Positions 1-64,000 of a stretch of DNA of 64,000 nucleotides are shown here, in pieces. The first letter of the stretch is position 1, and every line of letters starts with the position of its first letter. The DNA is from Gluconacetobacter diazotrophicus PA1 5 (lineage in GTDB: Bacteria; Pseudomonadota; Alphaproteobacteria; Acetobacterales; Acetobacteraceae): NCBI RefSeq assembly GCF_000021325.1, contig NC_011365.1, forward strand, positions 1,274,501 to 1,338,500. Reading direction: 5' to 3'. The notes below the pieces were generated by a model. It saw only the letters and a program-made list of their open reading frames with translations. It searched no databases and had not been told where the DNA came from. The translations under genes and the position numbers were made by a program.

Positions 1-444
1 GACGAAGGGCGGAAAGGCCGCGCATTCCTCCAGCATCCGGCAATATTGCGGATCGATCAGCGCCAGGTCGGCACCCGTGGCGCGTGTGGCCAGCAGGTCG
101 CGCCGCGTCATGGCGGCATAGTCGTCCAGCTTCACGCCCTGCCACGGATCGTTGCTGCCGGTCTGCCACATCACCAGGTCCGCCCCGTCGGCCAGCACCG
201 CCGGCAGGCGATCGTGCATTTCCTGGGCGCCGTTGCCGCCGATGCCGCGATTGATCACGGTCAGCCCACCGGGGACGAACGGCGCCAGCGCGCGTTCGAA
301 CACCGGGGCGAAACCGTGTTCCGGGCTGCTGGCCCCGATCCCCTCGGTGGTCGAGGACCCGAACAGGGTGACGCGGACGCCCTGCCCGCGCCGCAGCCGG
401 TCGGTCAGGCGGGGCAGGATCGGCGAAGGAGGGGTATCGGTCAT
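1..444 (-). CDS. SGNH/GDSL-family hydrolase, 3' end cut by window
   Basis: The first 148 codons are present; the C-terminus lies before base 1. SGNH hydrolase blocks are visible: GSSTTEG near residue 29 (the nucleophile Ser region, a GDS variant), GGNGAQE near residue 64 (Gly and Asn oxyanion residues) and QTGSND near residue 82 (the GxND block). No signal peptide is seen. Such enzymes are esterases, lipases or polysaccharide O-deacetylases. The ATG shares one base with the stop of the upstream OpgC gene (TGATG), so the two are translationally coupled. This suggests a role in trimming or acylating a surface glycan. Substrate is unknown. Confidence 0.8.
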   Translation of the reverse strand, partial: MTDTPPSPILPRLTDRLRRGQGVRVTLFGSSTTEGIGASSPEHGFAPVFERALAPFVPGGLTVINRGIGGNGAQEMHDRLPAVLADGADLVMWQTGSNDPWQGVKLDDYAAMTRRDLLATRATGADLALIDPQYCRMLEECAAFPPFV

Positions 445-1649
445 CAATGCGCTCTCTTCAGGCCTGGAACGGAAGATGACGGCGCATCGTGGTCTTTCGC
501 CGCCGAGGCGCCCGCCATCCGTTCCTTCTGCCTGATGCGCTGGCGGTCGAGAACCGTCGCCAGCGCCCACAGGATCGTGAATCCGATCACATTCACCGCG
601 ATCTGCAGCCACCATCCCGCGCCGAACGTGGTGAAGACCAGCCGCGCGTACAGGTCGATGACCGTGCCGGTGGCGAAGACTTCCAGCGAATGGCGACCGA
701 ACAGCGCCATCACGCGCCCGATCCGGCCCTCGGCCATGTGCCGCGTCGCGTGCGAGGACTGCACCAGATAGAAGATCGCCATCACGTCCAGCAGGCGCAG
801 GGGCGCCAGCACGCTCTTGTCCGGGGCCGCGACGACGAAGGGCCGCAGGTCCGGCAGCCCCCATTGCGACCACGGAAAGGCCTCCAGCGCCGACACCGCC
901 AGATAGGCCCCGCATGCGACGCGCAGCCAGCCCAGGCGCGGCAAGCTGCCGTCATGCCGCGCCGCCAGGACCGACGCGCAGGCCCCCAGCGTGAACAGGA
1001 ACTGCCAGGCCAGCGGGTCGAAATACCAGCCGTCGGGGTCCAGCCAGTTGGGGAAATTGATCGCCGGGTCCAGGTTGGTCAGCAGCCACAATCCGCCGCT
1101 GACCGCCAGGGTCAGCAGCAGGCTGGCCCGCATCAGCAGGTAGATCAGCGGAAAGCAGCCCAGCAGCACGATGTAGAGCGGCAGGATGTTGAGGTTGCTG
1201 GGCAGCGCGTCGAGGAACATGACCCGCCAGAACGAACTGAGCCCATGCGCCAGTTCGGGTTCCAGGAAATCCACCGGCACCGGCCAGAACCCCCGCCAGT
1301 AGCGGATGGTGGCCGTCGTCACCACCACCATGATGGCCTGGAAGACATACAGCCGCGCGCAGCGCCGCATCACCCGGCCCAGCCCGGCGCGCAGGCCCAC
1401 ACGGGCGAAATTGCGCCCATAGGCCAGCCACGAGGCATAGCCCGCCAGCAGCACGAAGATTTCCGCGGCGTCGGCGAAGCCGACATTGCGCAACGTGAAG
1501 CGGTTCAGGACGTTCTGCGGAATGTGATCGACGAACATCATCAGCAGGGCCACGCCGCGCAGCGCGTCGATGCGATGGTCGCGCCGCCCCCAGGATGAAC
1601 GGGCATGCGGCCGGGCAGCCCCCTGCGGGCGGGACGCGGATGAGGTCAT
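444..1649 (-). CDS. opgC: OpgC-family membrane acyltransferase
   Basis: A 401-residue polytopic membrane protein. The stretch RIDALRGVALLMMFVDHIP near residue 24 is the typical start of OpgC / acyltransferase-3 related proteins, and about ten hydrophobic segments follow. OpgC succinylates osmoregulated periplasmic glucans in related proteobacteria. The ATG at 1649 was chosen because an AGGGGGG ribosome site sits about 9 bases upstream; an open frame continues further 5' but looks non-coding. It overlaps the SGNH hydrolase that follows, consistent with a two-gene glucan-modification operon. No opgG/opgH is in the window, so the acceptor is inferred only. Confidence 0.8.
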   Translation of the reverse strand: MTSSASRPQGAARPHARSSWGRRDHRIDALRGVALLMMFVDHIPQNVLNRFTLRNVGFADAAEIFVLLAGYASWLAYGRNFARVGLRAGLGRVMRRCARLYVFQAIMVVVTTATIRYWRGFWPVPVDFLEPELAHGLSSFWRVMFLDALPSNLNILPLYIVLLGCFPLIYLLMRASLLLTLAVSGGLWLLTNLDPAINFPNWLDPDGWYFDPLAWQFLFTLGACASVLAARHDGSLPRLGWLRVACGAYLAVSALEAFPWSQWGLPDLRPFVVAAPDKSVLAPLRLLDVMAIFYLVQSSHATRHMAEGRIGRVMALFGRHSLEVFATGTVIDLYARLVFTTFGAGWWLQIAVNVIGFTILWALATVLDRQRIRQKERMAGASAAKDHDAPSSSVPGLKRAH

Positions 1650-1916
1650 GATCGGCCGGCCCCCCTGAAGTCGATCGTTCGCGTGGCATGCCGTTCCGGG
1701 ATGATCCCGGACGGTCCCCCGCAAGGCATATGCCCACAGATGGAGTAGAACGGGTCCCGACTCCAGCCCTCGTTGCGATTCCTTACATGGGCGTACACGC
1801 CGTTACCCGCCCCAACCTGATTTGCCCCAGCCTGATTTGCGATGGGGAATTTTTCGCCTATGTCCCGTCATCACGATACCCCCGGTGGCCATGGCCGCGA
1901 GGAAGGATAGACCCCC

Positions 1917-3023
1917 ATGACGGACCCCACGCGCGCAGAAATCGAAACCATGCTGCGCCAGGTGCGCGACACGGCCGGAACGGCGATCCTGGACCATGCG
2001 GCGCTGGACGCGACGACGCTGCGCGACGGCACGCTGCACGTTGCCCTGGCGACCGACCGCGCGGGCGCCGGGCGCATCGAGCCGCTGCTGCCGCAGGCCG
2101 AGCGTGCCCTGCGCACCCTGCCGGGCGTCACCGCCGCCAGCGTGATCCTGACCGCGCACCGCGCCGCGCCGGCCGCCGCCCCTTCCCCGGGCGCCGCCGG
2201 CGGCGGGCACCGGCCGCTCAACCTGGGGGGGGCACCTGGACAGGCCGCGCAAGGCAAGCTGCTGCCCGGCGTCAAGACGGTCATCGCCGTGGCGTCCGGC
2301 AAGGGGGGGGTGGGCAAATCGACCACCGCCGTCAACCTGGCGGTCGGGCTGGGGATGGAGGGCCTGCGGGTCGGGCTGCTGGACGCCGACGTCCACGGTC
2401 CGTCCCTGCCGCGCATGATGGGCCTGCACCAGCCCCCCGTGGTGCATGAGGGACGGATGACGCCGCTGGACGCCTGGGGCATCCGCGCGATGTCCATCGG
2501 GCTGCTGGTGGATGAGCGGCAGGCGATGATCTGGCGCGGGCCGATGGTCATGGGCGCGCTGGGCCAGTTGCTGGGCGACGTCGACTGGGGCGTGCTGGAC
2601 GTGCTGGTGGTGGACATGCCGCCGGGCACGGGGGACGCGCAACTGACGCTGGCGCAGAAGATCGCGCTGGCGGGGGCGATCGTGGTGTCCACGCCACAGG
2701 ACATCGCCCTGCTGGACGCCAGGCGCGGTATCACGATGTTCGAGAAGATGAACGTGCCCGTGCTGGGCATGGTGGAAAACATGTCGTACTTCTGCTGCCC
2801 GAATTGCGGCCACCGGACCGACCTGTTCGGCCATGGCGGTGCCCGGGCCGAAGCCGCCGCCATGGGCGTGCCCTTCCTGGGCGAAATCCCGCTGCTGGCC
2901 GATATCCGCGCCAGCGCCGATTCCGGCGCCCCCATCGTCATCGGCGCGCCCGACAGCCCGGCTGGCCAGGCCTATCGTGCATTGGCGGGCACGATCGCGG
3001 CCACAATACGGCGAAGGACATAA
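1917..3023 (+). CDS. apbC: Mrp/ApbC (NBP35-type) iron-sulfur cluster carrier ATPase
   Basis: A 368-residue cytosolic P-loop ATPase that holds and delivers Fe-S clusters. The N-terminal 95 residues form a DUF59/MIP18-like domain. A Ala/Pro/Gly-rich linker follows. The deviant Walker A GKGGVGKSTT lies near residue 129, and VVDMPPGTGD (switch II) near residue 230. The bridging cluster motif CPNCG is near residue 293. Length and order match the family. The start is preceded by AGGAAGGA. It is transcribed away from opgC with about 270 bases of intergenic DNA between them. The function call is firm at family level. Confidence 0.95.
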   Translation: MTDPTRAEIETMLRQVRDTAGTAILDHAALDATTLRDGTLHVALATDRAGAGRIEPLLPQAERALRTLPGVTAASVILTAHRAAPAAAPSPGAAGGGHRPLNLGGAPGQAAQGKLLPGVKTVIAVASGKGGVGKSTTAVNLAVGLGMEGLRVGLLDADVHGPSLPRMMGLHQPPVVHEGRMTPLDAWGIRAMSIGLLVDERQAMIWRGPMVMGALGQLLGDVDWGVLDVLVVDMPPGTGDAQLTLAQKIALAGAIVVSTPQDIALLDARRGITMFEKMNVPVLGMVENMSYFCCPNCGHRTDLFGHGGARAEAAAMGVPFLGEIPLLADIRASADSGAPIVIGAPDSPAGQAYRALAGTIAATIRRRT

Positions 3024-3044
3024 GCGGGCCGCTGCCCGGCACCC

Positions 3045-3869
3045 CTACAACTTGCGGTCGCGCTTGATCCGGTCCCAGGCGGCGTTGATCCGCGCGATCC
3101 GTTCGGCCGCCGCTGCCAGCGCCGCCGCGCTGGCGCCGCGCGCGGCCATCGCATCGGGGTGATGTTCGCGCACCAGTTCGCGCCAGGCCGCGCGGACCTC
3201 GACATCGGAGGCGCTGCGCGCCAGGCCGAGGACGGCATAGGCATCGACCTCGTTCACGCCGGGGCGCGCGCCGCCGGATTCGGCACGGTCCCATGCCCCC
3301 GGGCTGAGCCCGAAGGCCTGATGCACCCGGCGCAGGAACTTCACCTCCTTCGGGTGCAGCGTCTCGCCCGCCGGCAGGTCCGCGCGGGCGATGAGGAACA
3401 GGGCGGCCAGGCCTTCCTCCAGCATGTCGGGGCGGTCGTGGAAGGCGCGCCCCAGCTCGCCCGCGAAGGATTCGAAATCGTCCACCCGCTGCCGCGCCTG
3501 GTCGAACAGGCGGCCGACATCCTTCGCGTTTTCCTGCGGGACCTGGAAACGGCGCTTGAAGGCGTCGATCTCGGCGCGATTCACCGGTCCGTCGCATTTG
3601 GCGACCTTGGCGGACAGCACCACCATCACCAACCCGTACAGCTGGTCGCGCTTGCCCATCACCGCGGCCAGCTTGGCAGCCACGAAGGTCGCGGCCCCGT
3701 TCGGATCGGCGTTCATGCGCGGGCCCCAGCGGTCCGTCCAGCCGCCGACCGGCGTTTCCAGGATCGACCCGTTATCGGCCGCATGCCCCAGGGCCGCACC
3801 CACGACGGCCCCCAGGGGCCCGCCCACCGCGAACCCCGCCACGCCCCCGAACAGTTTGCCCCAGATCGC
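3045..3869 (-). CDS. djlA: DjlA-like TerB/J-domain co-chaperone
   Basis: A 274-residue protein. It begins with a Gly-rich hydrophobic segment (residues 3-30: KLFGGVAGFAVGGPLG) that may act as a membrane anchor. A TerB-like helical domain occupies about residues 70-190. A C-terminal J domain starts at DAYAVLGLARSAS and contains the HPD tripeptide (EHHPDAM) that stimulates DnaK ATPase. This order matches DjlA. The ATG at 3869 was chosen because upstream codons lack coding character. It converges on the Mrp gene with only about 20 bases between the stops. The client is unknown. Confidence 0.85.
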   Translation of the reverse strand, partial: AIWGKLFGGVAGFAVGGPLGAVVGAALGHAADNGSILETPVGGWTDRWGPRMNADPNGAATFVAAKLAAVMGKRDQLYGLVMVVLSAKVAKCDGPVNRAEIDAFKRRFQVPQENAKDVGRLFDQARQRVDDFESFAGELGRAFHDRPDMLEEGLAALFLIARADLPAGETLHPKEVKFLRRVHQAFGLSPGAWDRAESGGARPGVNEVDAYAVLGLARSASDVEVRAAWRELVREHHPDAMAARGASAAALAAAAERIARINAAWDRIKRDRKL

Positions 3870-3956
3870 CATTCTTCCCGCCCTGATCTCCAAACCAGAT
3901 GGCCGCGAGCGGCGCACACGGCTTCACTTTTCCATTTTATAGCACCCGCCAGGCGC

Positions 3957-4205
3957 TCACCCCAAATCGCCGCCTTCCGTCCCGCGTCCCCGCGCCTCCT
4001 GCAACGCAGCCACGCGCAACGCGGATGCCAGCGGCCGCGCCGGATCGCGGGTGGCGTCGATTCCGCCGATCAGGGCGGCGACGCCAAGGCCGCGCGCCCG
4101 GGCCATCTCCTCCAGAGCCGACCAGAATTCGGGCTCCAGCGCCACGCTGGTGCGATGGCCGGACAGGACCAGGCTACGCTTGACCAGGATCCGGTCGCCC
4201 GTCAT
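3957..4205 (-). CDS. small ribbon-helix-helix domain protein
   Basis: An 82-residue protein. [22 protein letters not shown] at the N-terminus has the beta-strand character of the alphaproteobacterial RHH_4 family (ribbon-helix-helix), followed by a helix ([14 protein letters not shown]). These proteins may bind DNA, but few have been studied. Its ATG overlaps the queG stop by four bases (ATGA), placing it last in the queuosine operon queA-tgt-queG. The link with queuosine could be only positional. The longer open frame reaching 4268 lies inside queG and was not used. Confidence 0.75.
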
Positions 4206-5275
4206 GACGGCAACCGTTCCACGGCCCAACGCGCGGCCTCGGCCACCACCGGGTCGGGATCGCCGCACAGATCCTGCGCCACCGGGCGCAGGGCCGCCAG
4301 CCCCGAATTGCCGATGGCGACCAGCACATTACGCACGAAGCGGTCGCGGCCGATCCGCTTGACCGGCGAACCGGAGAACAGGGCACGAAACGCCGCATCG
4401 TCCAGCCGGGCCAGCGCCGCCAGCCGAGGCGCCGTCAGGTCGTCGCGGGCCTGCAGCTTCATCTGCCGCGACGCGGTGGCGAAGCGGTTCCACGGGCATA
4501 CGGCCAGGCAATCGTCGCAACCATAGATCCGGTTGCCCATCGCCGCCCGGAATTCCAGCGGAATCGGGCCGGGATTTTCGATCGTCAGGTAGGAAATGCA
4601 CCGCCGCGCATCCATCCGGTAGGGTTCGGGGAACGCGTTGGTCGGGCATGCGTCCAGGCAGCGGCGGCAAGTGCCGCACCCCCCGCCCGACGGGTCGGTG
4701 CGCGGCAGGGCCAGGGTCGTATAGATTTCACCCAGAAGCAGCCAGCTTCCGTGACGGCGGGACACCAGGTTGGTGTGCTTGCCCTGCCAGCCCAGGCCCG
4801 CCCGTTCGGCCAGCGGCTTTTCCAGCACCGGGGCGGTATCGACGAAAACCTTGACCCCGGTCGCGGCGCCCGCGCGCGCGCCCTCGGCCACTACGAACTG
4901 CGCCACATGCTTCAGCATGCCCTTGACCACATCGTGATAGTCGCGATTGCGCGCATAGACCGAGATATTGCCCCGATCCGCCCGGCCCACGGTGGCCAGC
5001 GCGTCCGTGCCGGGCGCGTAGGACAGCCCCAGCGCGATCACGCTGCGCGCCTCGGGCCACAGGGCGCGCGGGTCGCCGCGCTGCGCCGACCGCTCGGCCA
5101 GCCAGCCCATGGACCCGTGATGCCCGGCCGCCAGGAAATCGGCCAGCCGCGCCCGGGCCTCGTCCCCCAGCGCGGCCTCGCAGAAGCCCACCGCGTCGAA
5201 CCCCAGCGCCAGGGCCCTGTCGCGAATCGCATCGCGCAGGATGGCGGCTCTTCCGGGCGGCAGGCCGCCCTCCAT
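4202..5275 (-). CDS. queG: epoxyqueuosine reductase
   Basis: QueG carries out the last step of queuosine synthesis in tRNA, reducing epoxyqueuosine with cobalamin and two 4Fe-4S clusters. The 357-residue protein has both ferredoxin-like cluster motifs: [16 protein letters not shown] near residue 196 and [13 protein letters not shown] near residue 245. A short HEAT-like C-terminus follows. The start is ATG at 5275, which shares a base with the tgt stop (TGATG); a GTG one codon earlier at 5278 is an alternative. Cobalamin dependence links it to the cobU/T/S genes 30 kb away. Confidence 0.95.
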
Positions 5276-6438
5276 CACGGGACCGGGGGAAGGTCGGGAG
5301 GCGGCATCTCATCGGGCGTCCAGTCTTCCATGGCCCATTCGGCGCGCAATCCGGCGGCGTGGGCACCCAGCGTGCCCGCGACGATCGCGCCGCGCATGCC
5401 GCGCATCAGCCGCTGGTAATAGGCCAGATTGTGCCAGGTCAGCAGCATCGGACCCAGGATTTCGTTCGCACGGAACAGGTGGTGCAGATAGGCCCGGCTG
5501 TGCCGCGTGCAGGCCAGACAGTCGCAATGGGGCGAAAGCGGACGGGTATCGTCGGCATGGCGGGCGTTGCGCAGGTTCAGCGTGCCGCGTTCGGTATAGG
5601 CGCGGGCGGTGCGGCCCGCCCGGGTGGGCATGACGCAGTCGAACATGTCCACCCCGCGTTCGACCGCCCCCAGCAGGTCGTCCGGCGTGCCGACGCCCAT
5701 CAGGTAGCGCGGGCTGTCGTGCGGGATCAGCGGCACGGTCGCGTCCAGCGTCGCGAACATCAGGTCCTGCCCCTCGCCCACCGCCAGGCCGCCGATGGCG
5801 TAGCCTTCGAAGCCGATCCCGGTCAGGGCGCGCACGCTCTCGGCCCGCAATTCGGGTTCGGTCCCGCCCTGGATGATGCCGTACTGGGCATAGCCCGCGC
5901 GCGGCACGAAGGCTTCGCGGCAGCGGGCGGCCCAGCGCATGGACAGCCGCATGGACTGCGCGATCGTCTCGGGCGGGGCCGGCAGGGCCGGGCATTCGTC
6001 GAAGCACATGGTGATGGTGGCATCCAGCGCATGCTGGATGTCGGTCGATCGTTCGGGCGTCAGCCGGTGCTTGGACCCGTCGATGTGCGAATTGAACGTC
6101 ACCCCGTCCTGGTCCAGCTTGCGCAGCGCGCCCAGCGACATGACCTGGAATCCGCCGGAATCGGTCAGGATCGGCCCCGGCCAGTCCATGAAGCGGTGCA
6201 GGCCGCCCAGGGCGCGGACCTTCTCCGCCCCCGGACGCAGCATCAGGTGATAGGTGTTGCCCAGCACGATGCCCGCCCCCGTGGAGCGCACGGAATCCAT
6301 CGTCATCGCCTTGACGGTGCCGACGGTGCCGACGGGCATGAAGGTGGGGGTGGGGACCACGCCGTGGGCGGTATGCAGGTGCCCCGCCCGCGCCCGGCCC
6401 ATCCGGGCCTGTTCCACCCAGCGGAATGCGGTGCTCAT
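5275..6438 (-). CDS. tgt: queuine tRNA-ribosyltransferase (tRNA-guanine transglycosylase)
   Basis: Tgt exchanges guanine 34 for preQ1 in GUN-anticodon tRNAs. The 387-residue length fits the bacterial enzyme. Visible hallmarks are [13 protein letters not shown] (substrate-binding Asp region), SHIDGSKH (the catalytic region), [11 protein letters not shown], and the zinc site [17 protein letters not shown] near the C-terminus with three Cys and a His. Its ATG overlaps the queA stop by four bases (ATGA), and its own stop overlaps the start of queG, so translation of the set is coupled. Confidence 0.96.
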
Positions 6439-7502
6439 AGTCCCTGCTCCCCGGCGGCGGGCGCGCGATGCAGCAGGCAGGCATCGCCGTAGGAATAGAA
6501 CCGGTAGCCGTCGGCGACGGCATGGGCGTAGGCGTCACGCATCCTGTCATATCCGGCAAACGCGCAGACCAGCATGAACAGGGTCGAGCGCGGCAGATGG
6601 AAATTGGTCATCAGCACGTCCACCGCCCGGAAGCGGTAGCCCGGGCGGATGAAGATCGCGGTGTCGCCGTCGAAGGGGCGGATCGTGCCGTCCGGATCGG
6701 CGGCGCTTTCCAGCAGGCGCAGCGACGTCGTGCCGACCGCGACGATGCGCCCGCCCGCCCGGCGCGCCGCGTTGATCGCATCGGCGGTCTCGGCCGTGAT
6801 CACGCCGCGTTCGGCATGCATGCGGTGGGCGGCGATGCTGTCCCCCCGCACGGGCAGGAACGTCCCGGCCCCGACATGCAGGGTGAGGGTACACCGCCCC
6901 ACCCCCGCCGCGTCCAGCGCCGCCAGCAGGTCCGGCGTGAAATGCAGCCCCGCCGTAGGGGCCGCCACCGCGCCGCGATGGGCCGAGAAGATGGTGGCGT
7001 AATCGACGCGGTCCTGTTCGGTCGGGCCGAAGGGCCGTGCGATATAGGGCGGCAGCGCCAGGACGCCCGCCGCCTGCAGGAAGGCGTCGAAGGCCGCACC
7101 CTCGGTATCGAAGCGCAGGACCACCCCGCCCTCGTCATCGCGCGAGATGACGGCGGCGGTATTGGGCGTGCCCGGAAAGGTCAGCACGTCGCCGGCCCGC
7201 AGCCTGCGGGCGTTGCGGGCCAGCGCATGCCATGTCCCGTCCGGCAGGATGCGGTCCAGCGTGATGCCGATCCGTGCCTCGCCCCGGCGGGCGTCCAGTT
7301 GCGCCGGGATGACCGCCGTATCGTTGGCCACCAGCAGGTCGCCGGGCCGCAGCAGCGACGGCAGGTCGCGCACGATGCGGTCATGGAACGGGCCGGCGGC
7401 CGGAATGTCCAGCAGCCGCGCGGAATCGCGCGGCCGCGCCGGATGCTCGGCGATCAGCGCGGGCGGCAGGTCGAAATCGAAATCGGAGGCAAGGTCGGTC
7501 AT
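6435..7502 (-). CDS. queA: S-adenosylmethionine:tRNA ribosyltransferase-isomerase
   Basis: QueA transfers and isomerises the ribosyl part of SAM onto preQ1-modified tRNA to give epoxyqueuosine. The 355-residue protein shows the family signatures [13 protein letters not shown] at the N-terminus, TAGLHFT in the middle, and [10 protein letters not shown] with the C-terminal YRFYSYGDA. It is the first gene of the queA-tgt-queG-RHH operon, with all junctions overlapping by one to four bases. No preQ1 riboswitch was recognised in the roughly 150 bases upstream. Confidence 0.96.
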
Positions 7503-7656
7503 CGGATGCCCCGTTTACGGAATCCCGGGCCGCGTGGCCAGCATCTCACGCGGCCCCGCCGGACAGGCCCCGTTGGACAGGTGCCGCGCCACCCGTCAAA
7601 ATGGAGCAAACCCGATAAGGGCCCCGTGGCCCCGATCATGGAACGGAGCGAAACAG

Positions 7657-7878
7657 ATGTCCTATGCCGCACTCGACGCCGCACGCGTCGCCCGGGCCTG
7701 CAAGGTCGCGCTGAGCGTGCTGGAGGCCAATCCCGAAACGTCCGAGGCCCACATGCGCAAGACGCTGATGGTCCAGCGCATCGCCGCCCTGTCCGAGGCA
7801 GCCGCCGAATCCCCCGCCGGCGGCGGCGTCGTGACCCTGACGTCCGAGGAGTTCTGGCTGGTCAGCAAGAACTGGTAG
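7657..7878 (+). CDS. small conserved-looking protein of unknown function
   Basis: A 73-residue soluble protein rich in Ala and helix formers (SYAALDAARVARACKVALS, HMRKTLMVQRIAAL) ending in TLTSEEFWLVSKNW. No motif was recognised. The ATG at 7657 follows GGAGCGAAACAG, a plausible ribosome site. It lies 30 bases upstream of the PEBP gene on the same strand, so the two may be co-transcribed. Codon use looks coding (G/C at third positions). Function unknown. Confidence 0.6.
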   Translation: MSYAALDAARVARACKVALSVLEANPETSEAHMRKTLMVQRIAALSEAAAESPAGGGVVTLTSEEFWLVSKNW

Positions 7879-7908
7879 AAAGCCTGAAAACAGGATGGAC
7901 ACGACCCC

Positions 7909-8400
7909 ATGACATTCACATTGACCAGCCGCGCCTTCACCGAGGGCGGCCGCCTGCCGGATGCGCAGGTCTTCGACGGCATGGGCTATCGCGGCGGCAA
8001 CGTGTCGCCGCCCCTGGCCTGGAGCGGCGCGCCCGAGGGCACGCGCAGCTTCGCCATCACGCTGTATGATCCCGACGCCCCGACCGGATCGGGCTGGTGG
8101 CACTGGGTGGTGGTCAATATTCCCGCCACCGTCACCAGCCTGCCCGCCGGGGCCGGGTCGGGCGATGCCGACCTGCCGGCGGGCGCGTTCATGACCCGCA
8201 CCGATTTCGGCGGCAACAGCTATGGCGGCGCCGCGCCCCCGCCCGGCCCCGCCCATCGCTACATCTTCACCGTGCATGCGCTGGACACCGAATCGCTCAG
8301 CGTGCCGTCCGACGCATCCGGGGCGATGGTGGGCTTCTTCCTCCATAGCCATTCCCTGGGGTCGGCCAGCCTGACGGCGGTATTCGGCAAGGACGCGTAA
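7909..8400 (+). CDS. YbhB/YbcL-type PEBP (Raf kinase inhibitor-like) protein
   Basis: A 163-residue phosphatidylethanolamine-binding-protein homologue. Seen are GGNVSPPLAWSGAPEGTRSFAI (residues 28-50), the ligand-site DPDAPTGSGWWHWVVVNIP, and the C-terminal HRYIFTVHAL typical of the bacterial YbhB/YbcL branch. No signal peptide, so probably cytosolic. Bacterial members bind small anionic ligands, but their physiological role is not established. It follows the 73-residue gene closely. Confidence 0.9.
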   Translation: MTFTLTSRAFTEGGRLPDAQVFDGMGYRGGNVSPPLAWSGAPEGTRSFAITLYDPDAPTGSGWWHWVVVNIPATVTSLPAGAGSGDADLPAGAFMTRTDFGGNSYGGAAPPPGPAHRYIFTVHALDTESLSVPSDASGAMVGFFLHSHSLGSASLTAVFGKDA

Positions 8401-8455
8401 GCCGGGATACGACCCCGACCTTCTTGGACAGCCACTGGTGGCATGGCTGCATGCT

Positions 8456-8481
8456 GGCTCCGTATCCTAAACAACGGAGCC
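8456..8481. other. hairpin in the PEBP-GGDEF gap
   Basis: An 8-bp perfect stem, GGCTCCGT paired with ACGGAGCC, with a 10-base A-rich loop. No T tract follows on either strand, so it is not a standard intrinsic terminator. It could end the PEBP transcript or lie in the leader of the GGDEF gene, whose ATG is 28 bases downstream. Confidence 0.35.
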
Positions 8482-8509
8482 CTCAAGTCGAGCAAGAAAT
8501 AACTGACGC

Positions 8510-9562
8510 ATGGAACATGTCTTTTCGCAGACCGACTTTATAGTTCTCGAAGTCCTGGCACTCCTGGCATCTTTTCTGTCCTTTGGGGTGGCATGCGCTC
8601 TGCGTCAGAACAATGGGGAAACAAGGCACCGGAAAATATTGAAGGCGTTGTTGCCAATTCCCTTTGGAACGACCCTCTGGACCATCCATTTCACGGCCAT
8701 GCTTCGTACCGTCGGGTCGGAAAACATGTCCGTATCGATCGTGCATTGCCTTGCTTCCTTCGCCATCGTGATGGCGGGCGTTTTCCTCTCCTTGAAAGTA
8801 ATAGATCGCAGATTTCCGTATTCGAACTACATCGCCGGTTTCGTATTCGGCCTCGGGATCGTTTTAAGCCACATCATCAACAAGAACTCCATTCACTCAC
8901 TTCATGGATGCCCGACAAGGAATGTTCACAACGCAACCGACATCCTTGGAGTTGTCTTGCTTGGATTGTCTTTTGTTTTGCTGTGGTCCAGCATTCTGGG
9001 GTATTTTCTTGATTATTATGGAACCAAAAAGGTCCTGTCCCACCTGAAAAGCATGGCCACCACCGACAGGTTGACTGGCCTGGCGAACCGGAACTGTCTC
9101 GACGAGCAGTTTCCCGACATCCTGAAGAACGCGAAACACCGGAACCGGACCATCGGATGCCTGATCGTCGATCTGAACAATTTCAAGGATATCAACGATC
9201 AGTACGGCCATCTCTGCGGTGATGAAGTCCTCCGTACCATGGGAAAAAATCTGGGAAACCATTTCCGCCACCGCGACATCTTCATCGCCAGGCTGGGCGG
9301 CGACGAATTCGTCGCGCTATGCCCCTATGACAATATGGAAGGTCTTCAGACCTGCGCCCAGGAACTGCGCGACCTGCTCTGCCAGCCGAGCGAGATTGAA
9401 AGCATGCCCCTGACAGTCGGCTGCAGCATCGGCATCTCCCTTTTCCCTTCCGACGGCGACACCCAGAACATCCTGATGAAAAAAGCCGATCAGGCCATGT
9501 ACGAAATCAAGAAAAAACGCATCAGCGGAATATCGTTCTACAGGGACCTTCCCCGCCCCTGA
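8510..9562 (+). CDS. membrane diguanylate cyclase (GGDEF)
   Basis: A 350-residue protein. The N-terminal 165 residues contain about five membrane segments with a MHYT-like signature (TIHFTAML), a fold suggested to sense gases or metals. The C-terminal 180 residues are a GGDEF domain with an intact active site RLGGDEF near residue 263 and an RxxD inhibition site (RHRD) just upstream. It should therefore make c-di-GMP and be product-inhibited. Base composition is clearly less GC-rich than its neighbours and A/T-ending codons are common, a sign of transfer. The sensing role of the N-terminus is inferred. Confidence 0.9.
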   Translation: MEHVFSQTDFIVLEVLALLASFLSFGVACALRQNNGETRHRKILKALLPIPFGTTLWTIHFTAMLRTVGSENMSVSIVHCLASFAIVMAGVFLSLKVIDRRFPYSNYIAGFVFGLGIVLSHIINKNSIHSLHGCPTRNVHNATDILGVVLLGLSFVLLWSSILGYFLDYYGTKKVLSHLKSMATTDRLTGLANRNCLDEQFPDILKNAKHRNRTIGCLIVDLNNFKDINDQYGHLCGDEVLRTMGKNLGNHFRHRDIFIARLGGDEFVALCPYDNMEGLQTCAQELRDLLCQPSEIESMPLTVGCSIGISLFPSDGDTQNILMKKADQAMYEIKKKRISGISFYRDLPRP

Positions 9563-9590
9563 CAGCGCGGCCTTGACCCGCACCCGCGTC

Positions 9591-10493
9591 CTAAGACGAA
9601 CGCCGCCTCCGCCAGGGCAGCAAAAACGGCGCCCGGCCGTGGTGGCCGAAATGCGCCAGCCGCGCTTCGTGCAGGTGGACCTCGCCAAAGACCTGCAGGC
9701 GGATCATCAGCACGGTCGCGGCGACGCCTGCGAACGGGGCCACGCCATAGATCCAGAACCCCCGCCACTGGTCGGAAAACAGCGCCGGGCCCAGGCTGCG
9801 CGCCAGGTTGGTGCTGTCACCCGACAGCCAGGCCTCGAACGGGTTCAGCATGAAGAACAGCGGCCCGGCCAGCAGCGGCGTGGCCCAGCGCAGGCTGGCG
9901 TGGCCGCCGGTATAGAGCAGCGCGGTGATCAGCAGGGCGGTGGCACAGGCCTCGCCGGTGAAGGCCCACCACAGCGGCACCAGGTCGTAGGGCACGGTCG
10001 CGGCGAAATGGGTGGCGTGCGACCACGCCCCGAAGCGCGGCCAGGCCAGGCCGCCCAGCGCCACCAGCCCGGTGCCCAGCACCGCGCCCACCATCTGCGC
10101 CGCCATATAGCCCAGCATGTCCCGCCAGGCCAGCCGCCCGACCAGCGTGAAGGCCAGCGAGACCGACGGGCTGACATGCCCGCCGCTGACCCGGCCGAAC
10201 GGCGACAGCGCCGCGATTGACCCGCCCATGCCGAAGAACAGCCCCTGCAGCGCGACCTGCAGGGCCGGATAATCCGCCAGCACCCGCCCCAGCGGGCTGC
10301 CGGCCGCCCCCAGCAGCACGTTGGTGGCCACGCCGAACACCATCAGCAGCACGGTGCCCGCGCATTCGCAGGCATAGAGCCGCGGATGCACCAGCCGGTC
10401 GGGATGGGGTTCGCCCGCCAGCGGACGGTCGTTGGGGTGAGGATACCGCGTCGGGTCGTCAACCGCCGGCGCGATCGGACTGACATCGGGCAT
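9591..10493 (-). CDS. aquaporin/MIP-family channel with altered NPA boxes
   Basis: A 300-residue protein with six hydrophobic segments plus two half-helix loops. The first loop reads SGGHVSPSVSLAF (residues 103-115), where SGxHxNPAV is normal, so NPA has become SPS. The second reads STNLARSLGPAL (residues 227-238), giving NLA for NPA. The surrounding Gly and the second-loop ARSxGPA are kept. It has a 38-residue Pro-rich N-terminal tail and a basic, His-containing C-terminal tail. It is probably a water, glycerol or small-solute channel of the inner membrane, with unknown selectivity. The VOC gene stops three bases upstream of its ATG, so they form an operon. Confidence 0.85.
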   Translation of the reverse strand: MPDVSPIAPAVDDPTRYPHPNDRPLAGEPHPDRLVHPRLYACECAGTVLLMVFGVATNVLLGAAGSPLGRVLADYPALQVALQGLFFGMGGSIAALSPFGRVSGGHVSPSVSLAFTLVGRLAWRDMLGYMAAQMVGAVLGTGLVALGGLAWPRFGAWSHATHFAATVPYDLVPLWWAFTGEACATALLITALLYTGGHASLRWATPLLAGPLFFMLNPFEAWLSGDSTNLARSLGPALFSDQWRGFWIYGVAPFAGVAATVLMIRLQVFGEVHLHEARLAHFGHHGRAPFLLPWRRRRSS

Positions 10494-10496
10494 GCG

Positions 10497-10889
10497 CTAT
10501 CCCTGGTAGGAGGCGATCTCGACCAGATTGCCGTCCGGGTCCTCGCAATAGACCGAGGTCACGGGGCCCAGCGCGCCCAGCCGGGCGACCGGGCCCTCGG
10601 TCACCGTCACGCCGCATCCCTGCAGATGTTCCACTACGTCGTCGCTGGCCACGGCGGTGATGAAGCACAGGTCGTTGGTGCCGGGCAGCGCATCGGTCGC
10701 GGTGGACCAGCCCTCCGCCCCATGGGGACGGAGGTTGATCTTCTGGCCGCCGAACTTCAGCGCCGTACGGTTGTTGCGGCCATATTCCTCGCGCTCCATG
10801 CCCAACACCCGCTGGTACCAGGACGCCGAGACCTCCAGGTCGCGGACGGTGATGACGACATGGTCCAGCCGATCGACGGTAAAGCGCAT
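10497..10889 (-). CDS. VOC-family (glyoxalase/dioxygenase superfamily) protein
   Basis: A 130-residue single-domain VOC protein. Seen are LDHVVITVRDLEVSASWYQRVLGM (first beta-alpha-beta module with a metal-ligand His) and VTSVYCEDPDGNLVEIASY (second module with the typical DPDGN-x-EI, whose Glu is a metal ligand). Related proteins include lactoylglutathione-lyase-like and virulence protein BLP-type enzymes. The substrate cannot be read from the sequence. It lies directly upstream of the aquaporin gene. Confidence 0.85.
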   Translation of the reverse strand: MRFTVDRLDHVVITVRDLEVSASWYQRVLGMEREEYGRNNRTALKFGGQKINLRPHGAEGWSTATDALPGTNDLCFITAVASDDVVEHLQGCGVTVTEGPVARLGALGPVTSVYCEDPDGNLVEIASYQG

Positions 10890-10939
10890 GGAACGGAGGT
10901 CTCCCTTGGCCCAGGGGTGACGGGGCGAATCGCCCCGCC

Positions 10940-12604
10940 TCAGCCCGTCAGGCCTTCGTAGAAATCATTACCCTTATCGTCGATGACGATGAAGGCGGGG
11001 AAATTCTCCACCTCGATCTTCCACACCGCTTCCATGCCCAGTTCCGGATATTCCAGGACCTCGACCTTGCGGATGCAGTCCTTGGCCAGCCGGGCCGCGG
11101 GCCCGCCGACCGAGCCGAGATAGAAGCCGCCATATTCATGGCAGGCGTCGCGCACCGCCTTGGACCGGTTGCCCTTGGCCAGCATGACGAACGACCCGCC
11201 GGCTTCCTGCAGCATGGCGACATAGCTGTCCATGCGACCGGCCGTGGTGGGACCGAACGAGCCGGTCGGCAGCCCGTCGGGCGTCTTGGCCGGGCCGGCA
11301 TAATAGACGGGATGGTCCTTCAGGTATTGCGGCAGCCCCTCGCCGCGTTCCAGCCGCTCGCGGAACTTGGCGTGGGCGATGTCGCGCGCCACGACCACGG
11401 TGCCGGTCAGCGACAGGCGCGTACGGACCGGATAACGCGACAATTGCGCGCGGATTTCGGTCATCGGCTGGTTCAGGTCCACCTGCACCACCTCGCCGCC
11501 CAGATGCTCGTCCGTCGTCTCGGGCAGGAAGCGCGCGGGGTCGGTTTCGAGCTGTTCCAGGAAGAACCCGTCGGCGGTGACGCGCGCCTTGATCTGCCGG
11601 TCGGCCGAGCAGGACACGCCGATCCCCACCGGCAGCGACGCCCCGTGGCGCGGCAGGCGCACCACGCGCACGTCATGGCAGAAATACTTGCCGCCGAACT
11701 GCGCGCCGATTCCCAGGGACTGGGTCAGCTTCAGGACCTCCTGCTCCATCTCCAGGTCGCGGAAGGCATGGCCCAGCGGGCTTCCCTGCGTGGGCAGGGT
11801 GTCCAGCCAGTGCGTCGAGGCCAGCTTCACCGTTTCCAGGGTCTGTTCGGCCGACATGCCGCCGATCACCACGGCCAGGTGATAGGGCGGGCAGGCCGAG
11901 GTGCCCAGCGTGCGCACCTTGACGGCCAGCCATTTCAGCAGGTCTTCCTTGCTGGACAGCAGGGCGCGGGTTTCCTGAAACAGGAAGGTCTTGTTGGCCG
12001 ACCCGCCGCCCTTGGCGACGAACATCAGGTCCATCTGTTCGGAATGATAATCGCCGGGCGATGCCGAGATATGGAACTGCACCGGCAGGTTGGTGCCGGT
12101 GTTCACTTCCTCGAACATCGACAGCGGCGCCATCTGCGAATAGCGCAGGCTGGTGCGGGTATAGGTGTCGTACACCCCGCGCGAGAACGCTTCCTCCTCG
12201 TTCCCGTCGACCCAGACGCGCTGGCCCTTCTTGCCGTAGACGATGGCGGTGCCGGTATCCTGGCACATCGGCAGCACGCCGCCCGCCGCGATGCAGGCGT
12301 TCTTCAGCAGGTCCAGCGCCACGAACCGGTCATTGTCCGAGGCCTCGGGGTCCTTCAGGATCTTGGCCAGCTGCGCCAGGTGCCCCGGACGCAGCAGGTG
12401 GGCGATGTCGTGGAAGGCCCGGGCGGCCAGTTCGCTCAGTGCCTCGGGCCTGACATGCAGAACGGTGCGGCCGTCGCACACGGTGGTGTGCACGCCCTCG
12501 ATCTCCAGCTTCTTCCAGGGCGTATCGTCGTCATGGCCCGGAAAGAGCGGGCCGTAGACGAACGGCTTGAGGGGTGGTTTGGGGGGGGTGGATGACGCAT
12601 TCAC
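10940..12604 (-). CDS. fumA: class I (iron-sulfur) fumarate hydratase
   Basis: Interconverts fumarate and malate with an oxygen-sensitive 4Fe-4S cluster. The 554-residue length matches E. coli FumA/FumB-type enzymes. Cluster cysteines can be placed in [16 protein letters not shown] and GVSCSADRQ. The C-terminal beta-domain has TTAGRMDSY and [13 protein letters not shown]. The start is taken as GTG at 12604, which follows GGGAGA at a normal distance; the open frame reaching back to 12940 is Arg/Pro-rich and overlaps SspB, so it was rejected. A second, unrelated fumarase (class II) lies at 30816-32264. Confidence 0.95.
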
Positions 12605-12704
12605 TTCGGACGTTCTCCCTGTGCCTGTCTCCCCCGGATTGCTTCCGGGTGGGGGCGGTTCACGGGGTGCCCGGCCGCATCCGGGCCCCCGGATGGTAGG
12701 CGGT

Positions 12705-13250
12705 TCAGCCCTGGCTGGGTCCCTTCTTCCGAAAGGCGGCAAGGCTGACCACTTGTGACGACGACTCTTCGGCCCGGGCTTCCGTATCCGCCGGGGCCGC
12801 GTCGGGCGCCTCGGCACCGTCCGGCTCCTCGTCCTCGGAGGCAAGCTCGGGCGGGGTGAAGCGCAGCGCGAGCCGGATATGCGGGTCGGCGAAGGCGGTG
12901 ATGGCGTCGATGGGGATGACCAGGGTCGATCCGACGCCACCGAAGGACAGGCCGACCGATACGGTCCGCGAGGCCTCGTCCACCTTCAGGTCCCAGAACT
13001 GATGCTGCAGCACGATGGTGATCTCGTGCAGGTACTGGGCGCGCAGCCGGGCGGGCAGTTCCACCCCGGGCCAGTTGGTCAGATAGGTGATGTAGAAATG
13101 ATGCCCCTCGGGCAGGCCCTCGCGCCCGACCAGTTCCAGGGCGCGCAGCATGACCGTGCGATACGCGTCCTCGATCCACGAATCATAGGGAAGGAGGCTG
13201 TCGGGAATCGCGGCGTCGAAGCCGATTTCCTCGTCGTTATCGTCGGACAT
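12705..13250 (-). CDS. sspB: SspB-family ClpXP adaptor / ssrA-tag binding protein
   Basis: A 181-residue protein of the alphaproteobacterial stringent-starvation-B family. A folded domain occupies about residues 15-135 ([48 protein letters not shown]). An acidic, disordered tail follows, ending in [15 protein letters not shown], like the ClpX-binding XB tail of SspB. SspB hands ssrA-tagged proteins to ClpXP. Its position beside the tmRNA gene, which encodes that tag, fits. The ATG at 13250 was chosen; the frame continues upstream only as Arg-rich non-coding sequence. Confidence 0.88.
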
Positions 13251-13559
13251 GCGGGTCTCTCCGTACCGTCCGGTCGCCCTCGGTCGGGCAGCCGGACCCT
13301 GGTGGCCTTGCTGGATCGCGCCACGCCGTGCCACAGCACCAGCCATGCGTCAAACCGTGCCGGCGAACAAGAGGCGTGCCAGCAGACCAGCTTCACGAAG
13401 CGGGCATGCTACCAGCTTCGGGCGCCGGGGACGATCACTCTTCTCAGGCTGGCTTGAAAGCCGGTCTGCCGAGCGAGAGCGGCCCTAAGGGCCGCGCCCG
13501 GCGTGTGTTTTCGAGCACCGAAGCGGAGCGGCCTTGTCGGCCGTGAGCATCGGAGCGCA

Positions 13560-13890
13560 GGAAACGCGCGTCGGATCGCCAGCAGCGGGGCTTTTGAAAC
13601 CGCCGCGGAGTGGGAGGGCTTCTGTTGCCCGGTGCCCTCCCGAACCGCGCTTGTCACTTATGCAGCGACAGCGAGCACCTCAGAGTTATCGTTGGCACTT
13701 GTGAGTTAGCCCGATAACGGCGGTACAATGCCGGGCAAAAGGCAGGTCTTTACCATGCGTGTCGAGCCTGTTTCGTCCCCATGCTCCCCTGCCCCGAAGG
13801 GGCGTCGCGGGGAGTGTCTGGTGGAGACGCCGGGTACTGCCCCCGGGTCCACTACACTTATTCCACGTGCCGTTTATCGCCATAGCCAAG
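13560..13890 (-). ncRNA. ssrA: transfer-messenger RNA, circularly permuted two-piece form
   Basis: tmRNA rescues stalled ribosomes. On the minus strand the acceptor piece comes first and ends in CGTCTCC-A-CCA (13829 to 13819). The T arm is CCGGG-GGCAGTA-CCCGG. After a roughly 40-base loop, the coding piece begins at 13780 with GGGGACG, which pairs with CGTCTCC over seven positions (one G-U), followed by the D-loop-like GAAACAGGCTCGACA. The tag reading frame at 13696-13658 encodes ANDNSEVLAVAA then TAA. Permutation is the alphaproteobacterial form. Outer ends are approximate; the coding piece may extend further toward 13450. Confidence 0.93.
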
Positions 13891-13914
13891 GAGCAAGCCC
13901 CTCCGGCATCACGG

Positions 13915-13943
13915 GATATAGGGTCAGCGGCCGCTTTTGGCAA
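13915..13943 (-). promoter_or_regulatory. sigma-70-type promoter of the tmRNA gene
   Basis: On the minus strand, TTGCCA (13943-13938) and TATATC (13920-13915) are separated by 17 bases, close to TTGACA/TATAAT. Transcription would start near 13908, just ahead of the acceptor piece. It faces away from thyX. Confidence 0.6.
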
Positions 13944-14057
13944 GCACCCCGCGCCGGCCCGGCGGTCGTCGCGGCGGTCGCGGCCCCCGCCGTTTCGTGT
14001 TATGCGCGCCGCTTGGCATACACCGATCGGCACAGCGACAGAGGCGGGGACGCAGCG

Positions 14058-15008
14058 ATGTTTTCAACGGACCAGAAATCGGAAATCGACGCCGCCCGCG
14101 CCGCCTGGGCCGAGACGCGCCGCACGGTCGTGCCGGCGGCCGAGGAGGCGCTGTACGCGCCCGTCCCGGTGCTGGAGACCGGATTCGTGCGCCTGGTCGA
14201 TTACATGGGCGGGGACGCCGCCATCGTGCAGGGGGCCCGTGTCTCCTACGGCAAGGGCACGCGCAGCACGTCCGACGACCGGGGGCTGATCCGCTACCTG
14301 ATGCGCAACCGGCATACCAGCCCGTTCGAGCTGGCGGTGGCCAAGTTCCATGTCCGCGCGCCCATCTTCGTGACCCGGCAATGGTTCCGCCACCGCACCG
14401 CCAGCATCAACGAATATTCCGCGCGCTATTCGGTGCTGGAGAAGGAATTCTACTTCCCCCGCCCCGAGGACATCGCCCGCCAGTCCGCCAGCAACAAGCA
14501 GGGGCGCGGCGAGACCCTGCCCCCCGAGGCCGCGCAGCACGTGCTGGACCTGCTGCGCGAGGACGCGGGGCGGTGCTACGACCATTATCTGGAAATGCTG
14601 AACCAGGACGAGGCCGGGAACGTGATCGACCCCGACCGCCCGGTGGTGGCGCGCGAACTGGCGCGCATGACCCTGCCGGTGAACGTGATGACGCAGTTCT
14701 ACTGGCAGATCAATCTGTGGAACCTGCTGCATTTCCTGCGCCTGCGGGCGGACGCGCACGCCCAGTACGAGATCCGTGCCTATGCCGACGCGATCCTGGG
14801 CCTGGTAGAACGCTGGGTGCCGCACACCTTCGAGGCCTTCCGCGACTACATGCAGGAAGCCGCCCTGCTGTCCGGCCCAGCGCTGCGCGCGCTGCGCGCG
14901 GTCCTGGCGGGGCAGGAGGTCGACCTTCAGGCCAGCGGCCTGTCGAAGCGCGAGGTGAGCGAACTGGTGGCCATGCTGCCGGAAATCGGCCCCCGTCTCC
15001 GTCCCTGA
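14058..15008 (+). CDS. thyX: FAD-dependent thymidylate synthase
   Basis: ThyX makes dTMP from dUMP using methylene-tetrahydrofolate and reduced FAD. The 316-residue protein contains the ThyX signature RHRTASINEYSARY (residues 111-124, consensus RHRxxSxNExSxRY) and QGARVSYGKGT upstream. The C-terminal MTLPVNVMTQFYWQINLWNLLHFLRLR is typical. The ATG at 14058 was chosen because the open frame upstream runs through the tmRNA promoter and acceptor region. No thyA is in this window. Confidence 0.97.
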   Translation: MFSTDQKSEIDAARAAWAETRRTVVPAAEEALYAPVPVLETGFVRLVDYMGGDAAIVQGARVSYGKGTRSTSDDRGLIRYLMRNRHTSPFELAVAKFHVRAPIFVTRQWFRHRTASINEYSARYSVLEKEFYFPRPEDIARQSASNKQGRGETLPPEAAQHVLDLLREDAGRCYDHYLEMLNQDEAGNVIDPDRPVVARELARMTLPVNVMTQFYWQINLWNLLHFLRLRADAHAQYEIRAYADAILGLVERWVPHTFEAFRDYMQEAALLSGPALRALRAVLAGQEVDLQASGLSKREVSELVAMLPEIGPRLRP

Positions 15009-15012
15009 CGGG

Positions 15013-15888
15013 CTATTCCGGCAGCAGGTTCGACGGGCCGCGTTCCAGCACCGTGACCGCATCGCCCACGGCGATGCGGCCGGGCCGCACGACGGCGGCG
15101 TTCTGGCCGAACATCACCCCGCCCTTCGCCCGCCGCAGCCGGCCCAGCGTGCGCAGCGGTTCGCGCGGGTCGGGCACCGAGGCCGTCGCCTGGTCGATGG
15201 TGGTGATGACGCAGCGCGAGCACGGCTTGACGATGCGCAGCAGCGCCGGCCCCACCGCGATCAGGCGCCATGTATCTTCGGCCCAGGCGGGCACGCCGGC
15301 CAGCACCAGGTTGGGCCGGAAACGGTCCATGGGCACCGGGGCGGGCAGTTCGGCATTCAGGGCGGCCAGCGATGCGCCGGTCGCCACCAGCACGGCGAAG
15401 CCGTCCGCGAACCCGACCGTGGACCCCGCGGGGGCATAGGCCGGATCGGCCGGCCGCGCCCCGGTATCATGCAGATAGGCCAGCCGGCACGGACGCCCCA
15501 ATGCGGCGGTCAGCCACGCCGCCGCCCCGTCGCCGGCATCGACGGCCGGCACGCTGTCACGCCAGACCCGAACCGTTACCCGGCGGCCATCCGCCGGGGG
15601 AATCGCGACGTCCAGCCCGCCCTGCCCCGTACCCTGCCCCGTGCCTTCCCTGGGCAACGACAGGACCAGGCCGCCCGGCCGCCGCGTCACCGCGACCAGC
15701 GCCATGCGCGCGACCTGCCGCTGGGTCAGGAAACCGCCGTCGGGGTCGGTGACCAGCCAGCGCCGGTCGTCCTCCAGCCCGCAGGGACCCAGCCAGCCGT
15801 CCGGCACCGTCACCCCGCCCAGCGACTTGACGGAATAGACGTGCAGGGACGCGACGCGCACCCCGGAGGGATCGGCGCCCCCCTCCAT
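15013..15888 (-). CDS. MOSC-domain (YcbX-like) protein
   Basis: A 291-residue protein with an N-terminal beta-barrel MOSC_N domain (VASLHVYSVKSLGG, GLEDDRRWLVTDPDGGFLTQRQ) and a C-terminal MOSC domain. The conserved Cys that can bind sulfur or molybdenum cofactor is in PCSRCVITTIDQAT near residue 232. RRAKGGVMFGQNAAV and GDAVTVLE close the domain. Relatives such as YcbX and human mARC reduce N-hydroxylated compounds using the molybdenum cofactor. The ATG at 15888 was chosen; upstream codons are shadow of the epimerase gene. Substrate unknown. Confidence 0.88.
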   Translation of the reverse strand: MEGGADPSGVRVASLHVYSVKSLGGVTVPDGWLGPCGLEDDRRWLVTDPDGGFLTQRQVARMALVAVTRRPGGLVLSLPREGTGQGTGQGGLDVAIPPADGRRVTVRVWRDSVPAVDAGDGAAAWLTAALGRPCRLAYLHDTGARPADPAYAPAGSTVGFADGFAVLVATGASLAALNAELPAPVPMDRFRPNLVLAGVPAWAEDTWRLIAVGPALLRIVKPCSRCVITTIDQATASVPDPREPLRTLGRLRRAKGGVMFGQNAAVVRPGRIAVGDAVTVLERGPSNLLPE

Positions 15889-15904
15889 CAGCGCCCCTGA
15901 TCCA

Positions 15905-17113
15905 TCACTGTCCGTGACGGGGTGCGGCCGGCTGCACGCCGAAATGGAAGATCGTCGTGTAATCGAACGTCTCGCCCGGGCGCAGCGTGGTGGTGGGGAA
16001 GGACGGATGGTTGGGCGAATCGGGATAATGCTCGGCCTCGAACGCGATCGCGTCGGTCTGGCGGTAGGCGCGATGCGACACCCCGGCATAGGCCCCATCC
16101 AGCGAGTTCGACGTATAGACCTGCAGGCCGGGCTGCGACGTCAGGACGTCCATCGTGCGGCCGGTCCGGGGGTCCACGATATGGGCGGCCGGACGGGGTG
16201 CGGCGCCGGCCGGGCCGTTGACGACCCAGTTATGGTCGTAGCCGCGCGCGAACATCAGTTGCGGATAGGAATCGCGCAGATGCACGCCGATCCGCATCGG
16301 CTTGCGGAAATCCAGCGGCGTGCCGGCCACCGGCGCAATGTCCCCGGTGGGAATCGCCGTCGGGTCGGTGGGGGTGAAGTGATCGGCGTTGATCTGCAGG
16401 ATTTCATCCTCGATCGAGCCCGATCCCTCGCCGCCCAGGTTGAAGTAGCTGTGGTTGGTCAGGTTCAGCACCGTCGGCTTGTCGGTCGTCGCGCGATAAT
16501 GCAGCGTCAGCCGGTCCTGGTCGTCCAGCGTGTAGGTCACGCTGACCTTCAGCGTGCCGGGGAAGCCCTGGTCCCCATCCGGGCTGGTCAGCGACAGCGT
16601 GGCGCTGGCCGAATGGGCGTCCGTGGCGGTGCCGTCGACGGTCCACAGATGCTTGTCGAAGCCCCTGGTGCCGCCATGCAGCGCATTCGGCGGCGCCGTC
16701 ACGGGAACGTGATACGTCGCGCCGTCCAGGGTGAAGGTGCCGCGCGCGATCCGGTTGGCGTAGCGGCCGATCATGGCGCCGAAGAACAGGCCGCCCTGGG
16801 CGCTGTCCACCGTATAGCCCTGCAGGTCGGGAAAGCCGAGGACGATATCGTCGGTGTGGCCGGTCCGGTCGGGCGTGTCGATCGCGGTGATGATGCCACC
16901 ATAGGTGATGAAGCGCACCGAGACACCATGGGCGTTGCGCAGGGTCAGAATCTCGACCGGCTTGCCGTCCGCCATCGTGCCGAAGCCGGCCCGGGCCAGC
17001 GCGACCGGGGCATCGGCCGCCCGGACGGGCGTGGCGGATGCCAGGGTAGCGGACACCAGGGCCGTGGCCGCCAGCAGCGACGTGGCAAGACGGGTCGGGG
17101 AGATTCTGAGCAT
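15905..17113 (-). CDS. galM: periplasmic aldose 1-epimerase (galactose mutarotase)
   Basis: A 402-residue protein with an N-terminal signal peptide ending near TPVRA-ADAP (residue 33). It interconverts alpha and beta anomers of aldoses. Family features are LRNAHGVSVRFITYGGIITA, GRYANRIARGTF, NALHGGTRGFDKHLW (first catalytic His), LNLTNHSYFNLGG (second catalytic His) and the C-terminal EAEHYPDSPNHPSFPTT with the catalytic Glu. The ATG at 17113 follows AGAGGA. Periplasmic location suits an acetic acid bacterium that oxidises a single sugar anomer outside the cytoplasm. Start codon well supported. Confidence 0.93.
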   Translation of the reverse strand: MLRISPTRLATSLLAATALVSATLASATPVRAADAPVALARAGFGTMADGKPVEILTLRNAHGVSVRFITYGGIITAIDTPDRTGHTDDIVLGFPDLQGYTVDSAQGGLFFGAMIGRYANRIARGTFTLDGATYHVPVTAPPNALHGGTRGFDKHLWTVDGTATDAHSASATLSLTSPDGDQGFPGTLKVSVTYTLDDQDRLTLHYRATTDKPTVLNLTNHSYFNLGGEGSGSIEDEILQINADHFTPTDPTAIPTGDIAPVAGTPLDFRKPMRIGVHLRDSYPQLMFARGYDHNWVVNGPAGAAPRPAAHIVDPRTGRTMDVLTSQPGLQVYTSNSLDGAYAGVSHRAYRQTDAIAFEAEHYPDSPNHPSFPTTTLRPGETFDYTTIFHFGVQPAAPRHGQ

Positions 17114-17379
17114 TCTGTTCCTCTTGGCATTGTGGATTTTGCGCCACAGTGGACCAGAGTTCTCGTCGGAGGCAAGCGCCCGAATCCCCGTTGCGGGCCC
17201 GGACGGGGGGCGCCAGGTCGCGATAACGCATGACCGATCGGTCATGCGGCGGATTGCACAAGCCGCAACGCATGCTAGAGAGAACCCTTGCGGAAGACGC
17301 ACGGGCAGTCCGCGACATCCATTGGCGTCCCGATGCGTTGGCCTTTCGGGAACGGCAGACCAGGGAAACGGATACGAGT

Positions 17380-18210
17380 ATGCGCGCAATGACAGGATCG
17401 ATCTTTTCACCGTCCCGGTCATCCGCCTCTGCCCGCCGTCCGCGCCTGGTCGCCCGCCTGATCGCCGGCCTGGGAGTATCCGGCCTGGTGCTGGCCACGC
17501 TGGCGGGCTGCGCGGCCCCGCCGCCCAAGGACCCGGACGAACTGGCCGAATATCGCGAGGCCAACGATCCGTATGAGTCGATGAACCGCAAGTTCTACGA
17601 CATCACCATGAAGCTGGACAAATACTCCCTGCGTCCGGTCGCACAGGCGTATGTCTGGGCCGTGCCCTATCGCGTGCGGCAGTCGATGGGCAACATGTCC
17701 CAGACGATGAACGAGCCCGTGGTGTTCTTCACCGATGTCGGCGCCGGCAAGCCCCGCCGCGCGGGTGATGCCTTCGTGCGGTGGTGCATCAACATGGTCG
17801 CCGGCATCGGCGGGCTGATCGATGTCGCGAAATATGCCGGCTACCCCCATCACGACGACGATGCGGGGCTGACGCTGGCGACATGGGGCGTGCCGTCGGG
17901 CCCCTATCTGTTCCTGCCGATGATGGGCCCGTCCTCGTTCCGCGACGGGATCGGCTACGGCATCGATGTCGGCCTGTCGCCGTGGAACTATGTGCCCAGC
18001 GGCTACGGCCTGCTGACGTTCAACTGGGCCTACAACATCATGGGCATGATCAACGCCAGGGCCGACCATCTGGACGCGCTGGACCAGTTGCAGAAGGACG
18101 CGCTGGACCCCTACGCCACCATCCGCAGCGCCTATCAGCAGCAGCGCAAGGCCCTGGCCGACACCATCAGCCACGACCGCCGGGCCACCGTGCCCGACTG
18201 GTACAATTAA
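17380..18210 (+). CDS. mlaA: MlaA (VacJ) outer-membrane lipoprotein
   Basis: A 276-residue lipoprotein with a basic N-terminus, a hydrophobic segment and lipobox LATLAGC near residue 45. MlaA removes misplaced phospholipids from the outer leaflet of the outer membrane. Signatures seen are ANDPYESMNRKFYDI, RRAGDAFVRWCINMVAGIGGLIDVA, LATWGVPSGPYLFLPMMGPSSFRDGIG and DPYATIRSAYQQQRK. Two in-frame ATGs lie at 17380 and 17389. The next gene, mlaC-like, starts 16 bases after the stop. The inner-membrane MlaDEF genes are not in the window. Confidence 0.94.
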   Translation: MRAMTGSIFSPSRSSASARRPRLVARLIAGLGVSGLVLATLAGCAAPPPKDPDELAEYREANDPYESMNRKFYDITMKLDKYSLRPVAQAYVWAVPYRVRQSMGNMSQTMNEPVVFFTDVGAGKPRRAGDAFVRWCINMVAGIGGLIDVAKYAGYPHHDDDAGLTLATWGVPSGPYLFLPMMGPSSFRDGIGYGIDVGLSPWNYVPSGYGLLTFNWAYNIMGMINARADHLDALDQLQKDALDPYATIRSAYQQQRKALADTISHDRRATVPDWYN

Positions 18211-18225
18211 GAAGGAGACGCAGAG

Positions 18226-18861
18226 ATGAAGACAGCCCTTACCCGTCGTCATGCGCTGGGTCTCGTTGCGTGGACCGGAGTGGCCGCCGCCCTTCCCGTC
18301 GCCGGGCCGGCGCGCGCCGCCGATGCGTCGGCCGCCAGCGCCCGCGCCTTCGTCAACGATTTCGGCCTCCGGTTGATCGCGATCGTCAATTCCAACCGCT
18401 CGCTGTCCGAAAAGAAGGTGGCCATCCTGCCGCTGCTGCAGGCGCATGTGGACATGGATGCGATCGGCCGGTACTGCCTGGGCCGCTACTGGCGCGTCGC
18501 CACGCCCGAACAGCAGTCCCGCTACCTGGCCCTGTTCCATCAGGTCCTGCTGAACGCCATCACCGACAAGATCGGCGATTATCGCGGCGTGACCTTCACC
18601 ATCAACGGCACCTCGATGGTCGGCGCCGACCAGGCGGTGGATACCGTCATCAACCGCCCCGAACAGCCGGCCGCCAACACCCAGTGGATCGTCAGCAGCA
18701 GCAGCGGCCAGCCCAAGGTGGTGGATGTGGTGGGCGAAGGCACCAGCCTGCGCCTGACGCAGCGGCAGGATTATGCCTCGTTCATCGCGCGGCATAACGG
18801 CAGCGTGGACGCACTGCTGCACGCGCTGGACCATCAGGTGGCGGCCCACGCCAGCCCCTGA
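18226..18861 (+). CDS. mlaC: MlaC-like periplasmic phospholipid-binding protein
   Basis: A 211-residue exported protein with a twin-arginine-like start (RRHALG) and cleavage near GPARA-ADA. MlaC ferries phospholipids between MlaA and the inner-membrane MlaFEDB complex. Family hallmarks are VDMDAIGRYCLGRYWRVATPEQQSRYLALF and the later FTINGTSMVG, VVDVVGEGTSLRLTQRQDYASFI. It lies immediately behind mlaA with AAGGAG before the ATG, so they are co-transcribed. The call is firm. Confidence 0.92.
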   Translation: MKTALTRRHALGLVAWTGVAAALPVAGPARAADASAASARAFVNDFGLRLIAIVNSNRSLSEKKVAILPLLQAHVDMDAIGRYCLGRYWRVATPEQQSRYLALFHQVLLNAITDKIGDYRGVTFTINGTSMVGADQAVDTVINRPEQPAANTQWIVSSSSGQPKVVDVVGEGTSLRLTQRQDYASFIARHNGSVDALLHALDHQVAAHASP

Positions 18862-18878
18862 GAGTATCCGTTGTGATC

Positions 18879-18898
18879 GAGCCGCTTTCGGGCGGCTC
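18879..18898. terminator. possible shared terminator between mlaC and the HAD gene
   Basis: GAGCCGC and GCGGCTC form a 7-bp stem with a six-base loop in the 42-base gap between two converging genes. No T tract follows on either side, so termination is possible but not shown. Confidence 0.35.
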
Positions 18899-18903
18899 CT
18901 GCC

Positions 18904-19758
18904 CTACCAGCGAAAGGTGGGGACGGTGGCGACGGGTGCCAGCCCTGCCGACGTGGCTTCGGCCCGGGCGAGGGCCATGTCGTCACCGATCATTTCCTGA
19001 TGGATGCCGCCCAGGACCCAGCACCCGTCCACCCCGGCCCCCTTCGCCCCGCGCATGTCGGTGCCCAGCGCGTCGCCCACCGCCAGCACCCGCCCGCGCG
19101 GCAGGCCCAGCATCTCCAGCACCGGGGCGTAGATTTCGGGATAGGGCTTGCCGATCCAGCGGACGGCACATCCTTTCTGCGCATACAGGCTGGCCAGCAG
19201 CCCGGCACAGATCAGGCGCTGGCCGCCGCGAATGACCTCCATGTCCGGATTGGCGCAGACCATCTTCAGGCCGCGCGCGGCGCATTCGGCCAGGATGGGC
19301 AGGTAGGGCGCGGGATCGTTCTCGCCCCGGTCCTGATCCGGGCCGGTATTGAGGATGAAGTCGGCGTCGGCGGGGCTGTCCACCCGCTCCAGGTCCAGCC
19401 CCTCGAACAGGTTGTAATCCTTGGGCGCGCCAAGATGCAGCATGCGCCGCCCCAGACCGGCGAACCACGGGTCGGTCCGCGCGGACAGCAGGCCGCGCGT
19501 ATATTCGCCGCTGGTCATCACCCCGTCATACAGGTCGTCCGCCACCCCCATGGCGCGCAGGCCCTCGCGCACCACATCGACCCGGCGCGGCGCGTTGGAC
19601 AGCAGGATCACCCGCCGCCCCAGGTCGCGCAGGCGCGCCAGGCAATCGGCTGCGCCGGGATACGGGCTGACGCCGTCATGCACGACGCCCCACAGATCGA
19701 CGATGAACCCGTCATACCGCCCGGCCAGCGGGGCGAAGCCGTCCAGGCTGTCCATCAT
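18904..19758 (-). CDS. HAD-superfamily class IIA hydrolase (TIGR01459-like)
   Basis: A 284-residue phosphatase-like protein. The HAD motif I is FIVDLWGVVHDG near residue 20, where the first Asp is the nucleophile and W replaces the usual second D, as in the TIGR01459 subfamily. Motif II is LLSNAPRR near residue 53, and motif IV is LAVGDALGTDMRGAKGAGVD near residue 216. This class includes NagD/PGP-like enzymes acting on small phosphate esters. Its ATG overlaps the pyrD stop by four bases. Substrate unknown. Confidence 0.88.
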   Translation of the reverse strand: MMDSLDGFAPLAGRYDGFIVDLWGVVHDGVSPYPGAADCLARLRDLGRRVILLSNAPRRVDVVREGLRAMGVADDLYDGVMTSGEYTRGLLSARTDPWFAGLGRRMLHLGAPKDYNLFEGLDLERVDSPADADFILNTGPDQDRGENDPAPYLPILAECAARGLKMVCANPDMEVIRGGQRLICAGLLASLYAQKGCAVRWIGKPYPEIYAPVLEMLGLPRGRVLAVGDALGTDMRGAKGAGVDGCWVLGGIHQEMIGDDMALARAEATSAGLAPVATVPTFRW

Positions 19759-20828
19759 GCGGTTCCCTTCGCATCCGCCAGGGTTTCGAACCCTTCGGCG
19801 TTGAGGACCCGCACGGTCTCGCGCTTCAGCCGGCGCACGATCCCCGGGCCTTCATAGGCAAACGCGCTGTAGAGCTGCACCAGGTCGGCCCCGGCGCGCA
19901 CCCGGTCCACGATGTCGGCCCCGGTTTCGATCCCGCCGCAGGCCACCAGTGCCAGACGGCCGGCGGCGACCTGCGCGACCGCGCGGAAGATATCGGCCGC
20001 CAGCGGGCGCAACGGACGGCCCGACAGGCCGCCGGCCTCGCCCGCATGGGGGCTGCGCAGCCCGGCGGGGCGCGAGATGGTGGTATTGGTCACGATCAGC
20101 CCCTGCGCCCCGCCCGCGATCGCGGCCTCGACGATCGGGCCGATATCGTCGCGTGCCAGGTCGGGCGACAGCTTGACCAGCAGCGGCGGCCGGTCGGGAT
20201 GGGCCTCGCCGATCGCCTGCAGCAGCGCGCCCAGGCGCGAGGCCTCCTGCAGGTCGCGCAGGCCCGGCGTGTTGGGCGACGACAGGTTCAGCACCACGTA
20301 ATCGGCATAGTGCTTCACCCGCCCGACCAGGCGGGGATAATCGCGCTCGGGGTCCGCGCCGAACTTGTTGATGCCCAGATTGGCCCCGACCGGCACCCGC
20401 GCCCCAGCATGCCGGCCGGCGGGCGAGACCCGATGCAGTCGGGCCAGCCGCACCGCGAAGCGGTCGATCCCCTGGTTGTTGAAGCCCATGCGGTTGATGA
20501 TCGCGCGGTCTTCGTCCAGGCGGAACAGGCGCGGGCGCGGGTTGCCGGGCTGCGGCCGGGGGGTCACGGTTCCGGCTTCGACAAAGCCGAAACCGATCCG
20601 GGCCAGCGGCCGGACCACCAGCGCGTTCTTGTCGAACCCGGCGGCGATGCCGATCGGATTGGGAAAGCGCAGGCCCAGCGCCCGCACCGCCAGCGCCGGA
20701 TCGTCCTGGCCCGACCCGCTGCCGCCCCCCAGGCCGAGCAGGAGCGCGTTCAGGCCGAGGCGATGCGCGTCCTCGGGGTCCAGCCGCCGCACCAGCGGCA
20801 TCAGCATGTTCGACATGATATCCATCAT
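19755..20828 (-). CDS. pyrD: dihydroorotate dehydrogenase (quinone), class 2
   Basis: PyrD oxidises dihydroorotate to orotate and passes electrons to quinone at the membrane. The 357-residue protein has the class 2 N-terminal amphipathic extension (LVRRLDPEDAHRLGLNAL), then FPNPIGIAAGFDKNA, TVTPRPQPGNPRPR, NRMGFNNQG, VLNLSSPNTPGLRDLQ with the catalytic Ser, and LVACGGIETGAD near the FMN phosphate site. The ATG at 20828 overlaps the preceding gene's stop. It is part of a minus-strand run behind two quinone-reducing dehydrogenase operons. Confidence 0.96.
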   Translation of the reverse strand: MMDIMSNMLMPLVRRLDPEDAHRLGLNALLLGLGGGSGSGQDDPALAVRALGLRFPNPIGIAAGFDKNALVVRPLARIGFGFVEAGTVTPRPQPGNPRPRLFRLDEDRAIINRMGFNNQGIDRFAVRLARLHRVSPAGRHAGARVPVGANLGINKFGADPERDYPRLVGRVKHYADYVVLNLSSPNTPGLRDLQEASRLGALLQAIGEAHPDRPPLLVKLSPDLARDDIGPIVEAAIAGGAQGLIVTNTTISRPAGLRSPHAGEAGGLSGRPLRPLAADIFRAVAQVAAGRLALVACGGIETGADIVDRVRAGADLVQLYSAFAYEGPGIVRRLKRETVRVLNAEGFETLADAKGTA

Positions 20829-22054
20829 GGCTGGATTTTCTGCCGTACATCTCCGATCGAGGAAAGAGGCGCCGCGACGTCGGTCGGGCAGCGGATCAGG
20901 AAATAGGGGGGCACGCGCAGGTCGTGCCCGCCATTGAAGCTGGCCAGGCGGTTCCATTGCCCGAGCGTGCAATAGACATAGCCGTCATGGACGAAGATCC
21001 CGTCCGGCGACAGCACGCGCGGGTCGCGCACCACCGTATCGAACGTGCCGTCCGGATTGCGGCGGAAGATCGCGTCATGCTCGAAATTGGTCGTATAGAT
21101 CCGGCCCTGCGGATCGGTGGCCAGGCCGTCGGCCACGCCCTTTTCGCCCAGATCGGCGACGGCGGCCGCCAGGTCGGCGTCGGTCTTCGAAAAATCCGAG
21201 AGCAGCGCGGTCGGCAGGCTGTAGAGCCGTCGGCTGGTCAGCGGGGAATAATATAATGTCGCGCTGTCCGGGCTGAGCGTGATGCCGTCCACCCCGCCGG
21301 AGACGAACGTGGGATGATGCGGATCGAACACCAGCGGCCGCCCCTCGACCACCGTCATGAAGCCCCGCTCGGCCTGCGTCGAGGGATGGGTGGCCAGGAC
21401 GCGGCGCTGGCGGCCGGTGGCGAGATCGACCACCACCAGGGCCGGATGGGTCCCGAACGACGAATCGGTCACATAGGCCGTTCCCTGCGCCCCATGCGTC
21501 AGATCCACCCGCAAATCGTTCATGTGGCTGTCGGACAGCAGGGTCGGCGCGGTCAGCACGATGCTGGCGACGATGCGGTTGGTCGCCGGGTCGATCCCCA
21601 CCACTTTCGCCGCGCCGGGCCGCAGGGGCTGGCCGGCCAGCTTGCCGTCATCGATCAGCCACAGCCGGCCGCGCGTGTCGGTGGTCATGCCATGCACCGA
21701 CATCAGCCGGGCGGACGGCGCACGGGCGGACGGCAGGCTGGTCGCGGCGTCGGGATAGGGCACCAGCGCCCCGCCCTTCAGTTCCGCCAGCGTGGCGCCG
21801 GTGTGGTTGACGGCATGGCGGGGGAAACCGACGAACATGCGCCCGTCAGGGGTGATGGCGATCCCCGAGGGACCGGGATCGGCGAATTCGGCCACGATCT
21901 CGAACGATCCGGCCGAATTGAAGCCGTGATCGGTATTGGTGGCGAAACTGGCGGGCGGCGCGGCCCGCGCCGCACGACCGGCCAGGGCCAGCGCGCCGCT
22001 GCCCATCATGGCGCCGCCCAGCACGGCATGACCCAGGACGGATCGACGTTTCAT
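20825..22054 (-). CDS. exported major royal jelly protein-family protein
   Basis: A 409-residue beta-propeller protein with a Tat-like signal (KRRSVLGHAVLGGAMMGSG) cleaved near GRAARA-APP. Internal features such as GIAITPDGRMFVGFPR, LWLIDDGK, SHMNDLRVDL, GTAYVTDSS and SPDGIFVHDGYVY match the royal jelly/Yellow family (PF03022), which is related in fold to SMP-30 lactonases. Bacterial members are found near sugar-oxidising enzymes, but their reaction is not settled. A role on sugar lactones or as a ligand-binding partner of the adjacent dehydrogenases is an inference. It ends on the pyrD start. Confidence 0.82.
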   Translation of the reverse strand: MKRRSVLGHAVLGGAMMGSGALALAGRAARAAPPASFATNTDHGFNSAGSFEIVAEFADPGPSGIAITPDGRMFVGFPRHAVNHTGATLAELKGGALVPYPDAATSLPSARAPSARLMSVHGMTTDTRGRLWLIDDGKLAGQPLRPGAAKVVGIDPATNRIVASIVLTAPTLLSDSHMNDLRVDLTHGAQGTAYVTDSSFGTHPALVVVDLATGRQRRVLATHPSTQAERGFMTVVEGRPLVFDPHHPTFVSGGVDGITLSPDSATLYYSPLTSRRLYSLPTALLSDFSKTDADLAAAVADLGEKGVADGLATDPQGRIYTTNFEHDAIFRRNPDGTFDTVVRDPRVLSPDGIFVHDGYVYCTLGQWNRLASFNGGHDLRVPPYFLIRCPTDVAAPLSSIGDVRQKIQP

Positions 22055-22090
22055 GGCGTTTCCCCCGTATGCTTTCAGGCAAGTCTGCTT

Positions 22091-23491
22091 TCAGGCAGGG
22101 CGGCGGCGGGCCACCAGCAGCCAGATCAGGGCCAGCACGACCGCCAGGGCAGCCACCATGGCGGGAACGATATATGAGTCAACCCGCGCCAGCAGCGGCC
22201 TGGCCCCGCCGGCGCGGGACCGCGCCACGTCGGCCGCCGAGACATGGACCGACGGATCGCCGAACTGCGCCAGCACATAATTGCTGACATCGGCGACATC
22301 CTGATCCGACAGTTCATCGACATACGACCCGTGCGAGAAGCCGGGCATGTAGACATGCCGGCCGGCCACCGTCCGGTCCACGCCCTGCAGGATCGCGGCA
22401 ATCAGATTGTCCGGCGTGCGGGCGCCGGTCGCGGTGTTGTGGAACAGTTGCGGGTAATATCCGTCCTGGCTGCCCTGGCCGGTCGGGCGATGGCAGGCTG
22501 CGCAGTCGCCGGCAAACAGGCGCGCGCCATGCGCCAGCGTGTCCGGCGCCGCGCCACGGACCAGGGCGTCACTGTCCGACGCCGCGCCGTACGCGTCGCG
22601 CGCCTTGCGGTCGGCCGTATCCCGAATGGCCGGGACCTGGCGCACATAGGCGACGATCGCCTTCAGGTCCGCGTCGTCGAGATACTGGAAACTGTGCTCG
22701 ATCGCCTCGGCCATCGGACCGGCGGCCTGCGCCTTGCCCGGCACGTCGCCGGTCTTGAGGTAGCGGTACAGTTCGTCGGCGCTCCAGGTGCCGATACCGC
22801 TGACGGGGTCGGGGGTGATGTTCGGCGCGACCCATGAGCCCAGGGCGGCACCGCCCAGGTTCCTGTCGCCGATTTCCGCCATCGTCACGTTGCGCGGCGT
22901 ATGGCAGGTATCGCAATGCGCCAGCGCGACCGCCAGGTAGGCACCGCGATTGACTTCGGCGGATCTGGCGGGATCGGGGGTGAAGCGCGTCCGGTCCAGA
23001 TACAGCATGTTCCAGCCCCACAGGGACAGGCGCACGTTGAACGGGAACGGCAGCTTCGTCTGCGGCGCCACCGCGTCGACCGGCTGTACCGCCTGGGTGA
23101 AATAGGCGTACAGCGCGTGGATGTCGGCGTCCGTCATCCTGGCATAGGACGTATACGGCATGGCCGGATACAGGTGCGCCCCGTCGGCCCGGACGCCGTC
23201 ACGCACCGCGGCGGCGAACTGGGCCTCGGAATATCCGCCGATGCCCCCGTGCCGGGACGGGGTGATGTTCGAGGAATAGATCGTGCCCAGCGGGGAAGCG
23301 ATGCCGTATCCCCCCGCGAACGGCCGGCCGCCATTCGGGGCGGTATGACAGGCCACACAATCGGCGGCGGTGGCCAGATAGCGGCCGCGCGCCACCAGGC
23401 CGGCCCCGGAATCGCCCCCGTCCTGCGCCAGCGCGGTACCGCCGAACGATACGAGGACCAGGGCGGCGGCGCGCGCCGTCCTGCCGATCAT
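22091..23491 (-). CDS. three-haem membrane cytochrome c subunit of dehydrogenase set 2
   Basis: A 466-residue exported cytochrome with signal peptide to about residue 22 and three CxxCH sites: CVACH (residue 45), CDTCH and CAACH. A single hydrophobic helix near the C-terminus (PAMVAALAVVLALIWLLV) anchors it in the membrane. It accepts electrons from the FAD large subunit and reduces ubiquinone. Its ATG at 23491 overlaps the large-subunit stop by four bases and has AGGGGGG upstream. The layout matches SldC/AdhB-type cytochromes of acetic acid bacteria. Confidence 0.93.
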   Translation of the reverse strand: MIGRTARAAALVLVSFGGTALAQDGGDSGAGLVARGRYLATAADCVACHTAPNGGRPFAGGYGIASPLGTIYSSNITPSRHGGIGGYSEAQFAAAVRDGVRADGAHLYPAMPYTSYARMTDADIHALYAYFTQAVQPVDAVAPQTKLPFPFNVRLSLWGWNMLYLDRTRFTPDPARSAEVNRGAYLAVALAHCDTCHTPRNVTMAEIGDRNLGGAALGSWVAPNITPDPVSGIGTWSADELYRYLKTGDVPGKAQAAGPMAEAIEHSFQYLDDADLKAIVAYVRQVPAIRDTADRKARDAYGAASDSDALVRGAAPDTLAHGARLFAGDCAACHRPTGQGSQDGYYPQLFHNTATGARTPDNLIAAILQGVDRTVAGRHVYMPGFSHGSYVDELSDQDVADVSNYVLAQFGDPSVHVSAADVARSRAGGARPLLARVDSYIVPAMVAALAVVLALIWLLVARRRPA

Positions 23492-25146
23492 GCCCGTCCC
23501 CCCTGGAGGTCGGCCCGCATGGCGTCGGCGGCCTTGAGGCCCAGCGCCACCATGCTCAGCGTCGTGTTGACGACGCTGGCCGACGGCATCGCGCCGCCGC
23601 CCGGCAGCCACAGATTCGGATGGTCATGGGCACGGCAGTCACCGTCCACCACCGAATCCTTCGGGTCGCGGCCCATGATCGCGCCACCCATGATGTGGTT
23701 GTTGGCATTGAACGAGGTGGTGATCCGCAATTCGCTGCCGCCCAGCAGGGCGGCCACCTGCCGAATCTGGTCGGCGGCGGCCACGGCGCCTTTGCGCACA
23801 TACTCGCCGACATCGTAATGGATGTCCGGGCACGCCAGTCCCAGCGGGTCGCGCCGGGTGCGGCTCAGGGTCAGGCGGTTGTTCGGATCGGGCAAGGGCT
23901 CCAGGCTGACCGACAGGTCCACGCCGCGCGCCGCCCGGCGACGGATTTCGTCGTCCAGCGCCTGGCCGACCAGGCCCAGGGCCAGGGCCTGCTGCGTGGC
24001 GGGCGCGACGCGGCTGATATTGTTCAGGATCATCTTGTTGGCGGAATAGGTGCTGCGGAAGCCGCCATCACGCGGGCCGACGATGCAACTGCTCTGCGCC
24101 GGGCCGCGGCCGAACCAGAGCGGCTCGTTCGCCAGGAACGTCGCATGCACGCCCGAATGGTCCATCATGTTGCGCCCGACCTGGTCGGACGAATTGGCGA
24201 TGCCTTTGGGGTTGCGCGCATTGGCCGCCAGCAGCAGCAGGCGCGGCGTTTCGATGCCGTTGCAGGCCAGGACGAACATGCGCCCCGATGCCTTGTGCGA
24301 CGTCCGCTCCGCATCGTACCAGTGAATGGCGGTGATACGGTTCGCCTCGTCGGTGTCGATCCGGTAGGCGACGGCCTGGTCCAGCACGACCGCGCCGGCA
24401 TCTTCCGCCTTCACCACGTGCTGGATGCCGTTATACATCGCCCCGATGGGGCAGATCGGCTGGCAGTTATTGTTGCCGCAGCATGACGGACGATCCTCGA
24501 ACGGCTGGATGCTGCGTCCCTGCGGGATCGGTACCAGATGGAACCCGTGCGGGTTGACCAGTTCGGCGACGCGGCGATCGGCATAGCCGAACGGAATCAT
24601 GTCGCGCGGATAGGGGCGACTGCGTTCGCGCGGGGACTGCAGGTCCGGGTCGTGCGGGCCGGAAACGCCCATCGCCTCTTCCGCGCGGCAGTAATAGGGT
24701 TCCAGGTCGTCGTAGGAAATCGCCCAGTCGCGACCCACGCCGTACCGGGTCTTCATCTGGAAGTCGACCGGCAGGTGGCGCCAGCACGACGCCGCCCAGT
24801 GCCACGTGGTGCCGCCGACGGTGCGCAGATATCCCTGCTGGAACGCCGACCCGTCCGGGCCGCTGAGCCCGACATAGTCGTTGGCCGGGAAATAGAGCGG
24901 GGCCGGGGCCAGCGGCGCCTGGGGATACAGGCCCTGGAAATCGGATTGGACCCGGTTGTGGAACGACATGTTCCGCCAGTTCTCGACGATGTCCGATCGC
25001 TTCAGCCGCAGGCCGGCCTCCAGCACCAGGACCGAATGCCCGGCGGCGGCCATCTGGTGGGCGATCATCGCCCCGACGACGCCGGAGCCCACGATCACGA
25101 CATCGGCCGTCACGTCACCGGAACTGGAAAAGACGGGGTGCGCCAC
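23488..25146 (-). CDS. FAD large subunit (GMC family) of dehydrogenase set 2
   Basis: A 552-residue GMC oxidoreductase. The FAD-binding VVIVGSGVVGAMIAHQMA begins near residue 16. The Cys cluster SCCGNNNCQPICPIG (Cys 222, 223, 228 and 232) matches the 3Fe-4S site of FAD-linked sorbitol, fructose and gluconate dehydrogenases. The C-terminus has the catalytic-His region (NNHIMGG) and WLPGGGAMPSASVVNTT. It has no signal peptide and is presumably exported together with the Tat-signal small subunit. Gene order small-large-cytochrome matches sldSLC or gndSLC. Substrate (polyol, ketose or aldonate) cannot be decided from sequence alone. Confidence 0.9.
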   Translation of the reverse strand: MAHPVFSSSGDVTADVVIVGSGVVGAMIAHQMAAAGHSVLVLEAGLRLKRSDIVENWRNMSFHNRVQSDFQGLYPQAPLAPAPLYFPANDYVGLSGPDGSAFQQGYLRTVGGTTWHWAASCWRHLPVDFQMKTRYGVGRDWAISYDDLEPYYCRAEEAMGVSGPHDPDLQSPRERSRPYPRDMIPFGYADRRVAELVNPHGFHLVPIPQGRSIQPFEDRPSCCGNNNCQPICPIGAMYNGIQHVVKAEDAGAVVLDQAVAYRIDTDEANRITAIHWYDAERTSHKASGRMFVLACNGIETPRLLLLAANARNPKGIANSSDQVGRNMMDHSGVHATFLANEPLWFGRGPAQSSCIVGPRDGGFRSTYSANKMILNNISRVAPATQQALALGLVGQALDDEIRRRAARGVDLSVSLEPLPDPNNRLTLSRTRRDPLGLACPDIHYDVGEYVRKGAVAAADQIRQVAALLGGSELRITTSFNANNHIMGGAIMGRDPKDSVVDGDCRAHDHPNLWLPGGGAMPSASVVNTTLSMVALGLKAADAMRADLQGGRA

Positions 25147-25149
25147 GGA

Positions 25150-25806
25150 TCAATGCTCCTTTGCCGGGGGCTTGGTCGGAAGAATCCTGGATTGCGCCGG
25201 GGGTTTGGCTTCGACGCCGACCGGCGGCGGGGCCGGCGCGGGTACCGGAACGGGCGACAGGACCGCCACGCCCAGCGCGGGCGGCACTTCCGTCCACCAG
25301 CCCGGTGTGCCGAAGCAGTAGGTCGGCACCGGCAGCGCATCGTCCGTGGGGCGGTACATCAGCGCGTCCCGGTAGGCGACCATGGGCGCGTTGGTCCTGT
25401 CCTGCACCGAACCGGTGTACCAGGCCGCGACCAGGTCCAGCATCGTCTGGCGCTGGTTCGCCTCCTCGGCGCGGGCCAGGATTTCCTCGGGCTTGCCCCC
25501 GGCGACGGCCAGGCGCGACAGGGCGGCGATCCGTGCGCCGTAATTCGGAAAGGTCCGGACCATTGCCGCGAAAAGCCGGGTCCCGATCAGGGGATTCAGG
25601 TCCTGCCGTCCGGTCACCGCCCGGGACACCGCCAGGAACCGCGCCTCGTCCGGGCTCAGCGTCAGGGCGACGGCACGGCCGGGAACCAATGCCCCGGGCG
25701 CCAGGGCGGAGGCACCGGCCACGGCCCCCGCCGCCATCAGCGCCCGCCGGCTGACGCCCGGCGCGGCGTCGATCGTCTTCGCCCCCGTCGGTAAGGGATC
25801 GCTCAT
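25150..25806 (-). CDS. small (Tat-signal) subunit of dehydrogenase set 2, sorbitol-dehydrogenase type
   Basis: A 218-residue protein with a twin-arginine signal (VSRRALMAAGAVAG) and resemblance to the small subunit of membrane-bound FAD sorbitol dehydrogenase (LTLSPDEARFLAVSRAVTGRQDLNP, LVAAWYTGSVQ, MYRPTDDALPVPTYCFGTPGWWTEVP). The small subunit is needed to stabilise and export the large subunit. It carries an unusual 40-residue Pro-rich tail (PVPVPAPAPPP, then Lys/Pro). The ATG is at 25806. The large-subunit gene begins three bases after its stop. Confidence 0.88.
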   Translation of the reverse strand: MSDPLPTGAKTIDAAPGVSRRALMAAGAVAGASALAPGALVPGRAVALTLSPDEARFLAVSRAVTGRQDLNPLIGTRLFAAMVRTFPNYGARIAALSRLAVAGGKPEEILARAEEANQRQTMLDLVAAWYTGSVQDRTNAPMVAYRDALMYRPTDDALPVPTYCFGTPGWWTEVPPALGVAVLSPVPVPAPAPPPVGVEAKPPAQSRILPTKPPAKEH

Positions 25807-25894
25807 TGTCTCTTCACTCCAACACGGGCGCGTCATCCCACGCCCCTGCACGCGAACCCTGCCGTTCGCGCCTTGGGATATTCCAATCCGGCGT

Positions 25895-26395
25895 TCAGCC
25901 GGCGTCGTGCCCGGTCCAGACGGCCATGCCGGCCTCGGCCGCCTGTTCGTCCTGCGGGTTGGACCCGCCGCTGACGCCGATCGCGCCGATCACCCGTCCA
26001 TCTTCGATGATCGGAATGCCGCCGGCCGCCGGCATGGCGTCCGGCAGCGCCAGCACCGCCATCCTGCCGCCCGCCAGCGCCTGCTCGAACGACGCGGAAG
26101 GGCGTTTGTAGAGCACCGCGCTGCGCGCCTTGCGTTCCGCCAGCGCCAGGCTGGCCAACTGGCTACCCTCCATCCGTTCGACCAGGATCGGGAAACCGCC
26201 CGCATCGACGATCGTCACCGCGACGCTGGTATGGTTTTCCACCGCGCGGCGTTCGGCGGCACGGGCCATGGCCCGCGCCTGGTCAAGGGTGGGCGCTACA
26301 TCGGGGGCGCTGGACGGGGCAGCAACGAGGCGGCTCATCGGCAGGACCGTAAAGATGCCGGCCAGGAACGATATTAAAAAAAGCTTTCTTTTCAT
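25895..26395 (-). CDS. exported GlcG/HbpS-family protein
   Basis: A 166-residue protein with a signal peptide (KRKLFLISFLAGIFTVLPM) and a GlcG/HbpS (PF03928) domain: LDQARAMARAAERRAVEN, VAVTIVDAGGFPILVERMEG, ERKARSAVLYKRPSASFEQAL, GGIPIIEDGRVIGAIGVSGG. Relatives bind haem or are found beside sugar and glycolate oxidation genes. It sits between two FAD dehydrogenase operons on the same strand (gaps about 71 and 88 bases). A periplasmic haem- or cofactor-related role for the cytochrome subunits is an inference. Confidence 0.85.
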   Translation of the reverse strand: MKRKLFLISFLAGIFTVLPMSRLVAAPSSAPDVAPTLDQARAMARAAERRAVENHTSVAVTIVDAGGFPILVERMEGSQLASLALAERKARSAVLYKRPSASFEQALAGGRMAVLALPDAMPAAGGIPIIEDGRVIGAIGVSGGSNPQDEQAAEAGMAVWTGHDAG

Positions 26396-26466
26396 CACGC
26401 ACTTTCGATCGCGACATCCTGAAGAACGAACGGTCCGCCCTGATGCCGGACCGTTCGCAGGCTCGA

Positions 26467-27813
26467 TCAGTTCAGCGGCAGGCCGGTGACCACGTCCCCA
26501 CGCGGCAGCGCCTTGCGCACGCGGGCCACGTCCGCTTCCGTCACAGGCGCCGCGTCGTTGCCCCACGCCTTGCGAATGAAGCTGACGACATCGGCCACTT
26601 TCCGGTCCGACAGGCGGTCGGCGAAACCCGGCATCACGAAGGAAGACGGCGCGGCATGCGTGGCGCGCAGCGTATCGCCCGTCAGCACGATATGGATCAG
26701 CGAGTCCGGCGCATGGCCCATCACCACCGGGTTGCCCGCCAGCGGCGGGAACACGGTCGGATAGCCGTGCCCATCGGTGCGATGGCAGGCGGCGCAGCGA
26801 TCGACGTAGGTCCGGGCCCCCGGGGCCGATACGTCGCCCGCATGCAGCGCGTTCGCCAGCGCCGCGTCATAGACCCATGGCGCCTGCGTCGTGTCGTCGG
26901 GCGGCAGCGTCTTGAGGAAGCGCGCAATAGCATGCAGGTCGGCATCGGTCAGATGCTGCGTGCCGTGTCCGACCGCGTCCGACATGCCGCCGAAGGCCGA
27001 TCCCGCCTGGATGCGGCCGGTCCTGAGGAAAGCGACGATGTCGTCTTCCGACCAGCGGCCCAACCCGGTGCGGTTCTCGCCGCGCAGGCTGGTCGGAACC
27101 CAGCCGTCGATGGCCCCGCCGCCGCCCAGGAAGCGCGTGCCGTCCTGGGCCGTCAGGGCGACTTCCTGCATCGTCACGGCGCGCTGGGTGTGACAGGCGC
27201 CGCAATGCCCGGGCCCTTCGACCAGGTAGGCGCCACGCGCCACCACCGGATCGGAAAAGGCCCGGCCGGAACTGGCCTGCGCGTCCCTGACCGAGGGCGC
27301 GAACAGCGCGCGCCAGAAGATCAGGGGCCAGCGCATGGACATCGGCCAGGGGATGGTGCCGGGCCGGTTCGGCTGGGCGACCGGCGCCACGCCATGCATG
27401 AAATAGACGTACAGCGCATGGATGTCGGCATCCGACATCCGCGCGTACGAGGGATAGGGCATGGCCGGATACAGCATCGCCCCGTCGCGGCGCACGCCTT
27501 CGCGCACCGCGCGGGCGAATTCGGCCTCGGTATACGCACCGATGCCGTGCCCCGCGTCGGGCGTGATGTTGGGGGCGTAGAGCGTGCCCATTGCCAGCGC
27601 GAAGGGCAGGCCACCCGCGAACGGCTTGCCGCCCGGTGCCGTATGGCACGCCACGCAGTCCGAGGCGCGCGCCATATATGCGCCCTGCGCGACCAGCGCC
27701 GCCTCGGTACCGGCCTGGACCTGGGCCCGGGCGGGGGTGGCGGCAACCGGGAACGCCAACGCCGCCAGGCCGCCGAACAGGGCCGCCAGGCCGGCCCGCT
27801 TACGATACCCCAT
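26467..27813 (-). CDS. three-haem cytochrome c subunit of dehydrogenase set 1
   Basis: A 448-residue exported cytochrome with signal peptide to about residue 30 (ATPARA) and three CxxCH sites: CVACH (residue 53), CGACH and CAACH. It is similar in layout to the cytochrome of set 2 but ends at VVTGLPLN with no C-terminal hydrophobic helix, so its membrane attachment must differ. It should carry electrons from the FAD subunit to quinone. Its ATG shares a base with the large-subunit stop (TGATG). Confidence 0.93.
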   Translation of the reverse strand: MGYRKRAGLAALFGGLAALAFPVAATPARAQVQAGTEAALVAQGAYMARASDCVACHTAPGGKPFAGGLPFALAMGTLYAPNITPDAGHGIGAYTEAEFARAVREGVRRDGAMLYPAMPYPSYARMSDADIHALYVYFMHGVAPVAQPNRPGTIPWPMSMRWPLIFWRALFAPSVRDAQASSGRAFSDPVVARGAYLVEGPGHCGACHTQRAVTMQEVALTAQDGTRFLGGGGAIDGWVPTSLRGENRTGLGRWSEDDIVAFLRTGRIQAGSAFGGMSDAVGHGTQHLTDADLHAIARFLKTLPPDDTTQAPWVYDAALANALHAGDVSAPGARTYVDRCAACHRTDGHGYPTVFPPLAGNPVVMGHAPDSLIHIVLTGDTLRATHAAPSSFVMPGFADRLSDRKVADVVSFIRKAWGNDAAPVTEADVARVRKALPRGDVVTGLPLN

Positions 27814-29597
27814 CAGATCTGCACCAGCGGGCCGGGGTTCTTCAGGTAGGTCGTGCGGATATGATACGCCGACCAGTAGGCCAGGGCCGCCACCATGCCC
27901 GTGGGGTTGTAGCCCGTTCCCTGCGGGAAGGCGTTGGCGCCGATGACGAACACGTTGGACACGTCCCAGCTTTGCAGATAGCGGTTCAGCGCGCTGGTCT
28001 TCGGGTCGGCGCCCATGACGGCGCCACCGGCCAGGTGCGTCGTCTGGTAATAGCGCGTGTCGAAATGCTCGTCCGGCTGCCGCTGGCCGAAATGCACGTC
28101 GCGCGCGCCCATCGCCCGGGTCACCTTGGCAATCTGGCCGACGACGTACCGGTTCATGCGGATGTCATTGTCCTTCCAGTCGAAGGTCATGCGCAGCAGG
28201 GGCAGGCCGTACGCGTCCTTCCATGTCGGGTCCAGGTCCAGATACACGTCGCGATAGGCCATGTTGGACCCGTGCGCATCCATGCGGACCGAATGCCGGT
28301 AGGTATCGACCATGGCCTTCTTCCACGCCGACCCCCAACGTGGCGTGCCCGGCGGACCGCCACTTTTGGCGGCGGCGATGGCCTTGATGCCGGCCTGGTT
28401 CACCCACACGGGCGACCCGCCGACGAAGCCCAGCGGCCCGTGGTCGAAATTCTCGCTGTTGAAATCGTCGAAGGCGACGCCGCCGCCGCCGGTTCCGATA
28501 AACTGTTTGGTATAAACCGATTTGTCGAGCCACGCCGTGGTGGTGGTGACGTTCTGGTAGACGAAATTGCGCCCCACCACGCCCTCGTTCGCCACCGGGT
28601 CGTAGGGCTTGCCGATCCCCGACAGCAGCATCAGATGCACGTTGTGGAACTGGAACGCCGCGACGACGACCAGGTCGGCGGGCTGGAACACCGTATCGCC
28701 ATTGCTGTCCAGGTAGGTGACGCCCGTCGCCTGCTTTTTGGTACTGTCGAGCTCGACACGCAGGACGTGCGCGCGGTCGCGCAACTGGAATTTCGGATCG
28801 GTGCGCAGCACCGGCAGGATATTCACGTTCGGCGAGGCCTTCGAATACATGTAGCAGGCATAGCCGCTGCAATATCCGCAGAAATTGCACGGCCCCATCT
28901 GCACGCCGTACGAATTGGTATATTGCGCCGAGGCATTCGCCGCCGGCATCGCATAAGGATGGAACCCGACTTCCGCTGCCGCGCGGCGGAACAGGCTGGC
29001 GCCATACACGTCCTTCAGCGCCGGCAGCGGGAAATGGTCGGAACGCGACGGCGCGAAGACATTCCCCTTGCCGACGACCTGCCCGTTGACGGTATAGGCC
29101 TCGCCCGACGTGCCGAAGACTTTCTCGGCCTTGTCGAAGAACGGTTCCAGTTCGTCATAGGTGACGCCGTAATCCTGAAGGTTCATGCCTTCGGGGATGA
29201 ATTTCTCGCCGTATTTTTCCTTGACCTTGCTGCGCAGGATCAGGTCGTCCGGCGGCATGCGGAAATGCACGCCCGACCAGTGCAGGCCGGCGCCCCCGAC
29301 CCCCTCGCCCGGCAGGAACGCGGCCATCTGACGATAAGGCAGTGCGGTCTGGCTGGAATTGTTGCGGATCGTCACCGAGCTGCGGGAGAGATCCTGGAAG
29401 ATCTTGTGACGGAAATTGCCCTGCAGTTCGTCGATCGAACCGGGATAGGCGCCGTCGCTGGCCGTGCTGCGGTCGGCGCCGCGTTCCAGCATGACGACAT
29501 TCAGTCCGGCCTCGGTCAGTTCCTTGGCCATGATCGACCCGGCCCAACCACCGCCGACCACCACCGCATCGACGGATTTCATCGTGATATTCGCCAT
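27813..29597 (-). CDS. FAD large subunit (GMC family) of dehydrogenase set 1, gluconate 2-dehydrogenase-like
   Basis: A 594-residue GMC oxidoreductase. The FAD motif VDAVVVGGGWAGSIMAKELTEAG starts near residue 9. The cluster CNFCGYCSGYACY (Cys 237, 240, 243 and 248) is the 3Fe-4S site of gluconate and 2-ketogluconate dehydrogenases. Near the C-terminus are TTHLAGGAVMGADPKTSALN and GANAFPQGTGYNPTGM. Length and partner genes fit membrane-bound gluconate or 2-ketogluconate dehydrogenase, which oxidises sugar acids in the periplasm. The ATG at 29597 comes one base after the stop of the subunit 3 gene. Exact substrate is not provable here. Confidence 0.9.
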   Translation of the reverse strand: MANITMKSVDAVVVGGGWAGSIMAKELTEAGLNVVMLERGADRSTASDGAYPGSIDELQGNFRHKIFQDLSRSSVTIRNNSSQTALPYRQMAAFLPGEGVGGAGLHWSGVHFRMPPDDLILRSKVKEKYGEKFIPEGMNLQDYGVTYDELEPFFDKAEKVFGTSGEAYTVNGQVVGKGNVFAPSRSDHFPLPALKDVYGASLFRRAAAEVGFHPYAMPAANASAQYTNSYGVQMGPCNFCGYCSGYACYMYSKASPNVNILPVLRTDPKFQLRDRAHVLRVELDSTKKQATGVTYLDSNGDTVFQPADLVVVAAFQFHNVHLMLLSGIGKPYDPVANEGVVGRNFVYQNVTTTTAWLDKSVYTKQFIGTGGGGVAFDDFNSENFDHGPLGFVGGSPVWVNQAGIKAIAAAKSGGPPGTPRWGSAWKKAMVDTYRHSVRMDAHGSNMAYRDVYLDLDPTWKDAYGLPLLRMTFDWKDNDIRMNRYVVGQIAKVTRAMGARDVHFGQRQPDEHFDTRYYQTTHLAGGAVMGADPKTSALNRYLQSWDVSNVFVIGANAFPQGTGYNPTGMVAALAYWSAYHIRTTYLKNPGPLVQI

Positions 29598-29598
29598 G

Positions 29599-30291
29599 TC
29601 AGGCCGTCTCGCCGGAAATCGAGACGGTGCCGAGCGGATATTCCTTCCCGTACTGGTCGACCCAGTCCATGAAATCGGCGCGGGCACCGGGGAAGCCGAT
29701 CGTCGTCCAGCCGCCCAGCCCCTTGTTTCCACCGTGAATGGGGTCGGAGAACGCCCCTTCCATGGTATTGTTCAGAAGCTGCGCGAAGAAGACGCTGGCC
29801 GGCAGGTCACCGAACCGCACGTCGCCTGTCTCGAACCCCTGCAGGATGACATCGCGCGTCGCGGCATCCAGCGCATGGAACGACTGACCGTATTTCGCCT
29901 TCACGAACGCTTCGGCCCCGGCGATGCCCTTGCGGTAGATGTCGCGGGGGGTGAAGGGAAGCTGGTACCCCAGATTGTCCGGTCCGGACACGAACGGTGC
30001 CTGCATGTACCACAGCTTTCCGTAGGCATACGGTGTTTCCATCTGGCGGTCGATGAATTCCGGCACCCCCAGGGCGATCGCCCCGGGACCGACCGCGTCC
30101 TCGGGGATCAGGCGGTCACAGGCCGCATGCAGGAATGCCCATTCCGGTTGCGAAAAAAATCCGGGCGTATAGGACGACCGTTCGGTCGAACGGGCGGCAC
30201 GTGCGGGAAGCGTGGCCGAACCCAGTGCCGCAGCACCGGCCAGACCCTGCATGAACGTCCTGCGGGACGGATCGGACGAGGGAAGTGTCAT
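29599..30291 (-). CDS. gluconate 2-dehydrogenase subunit 3-like small subunit (Tat signal)
   Basis: A 230-residue protein with a twin-arginine signal (PSRRTFMQGLAGAAALG) followed by the gluconate 2-dehydrogenase subunit 3 domain (PF13618): EWAFLHAACDRLIPEDAVGPGAIALGVPEFID, LWYMQAPF, GFETGDVRFG, FFAQLLNNTMEGAFSDPIHGGNKG. It chaperones and co-exports the FAD subunit. First gene of a small-large-cytochrome operon. An FNR-like palindrome lies about 90 bases upstream of its ATG. Confidence 0.9.
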   Translation of the reverse strand: MTLPSSDPSRRTFMQGLAGAAALGSATLPARAARSTERSSYTPGFFSQPEWAFLHAACDRLIPEDAVGPGAIALGVPEFIDRQMETPYAYGKLWYMQAPFVSGPDNLGYQLPFTPRDIYRKGIAGAEAFVKAKYGQSFHALDAATRDVILQGFETGDVRFGDLPASVFFAQLLNNTMEGAFSDPIHGGNKGLGGWTTIGFPGARADFMDWVDQYGKEYPLGTVSISGETA

Positions 30292-30815
30292 GACATCACG
30301 AAGCTCCGGGGAACACCGGGGGGGGCAAAAAACGATCTATTCTTGTTTTGAACTGCGGTTATGTCCGCTTATCCACTTGACCTAGATCAGAACTCGCACC
30401 GCTGGCAACCCCGCCCGTCCGTGCCGATCCGGCGCCGTGCAAACCGGAACCCGCACGTTTCACGCCTGTCCACACGGGAATCCATCCCCGCCCGGTTCCG
30501 GCGAAACTTCATAATCCATCATCATAATCCCGATCTTCCCCGGCCGCCGCCGTGACGGATCACCCGCCGCCCGGCCCGCGCGAAGCAGGACGGTTCCCCG
30601 CCGATTATCACGCAATTGTTATGAAGATCTGTCGCAGTTCCGCGACAGTCTTCCTTACGGCCTGTAGAGTAGATTTAAATTGTATTTTAAACGTCCGGGG
30701 CAAGTTTAATACAACATTATCAATATATTCCCGTTCCAGGCACGTCTGACGCCCTTTTATCCTTGGGCGTAATCGCACATGGAGGCCAGAAGCCGCCCGG
30801 TTACGACGGATACTC
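30292..30815. other. intergenic leader/promoter region of the dehydrogenase island
   Basis: This 524-base gap separates the 3' end of fumC from the first gene of the dehydrogenase run. It holds the FNR-like site at 30377-30390, an AT-rich block at about 30660-30735 with several TATAAT-like runs, and a weak hairpin (ACGCCC/GGGCGT, 30750-30772) that may end fumC transcripts. Two open frames of 64 and 65 codons on the plus strand have no ribosome sites or motifs and are not called. Confidence 0.6.
30377..30390. promoter_or_regulatory. candidate FNR/CRP-family binding site
   Basis: TTGACCTAGATCAG matches the FNR consensus TTGAT-N4-ATCAA at eight of ten half-site positions. It lies 86-99 bases ahead of the ATG of the gluconate dehydrogenase subunit 3 gene. 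FNR-type regulators control respiratory genes in Gluconobacter. Binding is not shown. Confidence 0.45.
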
Positions 30816-32264
<1,449 letters not shown>

Positions 32265-32413
32265 CGTGTGGTCCTCCCGGGTCGTCTTTGCCTTTGTCTT
32301 CCGAAACAGAAGGAAAAAGGCCTTTATTCACCAAGGGACGTTACATGTCCCACCACCGCAATCCTCAACGAATCAGACGTTTTTCGGTTCTTTTTTCCAG
32401 CAGGAACAAAAAA

Positions 32414-32438
32414 GGCGGCCCGTCACAGACGGGCCGCC
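32414..32438 (-). terminator. intrinsic terminator of the histone H1-like gene
   Basis: On the minus strand, GGCGGCCCGTC pairs perfectly with GACGGGCCGCC (11 bp) around a three-base loop, followed by TTTTTT (32413-32408). It lies 26 bases after the stop of the histone-like gene. Confidence 0.93.
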
Positions 32439-32463
32439 CTTTCAAATCGACAAGCGTTCGGGA

Positions 32464-33444
32464 TCAGGCCGAACGAGCCGCCTTCGCCGCTGCCAGACGG
32501 GCCAGGCGCACCTGCTTGCGGGCCTCGCGCGCTTCACGCCACGCATCGACCGCCGTACGGGTTCCCTTCGCGGCCCGACGCGTCGCGCCACGGGGCGCGG
32601 ATGCCGGGGCAGCCTTGGCCGCCGCCTGCTTCTTGCCCTTGGGCGCCTTGGGCTCCGGCGCCTTCACGGCCTTGGCGGGTGCCTTTACCGCCGCCTTGGC
32701 CTTGGGGGCCGCCTTCGCGGCAGGCTTGGCGGACGTCTTCGTCACGGCCTTGGCCGGAGCCTTGGGGGACGGCGCCTTGGCCGCTTTCACGGGGGCTTTG
32801 ACGGGGGCTTTCGCCGGAGCCTTCACAGGCGCCTTCGCGGCCTTTGCGGCCGGCGCCCGGGTCGCCTTGGCGGGCTTCACGGCAACGGCCTTGGCCGCGG
32901 GCGCCGTGGCCTTCGCACCCTTCTTCGGCGCCTCGATCACCGGGGCCGCCTTGCGGGCGATGCGGGCCGGGCCCTTGGCGACGGCCGCACGCGCCGTGGT
33001 CCGCGTGGCAGCCGCCTTGCGTCCGGCAGGGGCCACCCGCGCCGCGACCTTGCGCGCCGGGGCCGCCTTGGCGGGCTTGCGGGCGGACGTCACCGCTTCC
33101 TCGGCCACCGCGCCGGTTTTGATCGCAGCACGTGCGGTCCCGCGACGCCGCGCGGGCGCCGCCGCGACGACGGGCGCCGCAACGGGTTCGGCGGCCACGG
33201 CCTTCGCCGTGCGCGAACGGCGCGCGGGCTTTGCCGCGACCGGCGCCGGCTCGGCAGCCGGCGCGATTTCAACCTTCGCTTCGGCTTCCTTGGCCTTCTT
33301 GCGGCCGCCCTTCGCCTTCGCGGGCGTCTCGGCCACGACCGGGGCCTCCGTCGCGATGGCCGGGGCGGTCGTCACCGGCGTTTCCGCCTTCTTGTCGGAT
33401 GCCTTGCGCCGCCCGCGCGTGGCCGGCTTCGTTTCTTCGCTCAT
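32464..33444 (-). CDS. histone H1-like Lys/Ala/Pro-rich nucleoid protein
   Basis: A 326-residue, very basic, low-complexity protein. It starts with EETKPATRGRRKASDKK, has an acidic/Ala segment to residue 75, and then long runs of KPA, KAPAK, KAPVK and AAPK repeats. A more ordinary C-terminal helix (AVDAWREAREARKQVRLARLAAAKAARS) follows. Composition is like AlgP, HctB or eukaryotic H1 tails, which bind DNA without sequence preference. It has its own terminator and an AT-rich upstream region. The long Arg/Gly and Ala frames on the opposite strand mirror its repeats. Role inferred from composition only. Confidence 0.8.
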   Translation of the reverse strand: MSEETKPATRGRRKASDKKAETPVTTAPAIATEAPVVAETPAKAKGGRKKAKEAEAKVEIAPAAEPAPVAAKPARRSRTAKAVAAEPVAAPVVAAAPARRRGTARAAIKTGAVAEEAVTSARKPAKAAPARKVAARVAPAGRKAAATRTTARAAVAKGPARIARKAAPVIEAPKKGAKATAPAAKAVAVKPAKATRAPAAKAAKAPVKAPAKAPVKAPVKAAKAPSPKAPAKAVTKTSAKPAAKAAPKAKAAVKAPAKAVKAPEPKAPKGKKQAAAKAAPASAPRGATRRAAKGTRTAVDAWREAREARKQVRLARLAAAKAARSA

Positions 33445-33945
33445 ATAAATACAACCTTCCGCTTGTCCTGATGGCCATCGTCCGGGCGGTAGCGCGCCAG
33501 CGCCATGGGCCCATGGTCCGAACGGAAATCCCGAAAAGCCGTTTCGTTCCCACCATGCCGGATACCCGCCCGAACTGAGGTCAATGAAATACCTCGTTCT
33601 TCGGCATCATCTCGACCCTGCACGGGCACATGTCAAGTCAAAGCCATGACGGATTGCATTTTTTTCTTGCAGGACGAAACACAGATCGCACCCCCTCTTG
33701 GAAGGAAAGAGCAGTCGTATTTTATTTTTCCTATATTATATAACGATTCTGACAAAATCGTCCCAGGCCGCCGCCCACCCTTCCCCCATGTCGCGCGGGC
33801 GCCCGCCGCACCGATGAAAAACGGAGCGCGCGGGCGCCGCCCGCCGGTTCACGAGGCCGGCGGGACTCCGGCCACCGTCGGCGGGACCGGAAAACCGACC
33901 ATATTCCGGTCCGATTTCGCGACCCGCCCCCCGCTACCCCGCGCT
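33445..33945. other. intergenic region upstream of the histone-like gene
   Basis: About 500 bases between the pirin stop and the histone-like ATG. The part at 33650-33760 is AT-rich, with TATAAT on the minus strand at 33740-33735, a possible -10 element for the histone-like gene about 290 bases upstream of its ATG. I see no gene here. Confidence 0.4.
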
Positions 33946-34647
33946 TCAGGCTGCGCTGTCGACCAGGACCAGTTCGGAATCCTCCAGCGCGGTCACACGC
34001 ACGGTCTCGGTTTCCGAAATCGCCGCCCCGTCGCGCGCCGCCACCCGCTTTCCTTCGACCTCGACCGCGCCGCTGGCCGGCACCAGATAGGCCACGCGTT
34101 CGGCGCCCAGCGGATAGTCGACGCTCTGTCCCTTGCGCAGGGTGGCCGCGACGACCCGCGCGTCACTGTGAATGCGCAACGCCCCCGCATCGTCGTCATA
34201 GCCCGAGGCCAGGACGACGAACCGCCCCGCACGTTCGCCCCTGGGGAAGGGACGCGCGCCCCATGACGGCGCGTGTCCCCGCGCCGTGGGCAGGATCCAG
34301 ATCTGGAAAAGGCGCGTCGTCCGCTCTTCCAGATTGAATTCGCTATGGACGATGCCGGTACCGGCGGACATGACCTGCACGTCGCCGGCCTCGGTCCGGC
34401 CATGATTGCCCAGGCTGTCGCGGTGGGTGATCGCCCCCTCGCGGACATAGGTGATGATTTCCATATCCCGGTGCGGATGCGACGGAAAACCGGTGCCCGG
34501 CGCGATGGCGTCGTCATTCCAGACGCGCAGGGCACCCCAGCCCATCCGCGCCGGATCGTGATAATCGGCGAACGAGAAATGATGCCGCGCATCCAGCCAA
34601 CCGTGGTTGGCGGCACCGAGACTGGCAAACGGACGGATATCGATCAT
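33946..34647 (-). CDS. pirin-family protein (YhaK/YhhW-like bicupin)
   Basis: A 233-residue protein with the pirin cupin core. The metal-binding region is [15 protein letters not shown] (His 56, His 58) with HRDSLGN and the later STGIVHSE-like motif [11 protein letters not shown] (His 101, Glu 103). RLFQIWILP follows. YhhW-type pirins bind a divalent metal and some cleave quercetin. The gene is divergent from a LysR regulator with about 100 bases between, a common pairing for pirin genes. Physiological substrate unknown. Confidence 0.92.
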
Positions 34648-34751
34648 GGGAATTTCTCCTGTCCCTGGCGGGTTGTGTCTGGACAGAAGATAGGCGCAAC
34701 GGGCATCGTAAAAAATGGAAATGGTGGAAACACATAGGTTCTGGAAACGAC

Positions 34752-35678
34752 ATGACGCGACTCCCCGACCTGGAAGCCTGGGCCATCTTCGCCAAGGTGG
34801 TGGAAACCGGGTCCTTCGCGCGGACGGCCGAAGAGCTACAGATCTCGAAACCCACCGTGTCCAAGGCGATCAGCCGGCTGGAACACCGGCTGGGGTCGCC
34901 CCTGCTGCATCGCACGTCACGGCAGTTCTCGCTGACCGAAACCGGGCGTGGCGCGCTGGAGCGCGCCACGCGCATCCTGACCGATGGAGAAATGGCCGAG
35001 GCCGAGGCCCGCGAGCAGACGGTGCATCCGCGCGGCCTGATTCGCATGACCGCGCCGATGACCTTCGGGATCGCGCATCTGGCACCCGTCCTGCCGGATT
35101 TCATGGCGTCCTATCCGGACATCGACATCACGATAGGATTCAGCGACCAGATCGTCGACCTGGTCGGCGGCGGCTACGACCTGGCCGTGCGGATCGCGTC
35201 GCTGTCGGATTCCTCGCTGCGGGCGCGGCGGCTGTGCACGGTGCGACTGCTGATGGTGGCGTCGCCCGGGCTGCTGGCACGGGTGGGACAACCCACCCAC
35301 CCGCGCGACCTGGAACAGATTCCGGGCTTCGTCTACACCAACGTCGCGACGCCGGGGCAGATCCGGCTGCATCACGCCCAGGCCGGCGAGTATACGATCG
35401 TGCAGCCCGGCCGGCTGCATGCCAACAATGCCGAGGCGTTTCGCCCCTTCCTGCTGGCCGGCCTGGGCATCGCGCTGTTGCCGGAATTCATGATCTGGGA
35501 TGACCTGGCCGCCGGCCGGCTGGTGAATGTCCTGCCCGAATGGCAGGTGACGCCGGTGGCGATCCATCTGGTGACCCCGCCGGGACAGACGCGTCCGGCG
35601 CGGGTATCGGTACTTCTGGAGTATCTGGCAAGCCGTTTCGCGACCGCGCCCTGGGCCCGGTCGGCCCGCGCGGCGTAG
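34752..35678 (+). CDS. LysR-family transcriptional regulator
   Basis: A 308-residue protein. The helix-turn-helix covers residues 5-65 ([51 protein letters not shown]). The effector-binding domain follows, with [21 protein letters not shown] characteristic of the CrgA/PecT-like branch. It is divergent from the pirin gene and probably controls it and itself through the shared 104-base spacer. The inducer cannot be predicted. Confidence 0.93.
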
Positions 35679-35708
35679 CACCGGAGGCTGTTTCAAAAGT
35701 CCTGCCTC

Positions 35709-36254
35709 TTATCCGTCCTTTACCGTCAGGGGCAGGCCCGCGACCACGAACATGACTCGCCGCGCATCGCGGGCGATCGCCTGGTGCAGCCACCCGGCCT
35801 CGTCACGGAAGCGGCGGCCGAGCGGCGTTTCGGGCACGATGCCCAGCCCCACCTCGTTCCCCACCAGGACGGTCGGCGCCGGACGTCGCCACAGGGCCTG
35901 CAGCAGCCCTTCCGTCGCGGCCGCGACATCGCGGTCGTCCAGGATCAGGTTGGTCAGCCACAGCGTCAGGCAATCCACCAGGACCGGCATCCCGCCGGCC
36001 CAGTCCAGGGCGGCGGAAAGGTCCAGCGGTTCCTCGACCGTGTGCCAGCCGGGGATGCGCGCGGCCCGGTGATGGGCGATCCGCCGGCGCATCTCGTCAT
36101 CCCAGGCCCGGCCGGTCGCGATATAGGTCCAGGGTCCCGGGCACGCCGTGACCAGGGCCTCGGCATGGCGGCTCTTGCCCGACCGGACGCCGCCCAGAAC
36201 CAGGGTCCAGTCCGCTCCGTCGTGTCTGTCCGCCCCGCATCCCGCCGGTTCCAT
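35709..36254 (-). CDS. cobU: adenosylcobinamide kinase / adenosylcobinamide-phosphate guanylyltransferase
   Basis: CobU phosphorylates adenosylcobinamide and attaches GMP in the late steps of cobalamin nucleotide-loop assembly. The 181-residue frame has the P-loop LGGVRSGKSRHAE near residue 19, YIATGRAWDDEMRRRI with the guanylylated His region after it (HHRAARIPGWHTVEEP), and LVDCLTLWLTNL. The ATG at 36254 has GGGGGG upstream; another ATG at 36293 would add 13 residues. It is divergent from cobT. The longer open frame extending to 37313 is antisense shadow of cobT. Confidence 0.93.
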   Translation of the reverse strand: MEPAGCGADRHDGADWTLVLGGVRSGKSRHAEALVTACPGPWTYIATGRAWDDEMRRRIAHHRAARIPGWHTVEEPLDLSAALDWAGGMPVLVDCLTLWLTNLILDDRDVAAATEGLLQALWRRPAPTVLVGNEVGLGIVPETPLGRRFRDEAGWLHQAIARDARRVMFVVAGLPLTVKDG

Positions 36255-36323
36255 CGCGCGCCCCCCGTTGTCCCCCACCACGCTGTCTTGCATCGCGGCG
36301 CATAACGCCACACAAAAAGCGCC

Positions 36324-37376
36324 ATGCCAGCCCCGCGCCGCACCTCCCTGCCCTTTCCCACGCCGGATGCCCTGCGCGCGGCCTGCGCGGACCTGCCGCC
36401 GCCGGACGAGGCGGCACGGTACGCCATCGCCGCACGCGAGGCCACGCTGACGAAGCCGCCCGGCAGCCTGGGACGCCTGGAAGAACTGGCGGCGTGGCTG
36501 GGGGCATGGCAGGGCCGGGAGAGACCGGCGCTGGACCGGGTGCGGGTGGTCGTCTTCGCCGGCAACCACGGGGTCGTCGCGCGGGGCGTGTCGCCATGGC
36601 CCGCCAGCGTCACCGCGCAGATGGTCGCCAATTTCGCGGCGGGTGGGGCGGCGATCAACCAGATCGCGCGCGTCGCCGGGGCCGGGCTGACGGTGGTGCC
36701 CATGATGGACCTGGCCCCGACCGCGGATTTCACCGTCGCCCCGGCCATGGACCAGGACGCATTCCTGGCGGCGGTCGCCACCGGCCATGACGCGGTCGAA
36801 GCGGAAACCGACCTGCTGTGCCTGGGCGAGATGGGGATCGGCAACACCACCGCCGCCGCCGCGCTGGCGGCATCCCTGTACGGCGGCAGCGGCGCGGACT
36901 GGGCCGGACCGGGCGCGGGATCGGACGCGGACGGCGTGGCGCGCAAGGCCCGGACGATCGACGCCGCGCTGGCCCGTCACGCCGGCCACGCCGGCGACCC
37001 GCTGGCACTGGCGCGGTGCCTGGGCGGGTACGAAATGGCGGCCATCCTGGGCGCGGTCCTGGCGGCGCGGCAGAAGCGCGTGCCGGTCGTGCTGGACGGG
37101 TTCATCTGCACGGCGGCGGCGGCGCCCCTGCTGCGGCTGAACCCGGACGGGCTGGCCCATACCGTCCTGTCGCACCGGTCGGCCGAGGCCGCTCATGGCG
37201 TCCTGGCCCGGCATCTGGGGCTGGAACCGTTGCTGGATCTGGGCCTGCGCCTGGGCGAGGCATCGGGCGCGGCGCTGGCCGTGCCGCTGCTGCGCGCGGC
37301 GGCAGCCTGTCATGGCGGCATGGCGACATTCGCCGAGGCCGAAGTCAGCGAGAAGAAAGTCAGCGGGGAAACATGA
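36324..37376 (+). CDS. cobT: nicotinate-nucleotide-dimethylbenzimidazole phosphoribosyltransferase
   Basis: CobT makes alpha-ribazole phosphate for the lower ligand of cobalamin. The 350-residue protein shows TKPPGSLGRLEELAAWLGAWQG, VVVFAGNHGVVARGVSPWP, LLCLGEMGIGNTTAAAAL, and the C-terminal DLGLRLGEASGAALAVPLLRAA with the catalytic Glu. Its stop overlaps the cobS start by four bases. It lies divergent from cobU, with only a few tens of bases between their starts. Confidence 0.96.
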   Translation: MPAPRRTSLPFPTPDALRAACADLPPPDEAARYAIAAREATLTKPPGSLGRLEELAAWLGAWQGRERPALDRVRVVVFAGNHGVVARGVSPWPASVTAQMVANFAAGGAAINQIARVAGAGLTVVPMMDLAPTADFTVAPAMDQDAFLAAVATGHDAVEAETDLLCLGEMGIGNTTAAAALAASLYGGSGADWAGPGAGSDADGVARKARTIDAALARHAGHAGDPLALARCLGGYEMAAILGAVLAARQKRVPVVLDGFICTAAAAPLLRLNPDGLAHTVLSHRSAEAAHGVLARHLGLEPLLDLGLRLGEASGAALAVPLLRAAAACHGGMATFAEAEVSEKKVSGET

Positions 37377-38125
37377 CCTGGCTTACCCGAGTCCGCGCGG
37401 ACCTCGCCACGGGCCTGGGCCTGCTGACCCGGCTGCCGGTGTCCTGGCTGGCGCGGGGCAGCACGGGCGTCGACCTGGCGCGGTCGGCCTGGACATGGCC
37501 CCTGGCGGGGCTGGCGATCGGGGCCTTGGGGGGCACCGTCCTGACCGTGCTGGCTGAGGCCGGCATCGGCCGCCTGCCGGCGGCGGGATGGGCCGTCGCG
37601 GCGCAGATCCTGCTGACCGGGGGACTGCACGAGGACGGGCTGGCCGACATGGCCGACGGGTTCGGCGGCGGCCGGGACGCCGCGCGCAAGCTGGCGATCA
37701 TGCGCGACAGCCGCGTGGGCAGTTACGGGGTCATGGCGCTGGGCCTGGCGCTGCTGATCCGGGCGACGGCGGCGGCGGACCTGCCGCACCCCGTCGCGGC
37801 CATGGCGGTGGCCGGGGGCCTGGGCCGGGCCGCGATGGCCGGCCTGGTGGCGGTGCTGCCCCCGGCCCGCCAGGATGGAATGGCCGCCACGATGACGCGC
37901 ATTCCGCCGCCCGTTCTGGTCGCCAGCCTGCTGACGCCCGTGATCGCCGCGCGGCTGACGCTGACGCAGTTCCAGACGGGCAGCGTCTGCCTGGCCGCCT
38001 GCGCGGCGGCAATATTGATGGGCCGGATGGCCCGGCGCCAGGTCGGCGGACAGACCGGCGACATCCTGGGCGCCACCGCCCTGATCATCGAATGCAGCGT
38101 ACTGAGCGTACTGACGGCCGCCTGA
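37373..38125 (+). CDS. cobS: adenosylcobinamide-GDP ribazoletransferase
   Basis: CobS joins adenosylcobinamide-GDP and alpha-ribazole in the membrane. The 250-residue integral membrane protein shows LLTRLPV, GGLHEDGLADMADGFGGG with the conserved acidic metal-binding residues, and MRDSRVGSYGVMALGLALLIR. About five hydrophobic segments follow. The ATG overlaps the cobT stop (ATGA). Together with cobU this completes the nucleotide loop. QueG in this window is a cobalamin user. Confidence 0.95.
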   Translation: MTWLTRVRADLATGLGLLTRLPVSWLARGSTGVDLARSAWTWPLAGLAIGALGGTVLTVLAEAGIGRLPAAGWAVAAQILLTGGLHEDGLADMADGFGGGRDAARKLAIMRDSRVGSYGVMALGLALLIRATAAADLPHPVAAMAVAGGLGRAAMAGLVAVLPPARQDGMAATMTRIPPPVLVASLLTPVIAARLTLTQFQTGSVCLAACAAAILMGRMARRQVGGQTGDILGATALIIECSVLSVLTAA

Positions 38126-38260
38126 CGCCATCACCCGGACACATCACCTTGGCACCATCACATCGTCGCGCTCCGCCGGACGACCGCTTGCGCCCGGGCG
38201 CCACGCCCCCACATGCGGCCTGTCGGGGCGTGAATCCGGCCCCGGATGGAGATCGATATC

Positions 38261-38413
38261 ATGTTCGGTAAACGCATGGCCGGCTATCCGGCCGGCCACA
38301 AACTGTCGGACACCACAAAACAGACACTGGGCGGGGTTGCCGTCATCCTGTTGATGCTGGTCGCGATTGCGCTGAGCATCCTGCTGTCACCGACGATTCC
38401 CCTGGGCCAGTGA
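38261..38413 (+). CDS. 50-residue single-helix membrane protein
   Basis: A small protein (start MFGKRMAGYPAGHKLSDTTK) with one membrane helix (LGGVAVILLMLVAIALSILL) and a short outer tail (SPTIPLGQ). GGAG lies 9 bases before the ATG at 38261; an in-frame ATG at 38246 lacks a good site. It lies alone between cobS and the converging CHRD gene. Positive charge before the helix predicts an N-in orientation. No family recognised. Confidence 0.6.
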   Translation: MFGKRMAGYPAGHKLSDTTKQTLGGVAVILLMLVAIALSILLSPTIPLGQ

Positions 38414-38451
38414 ATAGGGTCCCCCGGCCATCGCCGGGGGACGCCCTGCAA

Positions 38452-38874
38452 TCAGCGAACCTGCAACTGGGCCCGGGCCTCGCCATCCGGATGGGCGGCG
38501 GTGTGCAGATTGACGTAGACGCGGCCGGCCCGCAGCGCCGTCACCTGCTCGGGCGTCAGGATGACGGCGCCGCGCAACGGGCTGGTATACGGGCCGCTGA
38601 TCGGCGCCAGCACCCCGGCATCCTGCCCCGGATCGGCGGGACCGTGGAAATGGGCGGCCATGACCGGGCCGCTGAGTCCCTTCCAGGTGATATGGTAGGT
38701 CACAAGGTTTTTCTTGTCGTCCAGCGTGGCGGTGACGCTGCCGCTCGGGGTTTCCGTCACGCCGGCGGCCGGGGTGAACTGGCCGGTCACGTGCTGCGTC
38801 CGCGCCTCGGCCGGCGCCACGGCCAGGACAGGCGCGGCCAGCGTCAGGCCGGCGAACAGGTAAGAACGGATCAT
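38452..38874 (-). CDS. exported CHRD-domain protein
   Basis: A 140-residue protein with a signal peptide (SYLFAGLTLAAPVLAVAPAEA) and one CHRD domain: FTPAAGVTETPSGSVTATLDDKKNLVTYHITWKGL, AAHFHGPADPG, ILTPEQVTALRAGRVYVNLHTAAHPDGEARAQL. CHRD domains are beta-sandwiches of unknown function found in chordin and many bacterial secreted proteins. The ATG at 38874 was chosen. Likely periplasmic. Confidence 0.88.
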   Translation of the reverse strand: MIRSYLFAGLTLAAPVLAVAPAEARTQHVTGQFTPAAGVTETPSGSVTATLDDKKNLVTYHITWKGLSGPVMAAHFHGPADPGQDAGVLAPISGPYTSPLRGAVILTPEQVTALRAGRVYVNLHTAAHPDGEARAQLQVR

Positions 38875-38979
38875 GTATTGGGATCTCCCGCAGAACTCGC
38901 TATGGCAGCGCAAGCATCGGCACGTCGTTTTCCTGCCGCTTCGCGCCTGCGCGGCCTGAAAAGCTTTGCCTGCCGAAAT

Positions 38980-39114
38980 TCAGATGTCCAGACCGGCCGA
39001 ACGGTTCAGCGCCGACAGGTCGGGATCGATCCGGGTGTCGACAAATCGCGCAACCTGGATGCCGCATGCAATGAGCAGCCCGGAAACCAGGCTCATCATT
39101 CCCAGATAGACCAT
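38980..39114 (-). CDS. 44-residue membrane micro-protein
   Basis: A 44-residue product beginning MVYLGMMSLVSGLLIACGIQ, with one hydrophobic segment and a single Cys, then the polar tail RFVDTRIDPDLSALNRSAGLDI. AGGAG sits seven bases before the ATG. The Cys after LLIA could be a lipobox-like site (LIAC), but no charged start precedes it. It lies upstream of the CHRD gene on the same strand. Function unknown. Confidence 0.55.
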   Translation of the reverse strand: MVYLGMMSLVSGLLIACGIQVARFVDTRIDPDLSALNRSAGLDI

Positions 39115-39309
39115 TGCCGTTCTCCTGCTGAAAACCACACAACAGCGTCAGAAATGGCCATCGCCTGTGCTCGAATCATGGCGAGAGCCGGACTTTTCTG
39201 CAGCATCGCCGTATCGTATCCCGACACGGGTCGTTACGCCTTCATAATCCCGATCGTGCCCGGATGCGCGTTAACATTATAAGACACGCATCCCGTCGCC
39301 GAGGACCCT

Positions 39310-39498
39310 TTACCAGCCATTGCCACCCCCGCCGCCATGGACGTATGGGCCGCGATCCTGATGGTCACCGCGACCATAATGGTCGCGATAATGATCGCGG
39401 TGGTCATAGCAGCCACCCAGCGCCACCGCCGCCCCAATCACGCAGGCGATACGCCATGCGCCTCGATGATATCCACCCGGGCGATGAAGATCTGCCAT
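39310..39498 (-). CDS. small His/Asp/Gly-rich lipoprotein
   Basis: A 62-residue product with a hydrophobic signal and lipobox (CVIGAAVALGGC, Cys at about residue 30). A short mature part follows, made of DHRDHYRDHYGRGDHQD and a Gly-rich end. AGGAGA lies about nine bases ahead of the ATG at 39498. The His/Asp-rich mature part could bind metal ions, which is an inference from composition. The repeated ATGGTC/GATCGCGGT pattern on DNA mirrors the RDHY repeat. Confidence 0.55.
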   Translation of the reverse strand: MADLHRPGGYHRGAWRIACVIGAAVALGGCYDHRDHYRDHYGRGDHQDRGPYVHGGGGGNGW

Positions 39499-39627
39499 CA
39501 CGACTTTCTCCTGTCACAGCAACACCAAAACAGGTGCGAAGTTCCAGAATTACAATAAATTCCGTCTGGTTATCCCACGGTAGCACCGACCCGATCCTGC
39601 CTGCCCCGTTTCAGGGACCGATCGCCC

Positions 39628-39966
39628 TCAACCGACATTCTGCACGAGGGTCCAGCGCCCATCGACCTTCTTGAAGGAAAGTTGCGCCGTATTCGTGCCG
39701 TTTTTCGTCACGGCGGTCACCGCACAGCGATAGACGCCATTGTCCTGCGCCGTGCAGTCCGCATGGGAAATCACCAGATCCGCCGGATCATACGGGCCGC
39801 TGAACAGGCCGAGCGTCATGCCGGACGCCTTTTGGTTCTCCGTCTGCATCGCGCTGCGGATCACCTGCTGGATATCGGCGGTGGTGGGCGCCCCGGCCTG
39901 GCCGCAGGCAGCCAGCATCATCAGCAGCGCAAGGCCCGCCGCCGGTTTGGTGAGGGTGTGATGCAT
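39628..39966 (-). CDS. small exported lipoprotein of unknown function
   Basis: A 112-residue protein with signal and lipobox LALLMMLAACGQ (Cys at residue 21). The mature part contains TTADIQQVIRSAMQTENQKASG, CTAQDNGVYRCAVTAV with two Cys that may form a disulfide, and the C-terminal FKKVDGRWTLVQNVG typical of small lipoproteins with an NTF2-like or NlpE-like tail. The ATG at 39966 was chosen; the long frame upstream is antisense to the next gene. Family not identified. Confidence 0.8.
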   Translation of the reverse strand: MHHTLTKPAAGLALLMMLAACGQAGAPTTADIQQVIRSAMQTENQKASGMTLGLFSGPYDPADLVISHADCTAQDNGVYRCAVTAVTKNGTNTAQLSFKKVDGRWTLVQNVG

Positions 39967-40126
39967 TGAATCGCGCGTCCTTCCAGGCATGGTTCGCATG
40001 ACGGAAGAACGGTTGAGCCGGGGACCGGTTCGCGGCGAACCCGGGCGGCATGCCTGCTTTGCCGCCATGGGGGTAAAAACCGCCGCGCCGCGCCACACAT
40101 TATTTGTCGGACAAGGAGAACGACCC

Positions 40127-40360
40127 ATGCCCCGCTTCATCGAAGACGACGACGCACCGGCCAACACCGGGCCGGACAAGCACGAACAGGCGCGACGCCT
40201 GGCCGAGGCTGCCCTACGGGCCGAGGAAGAGGGCCAGCAGGCCCACGCGGACGAATTGTTCGCCGAGGCCGAACGCACCGACCCGCTGGCCGTGGAAAAT
40301 GTCCTGATGGAATGGCCCGAGCATCCGCGCGCCCGCCGCCATGGCCGCGGACCTACTTAA
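40127..40360 (+). CDS. small acidic protein of unknown function
   Basis: A 77-residue, helical, acidic protein (PRFIEDDDAPANTGPDKHEQARRLAEAALRAEEEG). AAGGAGAA stands directly before the ATG at 40127. The C-terminus is basic (HPRARRHGRGPT). No domain recognised. It overlaps the end of the converging acyltransferase gene by eight bases. Confidence 0.75.
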   Translation: MPRFIEDDDAPANTGPDKHEQARRLAEAALRAEEEGQQAHADELFAEAERTDPLAVENVLMEWPEHPRARRHGRGPT

Positions 40361-41324
40361 CGGGCGTCTCGGCGTCCGCGTTGCGCCGCAACAGGGCAGC
40401 ACCCTCGGCGACCGCGTTCCAGGCCGCCTGGGCCAGGGCCTTGCGGCTGGGAAAATCGTCGGGGTCCAGGGCCGGATGCAGCATCACGGTGGCGCGCATC
40501 GAACGCCACTGCGCCAGTTGCCACACGTGCGGCGCCAGGTCCATGTCGCCATACCAGGAGAACACCGCCCGGCGGTGGCGGTTCACGTTCAGCCCGTCCA
40601 GCCGGTCATAGACCAGCGAGACCGGCTGGATCAGCGGTGCCATCCCCGGCGCGTAGGTCAGCATCGGGGGCTGGGTGTCGGCCCCCTTGCGCAGGGCCGG
40701 CATCTTGGCGATCGCGAAGAACGCCGACATGAACGGCAGGACCCGCGCACCGTCGGATGAGGTTCCTTCCGGAAACAGGACCAGGTTGTCGCCGTTGATC
40801 AGGCGTCCGACCATCTCGTCCCGCTCGCGCCCCGTCGTGCTGCGCTGGCGGCTGACGAAGATCGTGCGCCCGATGCGCGACACGGTTCCCATGATCGGCC
40901 AGTTGCCGATATCGCCCTTGGCCACGAATACGGACGGCAGGACGGTTCCCAGCACGGGCACGTCCAGCCATGATGCATGGTTGGAGACATAGATCACCGG
41001 GCGTTCGCCCCGCGCCCGCGCGCGGGCGCCGCCCACCGTGCCGGCCCGGGTGCCGATCACCCTGATGTCCAGCGACAGCAGCCGGCAGAGCATGCCCCAG
41101 ATCACACGGGTCCAGCGGATCTTCGCAGTGCCGGGCACCAGCAGCAGCAGGGCTTCGAAACCGACCGACAGGGGCACCCATACCGCGATCGCGACCAGAC
41201 GCGCCGTCGCGCGCAGCCGTGCCGGGAACCGGCCGCGAGGAGCGAACCCCACATCGGGACCGTCAGCCGGCCCGTCATCGGGCAGCACCATGGCCCGACG
41301 GCGCCCGGCCCGGCGCCCGGTCAT
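40353..41324 (-). CDS. PlsC-type 1-acylglycerol-3-phosphate acyltransferase family protein
   Basis: A 323-residue membrane enzyme. A hydrophobic segment near residue 45 (LVAIAVWVPLSVGFEALLLLV) precedes the acyltransferase motifs NHASWLD (motif I, HX4D near residue 116) and FPEGTSSDG (motif III). PLIQPVSLVYD resembles motif IV. Such enzymes acylate lysophospholipids or other acceptors. The ATG at 41324 was used; a GTG at 41333 is possible. Whether it is the main PlsC or an ornithine-lipid type enzyme is open. Confidence 0.88.
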   Translation of the reverse strand: MTGRRAGRRRAMVLPDDGPADGPDVGFAPRGRFPARLRATARLVAIAVWVPLSVGFEALLLLVPGTAKIRWTRVIWGMLCRLLSLDIRVIGTRAGTVGGARARARGERPVIYVSNHASWLDVPVLGTVLPSVFVAKGDIGNWPIMGTVSRIGRTIFVSRQRSTTGRERDEMVGRLINGDNLVLFPEGTSSDGARVLPFMSAFFAIAKMPALRKGADTQPPMLTYAPGMAPLIQPVSLVYDRLDGLNVNRHRRAVFSWYGDMDLAPHVWQLAQWRSMRATVMLHPALDPDDFPSRKALAQAAWNAVAEGAALLRRNADAETPVK

Positions 41325-41621
41325 GCCCGACACCCCGGACAGGGGGGCATGAGGCGCGAAACGCGGAAAGGAACAGAAATCATGTACCGATCATAGCCCG
41401 GATAACGTGGCGGCCCAAACCGGGGCCGGCCGCCGACGGTCATGCATCATCAATCGGGGCCCAGTCAATCGACGCCCCGCGGAACCCTGGGACACGGGAC
41501 CCTGGGACACGGACACGCTGCCCGGCGCCCCGCCCACGTATCACATAGCCGATAGGGTGGGAAACATCCGGCCGCGACTCACGTTCAGCCGTTGTCGCAT
41601 GAGCCAACATTGGAGGTCATC

Positions 41622-41912
41622 ATGTCGAGAACGGCCATGGCGGGCGCCGCCCCCCGCACGGACAAACCCCAGGACGAAAAGAAAAAACCGGGCCGCGCCG
41701 AAACGGAGGCCAAGCTGGACGAGGGACTGGACGAGAGCTTTCCGGCCAGCGACCCCCCCCTCCACCGGCGGATCGACGTCGGCCGACGCCGAGTAAACGG
41801 GAGGGAGCGAAGCGCGGGACGGCAGGCCGACCTGTCGCAAAGCCCCGCCTGGGAACCTGTCACGGGCAGGGCGCATGATACGCCCCCCGATCGACGTCCG
41901 CCCCCGGCGTGA
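41622..41912 (+). pseudogene. small SDPPS-type protein with a probable frameshift at a C8 tract
   Basis: GGAGG precedes ATG 41622. The frame reads AETEAKLDEGLDESFPASDPP, a motif seen at the C-terminus of many small alphaproteobacterial proteins, which normally continue with Ser and end soon after. Here eight C residues at 41753-41760 shift the reading frame into a 49-residue Arg/Pro-rich tail ending at 41912. With seven C the frame would read DPPSTGGSTSADAE and stop at 41796, giving 57 residues. This could be a true indel, slippage, or a sequencing error. Function of the family is unknown. Confidence 0.6.
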
Positions 41913-42111
41913 CGTCTCCGTTCGTGGTGGCGTGGCCTGTGCATGACGCAGGCGGAAGCCCCATATAGCGACTGTGTCGCCAGGCGACATGACGCCCGGC
42001 AAGACGGTGCAAAGCCGCAATCGCCATGAACGGATGGCATGGTCCATAAGGGCAAGGCATGCGCGACATGACCGCCAGAGTGCAACCCGGTTGGAAAAAG
42101 GGAGAACTTCC

Positions 42112-42525
42112 ATGACGATGTCGCATTCCCGCCTCGGCGCCTCTTCCGGAAATCCGGCCGATATCGGGCCGTGGCTCGATCGGACCGAATGCGCGTCCTG
42201 GCTGGACACCTTCCTTTCGGAAACCGCACCGCAGCGCGGATACGGGCACCTGCTCCGCCGGGCGGCGGATACCGGACTCTATGACGTGGTGCGGAACTGG
42301 AGCCAGACCCCCAGCCCGTTCCCCACCGACATGCTGACGGTACAGTTGCTTCTGCCCCCGGACCTGGTGGCCGAAATCGCGCGCGAGACGGCGATGACGG
42401 ATCAGGACACGCTTGCGGCCCTGACGACCGAACTGCCGCTGGCCGTGCGGCGGCACAGCACGCAGAAGCGTTTCAACCGGTTCGGACATGCCGGCTGCCA
42501 GGGCGAGGACCCCACCCGGCGATAA
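42112..42525 (+). CDS. YidB/DUF937-like small protein
   Basis: A 137-residue protein. GGGAG lies before ATG 42112. The central part, HLLRRAADTGLYDVVRNWSQTPSPFPTDML and LLPPDLVAEIARETAMTDQDTLAALTTELPLAV, resembles the helical YidB (DUF937) pattern in which an LxxxLG segment and a Leu-Pro end repeat. The resemblance is by eye and weak. No signal peptide. The longer frame reaching 41974 lacks a ribosome site. Confidence 0.6.
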   Translation: MTMSHSRLGASSGNPADIGPWLDRTECASWLDTFLSETAPQRGYGHLLRRAADTGLYDVVRNWSQTPSPFPTDMLTVQLLLPPDLVAEIARETAMTDQDTLAALTTELPLAVRRHSTQKRFNRFGHAGCQGEDPTRR

Positions 42526-43258
42526 GAGTCCGTTTCCGAGCCTTGATGCCGGTGATCCGATGCGTGTTCCGCTCCCGCATCGCGGCTCCGGGGAACCACA
42601 TTGAGAAGCGGCGCCGGCGGCTACCGCATTGGTGCGGACGCCATCTGCCGTTTCGTGATCTCCTGTTTTCCAAGCGATTTCCTCCCGCGGCGATACGTGT
42701 CTGCACATGGCGCGCGGCGTATGCACGCCTGTCCGGAACCGGACCATCCCGCATGACGTTGCCACCCTGAAAGATCGCGACGACGGGAGCGGATGCGTCG
42801 GCCCACCCGGCACGCGATCATGCCCGAAGCTGGGCCATGGGTTCGCCTGGTCTGGTGTCGCGTCCGCTCGCGCACATTTTCGTCACGTTTCATGGGCACA
42901 ATAATGCGCCTGAGCCCGAAAGCCTTGGAGGCGGGCACGGACTGACAACCAAGATCCTGATATTATTAAATAGCTCGCATACATTCCTGATTGTGACGAT
43001 TTTCGATTTCATGGTATGGCTCGACCCTATAGGAAGGCTGAAATAGCGGATACACCGCCGGGCGCCAGGATGCTGCATTCTCGTTCATTACGAATTCTTC
43101 GAAATGTCGGTCATTCCGTACGAGACTGTCCCGGTGACGAAATCACCCTATCCGCATGGGTCCGGGCGACTATCGGCGTTTCGTCGCGTAATCGCATTGT
43201 TTCCCATGCATACTGATGCATCGCTCCGCATAACCCATGGACCAGAGAGGACCGTGAC
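42526..43258. other. 733-base non-coding region upstream of manC
   Basis: No convincing gene here. The part at 42940-43020 is AT-rich (runs such as ATATTATTAAATAG) inside otherwise GC-rich DNA, and 43200-43240 holds short inverted repeats (TGCATACTGATGCA). The ORFs of 65-75 codons have no ribosome site or motif. It may hold the promoter and leader of manC or be a decayed remnant. Confidence 0.5.
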
Positions 43259-44722
43259 ATGTCTGACACCACCTTCCCGGTGATCGGCACCAAGGCTGCC
43301 AACACGACCCGTATCGTTCCCGTCATCCTGTCCGGCGGAACCGGCAGCCGGCTTTGGCCGCTCTCGCGGGCCAGCTATCCCAAACAGCTCTGGTCCCTGG
43401 TCAGCGAGAAGACGATGCTGCAGGAAACGGCGCTGCGCGGCTGCGGGGAAATGTTCGACGCGCCGATCGTCATCTGCAACAACGAACATCGATTCCTGAT
43501 CGCCGAGCAACTGCGCGAGGCCGGTATCGAGAATGCGCGGATCGTGCTGGAACCCGCCGGACGCAATTCCGCCCCGGCCATCGCCGCCGCCGCCCTGCTG
43601 GCCGCCGAGACGAACCCGGATGCGGTGCTGTGGATCATGGCCGCCGATGCCGTCATCACGCGCCCGGAAACACTGGAGCACCTGATGCCCGCGGCGGCGG
43701 CGGCGGCGCAGCGCGGCCATATCGTCGTCTTCGGCATGCACCCCACGCGGCCCGAGACCGGATACGGCTACATCGAGGCCGGCAAGCCGCTTGCCAAGCT
43801 GCCCGAGGCCAACGCGGTCGCCTGCTTCATCGAAAAGCCGGATGCCGCGACGGCGGCCGAGCTGATCGCGTCGGGCAAGTATATGTGGAATTCGGGCATG
43901 TTCGTCTTCACCGCCCGTACCCTGCTGAAGGAAATGGAGACCTACGCCCCGGCCGTACTGAACCCCGTACGCCAGGCCGTCGAACGCCGCACCAGCGACC
44001 TGGTGTTCCAGCGCCTGGACCCGCAATCCTTCCTGTCCACGCCCGATATCTCGTTCGATTATGCCGTCATGGAACATACCGACCAGGCGGCGGTGATCGC
44101 CGGCGATTTCGGATGGACCGATATCGGCAGCTGGGACGCGCTGTGGGACATCAGCAGGAAGGATGACAGCGGCAATGTCGCCGAAGGCCAGGTTTTTCTG
44201 GAATCGGTCCATGGCAGCTATGTCCGGTCGGACGAGATCCTGACCGCCGTCGTCGGCGTCGACGACGTGATCGTGGTCGCGACCCGCGACGCGGTGCTGG
44301 TGACGCAGCAGAGCAAGGCGCAGGACGTCAAGAAGATCGTCACCCGCCTGCAGGCCGCGGGACGCCAGGAGGCCAAGGCGCATAACCGCTGCTATCGTCC
44401 CTGGGGTTTCTATGAAAGCCTGATCCAGGACCAGCGCTTCCAGGTCAAGCGCATCGTCGTGATGCCGGGCGAAAAACTGTCGCTGCAGAAGCACTACCAT
44501 CGCGCCGAACACTGGATCGTCGTCAGCGGCGTGGCGCTGGTGACCCGCAATGCGGAACTGATTACCGTCCATGAGAACGAGAGCATCTACCTGCCGCAGG
44601 AATGCACCCACCGGATGGAAAATCCCGGCAAGATTCCGCTGGTGCTGATCGAGATCCAGACCGGATCCTATCTGGGCGAGGACGATATCATCCGGTTCGA
44701 GGATAACTACAACCGCAGCTGA
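43259..44722 (+). CDS. manC: mannose-1-phosphate guanylyltransferase / mannose-6-phosphate isomerase
   Basis: A 487-residue bifunctional type II enzyme of the ManC/AlgA/XanB family that makes GDP-mannose for surface polysaccharides. The N-terminal nucleotidyltransferase shows VILSGGTGSRLWPLSRASYPKQ (residues 23-44), EPAGRNSAPAIAAAAL and FIEKPDAATA. The C-terminal cupin isomerase domain has CYRPWGFYESL, VMPGEKLSLQKHYHRAEHWIVVSG. Followed by galE after a hairpin-containing 61-base gap. GDP-mannose fits acetan-type exopolysaccharide in acetic acid bacteria. Confidence 0.95.
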   Translation: MSDTTFPVIGTKAANTTRIVPVILSGGTGSRLWPLSRASYPKQLWSLVSEKTMLQETALRGCGEMFDAPIVICNNEHRFLIAEQLREAGIENARIVLEPAGRNSAPAIAAAALLAAETNPDAVLWIMAADAVITRPETLEHLMPAAAAAAQRGHIVVFGMHPTRPETGYGYIEAGKPLAKLPEANAVACFIEKPDAATAAELIASGKYMWNSGMFVFTARTLLKEMETYAPAVLNPVRQAVERRTSDLVFQRLDPQSFLSTPDISFDYAVMEHTDQAAVIAGDFGWTDIGSWDALWDISRKDDSGNVAEGQVFLESVHGSYVRSDEILTAVVGVDDVIVVATRDAVLVTQQSKAQDVKKIVTRLQAAGRQEAKAHNRCYRPWGFYESLIQDQRFQVKRIVVMPGEKLSLQKHYHRAEHWIVVSGVALVTRNAELITVHENESIYLPQECTHRMENPGKIPLVLIEIQTGSYLGEDDIIRFEDNYNRS

Positions 44723-44730
44723 TGCCTCAT

Positions 44731-44759
44731 CTCCGAAATTCGATCGGCGGATTTCGGAG
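44731..44759 (+). other. hairpin in the manC-galE gap
   Basis: CTCCGAAAT pairs with ATTTCGGAG (9 bp) around an 11-base loop, eight bases after the manC stop. No T tract follows, so it may stabilise the 3' end or modulate galE expression rather than terminate. Confidence 0.45.
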
Positions 44760-44783
44760 GTCGGCAGCCTCCGGGAGAGGATC

Positions 44784-45839
44784 ATGACGACACGATCACG
44801 CTTTCTGGTCACGGGCGGCGCGGGCTATGTCGGCAGCCATGTCGTGGCCGCGCTGTGCGATGCGGGGCATGATGTCGTCATATTCGACAATCTACGGACC
44901 GGACATCGGGAGTCCGTCCCCGATGGCGTGCGCTTCGTCCCGGGAGACCTGGCGGACCGGCCGCTGGTGGACAGGGTGCTGGCGGACGGCCCGTGGGACG
45001 GCGTGCTGCATTTCGCCGCGCTGTCCCTGGTCGGCGAGAGCATGCAGCAGCCGTTCCTGTACATGGAGGCCAATGCCGGACTGGGATTTTCGCTGATCGA
45101 TGCCTGTGTCCGCCATGGCGTCAAGCGGTTCGTCTTCTCATCGACCGCCGCCCTGTTCGGACAGACCGAGGACGCCCTGATCACCGAGCGGACACCCATC
45201 ATTCCCGGCTCGCCCTACGGCGAGAGCAAGCACATGGTGGAACGCGCGCTGGTGTGGGCCGACCGCATTCACGGATTGCGCAGTGCCTGCCTGCGCTATT
45301 TCAACGCGGCCGGTGCCGATCCCACCGGACGGATCGGCGAGGACCACCGGCCCGAAACGCACCTGATCCCCCTGGTCATCGATGCCGCTCTGGGACGACG
45401 GGGGGAACTGCAATTGTTCGGCGACGATTATCCGACGCCGGACGGTACCTGCATCCGCGATTACATCCACGTCACCGACCTGGCGCAGGCGCATCTGGCG
45501 GCCCTGGACGTCATCCATGACCGCAGCGTCGTCTATAATGTCGGAAACGGGGTCGGTCATTCCAACATGGAGGTCATCCGCAGCGTGGAACGCGTGACCG
45601 GGCGCACCGTCCCGTGGCGCCTGGCCCCGCGCCGTCCCGGCGACCCCGCGCGCCTGGTCGCCGGAGCCGAGCGGCTGCGCGCGGAAACGTCCTGGACCCC
45701 CCGCTTCGCCAGACTGGATGACATCGTCGAGACGGCCTATCGCTGGCGCCTGGCCCACCCGGACGGCTATCGCAGCCTGGTCGCCGCCGAGAGCCTGCTA
45801 GAGCAGATCCTGAGTAGGCGGAATCGCCTAATCACGTGA
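44784..45839 (+). CDS. galE: UDP-glucose 4-epimerase (GalE-type SDR)
   Basis: A 351-residue extended short-chain dehydrogenase. Rossmann motif VTGGAGYVGSHVVAAL at residue 9; catalytic YGESK near residue 148 (YxxxK) with the preceding Ser region FSSTAALFG. YNVGNGVGHSNMEVIRSVERVTG is the typical GalE C-terminal stretch. It interconverts UDP-glucose and UDP-galactose for surface glycans. Good ribosome site (GGGAGAGGATC). Paired with manC as a sugar-nucleotide unit. The stop is followed by a strong palindrome. Confidence 0.93.
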   Translation: MTTRSRFLVTGGAGYVGSHVVAALCDAGHDVVIFDNLRTGHRESVPDGVRFVPGDLADRPLVDRVLADGPWDGVLHFAALSLVGESMQQPFLYMEANAGLGFSLIDACVRHGVKRFVFSSTAALFGQTEDALITERTPIIPGSPYGESKHMVERALVWADRIHGLRSACLRYFNAAGADPTGRIGEDHRPETHLIPLVIDAALGRRGELQLFGDDYPTPDGTCIRDYIHVTDLAQAHLAALDVIHDRSVVYNVGNGVGHSNMEVIRSVERVTGRTVPWRLAPRRPGDPARLVAGAERLRAETSWTPRFARLDDIVETAYRWRLAHPDGYRSLVAAESLLEQILSRRNRLIT

Positions 45840-45861
45840 AGATGCGCTGAAAACAAAAATC

Positions 45862-45899
45862 TAGAGTGCATGATTGGGTTTACCCAATCATGCACTCTA
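45862..45899 (-). terminator. 18-bp stem palindromic terminator
   Basis: TAGAGTGCATGATTGGGT and its exact reverse complement are separated by two bases, between converging galE and the GGDEF-EAL gene. On the minus strand it is followed by GATTTTTGTTTTC, so it can terminate that transcript; on the plus strand no T tract follows. Confidence 0.75.
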
Positions 45900-45908
45900 A
45901 GAGGCCGA

Positions 45909-48005
45909 CTAAGGCACCATCAGGGTCCCGCTATCCACCAGGTCCTGAAGTTTCGCCGGTGGAACAGGATAGCCGAAATAGAAGCCCTGGGCCTCTTGGC
46001 AGTCCTGCTCTTCCAGCCAGCGGAGCTGGTCCTGGCGCTCGATCCCCTCGGCGATGACGCGGATTCCCAGGTTCTTGCCCAGCGCGATGATCGCCTTGAC
46101 AATGGCCCGGCTGCCCGGTGACGAACCGAGGTCCTGGATGAAGACGCGATCGATCTTGAGGCGGTGGATCGGAAGCCTGGTCAGATAGACCAGCGAGGCA
46201 TAGCCGGTTCCAAAATCGTCTATCGCGACCGACACGCCCATCTGCTGCAGGGCGGCAAGCTGCCGCCCGGCGGATTCGGGGTTTTCGATCACCGCGGTTT
46301 CGGTCAGTTCCAGTTCAAGGAAGGACGGGTCCAGGCCGGCTTCCGTCGTGGCGTCCACCACCAGTCGATGGACGTCATGCTGGCGAAACAGGACGCCCGA
46401 CAGGTTGACCGCGACACGGATATGAATGCCGTCGCTCTGCCATCGCGCCGCCTGGCGGCAGGCCTCGCGCAGGGACCACACCGTCATGGGCGCGATCAGC
46501 CCGGTTTCCTCGGCCAGCGGCAGGAAGCAGCCCGGATGGACCAGGTCGCCCCCCGGCTGCACCCAGCGGATCAGGGCCTCGACCCCGCATAAGGTGCCGG
46601 AGGCCAGATCGATCTGGGGTTGATAATGCAGGACGAATTCCTCGTTCTCCACCGCGCGGCGCAATGCCTGCTCCAGTTCGGTCGTGGCCGCGAAGGCCTG
46701 TTCCATTTCCTCGTCGAAAAAGGCGTAGCGGCAGCGTCCCTCGTTCTTGGCACGGTACATCGCCAGATCCGCGCGCTTGAGCAGCGTCTCGAACGTCGCG
46801 CCGCGGGCAGGGAACAGCGTCACCCCCGCACTGGCGCCGACGCTCGTGACCCGGTCGCCCAGGGTGAAGGGACGGGCGAAGATCCCCACGATCCGCTCCG
46901 CCATGTGCGCCGCGTCCGCCGCGTCGATGACGTCATGCACGATGGCGAATTCGTCCCCGCCCAGGCGCGCGATGATTCCGGCCCGGGGCAGCGCCGTCCG
47001 CAGCCGGAGCGCGACCTTGCGCAGCAACAGGTCGCCGATCGTATGGCCCTGCGTGTCGTTGATGCCCTTGAACCGGTCGAGGTCCATCAGCACAAACGCG
47101 AAAGGGGGGCCGTCCGCCCCGCGCTGCCGCAGCAGCACCTGCATCTCGGTCTCGAGCTTCGAGCGACTGGGCAGACCCGTCAACTGGTCATAATAGGCCA
47201 GATGATGCAGTTCCCGCTCGGCCTTCTTCCGGTCGGTGATATCGAGCGACGTGGTCAGGACGTACCGCATACCGCTGGCGTCGTCATAAAACGGGATCTT
47301 GGACGTCAGCAGGATACGTTCCATGCCGTACCGGTCGGCAATGCTTTCCTCGTACCGCGCGGTGGGCAGGCCGGTTTCCAGCACCTGCCTGTCGCGGAGC
47401 TGCGATGCCGCATCGTTACGCCCCTGCCCTGCCCCCATCACCCGGGCATGGAATCTGTTGACGAAGATGTAATTCCCCTCGGCGTCCGTGGCGCTGACCA
47501 GGGCGGGCACCGTGTCGATGACCTGCAGCAGGCGGTCGCGGCTGCCGCGCAGGATTTCGGCCTGCGCGGCCCGGCTGTTTTCCAGTTCCTGCTCCAGTTG
47601 CACGGGCGAGCGGGCGCGCTTCTGGTGCCAGCCCAGTTGCAGCAGGTTGCGGGCCCGGGTCAGGAATTCCGTGTGATCGACGGGGCTGGACAGGAAATCG
47701 GTGGCCCCGGCCGCCAGCGCGCTGATACGACCCTCGCGGTCTTCCTGGGCCGTCACGACCATCACCGGCACATCGCCGCCCCAGCCCAGGGCGCGGATGC
47801 GCGCGGTGAAAGCCGCCCCGTCCATCATCGGCATTCTGCAATCGGCAATGACCAGATCGGGGATATTCGTGTCCCCAAACCAGTCCAGCGCCTCGATCGG
47901 GGAAGCGAAGGCTTCGACCTGGATGTCCGCGCCGAGCGTCATGGCCATCCGCGCGAGGATCGTCCGGGTGGCGGAACCGTCATCAACGACGACGACAAGT
48001 CGCAT
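45909..48005 (-). CDS. REC-PAS-GGDEF-EAL cyclic-di-GMP protein
   Basis: A 698-residue four-domain protein. REC domain residues 1-120: acidic pair at 8-9, phospho-acceptor Asp 55 (ADCRMP), Thr in MVVTAQED, but the conserved Lys is Ser (DFLSSPVD). PAS about 165-280, ending DITDRKKAERELHHLAYYDQLTGLP. GGDEF about 285-445 with intact RLGGDEF but no RxxD inhibition site. EAL about 460-695 with CGVEALIRW, VNLSG, ELTETA, DDFGTGYASL and AEGIE. Both catalytic domains look intact. It may bind or hydrolyse c-di-GMP. Start ATG 48005 with GAGG upstream. Confidence 0.93.
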   Translation of the reverse strand: MRLVVVVDDGSATRTILARMAMTLGADIQVEAFASPIEALDWFGDTNIPDLVIADCRMPMMDGAAFTARIRALGWGGDVPVMVVTAQEDREGRISALAAGATDFLSSPVDHTEFLTRARNLLQLGWHQKRARSPVQLEQELENSRAAQAEILRGSRDRLLQVIDTVPALVSATDAEGNYIFVNRFHARVMGAGQGRNDAASQLRDRQVLETGLPTARYEESIADRYGMERILLTSKIPFYDDASGMRYVLTTSLDITDRKKAERELHHLAYYDQLTGLPSRSKLETEMQVLLRQRGADGPPFAFVLMDLDRFKGINDTQGHTIGDLLLRKVALRLRTALPRAGIIARLGGDEFAIVHDVIDAADAAHMAERIVGIFARPFTLGDRVTSVGASAGVTLFPARGATFETLLKRADLAMYRAKNEGRCRYAFFDEEMEQAFAATTELEQALRRAVENEEFVLHYQPQIDLASGTLCGVEALIRWVQPGGDLVHPGCFLPLAEETGLIAPMTVWSLREACRQAARWQSDGIHIRVAVNLSGVLFRQHDVHRLVVDATTEAGLDPSFLELELTETAVIENPESAGRQLAALQQMGVSVAIDDFGTGYASLVYLTRLPIHRLKIDRVFIQDLGSSPGSRAIVKAIIALGKNLGIRVIAEGIERQDQLRWLEEQDCQEAQGFYFGYPVPPAKLQDLVDSGTLMVP

Positions 48006-48137
48006 TCGGGCCTCGGCGGATGGGGTGCAGGACCGGAACGGCCGGCCGGACGCGACTCTGTCAGTGGGCACGACGATGATACGAACGCACCACAAACGCA
48101 CGATATTCGTTTTGGATGCATTCCGGCCCGATTCCGG

Positions 48138-49265
48138 TCACGGCCCGGCCTGAACACTCCCGGGATCATCCAGGGCCAGGGCCAGTTGCGGGCTGGCACC
48201 GCCGGTGAGGTCGAGATTCGACAGCGTCACCCCCAGCAGGCGGATGCCCCGTTCTGGCGGAAAGAACGGCCGCAGCAGGTCGCATGCGACCTGGCGAAAG
48301 ACGGCGTGCGCGGCCAGCGGCTGGGGCAGCGAGCGGGCGCGGCCGGTCTGCTGGAAATCGGCATATTTGACCTTCACCGTCACCGTGCGCGCGACCAGCC
48401 CCCGCTTGCGGCACTCGCCCCAGACCCGGTCGACCATGCCGTCCAGCGCCGACAGGGCCTCGGCCCAGTCATGGATGTCATGTTCGAAGGTGCGTTCCGT
48501 GCCCACGGATTTTCGGCGGCGGTCGGCTTCGACCGGCCGGTCGTCCCGTCCCCGGGCGATGCCGTAATAAAAGGCGGCCGCCTTGCCGAAATGCCGGGCC
48601 AGGCTGTCCATGTCGTGGGCGCGCAGGTCCAGGCCGGTGCGGATGCCCATCGCGCGCATGCGCGCGGCCGTTGCCGGGCCGATCCCGTGAAACGCCTCGA
48701 CCGGCAGGGATTCGACGAAACGCGGGCCCATGCGGGGTGTAATCACATACAGCCCGTCAGGCTTGCGATAGTCCGAGGCCAGCTTGGCCAGGAATTTGTT
48801 GTACGACACCCCGGCCGACGCGGTCAGGCCCGTTTCGGCGCGGATCGCCGCCCGGATATCCTGCGCGATCGCGGTGGCGGAGGGACGGTCGATCAATGGA
48901 TCGGTCACGTCCAGATAGGCTTCATCCAGCGACAGCGGCTGAATCAGCCCTGTATAGCGCGCGAAGATGGCATGGATCTGCGCCGAAACCGCCCGATAGA
49001 CGTCGAAGCGCGGCGGAACGAAGATCAGGTCGGGACATTTGCGCCGCGCCGTGACCGACGGCATGGCGGAGCGTACGCCATAGCGCCGGGCCTCGTAACT
49101 GGCCGCGGCGACGACGCCGCGCTGCCTGCTGCCGCCGACGGCCAGCGGCCGGCCGCGCAGGGCGGGATCATCGCGTTGTTCGACGGAGGCATAGAAGGCA
49201 TCCATGTCGACATGGATGATGCGGCGTAAGGAAGCGGGGTCGGGATCGGTATCCTGTGGCGACAT
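48138..49265 (-). CDS. dinB: DNA polymerase IV (Y-family)
   Basis: A 375-residue translesion polymerase. Seen: IIHVDMDAFYASVEQRDDP with the first metal-binding acidic residues, GRPLAVGG, AASYEARRYGVRSAMP, the SLDEAYLDVT catalytic acidic residues, and helix-hairpin-helix-like HGIGPATAARMRAMGI. The C-terminal little-finger part is present (VTVKVKYADFQQTGRARS). The C-terminus lacks an obvious QxxLxLF beta-clamp motif but ends with LALALDDPGSVQAGP. ATG at 49265. Confidence 0.95.
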   Translation of the reverse strand: MSPQDTDPDPASLRRIIHVDMDAFYASVEQRDDPALRGRPLAVGGSRQRGVVAAASYEARRYGVRSAMPSVTARRKCPDLIFVPPRFDVYRAVSAQIHAIFARYTGLIQPLSLDEAYLDVTDPLIDRPSATAIAQDIRAAIRAETGLTASAGVSYNKFLAKLASDYRKPDGLYVITPRMGPRFVESLPVEAFHGIGPATAARMRAMGIRTGLDLRAHDMDSLARHFGKAAAFYYGIARGRDDRPVEADRRRKSVGTERTFEHDIHDWAEALSALDGMVDRVWGECRKRGLVARTVTVKVKYADFQQTGRARSLPQPLAAHAVFRQVACDLLRPFFPPERGIRLLGVTLSNLDLTGGASPQLALALDDPGSVQAGP

Positions 49266-49323
49266 GCCCTGCTGCCCGCACACGAAAAGGTCCGCCCCGG
49301 AGCATGACCCCGGGGCGATACGA

Positions 49324-49449
49324 TCAGGCGCCGGCCTTGCAGCAGGACTTCTTCTTGAAGAAGAAGATCACTGCCGCCACCAGGCCCAGCGCCAGCATCC
49401 CCTTCACACACGGGGACTTCACGGAGCATTTTGCGGGACAATTGGCCAT
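49324..49449 (-). CDS. 41-residue Cys-rich membrane micro-protein
   Basis: A 41-residue product with three domains visible: a Cys-containing start (MANCPAKCSVKSPCVKG, three Cys), a membrane helix (MLALGLVAAVIFFF) and a basic end KKKSCCKAGA with a Cys pair. AAGGAATAAAGATT precedes the ATG, an acceptable ribosome site. It is upstream of dinB on the same strand with 59 bases between. Possible roles include metal binding at the membrane, which is not shown. Confidence 0.65.
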   Translation of the reverse strand: MANCPAKCSVKSPCVKGMLALGLVAAVIFFFKKKSCCKAGA

Positions 49450-49552
49450 AATCTTTATTCCTTGCAACAACATCCGGCATGTGGACAGGCCGGATCGCCC
49501 ACCATTCTACCCGCCTTGTCCCGGCTGGCTAGCCCGGGCCGGGCATGGCAGG

Positions 49553-50596
49553 TCAGGTCCGGGCATGGATCGCATCGCACAGCGCGGGATCGACCCCGCG
49601 CGCGTAGGGCAGGCCCAGGACGTCATGCAGATCGTCGCGCGTGGCGCGGCACACGGCGGCCGCGTCATGCGAACGCAGGGGGGACGCGATGACATGGCTG
49701 CCCGCGTCGGGAAAATCCACCCGCCGCCGCAGGGCCGGGGACGTTCCCAGCCGATCGAACATGTCCAGCATCGCCGGGACCGAGACCGTGGGGTCCTGAT
49801 GCGCGGGGTCGCGATCGTAATAGCCGAGGAAGACCGGCGCCACGACGCGGCGGAACGTGTCGCCGGTCATCTGGCCCCGTGTCAGTTCCGCCAGCGCGAC
49901 ATACCCGTCGACATGCACGTCGCCGGTCCAGATCGGCCCCTGGGCAGCCCCGCGCGTCACGTCATGGCCGTGATTATGCACCAGCCACATCAGGTCCGTC
50001 CCCCAGGGCCGGAACAGCGGGTCCAGCCTGTCGCCCCGTTCGCGCACCAGGGGCGACCACAGGACCAGGCCCGCGACCCGGCGCGGGTACCGGGCCGCCA
50101 ACGCCAGCGCCAGCGTGCCCCCCGTGGAACTGCCGGCCACCACCACCCGGTCGCCTATGGCCCCGCCGATAGCCAGCGCGGTGGCCGCTCCCTGCATCAG
50201 CCGCGCGGCCGTCAGGCCCCGCATCGCGTCCGGCGCCCGCAACCCGTGCCCCGGCAGGCGCGCCAGATAGAGGTTGCAGCCGAACAGGCGCGCCAGGCCG
50301 GTATGCAGGGGCGCGCCCTCGCCCTGGCTGGCGGTAAAGCCGTGCAGGTAGACGATGGCGCAGGCGGTGCGCGCCGGATGGGCCGGATCGGCCCAGACCA
50401 CCCGGGCCCGGGTGTCGGGCCGCAACGGGCCCGCCGCCTTCTCCCCGGCCGCGATCCAGGCATCGAGCGCCGCCGGGTCGCGCGGCACCGAAGGCAACGG
50501 TACCGCCCCTGTCCACGGACGAACCCGCGGCCCCGCCAGGACCAGTACCGCCAATACCACCAGCGCCGCCGCCAGCCTGGCCCGCCATCCCGTCAT
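49553..50596 (-). CDS. membrane-anchored or exported alpha/beta hydrolase
   Basis: A 347-residue protein with an N-terminal hydrophobic segment (ARLAAALVVLAVLVLAG). The alpha/beta hydrolase core has IVYLHGFTASQGEGAPLH (oxyanion), the nucleophile elbow VVAGSSTGGTLALALA (GSSTG, Ser about residue 160), and the C-terminal DAGSHVIASPLRS with the catalytic His. It resembles carboxylesterase/lysophospholipase-type hydrolases. A run of short repeats (CCATGCCCTG) precedes the start. Substrate unknown. Confidence 0.88.
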   Translation of the reverse strand: MTGWRARLAAALVVLAVLVLAGPRVRPWTGAVPLPSVPRDPAALDAWIAAGEKAAGPLRPDTRARVVWADPAHPARTACAIVYLHGFTASQGEGAPLHTGLARLFGCNLYLARLPGHGLRAPDAMRGLTAARLMQGAATALAIGGAIGDRVVVAGSSTGGTLALALAARYPRRVAGLVLWSPLVRERGDRLDPLFRPWGTDLMWLVHNHGHDVTRGAAQGPIWTGDVHVDGYVALAELTRGQMTGDTFRRVVAPVFLGYYDRDPAHQDPTVSVPAMLDMFDRLGTSPALRRRVDFPDAGSHVIASPLRSHDAAAVCRATRDDLHDVLGLPYARGVDPALCDAIHART

Positions 50597-50764
50597 GCTT
50601 CTTCCCCCGGCCAAGCCCTGCCATGCCCTGCCATGCCCTGCCATGCCGGCGGACATTCCATCAAACACCGCCGACAGGGTGGTGTCGATTTCCGTCCGGC
50701 ATGCTTCCTCCGGCCGGTTCCGCCGACTTGACCCCTCCCTGGGACGCGCCTAGCGTCGCAGGCC

Positions 50765-51520
50765 ATGACGTCCGTTGTCCGGTCCCTGCTTCCCGCGATC
50801 ATCCTGTGCGTACCCTGCTGGGGGGTGCCAGGGGCAGCCCGCGCGGCGCCGGAAGCGATCGCGGTCGATGGAGTCCGGCCGGTCCAGGTCGCGGATTATC
50901 GCGACCTGGCCAAGGTGTTTCGCACCTTCAACGCGTTTCCGGCGGCCGACCGGGCGGACCTGACGCTGCATCTGATTGCGCGCGTGCTGCCCGGCGACCG
51001 GCCGATCCAGTCGGCGCCCCCCTATCTGCGCCGTGCCTCCGGCCCGGTCGCGCTGTTCGGCGCGACGGGAGCCGAGATGCATCTGCCGCTGACCGATGCG
51101 CTATGGGCTGAAAACCCGCCCGTCTATGCGCCCCTGGCACACGGGCAGACGGTGGGGCTGCGCTTCGTCATCACGGTGACGCACGGCCAGACCGACCGGT
51201 TTACCGATGTCCAGGCCCGCACCTGGCTGCGCGAACTGGATGGATGCATCGAGGACGTGGTCGGCGTGGTCTTCGCCTTCCTGATGCCGGACGCGCACAA
51301 GTTGACGGTCGAAGTCGCGGCCGGCGCGCGCCTGGATGCGGTCTCGAACGGCGCGGTGCGCCCGCTGGTCGTCAATCGCGGGGCCGTACCCTACGCCTTC
51401 ACGTTTCGGCCGCAGGATTACCCGCGCGACACGGTCTTCCGCAGCGACCGTCCGCTCGGCACGCTGACCGCGGTCATTCCGATGAATATCCACGGCGAAC
51501 TGACGCGAAACGGCGATTAG
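50765..51520 (+). CDS. exported protein of unknown function
   Basis: A 251-residue protein with a signal peptide (SLLPAIILCVPCWGVPGAARA) and no motif I recognise. The mature part has balanced composition, alternating hydrophobic residues suggestive of beta strands (PVALFGATGAEMHLPLT, LRFVITVTHGQTD, TLTAVIPMNIHG) and a single Cys near residue 159 (LDGCIEDVV). No start-site purine run stands out. Likely periplasmic beta-rich. The last four bases overlap the converging POT transporter gene. Confidence 0.75.
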   Translation: MTSVVRSLLPAIILCVPCWGVPGAARAAPEAIAVDGVRPVQVADYRDLAKVFRTFNAFPAADRADLTLHLIARVLPGDRPIQSAPPYLRRASGPVALFGATGAEMHLPLTDALWAENPPVYAPLAHGQTVGLRFVITVTHGQTDRFTDVQARTWLRELDGCIEDVVGVVFAFLMPDAHKLTVEVAAGARLDAVSNGAVRPLVVNRGAVPYAFTFRPQDYPRDTVFRSDRPLGTLTAVIPMNIHGELTRNGD

Positions 51521-53022
51521 AGGGCTTCCGGCTTCGCCGCCATATGCTGGCGGTCCCACCGGCGGGCGAGCGGCAGCAGCAGGGCGACCACCGCCACGAT
51601 CCCCGCAGCACCGACCGCCAGGTCGAGGAACAGGCCGGCATAGGCCCCTGCCCCGACCGGCACGACCGCAGCACCCGCCCCATGGTCGATGGCGGCCAGA
51701 TTGGCGATCATGCTGCCGAGATACATCGCAACCCCCATCGCCAGAAGGTACGACCCCATCATGAATGCCCCCATGGCGGGCGGGACATAGCGTGCGATGA
51801 CCGCCAGTCCCAGCCCGCCGATCAGCAATTCCCCCACCGACAGGAAGCCGTACGCCCAGATCATGATCCAGGGCGAGACCCGCCCCGTGCCGCCCGAAAG
51901 CGCCCCCAGCCACCAGACCACGAAGGACAGCGAGACCAGGCTGAACCCGATCATGAATTTCTGTGCGATCGACAGGTCTCGCCCCGCCCGCGCCAGGCGC
52001 CGATAGGCAAAGGCCAGCGCGGGGCTGGCCAGCATGATCCAGATCGGATTCAGGGCCTGGAACTGACCGGCCGACATGCTGAACAGCGTCACTCCACCCA
52101 CCCCGACCTGCCCTCGGACGGCGCGCAGCGCGAACAGGGTCAGCGAGGTCACCGTCTGCTGGTAGAAGATGAAATAGAGCATGCCCTGGATCGACAGCAT
52201 GTAGGCCATGCGCAGCCCCGGCCGCTGGGCCGCCGCGGCCCGGCGATAGATCACGGCCCAGGACAGCAGGACAAGCAGCGCCGCCAGCCAGACGCAGTCC
52301 CGTGCCAGCGTGGGCCGCGCCAGCACCAGGTCCAGCGCGCCGATCACCCCGCCGATCCCCAGCAGGACCATCCCGGCGTGCCGGGGCGGAAGCGGCGCGA
52401 AATCGGGCACCGAGCCGATCCGTGCCAGCCGCCGCCGCCGGACCACGTACATGCACAGCCCCACGAACAGGCCGGCGGAACACGCGGCGAACGCCACCGC
52501 CGGACCGAACCGGTTCTGCAGCCACGGCGTCAGCAGCGTCGAGGCCGTCGAACCGACATTGACCGCCATGTAGTAAAGCGTGAAGGCGGAATCGAGCGCG
52601 GCATCGTCGTCGTCATAGATACGGCGGACCAGGTTGGCGGCATTGGGTTTGAAAAAGCCGTTGGATACCGCGATGATTCCCATCGCGACCGTCATGAACT
52701 GCACCTGCACCGTCGCCAGCGCCAGGGTGGCGTAGCCGCACATCATGCCCACGGCCCCCAGCAGCATCGCCCGGCGCGACCCCAGCACCCGATCGCCCAG
52801 CCAGCCGCCGACCACCGGCAGCGCATAGGTCATGGCCGCGAAGGCGCCCATCAGCAGGTTGGCCTGCGTGTCGCCCAGGCCCATATGCTGCACCATGAAC
52901 AGCAGCAGCACGGCCTGCATGCCGTAATAGCCGAACCGTTCCCATAATTCGATGGCGACCACGACCGCGAAGGACGACGCGCGGGACGGCTGGGCGGCAC
53001 CGGCGGAGGGGGAGAAATTCAT
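51517..53022 (-). CDS. POT-family proton-dependent oligopeptide transporter
   Basis: A 501-residue MFS protein of the POT/PTR family. Signatures: ELWERFGYYGMQAVLLLFMV (ExxERFxYYG, residues 25-44), GGWLGDRVLGSRRAMLLG and GNGFFKPN-like SNGFFKPNAANLV (the FFKPN motif). About 12 hydrophobic segments are visible. POT proteins import di- and tripeptides with protons. Flanking genes (GNAT, unknown exported protein) do not narrow the substrate. Confidence 0.94.
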   Translation of the reverse strand: MNFSPSAGAAQPSRASSFAVVVAIELWERFGYYGMQAVLLLFMVQHMGLGDTQANLLMGAFAAMTYALPVVGGWLGDRVLGSRRAMLLGAVGMMCGYATLALATVQVQFMTVAMGIIAVSNGFFKPNAANLVRRIYDDDDAALDSAFTLYYMAVNVGSTASTLLTPWLQNRFGPAVAFAACSAGLFVGLCMYVVRRRRLARIGSVPDFAPLPPRHAGMVLLGIGGVIGALDLVLARPTLARDCVWLAALLVLLSWAVIYRRAAAAQRPGLRMAYMLSIQGMLYFIFYQQTVTSLTLFALRAVRGQVGVGGVTLFSMSAGQFQALNPIWIMLASPALAFAYRRLARAGRDLSIAQKFMIGFSLVSLSFVVWWLGALSGGTGRVSPWIMIWAYGFLSVGELLIGGLGLAVIARYVPPAMGAFMMGSYLLAMGVAMYLGSMIANLAAIDHGAGAAVVPVGAGAYAGLFLDLAVGAAGIVAVVALLLPLARRWDRQHMAAKPEAL

Positions 53023-53158
53023 GAAATTCCCAAGGACATGGCAACGCGGAAGGCGAGAGCCCTAACAGAGAGGACAGGCGCGCGACAATGCCGGGACAGA
53101 CCGGCAACTGACATTTGATGCCACCGGCATACAACAGGTCGAAACGATTCCGGTCATT

Positions 53159-53638
53159 TCATGCCACGGCGGGGGTTTCAATCGCGAGCGACGTGTCGCC
53201 TTGGCGCTGCTTGCCCATGGTACGGTGCACGATCCCGGCCTCGATGAATTCCGGGCCCTGCGCCACATATCCCAGGGATTCGTAAAAGGGCAGCGCCCCG
53301 GCCTGGGCGTCCAGGACGAATCGTTCGACAGCACGGCAGGCGGACGCATCCTCGATCGCGATCATCAGGCGCCGGCCCAGCCCCTGCCCGCGCCGGGCCG
53401 CATCGATGGCGACGCGACCGCTCCTGGCCGTCTTTCCATCCGGCCCGAACAGGACGCGCGCGGTCCCCACCGGCCGCGTCCCCTCCAGGACCAGGAGGTG
53501 CAGCGCCGTTTCGTCATGCTCGTCATACTCCATGTCGAGCGGAACCTGCTGCTCATCGACGAAGACGGTCTTGCGGATCAGGAAGCAGGCGTCCCTGTCC
53601 TGGCTGCTTTCGGCGATCCTGATCGTGGTCATCGTCAT
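53159..53638 (-). CDS. GNAT N-acetyltransferase, ElaA/YjcF-like
   Basis: A 159-residue single-domain acetyltransferase: FLIRKTVFVDEQQVP, LHLLVLEGTRPVGTARVLF, GRVAIDAARRGQGLGRRLM (the RxxGxG/A acetyl-CoA loop near residue 88) and ALPFYESLGYVAQGPEFIEAGIVHRTM. The pattern resembles the ElaA/YjcF branch. The ATG at 53638 is the first of three in-frame ATGs. Acceptor unknown. Confidence 0.88.
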   Translation of the reverse strand: MTMTTIRIAESSQDRDACFLIRKTVFVDEQQVPLDMEYDEHDETALHLLVLEGTRPVGTARVLFGPDGKTARSGRVAIDAARRGQGLGRRLMIAIEDASACRAVERFVLDAQAGALPFYESLGYVAQGPEFIEAGIVHRTMGKQRQGDTSLAIETPAVA

Positions 53639-53870
53639 GGTGCGGGCCCCGCCTGGGTGTCGGTTAACGGAAACGGTGCGGCACCATAGACCGGATGATC
53701 CCGGCGCCGAAGCCCGGCACGGCGTCCCCTGGATACCGCCCTGATGCCGCGACCCGGGGACACGGACCGCCCCCTGATGCATATCCCCCATGCGCCTGCC
53801 GCCCACGCCTTGTAATGGGCATCCGGGACGTCCACCTCAGCATGGCACCATACGTTCCAGGGAGATCGTA

Positions 53871-54416
53871 ATGACAAACAAGACGACACCTTCCGAAGCC
53901 GGTACAGCCCACGCCCATACCTATCTGGGAACACCGACGGACCTGAAGCACGACGCCGTCCACAAGATCTCGGCCGGCCTGAAGGCGGTCCTGGCGGATG
54001 TCTTCGCCCTCTATATCAAGACGAAGAACTTCCACTGGCACATGAGCGGGCGGCATTTCCGCGATTATCACCTTCTGCTGGACGAGCAGAGCAGCCAGAT
54101 CTTCGCCATGACGGACCCGCTGGCCGAACGAGCGCGGAAGATCGGCGGCACGACCCTGCACTCGGTGGGGGAAATCAGCCGGCTGACCAAGGTGTCGGAC
54201 AACGATGCGATCTATGTCACGCCCGAGGACATGCTGTCCGAACTGCGCGAGGACAACCTGGCCCTGACGGCCCGCATGCGCGCCGTCCATGCCGTATGCG
54301 ACGAAGGCAACGATGTCGCGACGGCCAGCCTGCTGGAAAACTGGATCGACGAGACCGAGCGCCGCACCTGGTTCCTGTTCGAATCCACCCGACCGGCCTT
54401 CGGCAGCAATAGCTGA
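53871..54416 (+). CDS. dps: Dps-family DNA-protecting ferritin
   Basis: A 181-residue ferritin-like protein. The ferroxidase region KNFHWHMSGRHFRDYHLLLDEQ (His, Asp and Glu/Asp ligands) is diagnostic. It is followed by DPLAERARKIGGTTLHSVGEI. Dps stores iron and shields DNA from oxidants in stationary phase, a natural need in organisms with intense periplasmic oxidation. The ATG at 53871 has CAGGGAG upstream. A clean intrinsic terminator follows. Confidence 0.95.
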   Translation: MTNKTTPSEAGTAHAHTYLGTPTDLKHDAVHKISAGLKAVLADVFALYIKTKNFHWHMSGRHFRDYHLLLDEQSSQIFAMTDPLAERARKIGGTTLHSVGEISRLTKVSDNDAIYVTPEDMLSELREDNLALTARMRAVHAVCDEGNDVATASLLENWIDETERRTWFLFESTRPAFGSNS

Positions 54417-54442
54417 CGCGCCGCCCATATCCGATCATCAGG

Positions 54443-54466
54443 AAAGGCAGTGTCATCACTGCCTTT
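54443..54466 (+). terminator. intrinsic terminator of dps
   Basis: AAAGGCAGTG and CACTGCCTTT form a 10-bp stem around TCAT, with the T run TTTTTT at 54464-54469, 27 bases after the dps stop. Confidence 0.93.
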
Positions 54467-54513
54467 TTTGGTATCCAGGCCGAGGGTCATCCGAAGCGGG
54501 AGGAAAGATCGGC

Positions 54514-55464
54514 ATGGAGCGGTATCAGGATGTCGGGACGATGCAGCCACGAAGCGCGGTCGGATATCGCGGCCTGGCGGTGCGCGACGCCGTGCAGGAC
54601 GCGGTGATCGAACTGGCTATTCTCTATCCGACCGGGGATACGCCGCACGCCCGTTCCTTCGGTCCCTACAGTCTGGACGTGGCGACCGACGGGGGCGTGG
54701 CGGGGCGGGACCGCACGCTGGTGGTGCTGTCCCACGGCAATGGCGGGTCGCCCTGGGTCTATCGCGACCTGGCGATGGCGCTGGCGGGCATGGGCTTCGT
54801 CGTCGCGATGCCCCGGCACCCCGGCAACAGCCTGAACGACAATGCGCTGGCCCGCACGATCAAAAACCTTGAAAATCGCCCGCGCCATGTCTGCCTGAGC
54901 ATCGCCGCCGCCTTTGCCGACCCGCTGGTCGGCCCAGGCCTGCGACCCGGCCGCGTGGCCCTGATCGGCCATTCGATGGGCGGATATTCCGTCCTGGCCG
55001 CGGCGGGCGGCCAGCCCTGGACCCGACAGGACGGACCGTCCGGCGGCCCACCCCATCGCATCGCGGTGGAGCACGACCATCGGGTCCGGGCCCTGGTGCT
55101 GCTGGCCCCGGCCACCCTGTGGTTTCGCGCCCCCGGCGCCCTGTCTTCCGTGCGCGGCCCCATCCTGATGCGCAGCGCCGAACATGACACGATCACACCG
55201 CCATCGCAGGCCGGCATCGTGCTGGACGGCGTGCCCGACCCCACGCAGGTGGATTATCGATGCGTGGCGGGGGCGGGGCATTTCGCGTTCCTCAGTCCGT
55301 TCCCGGCCAACATGGTCCATCCGAACTTTCCGCCGTCGCAGGACCCGCCGGGCTTCGACCGCGCGGCGTACCAGGGCGTGCTGAGCCATGACATCGGCAC
55401 CTTCCTGCACCGGACGATGGAAGCCGATGCGGCAATGCCCTATCGCGCCAGCCGGCGTGGATGA
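54514..55464 (+). CDS. dienelactone-hydrolase-like alpha/beta hydrolase
   Basis: A 316-residue cytosolic protein. VLSHGNGGSPWVYRDLA is the oxyanion region. The nucleophile elbow is VALIGHSMGGYSVLAAA (GHSMG, Ser about residue 156). LMRSAEHDTITPP holds the catalytic Asp/Glu, and CVAGAGHFAFL the catalytic His. The type resembles predicted dienelactone hydrolases that act on lipophilic esters. GGGAGGAAAGAT precedes ATG 54514. The end overlaps the converging EamA transporter by about 25 bases. Confidence 0.88.
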   Translation: MERYQDVGTMQPRSAVGYRGLAVRDAVQDAVIELAILYPTGDTPHARSFGPYSLDVATDGGVAGRDRTLVVLSHGNGGSPWVYRDLAMALAGMGFVVAMPRHPGNSLNDNALARTIKNLENRPRHVCLSIAAAFADPLVGPGLRPGRVALIGHSMGGYSVLAAAGGQPWTRQDGPSGGPPHRIAVEHDHRVRALVLLAPATLWFRAPGALSSVRGPILMRSAEHDTITPPSQAGIVLDGVPDPTQVDYRCVAGAGHFAFLSPFPANMVHPNFPPSQDPPGFDRAAYQGVLSHDIGTFLHRTMEADAAMPYRASRRG

Positions 55465-56327
55465 CCATAGGTATTGGTCACCACCACACCCGCCATGACG
55501 ATCGCGCCGCCCGCCAGGGTACGCAGGCTCGGGATTTCGCCGGTCAGCACGAAGGCCAGCACCAGGGTCGCGGGCGGTAACAGATACAACAGCGCGGCAC
55601 CGCGCGCCGCCCCCATATGGCCGACGACGAAGGCCCAGGCCGCATAGCCTATGGCCGCCGGGAAGACCGCCAGTTCCAGCACCGCCGCCCAGCAGCGGAC
55701 GGGCGCGTGCGGCAGGACGGTCAGGGCCTGCGGCAGCCAGGGGGAAAGGCACAGGGCGCCGGCCATCAGGATGTAGCTGATGCTGGGCAACGCGCCGTAG
55801 CGCAGCACCAGACGCTTCTGCAGCGTCGTATACAGCGCGCCGCAGAACGCGGCCCCAAACACCAGGGTGGCCCCCGAACCGAAGGACACGCCACCGATCT
55901 GCCCCTCGGCAATCAGCACCACGCCCGCGAAGCTGAGCAACGAACCCGTCCACCCCCAGAGGGACAGCCGTTCGCCCATCGTCACCACCGCGATCAGGGC
56001 CGCGATCAGCGGGGCGGCACTGATCAGCAGGCTGGACGCACCGGCCGACACCGTGACCTCGCCGGTATTGAACAGCACGTTATAGACCGCGATGCCGATC
56101 ACGCCGCAGGCCAGGATGCGCGGCACGTCGCGTGCGGCGGGCAATGGGGGACGCTTCCATGCCAGCCACGCCATGGCGAGCACCGCCGCCCCGGCATAGC
56201 GCGCCGCGGCCAACGGGATCGGCGGCAGGTCGCGCAGGGCGATCCGCACGACCGGATAGGCGCTGGCCCAGGACAGGATGGCAATGGCGACGATCAGGGG
56301 AATGAACCGCGCGACGGTCTTGGTCAT
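55440..56327 (-). CDS. EamA/DMT-family transporter
   Basis: A 295-residue polytopic protein with ten hydrophobic segments in two EamA halves. The first half starts FIPLIVAIAILSWASAYPVVR; each half has the family pattern (LPPIPLAAARYAGAAVLAM and ISYILMAGALCLSP). DMT exporters move amino acids, sugars or drugs. The ATG at 56327 follows ACAGAGCA, a weak site. The C-terminus is short and basic. Substrate not predictable. Confidence 0.88.
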   Translation of the reverse strand: MTKTVARFIPLIVAIAILSWASAYPVVRIALRDLPPIPLAAARYAGAAVLAMAWLAWKRPPLPAARDVPRILACGVIGIAVYNVLFNTGEVTVSAGASSLLISAAPLIAALIAVVTMGERLSLWGWTGSLLSFAGVVLIAEGQIGGVSFGSGATLVFGAAFCGALYTTLQKRLVLRYGALPSISYILMAGALCLSPWLPQALTVLPHAPVRCWAAVLELAVFPAAIGYAAWAFVVGHMGAARGAALLYLLPPATLVLAFVLTGEIPSLRTLAGGAIVMAGVVVTNTYGHPRRLAR

Positions 56328-56496
56328 TGCTCTGTCTTGTCCGTTCCCGATCGACGGTCTGGGGATGTCACCCCGATCGCATAGCGTCATATCGGACCTG
56401 CACGCCTGGCGCGAGGGGTTCGGTACGGATTCGTTTCATCCGGCGCCTTGCGCGACGGGCGTGGGGGATTCATCGTCCATCCAACCGGAACGACAG

Positions 56497-58770
56497 ATGG
56501 ACCACGTCATGACCTCTCTTCTTCGCGGCGGCCGCGCCGGGCGGACCCTTCGGCGTCTGGCCCTGTGCCTGCCCGGATTGCTGCTGGCGACCACGGCCCA
56601 GGCGGCACCGGAGGCCGCCTCCGCCCCCGGCGGCCAGTGCTATGCGGACCTGGCGGCCACGCGGAATTTCACGCTGGGGTTGCCGCGCCATGCCCAGCCG
56701 ACGCCGGACGGCCGGTCGGTGCTGTTCCTGCGCAGCGGGCCGCGCGATACCATGCTGCATCTGTGGCGGTTCGACGTGGCGGACCGCAGCGAAACCGAAC
56801 TGGCCCGCCCCGCCGCCGGCCCCGAAACCCTGTCGGTCGAGGAAAAGGCCCGGCGCGAACGCGCCCGGATGTCGCTGACCGGCATTACCGAATTCGCACT
56901 GTCCGATGACGGGCGGGTCGCCCTGGTCAGCCAGGGCGACCGGCTGATGCAGGTCGCGGTCGCGACGGGGCGTGTATCCGACGTGCCGGGTCGCGGGTGG
57001 ATCGCCCCCCGCCTGTCGCCGGACGGCGCCCATGTCGCGGCGGTGCGGGACAATGACGTCTATGTCGTGGCACCCGGCAGCGGCGACACGGTGCGCCTGA
57101 CCCATGGTGGAACCGATACGCTGACCCACGGGCTGGCCGAATTCGCCGCCGCCGAGGAACTGAGCCGCCCCGACGGGCTGTGGTGGTCGCCCGACGGGCA
57201 GTCCCTGCTGTACGAGGAAGCCGACACATCGGGCGTCGAGAAGCATTACATCGCCGACCCCCAGCATCCGTCCATCGCGCCGGTCGAATTCCGCTATCCG
57301 CGCGCCGGCACCGCGAACGCGCGCATCCGCCTGGGCCTGGTCGCCCGCACCGGCGGCCCGACGCGCTGGGTGACGTGGGACAATGCTGCCTTTCCGTACC
57401 TGGCGCGGGTCGTCTGGCCGAAGGGGCGCGGCCCGCTGTCGCTGGTCGTGCTGAACCGCGCCCAGACCCAGGAAAAGGTGCTGCGCGTGGACCCGGCCAC
57501 CGGACTCACCACGACATTGCTGGACGAACATGACCCGGCCTGGATCAACATCACCCCGGCCGGCGAGGGACGCGGCCACGCGCTGCCGCGCTGGCTGCCG
57601 GACGGCAGCGGGTTCCTATGGGCCGCGGAGCGCGACGGCAGGTGGCGCCTGGAACTGCGCCGCGCCGACGGCACGCTGGATCATGCCGTCACGCCGCCGG
57701 ACCTGCCGTTCGTCTCGCTGGACGATGTCGATGCCGATGCCGGCACCGTGACGGTCACCGCCAATCCGGACCGTATCCGGACAGCAATCTACCGCCTGGA
57801 CCTGCATGGCGGCACGCCCGTGAAGCTGGGGACCGAACCCGGGCTGCATGCCACCGCCTTCGCCGAAGGCGGACATGCGCGCTTCGTCGACAGCGTCACG
57901 GGCGCGGACGGCAGCGCCGCCACCGTCGTGCGCGACCGGGACGGGCACGTGCTGGCCACGGTTCCCGCCGTGGCGGAAACCCCGACCCTGGCGCCGCATA
58001 TCGAATACACGAGGGCCGGCGCGCGGGACATGGACGCGATGATCGTCCGCCCCGCCGACTTCACGCCCGGCCGGCGCTATCCGGTCGTGCTGTCGGTCTA
58101 TGCCGGCCCCGGATACAAGCAGGTGCTGGACGCGCCGCGCCTGTATCTGGAAAACCAGTGCATGGCCAACCATGGTTTCATCGTCGTCAGCCTGGACGGA
58201 CGGGGCACGCCGGGGCGCGACCATGACTGGGAACGGGCGACCAGGAACAACCTGATCGACCTGCCGCTGCAGGACCAGGTCGACGGACTGACCGCCCTGG
58301 GACGGCGCTTTTCCGAAATGGACATGACGCGGATCGGCGTGCATGGCTGGTCGTTCGGCGGCTATTTCACCGCGATGGCGACCATTCGCCGCCCCGATAT
58401 CTTCAAGAGCGGCGTCGCGGGCGCGCCCCCGGCCGATTTCGCCGATTATGACACGGCCTACACCGAACGATACCTGGGCACGCCCCAGGCCGACCCGGAC
58501 GGCTACCGGGCCAGCAACGTCCTGACCTATGCCGCCGCGCTGTCGCGGCCGCTGCTGATCATGCACGGCCTGACGGACGACAACGTGTATTTCGAAAACA
58601 CGATGAAGATGACACAGGCCTTCATCACCGCCGGCCGGCCGTACAATCTGCTGCTGCTGCCCGGCACCCACATGCTGACCGATCCGGCGCTGCGCACGCA
58701 GGTGGCCCTGGCCCGCGAGGCCTTCCTGGCCGCCACGCTGAAACCCGAGACCACGGCGGCCATCCGGTAG
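56497..58770 (+). CDS. exported S9 family prolyl peptidase (dipeptidyl peptidase IV type)
   Basis: A 757-residue exported protein with a signal peptide (LRRLALCLPGLLLATTAQA). A beta-propeller-like DPP IV N-terminal domain spans about residues 60-510. The C-terminal S9 peptidase domain has the nucleophile GWSFGGY (Ser near residue 618), the catalytic Asp in HGLTDDNVYFEN and His in LLLPGTHML. The YGGP-like VYAGPGYKQV and LDGRGTPGRDHDWER regions are typical. It releases dipeptides, usually X-Pro, from peptides in the periplasm. Start 56497 (GGAA upstream) or 56509. Confidence 0.93.
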   Translation: MDHVMTSLLRGGRAGRTLRRLALCLPGLLLATTAQAAPEAASAPGGQCYADLAATRNFTLGLPRHAQPTPDGRSVLFLRSGPRDTMLHLWRFDVADRSETELARPAAGPETLSVEEKARRERARMSLTGITEFALSDDGRVALVSQGDRLMQVAVATGRVSDVPGRGWIAPRLSPDGAHVAAVRDNDVYVVAPGSGDTVRLTHGGTDTLTHGLAEFAAAEELSRPDGLWWSPDGQSLLYEEADTSGVEKHYIADPQHPSIAPVEFRYPRAGTANARIRLGLVARTGGPTRWVTWDNAAFPYLARVVWPKGRGPLSLVVLNRAQTQEKVLRVDPATGLTTTLLDEHDPAWINITPAGEGRGHALPRWLPDGSGFLWAAERDGRWRLELRRADGTLDHAVTPPDLPFVSLDDVDADAGTVTVTANPDRIRTAIYRLDLHGGTPVKLGTEPGLHATAFAEGGHARFVDSVTGADGSAATVVRDRDGHVLATVPAVAETPTLAPHIEYTRAGARDMDAMIVRPADFTPGRRYPVVLSVYAGPGYKQVLDAPRLYLENQCMANHGFIVVSLDGRGTPGRDHDWERATRNNLIDLPLQDQVDGLTALGRRFSEMDMTRIGVHGWSFGGYFTAMATIRRPDIFKSGVAGAPPADFADYDTAYTERYLGTPQADPDGYRASNVLTYAAALSRPLLIMHGLTDDNVYFENTMKMTQAFITAGRPYNLLLLPGTHMLTDPALRTQVALAREAFLAATLKPETTAAIR

Positions 58771-58845
58771 GCCGCCCTCCTCCCCCTGCCCCGCGCCCGC
58801 CCTGCCGGCGGACGCGGGGCAGAACGGAATGAAACGGGACCTGTC

Positions 58846-59352
58846 CTACCGGTCGTCGGCCAGACAGGCCCAGCGTTCGTGATCGCGCCACGCGCCATCG
58901 ATCTTCAGGTAGCGGGGAGAAAATCCCTCCCTGCGAAATCCCGCCCGCCGGACAAGGGCGATCGAGGCCATGTTCCCGGGCTGGATATTGGCCTCGACAC
59001 GATGCAGGCCCAGCTCGTCAAAACCATATTCCAGCACCAGGCGCAGCGCGCGGGCCATCCGGCCGGTACGGGCATGGGCGCGCATGCCGTAATATCCCAG
59101 ATAAGCACTGCAAAAGGCGCCCATCACGATCTGGCTGAACCTGAACACGCCCACGATTTCACCCGTGAAATCGTGCCGCGCCAGCAGGCCGACATCCGGA
59201 CCGGTCACCAGACCGGCGAACCAGGAATCGAATCCACCCTGATCGATGAAGGGATTCACCCAGGGCGCATGGTAATCGCGATTGTCGATATTGGCGCGGA
59301 TCAGGTCGGGGGCATCCGCCCGCATGACCCGGCGCACGAACACGTCCGTCAT
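58846..59352 (-). CDS. GNAT acetyltransferase, RimJ/RimL-like
   Basis: A 168-residue protein with the RimJ/RimL pattern: FVRRVMRADAPDLIRANIDNRDYHAPWVNP at the start; LGYYGMRAHARTGRMARALRLVLEYGFDELGLHRVEANIQPGN in the acetyl-CoA region; SIALVRRAGFRREGFSPRYLKIDGAWRDHERWA at the end. Such enzymes acetylate protein N-termini or small amines. Its ATG overlaps the stop of the HEYSH membrane gene by four bases, so they are translated together. Confidence 0.9.
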   Translation of the reverse strand: MTDVFVRRVMRADAPDLIRANIDNRDYHAPWVNPFIDQGGFDSWFAGLVTGPDVGLLARHDFTGEIVGVFRFSQIVMGAFCSAYLGYYGMRAHARTGRMARALRLVLEYGFDELGLHRVEANIQPGNMASIALVRRAGFRREGFSPRYLKIDGAWRDHERWACLADDR

Positions 59353-60182
59353 ACCGGCGCCCCGCCATCCTGCCCGTGGCCCTGCCCGAAGCCGATCACC
59401 CCCATACCGGTCGCGAGAAGACAGAAGACGACGGAGAGGGGGAACAGGACAAACAGGCTGACGATGGACAGAAGGGCACAGACGTCGCCGTACGAACCGA
59501 ACAATCCCGCCGCGCCGAAGAAGCCGAAATAGAGAAGACCCGTCATGGCGGCGGCAAAGACCGGCCGCGCCGGTCCGCCCGCGAACAGCCACGCCCAGTT
59601 GGGTACCACCAGCCGAAAGAAGAAGCTGTACATCGCCAGAATCGACGGCAGGGTGACGAGCGGCAGCAACAGCCAGGGTGACATATGCAGCCCGCGCGCC
59701 ATTTCGGCCATGTCGCCATGCGTGGTGATGGTACGGATGGGCGCATAGCTCCATAGATTGGCTGCCCCCATCAGGGCCAGCCAGAACAGGAAACGCACCG
59801 CCGGACGGTTCATGTCCCGGGGACGGACGCGCCGGATGCACCAGAAGCACAGCACATAGAGAGCCCCGTTCCCCAGCGCCATCCCCGACAGGGCGATCAA
59901 CGCCGCCGCACCGTCGCGATGGGCCGCGTAGATCGGGCCGTACGCGACATTTTCGTCGATCTCCCGCTGCAGCAGGATATTCACGATATCGGCGTGCCCA
60001 TAATGCAGTGCCAGCGGATCGGCCTTGAAGCCCAGAAGCCACGCGGTGACGGCGTGGCTGTATTCATGCAGGAAAAATGCCAGGGCATGCGCCAGAAAGA
60101 CGAACAGGACCGTCTCGGCCACGAACCGGGGGACCGCCTGATCACGCGGGAAAACAGGGGTCTCGGTCATGATCCGGTCCAT
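59349..60182 (-). CDS. membrane protein with a HEYSH zinc-protease motif
   Basis: A 277-residue protein with about seven hydrophobic segments. The first long helix contains FFLHEYSHAVTAWLLG, an HExxH zinc site (His and Glu near residues 39-43) placed inside the membrane, as in M50 site-2 proteases. A second motif such as NPDG/LDG was not found. Relatives may be peptidases of regulated intramembrane proteolysis or only structural homologues. ATG 60182 or 60170. Followed by an overlapping GNAT gene. Confidence 0.75.
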   Translation of the reverse strand: MDRIMTETPVFPRDQAVPRFVAETVLFVFLAHALAFFLHEYSHAVTAWLLGFKADPLALHYGHADIVNILLQREIDENVAYGPIYAAHRDGAAALIALSGMALGNGALYVLCFWCIRRVRPRDMNRPAVRFLFWLALMGAANLWSYAPIRTITTHGDMAEMARGLHMSPWLLLPLVTLPSILAMYSFFFRLVVPNWAWLFAGGPARPVFAAAMTGLLYFGFFGAAGLFGSYGDVCALLSIVSLFVLFPLSVVFCLLATGMGVIGFGQGHGQDGGAPV

Positions 60183-60308
60183 ACGGTGGCAGAGGCTTCG
60201 GTGTAGACCGCATCTCCGCTATTGTCACGGGACCGGAAGGATCGGGCCCGTGGGGCATCATTCCTTCTTGCCTTCCTGGCGGCGGGAACAAACATAGGCG
60301 CATCGCCC

Positions 60309-60890
60309 ATGACCCGACGAGCCGGATTGCACGCCATGCCCCCAGCCCCCCCGCCGCCCACCGTTACGATCCGTTCCGCGCGGGCGGAGGATGTACCCGG
60401 CATCGCCGCGATCTATGCCCACCATGTCCTGCACGGCACGGCGTCGTTCGAGACCGAGCCCCCGTCGGCCGAGGACATGGCGCGGCGCATGGCGGCGCTG
60501 CGTGCGGGGGATTTTCCCTATCTGGTCGCCGAGGAAGGCGGGGCGGTCATCGGCTATGCCTATGCCGGCCTTTATCATCTCCGCGCCGCCTATCGCGACA
60601 CGGTGGAAAATTCGGTCTACCTGGCGCACGACGCGGCGGGACGCGGGGTGGGGTCGATGCTGCTGGACGCCCTGCTGGCCGCCTGCGTGGCAAGGGGATT
60701 CCGGCAGATGATCGCCCTGGTCGGCGACAGCGCGAATATCGCGTCGATCCGGCTGCACGAGCGGCTGGGATTTCGTACGGTCGGAACGCTGCAATCGGTG
60801 GGATACAAACACGGACGATGGCTGGACGTCGTCCTGCTGCAACGCGAACTGGGCCCCGGGGACCGCTCGCCGCCACAGGCGCGGTCCTGA
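60309..60890 (+). CDS. GNAT acetyltransferase, phosphinothricin-type (Pat-like)
   Basis: A 193-residue GNAT of the phosphinothricin/methionine sulfone type: IRSARAEDVPGIAAIYAHHVLHGTASFETEPPSAEDMARRM at the N-terminus; GYAYAGLYHLRAAYRDTVENSVYL; the CoA loop AAGRGVGSMLLDALLAAC; and MIALVGDSANIASIRLHERLGFRTVG. The natural acceptors are often methionine sulfoximine-like compounds. Starts at 60309 or 60336. AlkB gene lies 27 bases downstream. Confidence 0.9.
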   Translation: MTRRAGLHAMPPAPPPPTVTIRSARAEDVPGIAAIYAHHVLHGTASFETEPPSAEDMARRMAALRAGDFPYLVAEEGGAVIGYAYAGLYHLRAAYRDTVENSVYLAHDAAGRGVGSMLLDALLAACVARGFRQMIALVGDSANIASIRLHERLGFRTVGTLQSVGYKHGRWLDVVLLQRELGPGDRSPPQARS

Positions 60891-60917
60891 CTGCCCCCCC
60901 CATACGGTCTTCCCACC

Positions 60918-61595
60918 ATGCCGCATCCATCCAGACCGCCGGACGCGGACACCCACCCCAGCCTGGAGTTGGACACGGGCGGGCGGGACCGCGTCCTGGG
61001 GCCCGGCGCCATGGTGCTGGCGGGATTCGCCCGCGCCATCGCGCCCGACCTGATCGCCATGGTGGACATGGTCGCGCGCACGGCGCCGTTTCGCCGCATG
61101 TCCACGCCCAGCGGCCGGACGATGTCGGTCGCCATGACCAATTGCGGCACCGCCGGATGGGTATCGGACACGAAGGGATACCGCTACGACCCGATGGACC
61201 CGCTATCGGGCCATCCGTGGCCCGCGCTGCCCGCCCTGTTCGCCGACCTGGCGGCACGGGCCGCGTCCCGGGCCGGGTTTTCGGAATTCCACCCCGATGC
61301 CTGCCTGATCAACCGCTACGAGCCCGGAACGCGGCTGACCCTGCATCAGGACCGTGACGAGCACGATTTCAGCCAGCCGATCGTCTCGGTCTCGCTGGGC
61401 CTGCCGGCCATCTTCCTGTGGGGCGGGCCGGCACGATCGGACCGGGTGCGGCGCGTGCCGCTGGAACATGGCGATGTCGTGGTCTGGGGCGGCCCCGCGC
61501 GACTGGTCCATCACGGCATTCATCCGCTGACGGAGGGCATGCATCCGCTGACGGGCCGGGCACGGCTGAACCTGACCTTCCGGCGGGCGATGTAG
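60918..61595 (+). CDS. alkB: AlkB DNA demethylase (Fe(II)/2-oxoglutarate dioxygenase)
   Basis: AlkB oxidatively removes 1-methyladenine and 3-methylcytosine from DNA or RNA. The 225-residue protein has LINRYEPGTRLTLHQDRDEHDF with HxD (His and Asp ligands), the later LVHHGIHPLTEG with the third His ligand, and the 2-oxoglutarate-binding RLNLTFRR. The region MSVAMTNCGTAGWVSDTKGYRY is the nucleotide-recognition lid. Length matches E. coli AlkB (216). Confidence 0.96.
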   Translation: MPHPSRPPDADTHPSLELDTGGRDRVLGPGAMVLAGFARAIAPDLIAMVDMVARTAPFRRMSTPSGRTMSVAMTNCGTAGWVSDTKGYRYDPMDPLSGHPWPALPALFADLAARAASRAGFSEFHPDACLINRYEPGTRLTLHQDRDEHDFSQPIVSVSLGLPAIFLWGGPARSDRVRRVPLEHGDVVVWGGPARLVHHGIHPLTEGMHPLTGRARLNLTFRRAM

Positions 61596-61616
61596 ATCGG
61601 CAGATGGCGGCGGGCG

Positions 61617-62939
61617 ATGGACAGCGTGGCCGCCCGCGCCTATTCACGCGCGATGTCCCCGACCACCCCGACCCGCATCGGCATCGATTTCGGCACCACC
61701 AACAGTGTCGTGGTCATCGCAACGCCGGATGGCCGCACCCACACCGCGCGCTTCGCCCCGCCTGGCCACCCCGAGGCCGAAACCTGCCGCACACTGCTGT
61801 GCCTGTGGCAGGAGGAAGAGCGCGGGCGGCTGGCGGTGCATGAAGCGATCGGCGCCGCCGCCATCGACGCCTATCTGGATGACCCGGCCGAAAGCCGGCT
61901 GATCATGTCGATGAAATCGTACCTGGCGCAGACCTCGTTCCGCGAAACGCGGCTGCTGGGGCGGCGGCTGACGCTGGAAAACCTGATCGGTCGTTTCCTG
62001 ACCGGGCTGATGCGCGAAGCCGGAATCGATCCGGCCGGCGTGACCGCCACGGTCGGCCGCCCGGTGCGGTTCGCGGGCGACATGCCCGACGATTCGTTCG
62101 GCGAGCAGCGTCTGCGCGACAGTTTCCACGATGCGGGATTCGGCGACATCGCCGTGGCGCTGGAGCCCGAGGCCGCCGGCTGGCGCTTCGCCCAGCGGCT
62201 GGATGGGCCGGCGACCATCCTGGTCGGCGATTTCGGCGGCGGCACCAGCGATTTTTCCATCCTGCGCTTCGACCCGGCCCAAGGCGGCACAGGACGGGGA
62301 CACGCGCAGCCGTTGGGCCATGCCGGCGTGGGCATCGCGGGCGATCAGTTCGACTACCGGATCATCGACAATGTGGTCTCGCCCGCGCTGGGACGTGACA
62401 GCACCTATCGCGTCATGGGCGGCGCGCCGCTGCCCGTTCCCATCGAATGGTATGCCAGCCTGGCGCGATGGCACCGGCTGTCGCTGATGCGTACGCCGCA
62501 GACGCTACGCGCGATCGCGGACGTGGCCCGCACCGCCTCCGCCCCCCAGCGGCTGGACGCGCTGGCGACCCTGATCGCGGACCAGCAGGGCCAGGCCCTG
62601 TATCGCGCCATCGGCGCCGCGAAGACCGACCTGTCCCAGGCCGACAGCACAACCCTGCGCTTTCACCACAAGGACATCCGGATCGAACGCCGGATCACCC
62701 GGACGGAATTCGAGGACTGGATCGCCCCGGACCTGGCGCAGTTCGACGCGGCGGTCACCACCGCCCTGACCCGCGCGGGACTGACCGAGGCGGGGATCGA
62801 CCGGGTGTTCCTGACGGGCGGCACGTCGTTCGTCCCGGCGGTACGGAACCTGTTCGTCACACGTTTCGGCGCCGAGCGGGTCGATCGAGGCGGAGAGTTC
62901 GTGTCGGTGGCCGAAGGGCTGGCCCTGATGGGCGGATAG
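61617..62939 (+). CDS. Hsp70-family protein, YegD-like
   Basis: A 440-residue ATPase-domain protein. Phosphate-1 loop RIGIDFGTTNSVVVIA near residue 19; connect and phosphate-2 motifs in ILVGDFGGGTSDFSILRF near residue 201; adenosine motif VFLTGGTSFVPAVRNLF near residue 400. It lacks the substrate-binding domain of DnaK, as in YegD. Function of YegD proteins is unknown. Start 61617 or 61653 (MSPTTPTRIG, closer to DnaK-type ends). Confidence 0.88.
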   Translation: MDSVAARAYSRAMSPTTPTRIGIDFGTTNSVVVIATPDGRTHTARFAPPGHPEAETCRTLLCLWQEEERGRLAVHEAIGAAAIDAYLDDPAESRLIMSMKSYLAQTSFRETRLLGRRLTLENLIGRFLTGLMREAGIDPAGVTATVGRPVRFAGDMPDDSFGEQRLRDSFHDAGFGDIAVALEPEAAGWRFAQRLDGPATILVGDFGGGTSDFSILRFDPAQGGTGRGHAQPLGHAGVGIAGDQFDYRIIDNVVSPALGRDSTYRVMGGAPLPVPIEWYASLARWHRLSLMRTPQTLRAIADVARTASAPQRLDALATLIADQQGQALYRAIGAAKTDLSQADSTTLRFHHKDIRIERRITRTEFEDWIAPDLAQFDAAVTTALTRAGLTEAGIDRVFLTGGTSFVPAVRNLFVTRFGAERVDRGGEFVSVAEGLALMGG

Positions 62940-62979
62940 GCTTCAGACTGGTCCCGTTCGGCAACAAGGAACCCTGCCC

Positions 62980-63231
62980 ATGCTCTATCTGATCGGCCTG
63001 TTCTGCTCCCCGCTCGCACTGCTGCTGGCCGGTCGTCCGATCCAGGCGCTGCTGAACGGCGTGATCTGGTGCGTCTCGCTGTTCAGCCTGGTGGTCGGGC
63101 TGATCTTCGGCCTGCTGCCGGCGTTGCTGCTGTGGGGCATCGGCGTCGCCCACGCCTTTGCCGTCATCAACGCGCGCAACGCCGACCGCCGGGCCGACCG
63201 GCTGGCCGCCGCCCTGCGCGCCCGACGCTAA
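62980..63231 (+). CDS. small hydrophobic membrane protein, YqaE/Pmp3-like
   Basis: An 83-residue protein with two or three hydrophobic helices ([58 protein letters not shown]) and a basic Arg-rich tail. The pattern CSPLALLL...[10 protein letters not shown] resembles the YqaE/Pmp3 family, but it is longer between the helices, so the assignment is tentative. AAGGAACC precedes the ATG. Converges with the aldehyde dehydrogenase gene with a four-base overlap. Confidence 0.7.
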
Positions 63232-64000
63232 CCGATATCGAACGATACGCCCTGCGCCAGCGGCAGGGTCGTACCGTAATTGATCGTGTTGGTGGCGCGG
63301 CGCATATAGCCTTTCCAGGCGTCCGATCCCGATTCGCGGCCGCCGCCGGTTTCCTTCTCGCCGCCGAACGCCCCGCCGATCTCGGCCCCGGATGTGCCGA
63401 TATTGACGTTGGCAATGCCGCAATCGGACCCGGCGGCCGACAGGAACCGTTCGGCCTGGCGAAGGTCGGTGGTGAACACGGCCGAGGACAGGCCCTGCGG
63501 AACCGCGTTCTGCAACGCGACGGCGCGGTCGAAATCGGAGTATTTCATCACATACAGGATCGGCGCGAAGGTCTCGTCCAGCACCGGGCCGGCCTGTTCG
63601 GGCATTTCCACCAGGGCGGGACGGACATAATACGCATCGGGCCAGTCGGCCGCGCCTTCCCTGTGGCCGCCCGTGACCACGCCACCCAACGCACGCGCCG
63701 ATTCCAGCGCACGCTGCATGCGGTCCATCGCCGCGGCATCGATCAGGGGGCCGACCAGATTGCCCTCTTCCAGGGGGCTGCCGACCGTCACGGTCGCATA
63801 GGCCGATTTCAGCCGCGCGACGAACCCGTCATAGATGGCGTCATGCACGAACAGGCGACGCAACGTCGTGCAGCGCTGGCCCGCCGTGCCCATCGCGGCG
63901 AAGGCGACGCCGCGCAGGGCCAGTTCCAGATCCGCCGACGGCGTAACGATGGCGGCGTTGTTGCCGCCCAGTTCCAGGATGGCCCGCGCGAAGCGGGCAG
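63228..64000 (-). CDS. aldehyde dehydrogenase, ALDH7/aminoadipate-semialdehyde type (5' part cut off)
   Basis: The C-terminal 256 residues of an NAD(P)-dependent aldehyde dehydrogenase; the N-terminus is past the window end. [12 protein letters not shown] has the catalytic Glu region, and [21 protein letters not shown] the catalytic Cys. [10 protein letters not shown]-type [18 protein letters not shown] and the C-terminal [42 protein letters not shown] match the ALDH7 subfamily (lysine-degradation piperideine-6-carboxylate dehydrogenase). It oxidises small aldehydes to acids. The ALDH7-type GQRCTT motif and the ending support the call. Confidence 0.93.

Follow-up and report, generated by a model that had tools for sequence, protein, structure and literature searches.

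A run of ten genes on the minus strand of Gluconacetobacter diazotrophicus PAL5, a nitrogen-fixing endophyte of sugarcane, very probably encodes a two-step oxidation by GndSLC and KgdSLC. We give a probability of roughly 85% to this reading, in which GlcG-kgdSLC was inserted behind gnd, gnd and GlcG-kgd probably form two transcription units, and the pyrD and HAD phosphatase genes that follow are neighbors only. The run lies in the window, i.e., the whole 64,000-nt stretch of DNA analyzed (Table 1). Subunits, clades, synteny, and the hairpin between the sets were read from the sequence, and we infer substrates, export, electron flow, direction of insertion, and termination.

Table 1. Features of the run at 18904 to 30291; enzyme names are predictions from orthologues
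Feature	Position	Strand	Evidence
gndS, predicted gluconate 2-dehydrogenase small subunit, 230 aa	29599..30291	-	PF13618 Gluconate_2-dh3, 116.6 bits; twin-arginine signal SRRTFM
gndL, predicted FAD large subunit of gluconate 2-dehydrogenase, 594 aa	27813..29597	-	GMC N and C domains; Gnd side of tree
gndC, predicted triheme cytochrome c subunit, 448 aa	26467..27813	-	Cytochrom_C; three CXXCH; hydropathy, no C-terminal hydrophobic segment
Hairpin and TTCTTC tail, 3' of gndC stop	26421..26457	-	11-bp perfect stem; putative intrinsic terminator
GlcG/HbpS-like small protein, predicted exported, first gene of kgd unit	25895..26395	-	PF03928, 112 bits
kgdS, predicted 2-ketogluconate dehydrogenase small subunit, 218 aa	25150..25806	-	PF12318 FAD-SLDH, 164 bits; twin-arginine signal SRRALM
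kgdL, predicted FAD large subunit of 2-ketogluconate dehydrogenase, 552 aa, GTG start	23488..25146	-	GMC N and C domains; 83% to G. sphaericus orthologue
kgdC, predicted triheme cytochrome c subunit, 466 aa	22091..23491	-	Cytochrom_C; three CXXCH; C-terminal hydrophobic segment at 441
MRJP/yellow-like protein	20825..22054	-	PF03022
pyrD, class 2 quinone-dependent dihydroorotate dehydrogenase	19755..20828	-	DHO_dh; NF003645, 452 bits
HAD-IIA phosphatase overlapping pyrD	18904..19758	-	TIGR01459, 174 bits

Start codons apart, all ten open reading frames were open at the places given in the first-pass annotation; the likeliest starts are 26395 for GlcG and 20828 for PyrD. Reading frames and Pfam matches agreed with its description of two complete small-large-cytochrome FAD dehydrogenases in tandem (set 1, with subunits S1, L1, and C1, and set 2, with S2, L2, and C2), and measurement of the junctions bore out the placement of GlcG between the sets and of MRJP, pyrD, and HAD after them, with gaps of <100 bp or overlaps. 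S1 and L1 are 1 bp apart and L1 and C1 overlap by 1 base, while the S2-L2 gap is 3 bp and the L2-C2 overlap 4 bases. The C1-GlcG, GlcG-S2, and C2-MRJP gaps are 71, 88, and 36 bp, respectively, and MRJP-pyrD and pyrD-HAD overlap by 4 bases each. The sets had also rightly been judged not to be recent copies: L1 and L2 are ~22% identical, the small subunits belong to different families (Gluconate_2-dh3 for S1 versus FAD-SLDH for S2), and the cysteine clusters are spaced differently. L1 has four cysteines only, at 237, 240, 243, and 248, in the cluster CNFCGYCSGYAC, all invariant in an alignment of 20 family members, whereas L2 carries a fructose dehydrogenase-like cluster, CCGNNNCQPIC (Cys 222, 223, 228, and 232). 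Both small subunits have a twin-arginine motif and both cytochromes have three CXXCH motifs; the C-terminal hydrophobic segment of C2 is absent at the end of C1. An AlphaFold model of L1 from an alignment of 20 sequences had a mean pLDDT of 45 and was set aside, and Rfam at gathering scores gave no match between 15000 and 35000.

A strong hairpin (26427 to 26457; RNA fold z score, -2.6) lies directly 3' of gndC, and a hairpin was present at this place in all five tandem genomes compared (PAL5, L061, L062, L179, and L181). A T-rich tail accompanied it in four of the five; because L181 lacks the tail and that of PAL5 is short, termination may be partial. A stricter promoter/terminator scan did not list the hairpin, and the scan was no richer than shuffled sequences (2 versus 1.9 and 3 versus 5.3). 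The hairpin is a probable intrinsic terminator, weak to moderate, between the two sets, and since it directly follows gndC, gnd and GlcG-kgd are probably separate transcription units. A single transcript over the run thus appears doubtful. One operon could be envisaged in which the seven genes including GlcG, together with MRJP, pyrD, and HAD, act as a redox unit on a common quinone pool. All gaps are indeed <100 bp, pyrD and MRJP overlap by 4 bases, and gene order is conserved across the tandem genomes, except for GlcG in L181. We nevertheless consider such an operon improbable, given the recurrence of the hairpin in all five tandem genomes and the occurrence of pyrD-HAD with fumC alone or with gnd minus kgd.

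These same occurrences give no support to the earlier proposal that PyrD is part of the oxidation unit, and use of ubiquinone is a general property of class 2 PyrD. All 8 gnd loci examined in two genera (g60 and g73) that we take to be Komagataeibacter-like had the arrangement gndSLC-MRJP-pyrD-HAD without kgd, and in six other Gluconacetobacter genomes pyrD-HAD directly follows fumC alone, with gaps of 128 to 491 bp. Plasmid matches for three g60 queries were partial, with no record reaching 80% coverage: 9 of 11 matching records were Komagataeibacter for G281, but 20 of 23 for G060 and 52 of 93 for G135 were Acetobacter, some of this matching being over transposases. Neither MRJP nor pyrD was found in the stretch around any of the remaining 14 gnd loci mapped, the map comprising 22 loci hand-picked from the 108 genomes that gave a match. 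At one locus (L192), MRJP and pyrD are 1.2 kb apart. We conclude that pyrD and HAD are neighbors only, outside the sugar pathway, and that MRJP is an old neighbor of gnd rather than of kgd.

Set 1 is likely a membrane gluconate 2-dehydrogenase (Gnd), a substrate assignment that follows its orthologues. L1 falls on the 18-row Gnd side of the large-subunit tree, which includes the Gluconobacter sphaericus copy adjoining kgd (locus L066), to which L1 is 74% identical. The gene order of L066, gndS-LacI-OprB-GlcG-kgdS, fits published tags IGS75_07930 to IGS75_07910, and its gnd large subunit matches IGS75_07935 by gene order; the Gnd subunits of this G. sphaericus cluster are reported to be 95.2 to 99.5% identical to the active GndXYZ (PMC9692623). 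Set 1 shows the features described there for Gnd, a twin-arginine small subunit and a triheme cytochrome without a membrane segment (PMC9692623); the small-subunit family, PF13618, comes from the Pfam match alone and not from that source. Gluconobacter GndXYZ/GOX1230-1232 (EC 1.1.99.3) further shares with set 1 the S-L-C order and a large subunit of 592 to 594 aa. Set 1 is nearer (80 to 83%), however, to the Komagataeibacter-like gnd that precedes MRJP-pyrD-HAD. Dye-linked gluconate dehydrogenase activity has been reported for strain PAL3, with no gene assigned to it there (PMC2765452).

For set 2, the evidence begins with G. oxydans ATCC 9937, in which knockouts of kgdS, kgdL, and kgdC are each reported to have lost conversion of 2-ketogluconate to 2,5-diketogluconate (PMC9304662). 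Thirteen of the 14 ATCC 9937 kgdSLC primers mapped onto L066 with 0 to 2 mismatches, and five of six 1000-bp knockout arms were reproduced to the base; the remaining primer, kgdS up-F, which lies upstream of GlcG, showed 7 mismatches at the expected place. This test covered 19 of the 80 named kgd loci (four loci for the last two primers). Since the large subunit encoded at this primer-matched locus shares 83% identity with L2, set 2 is the orthologue of 2-ketogluconate dehydrogenase (Kgd), its likely substrate being taken from the orthologues. In the large-subunit tree, where the L2 rows came from 19 of the 80 named loci, L2 fell in a 21-row Kgd clade with a support of 100, with fructose dehydrogenase (FDH) apart. 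S-L-C order on one strand was found in 80 of 80 named kgd loci, as in set 2, and the length of L2 and the C-terminal segment of C2 agree with the published 552-aa KgdL and with a KgdC that, unlike Gnd, has one C-terminal membrane segment (PMC9692623). Gluconobacter kgdSLC (EC 1.1.99.4) has the same subunit order, large-subunit length, and membrane segment on its triheme cytochrome, and GlcG lies just upstream; set 2 differs in that it follows, in tandem, a gnd from a separate lineage, without intervening LacI or OprB genes.

The Pfam name of S2 (PF12318 FAD-SLDH) would instead suggest a fructose or sorbitol dehydrogenase, and the best solved relative is indeed FDH (659 bits for L2 to 7w2j and 68 bits for S2). 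C2 matched the glucose dehydrogenase beta subunit 8hdd (434 bits) and the FDH cytochrome (423 bits). FdhSCL (7w2j) resembles set 2 in its GMC large subunit with a CCGNNNC cluster, its triheme cytochrome, and a small subunit related to S2. However, L2 is only 53% identical to the FDH group, compared to 83% to the orthologue on which the kgdSLC primers map; it lies outside the separate FDH clade (marked by L012, with 1,238 bits to PDB FDH); and the FDH-type cluster in L203 is ordered S-C-L. A fructose or sorbitol dehydrogenase is very unlikely, the case against sorbitol being less direct than that against fructose, and we retain the assignment of set 2 to Kgd.

In the phylogeny that had been suggested as a check, L1 and L2 did not group with the same enzyme, and the placement of L1 on the Gnd side and of L2 in the Kgd clade favors the proposal that they are different enzymes of one oxidation chain, the product of one feeding the next. 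The two sets likely encode gluconate to 2-ketogluconate to 2,5-diketogluconate: GndSLC would convert D-gluconate to 2-keto-D-gluconate, and KgdSLC would convert the latter to 2,5-diketo-D-gluconate, both in the periplasm. By analogy with their families, each FAD/Fe-S large subunit would be exported by the twin-arginine signal of its small subunit, and the triheme cytochrome c would hand electrons to ubiquinone. Nearly this pathway was proposed in the 2009 PAL5 genome paper, where a GMC oxidoreductase and a cytochrome were said to "probably" make 5-keto- and 2,5-diketogluconate (PMC2765452). As strain PAL3 on gluconate is reported to accumulate 2-ketogluconate as the major compound (PMC2765452), Kgd may be a weak enzyme or be expressed only at times. 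Both enzymes are known, ordinary membrane enzymes, and the evolutionary interest is modest.

Matches to L2 of at least 78% occurred in 11 genomes of a 299-genome sample. Among these, gnd and kgd were in tandem in three (G000, G215, and G123) and formed a divergent pair in one (G277); gnd was distant on the same contig in three (G025, G250, and G008) and on another contig in four (G048, G054, G131, and G180). Three further genomes (G302, G303, and G304) were found via pyrD relatives, and G303, G123, and G277 were treated as the same genomes as L062, L061, and L063, respectively. A gnd lay within the stretch in 8 of the 80 named kgd loci, several stretches being cut by contig ends. GlcG lies directly upstream of kgdS in L061 to L069; it appears dispensable, because it is a short remnant in L181 and was not found in the stretch of 68 of the 80 kgd loci. 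In Gluconobacter and G. dulcium, the GlcG-kgd unit is divergent beside another gnd lineage. The G. sphaericus cluster (IGS75_07900 to IGS75_07940) likewise holds both pathway enzymes and GlcG in one neighborhood but is divergent, with a LacI regulator and an OprB porin between and the other gnd lineage. The best PAL5 match to this LacI was 37%, and that to OprB was 61%, at another place.

The run does not descend from a single ancestral unit; the Kgd genes seem to have entered an older neighborhood of gnd. A GlcG-kgdSLC cassette would have been inserted between gndC and MRJP of a gndSLC-MRJP-pyrD-HAD locus in one Gluconacetobacter clade (G. diazotrophicus, G. johannae, G. azotocaptans, and two further genomes). 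The tandem gnd was sister to the gnds of g60 and g73 in a 33-row tree that used 22 of the 30 loci L031 to L060 (L031 to L033 were omitted as repeats of named rows and L040, L052, L055, L056, and L059 by choice); L022, with one stop, was omitted from alignment A1. On grounds of parsimony, insertion is the best reading of the direction of change, rather than loss of kgd in the Komagataeibacter-like genera. Insertion of a whole gnd-kgd-MRJP block between fumC and pyrD was considered and set aside, given the occurrence of gnd-MRJP-pyrD-HAD elsewhere.

The fumC-pyrD adjacency in other Gluconacetobacter genomes is unaccounted for by the insertion reading. We give little credence to the tandem being an inverted copy of the divergent Gluconobacter gnd/LacI/OprB/GlcG-kgd cluster, with no separate assembly: the dehydrogenases and GlcG-kgdSLC order are the same and an OprB gene adjoins gnd in three tandem genomes, but the flanking MRJP-pyrD-HAD is that of the Komagataeibacter-like gnd locus, and the 11 gnd large subunits linked to kgd do not form a single clade (the best constrained tree was 187 log units worse, p-AU 7e-66, in a test on a quick tree with the group named after the first tree was seen).

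Komagataeibacter is reported to be distinguished from Gluconacetobacter by forming neither a brown pigment nor a 2,5-diketo product from glucose (PMC7465234). It is a tentative idea, on balance unlikely, that the GlcG-kgdSLC insertion is the gene-level cause of this trait and that gnd and kgd became linked on two occasions, each time with a different gnd lineage. Arguing against this idea, three genomes of the window's genus (G042, G174, and G247) are without close kgd, and a PQQ-dependent gluconate dehydrogenase is described as another route to 2,5-diketogluconate (PMC7465234). A partial survey of the literature on the locus and on ketogluconates in the genus yielded no description of the tandem arrangement. 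The idea offers a genetic explanation, open to test, for a chemical character classically used at genus level in acetic acid bacteria. For G. diazotrophicus itself, the pathway genes are now told apart from bystanders such as pyrD; the same pathway pair appears to have been assembled with two different gluconate dehydrogenase lineages; and a specific enzyme, probably KgdSLC, supplants the loose 2009 assignment in this nitrogen-fixing sugarcane endophyte.

Each gene listed by the first-pass annotation was recovered as an intact reading frame belonging to the family given for it, and the spacing that it described was confirmed, with overlaps or gaps of <100 bases throughout. The small subunits (S1 and S2) each carry a twin-arginine motif, the cytochromes (C1 and C2) three CXXCH motifs each, and the large subunits (L1 and L2, ~22% identical to each other) GxGxxG. 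In a second G. diazotrophicus genome (G215), the tandem lies near 0.87 Mb, where gene ~855 of 3,864 is expected. GDI0854-0856 have been described as a three-subunit gluconate 2-dehydrogenase, GDI0859 as a GMC oxidoreductase and GDI0860 as a cytochrome, and GDI0859/0860 were proposed as probable makers of 5-keto- and 2,5-diketogluconate (PMC2765452). Going by the tags quoted from that paper, GDI0854-0860 would fit S1-L1-C1-GlcG-S2-L2-C2 one for one.

The two sets had been taken for different enzymes, and the tree agrees, placing L1 on the gluconate dehydrogenase side, apart from L2. The best solved-structure match of L2 is fructose dehydrogenase (FDH) at 659 bits, and an FDH relative (locus L012) scores 1238 bits against 7w2j. 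Set 2 is nevertheless unlikely to be an FDH: the FDH relatives share only 53% identity with L2, and the tree places them in a clade apart. In G. oxydans ATCC 9937, knockouts of kgdS, kgdL and kgdC are each reported to abolish conversion of 2-ketogluconate to 2,5-diketogluconate (PMC9304662). When the kgd primers in Table 1 of that paper were mapped to 19 named loci, the best fit was L066, from G. sphaericus, which 13 of 14 primers matched with 0 to 2 mismatches. The knockout arms on L066 were exactly 1000 bases in five of six cases, and the outermost primer, upstream of GlcG, had 7 mismatches at the expected place. The primer-matched large-subunit gene is 83% identical to L2. L2 is 552 aa long and C2 has a membrane segment at its C-terminus, both in line with the Kgd-versus-Gnd contrast as published (PMC9692623). 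Kgd relatives with S-L-C order and large subunits at 68 to 77% identity (loci L073-L140) are widespread beyond acetic acid bacteria, with hosts in Burkholderia, Janthinobacterium, Rahnella, Tatumella and Rhizobium.

For set 1, the G. sphaericus gnd adjoining kgd is 74% identical to L1. Three genes (LacI, OprB and GlcG) separate gnd from kgdS in L066, as three tags do in the published numbering, and by gene order this gnd fits IGS75_07930-07940, subunits of which are reported to share 95.2 to 99.5% identity with those of GndXYZ, an enzyme for which activity has been reported (PMC9692623). L1 has four cysteines in all, every one within CNFCGYCSGYAC; they are invariant across 20 aligned members, and their spacing is unlike the CCGNNNC cluster of Kgd and FDH. 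They are likely ligands of a putative Fe-S cluster.

By family, GndSLC would convert gluconate to 2-ketogluconate and KgdSLC would convert 2-ketogluconate to 2,5-diketogluconate, with electrons passing via heme c to ubiquinone (PMC9171043); for the 2-ketogluconate enzyme, that source marks ubiquinone as an experimentally unverified acceptor. According to a description of a Komagataeibacter species, that genus is distinguished from Gluconacetobacter by forming neither brown pigment nor, from glucose, a 2,5-diketo product (PMC7465234), and the nine genomes listed for g60 and g73, two genera inferred to be Komagataeibacter-like, hold no L2 match above 52% identity. An L2 match of at least 78% identity was found in 11 of 299 sampled genomes; three sampled genomes from the same genus as the window (G042, G174 and G247) likewise have none. 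The same source names a PQQ-dependent gluconate dehydrogenase as another source of 2,5-diketogluconate. The three genomes without a close kgd and this other enzyme both speak against a simple link between kgd and the trait.

The first-pass annotation had linked pyrD to the oxidation unit through a shared quinone. It is most likely a bystander instead: fumC, pyrD and HAD directly adjoin in six other Gluconacetobacter genomes, and gndSLC-MRJP-pyrD-HAD occurs without kgd in all eight g60/g73 genomes examined (MRJP and pyrD lie 1.2 kb apart in one). Both MRJP and pyrD are absent from the stretch in the other 14 gnd loci mapped. In the five tandem genomes compared (PAL5, G. johannae, G. azotocaptans, and those of loci L179 and L181), GlcG-kgdSLC sits between gndC and MRJP, except that L181 has kgdSLC alone there. 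In keeping with this gene order, the tree gives tandem gnd the g60/g73 gnd as its sister group, rather than the gnd that is linked to kgd in Gluconobacter, G. dulcium and G. tumulicola. Forcing all 11 kgd-linked gnd together was 187 log units worse (p-AU, 7e-66), in a test that used a quick tree and a constrained group defined after the first tree. The kgd of the tandem genomes is common to G. dulcium (84% identity). This sharing of kgd, together with the sister relationship to g60/g73, argues that gnd and kgd were brought together with two different gnd lineages.

A hairpin follows gndC in PAL5 (see table) and stands at the equivalent place in the other four tandem genomes. The stems of G. 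johannae, G. azotocaptans and L179 are mutually related and unlike that of PAL5; L181 has a third stem and is the one of the five without a T-rich tail. In the eight Komagataeibacter-like loci without kgd, the gndC-MRJP interval showed no comparable hairpin followed by a T-rich tail; three of these loci have a stem of 7 to 9 bases that lacks the tail. Strong hairpins also occur close to the end of gndC in G. dulcium (stem of 15) and G. tumulicola (stem of 13). We read the hairpin as a putative, possibly partial, terminator separating gnd from GlcG-kgd.

Three other tandem genomes (G. johannae, G. azotocaptans and G302) carry an OprB porin gene in the fumC-gndS interval; PAL5 has only a 524-base gap there, without OprB. 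In Gluconobacter, G. dulcium and G. tumulicola, gnd and GlcG-kgd are divergent, with OprB and a LacI-family regulator between them. This regulator, with no close relative in the tandem genomes searched (best, 37%), is a candidate for local control of 2,5-diketogluconate formation. GlcG/HbpS-like genes adjoin three different flavocytochrome dehydrogenases; GlcG is beside kgd in 12 of 80 named kgd loci, downstream and reversed in one. Our guess is that GlcG helps in heme or flavin loading. In G304 (locus L181), GlcG is cut to about its first ten codons, with gnd and kgd retained, a natural GlcG loss.

Coordinates of features in the window and in comparison loci
Feature	Sequence	Position	Strand	Detail
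Hairpin directly 3' of gndC stop	Window	26421-26457	(-)	11-base perfect stem, TTCTTC tail; fold z -2.6
GlcG/HbpS-like gene beside kgd	Window	25895-26395		
L1	Window	27813-29597		
fumC-gndS gap	Window	30292-30815		
LacI-OprB region	L066	5648-8348		
GlcG/HbpS-like gene beside gnd paralogue	L189 (G123)	12103-12774		
GlcG/HbpS-like gene beside FDH-type S-C-L cluster	L203 (G250)	1414-1935		
GlcG remnant	L181 (G304)	11460-11789		

These are two known enzymes in a known pathway, already proposed in outline in 2009 (PMC2765452); what is added is a specific enzyme assignment, the reading of pyrD as a bystander and a probable insertion history for the tandem.
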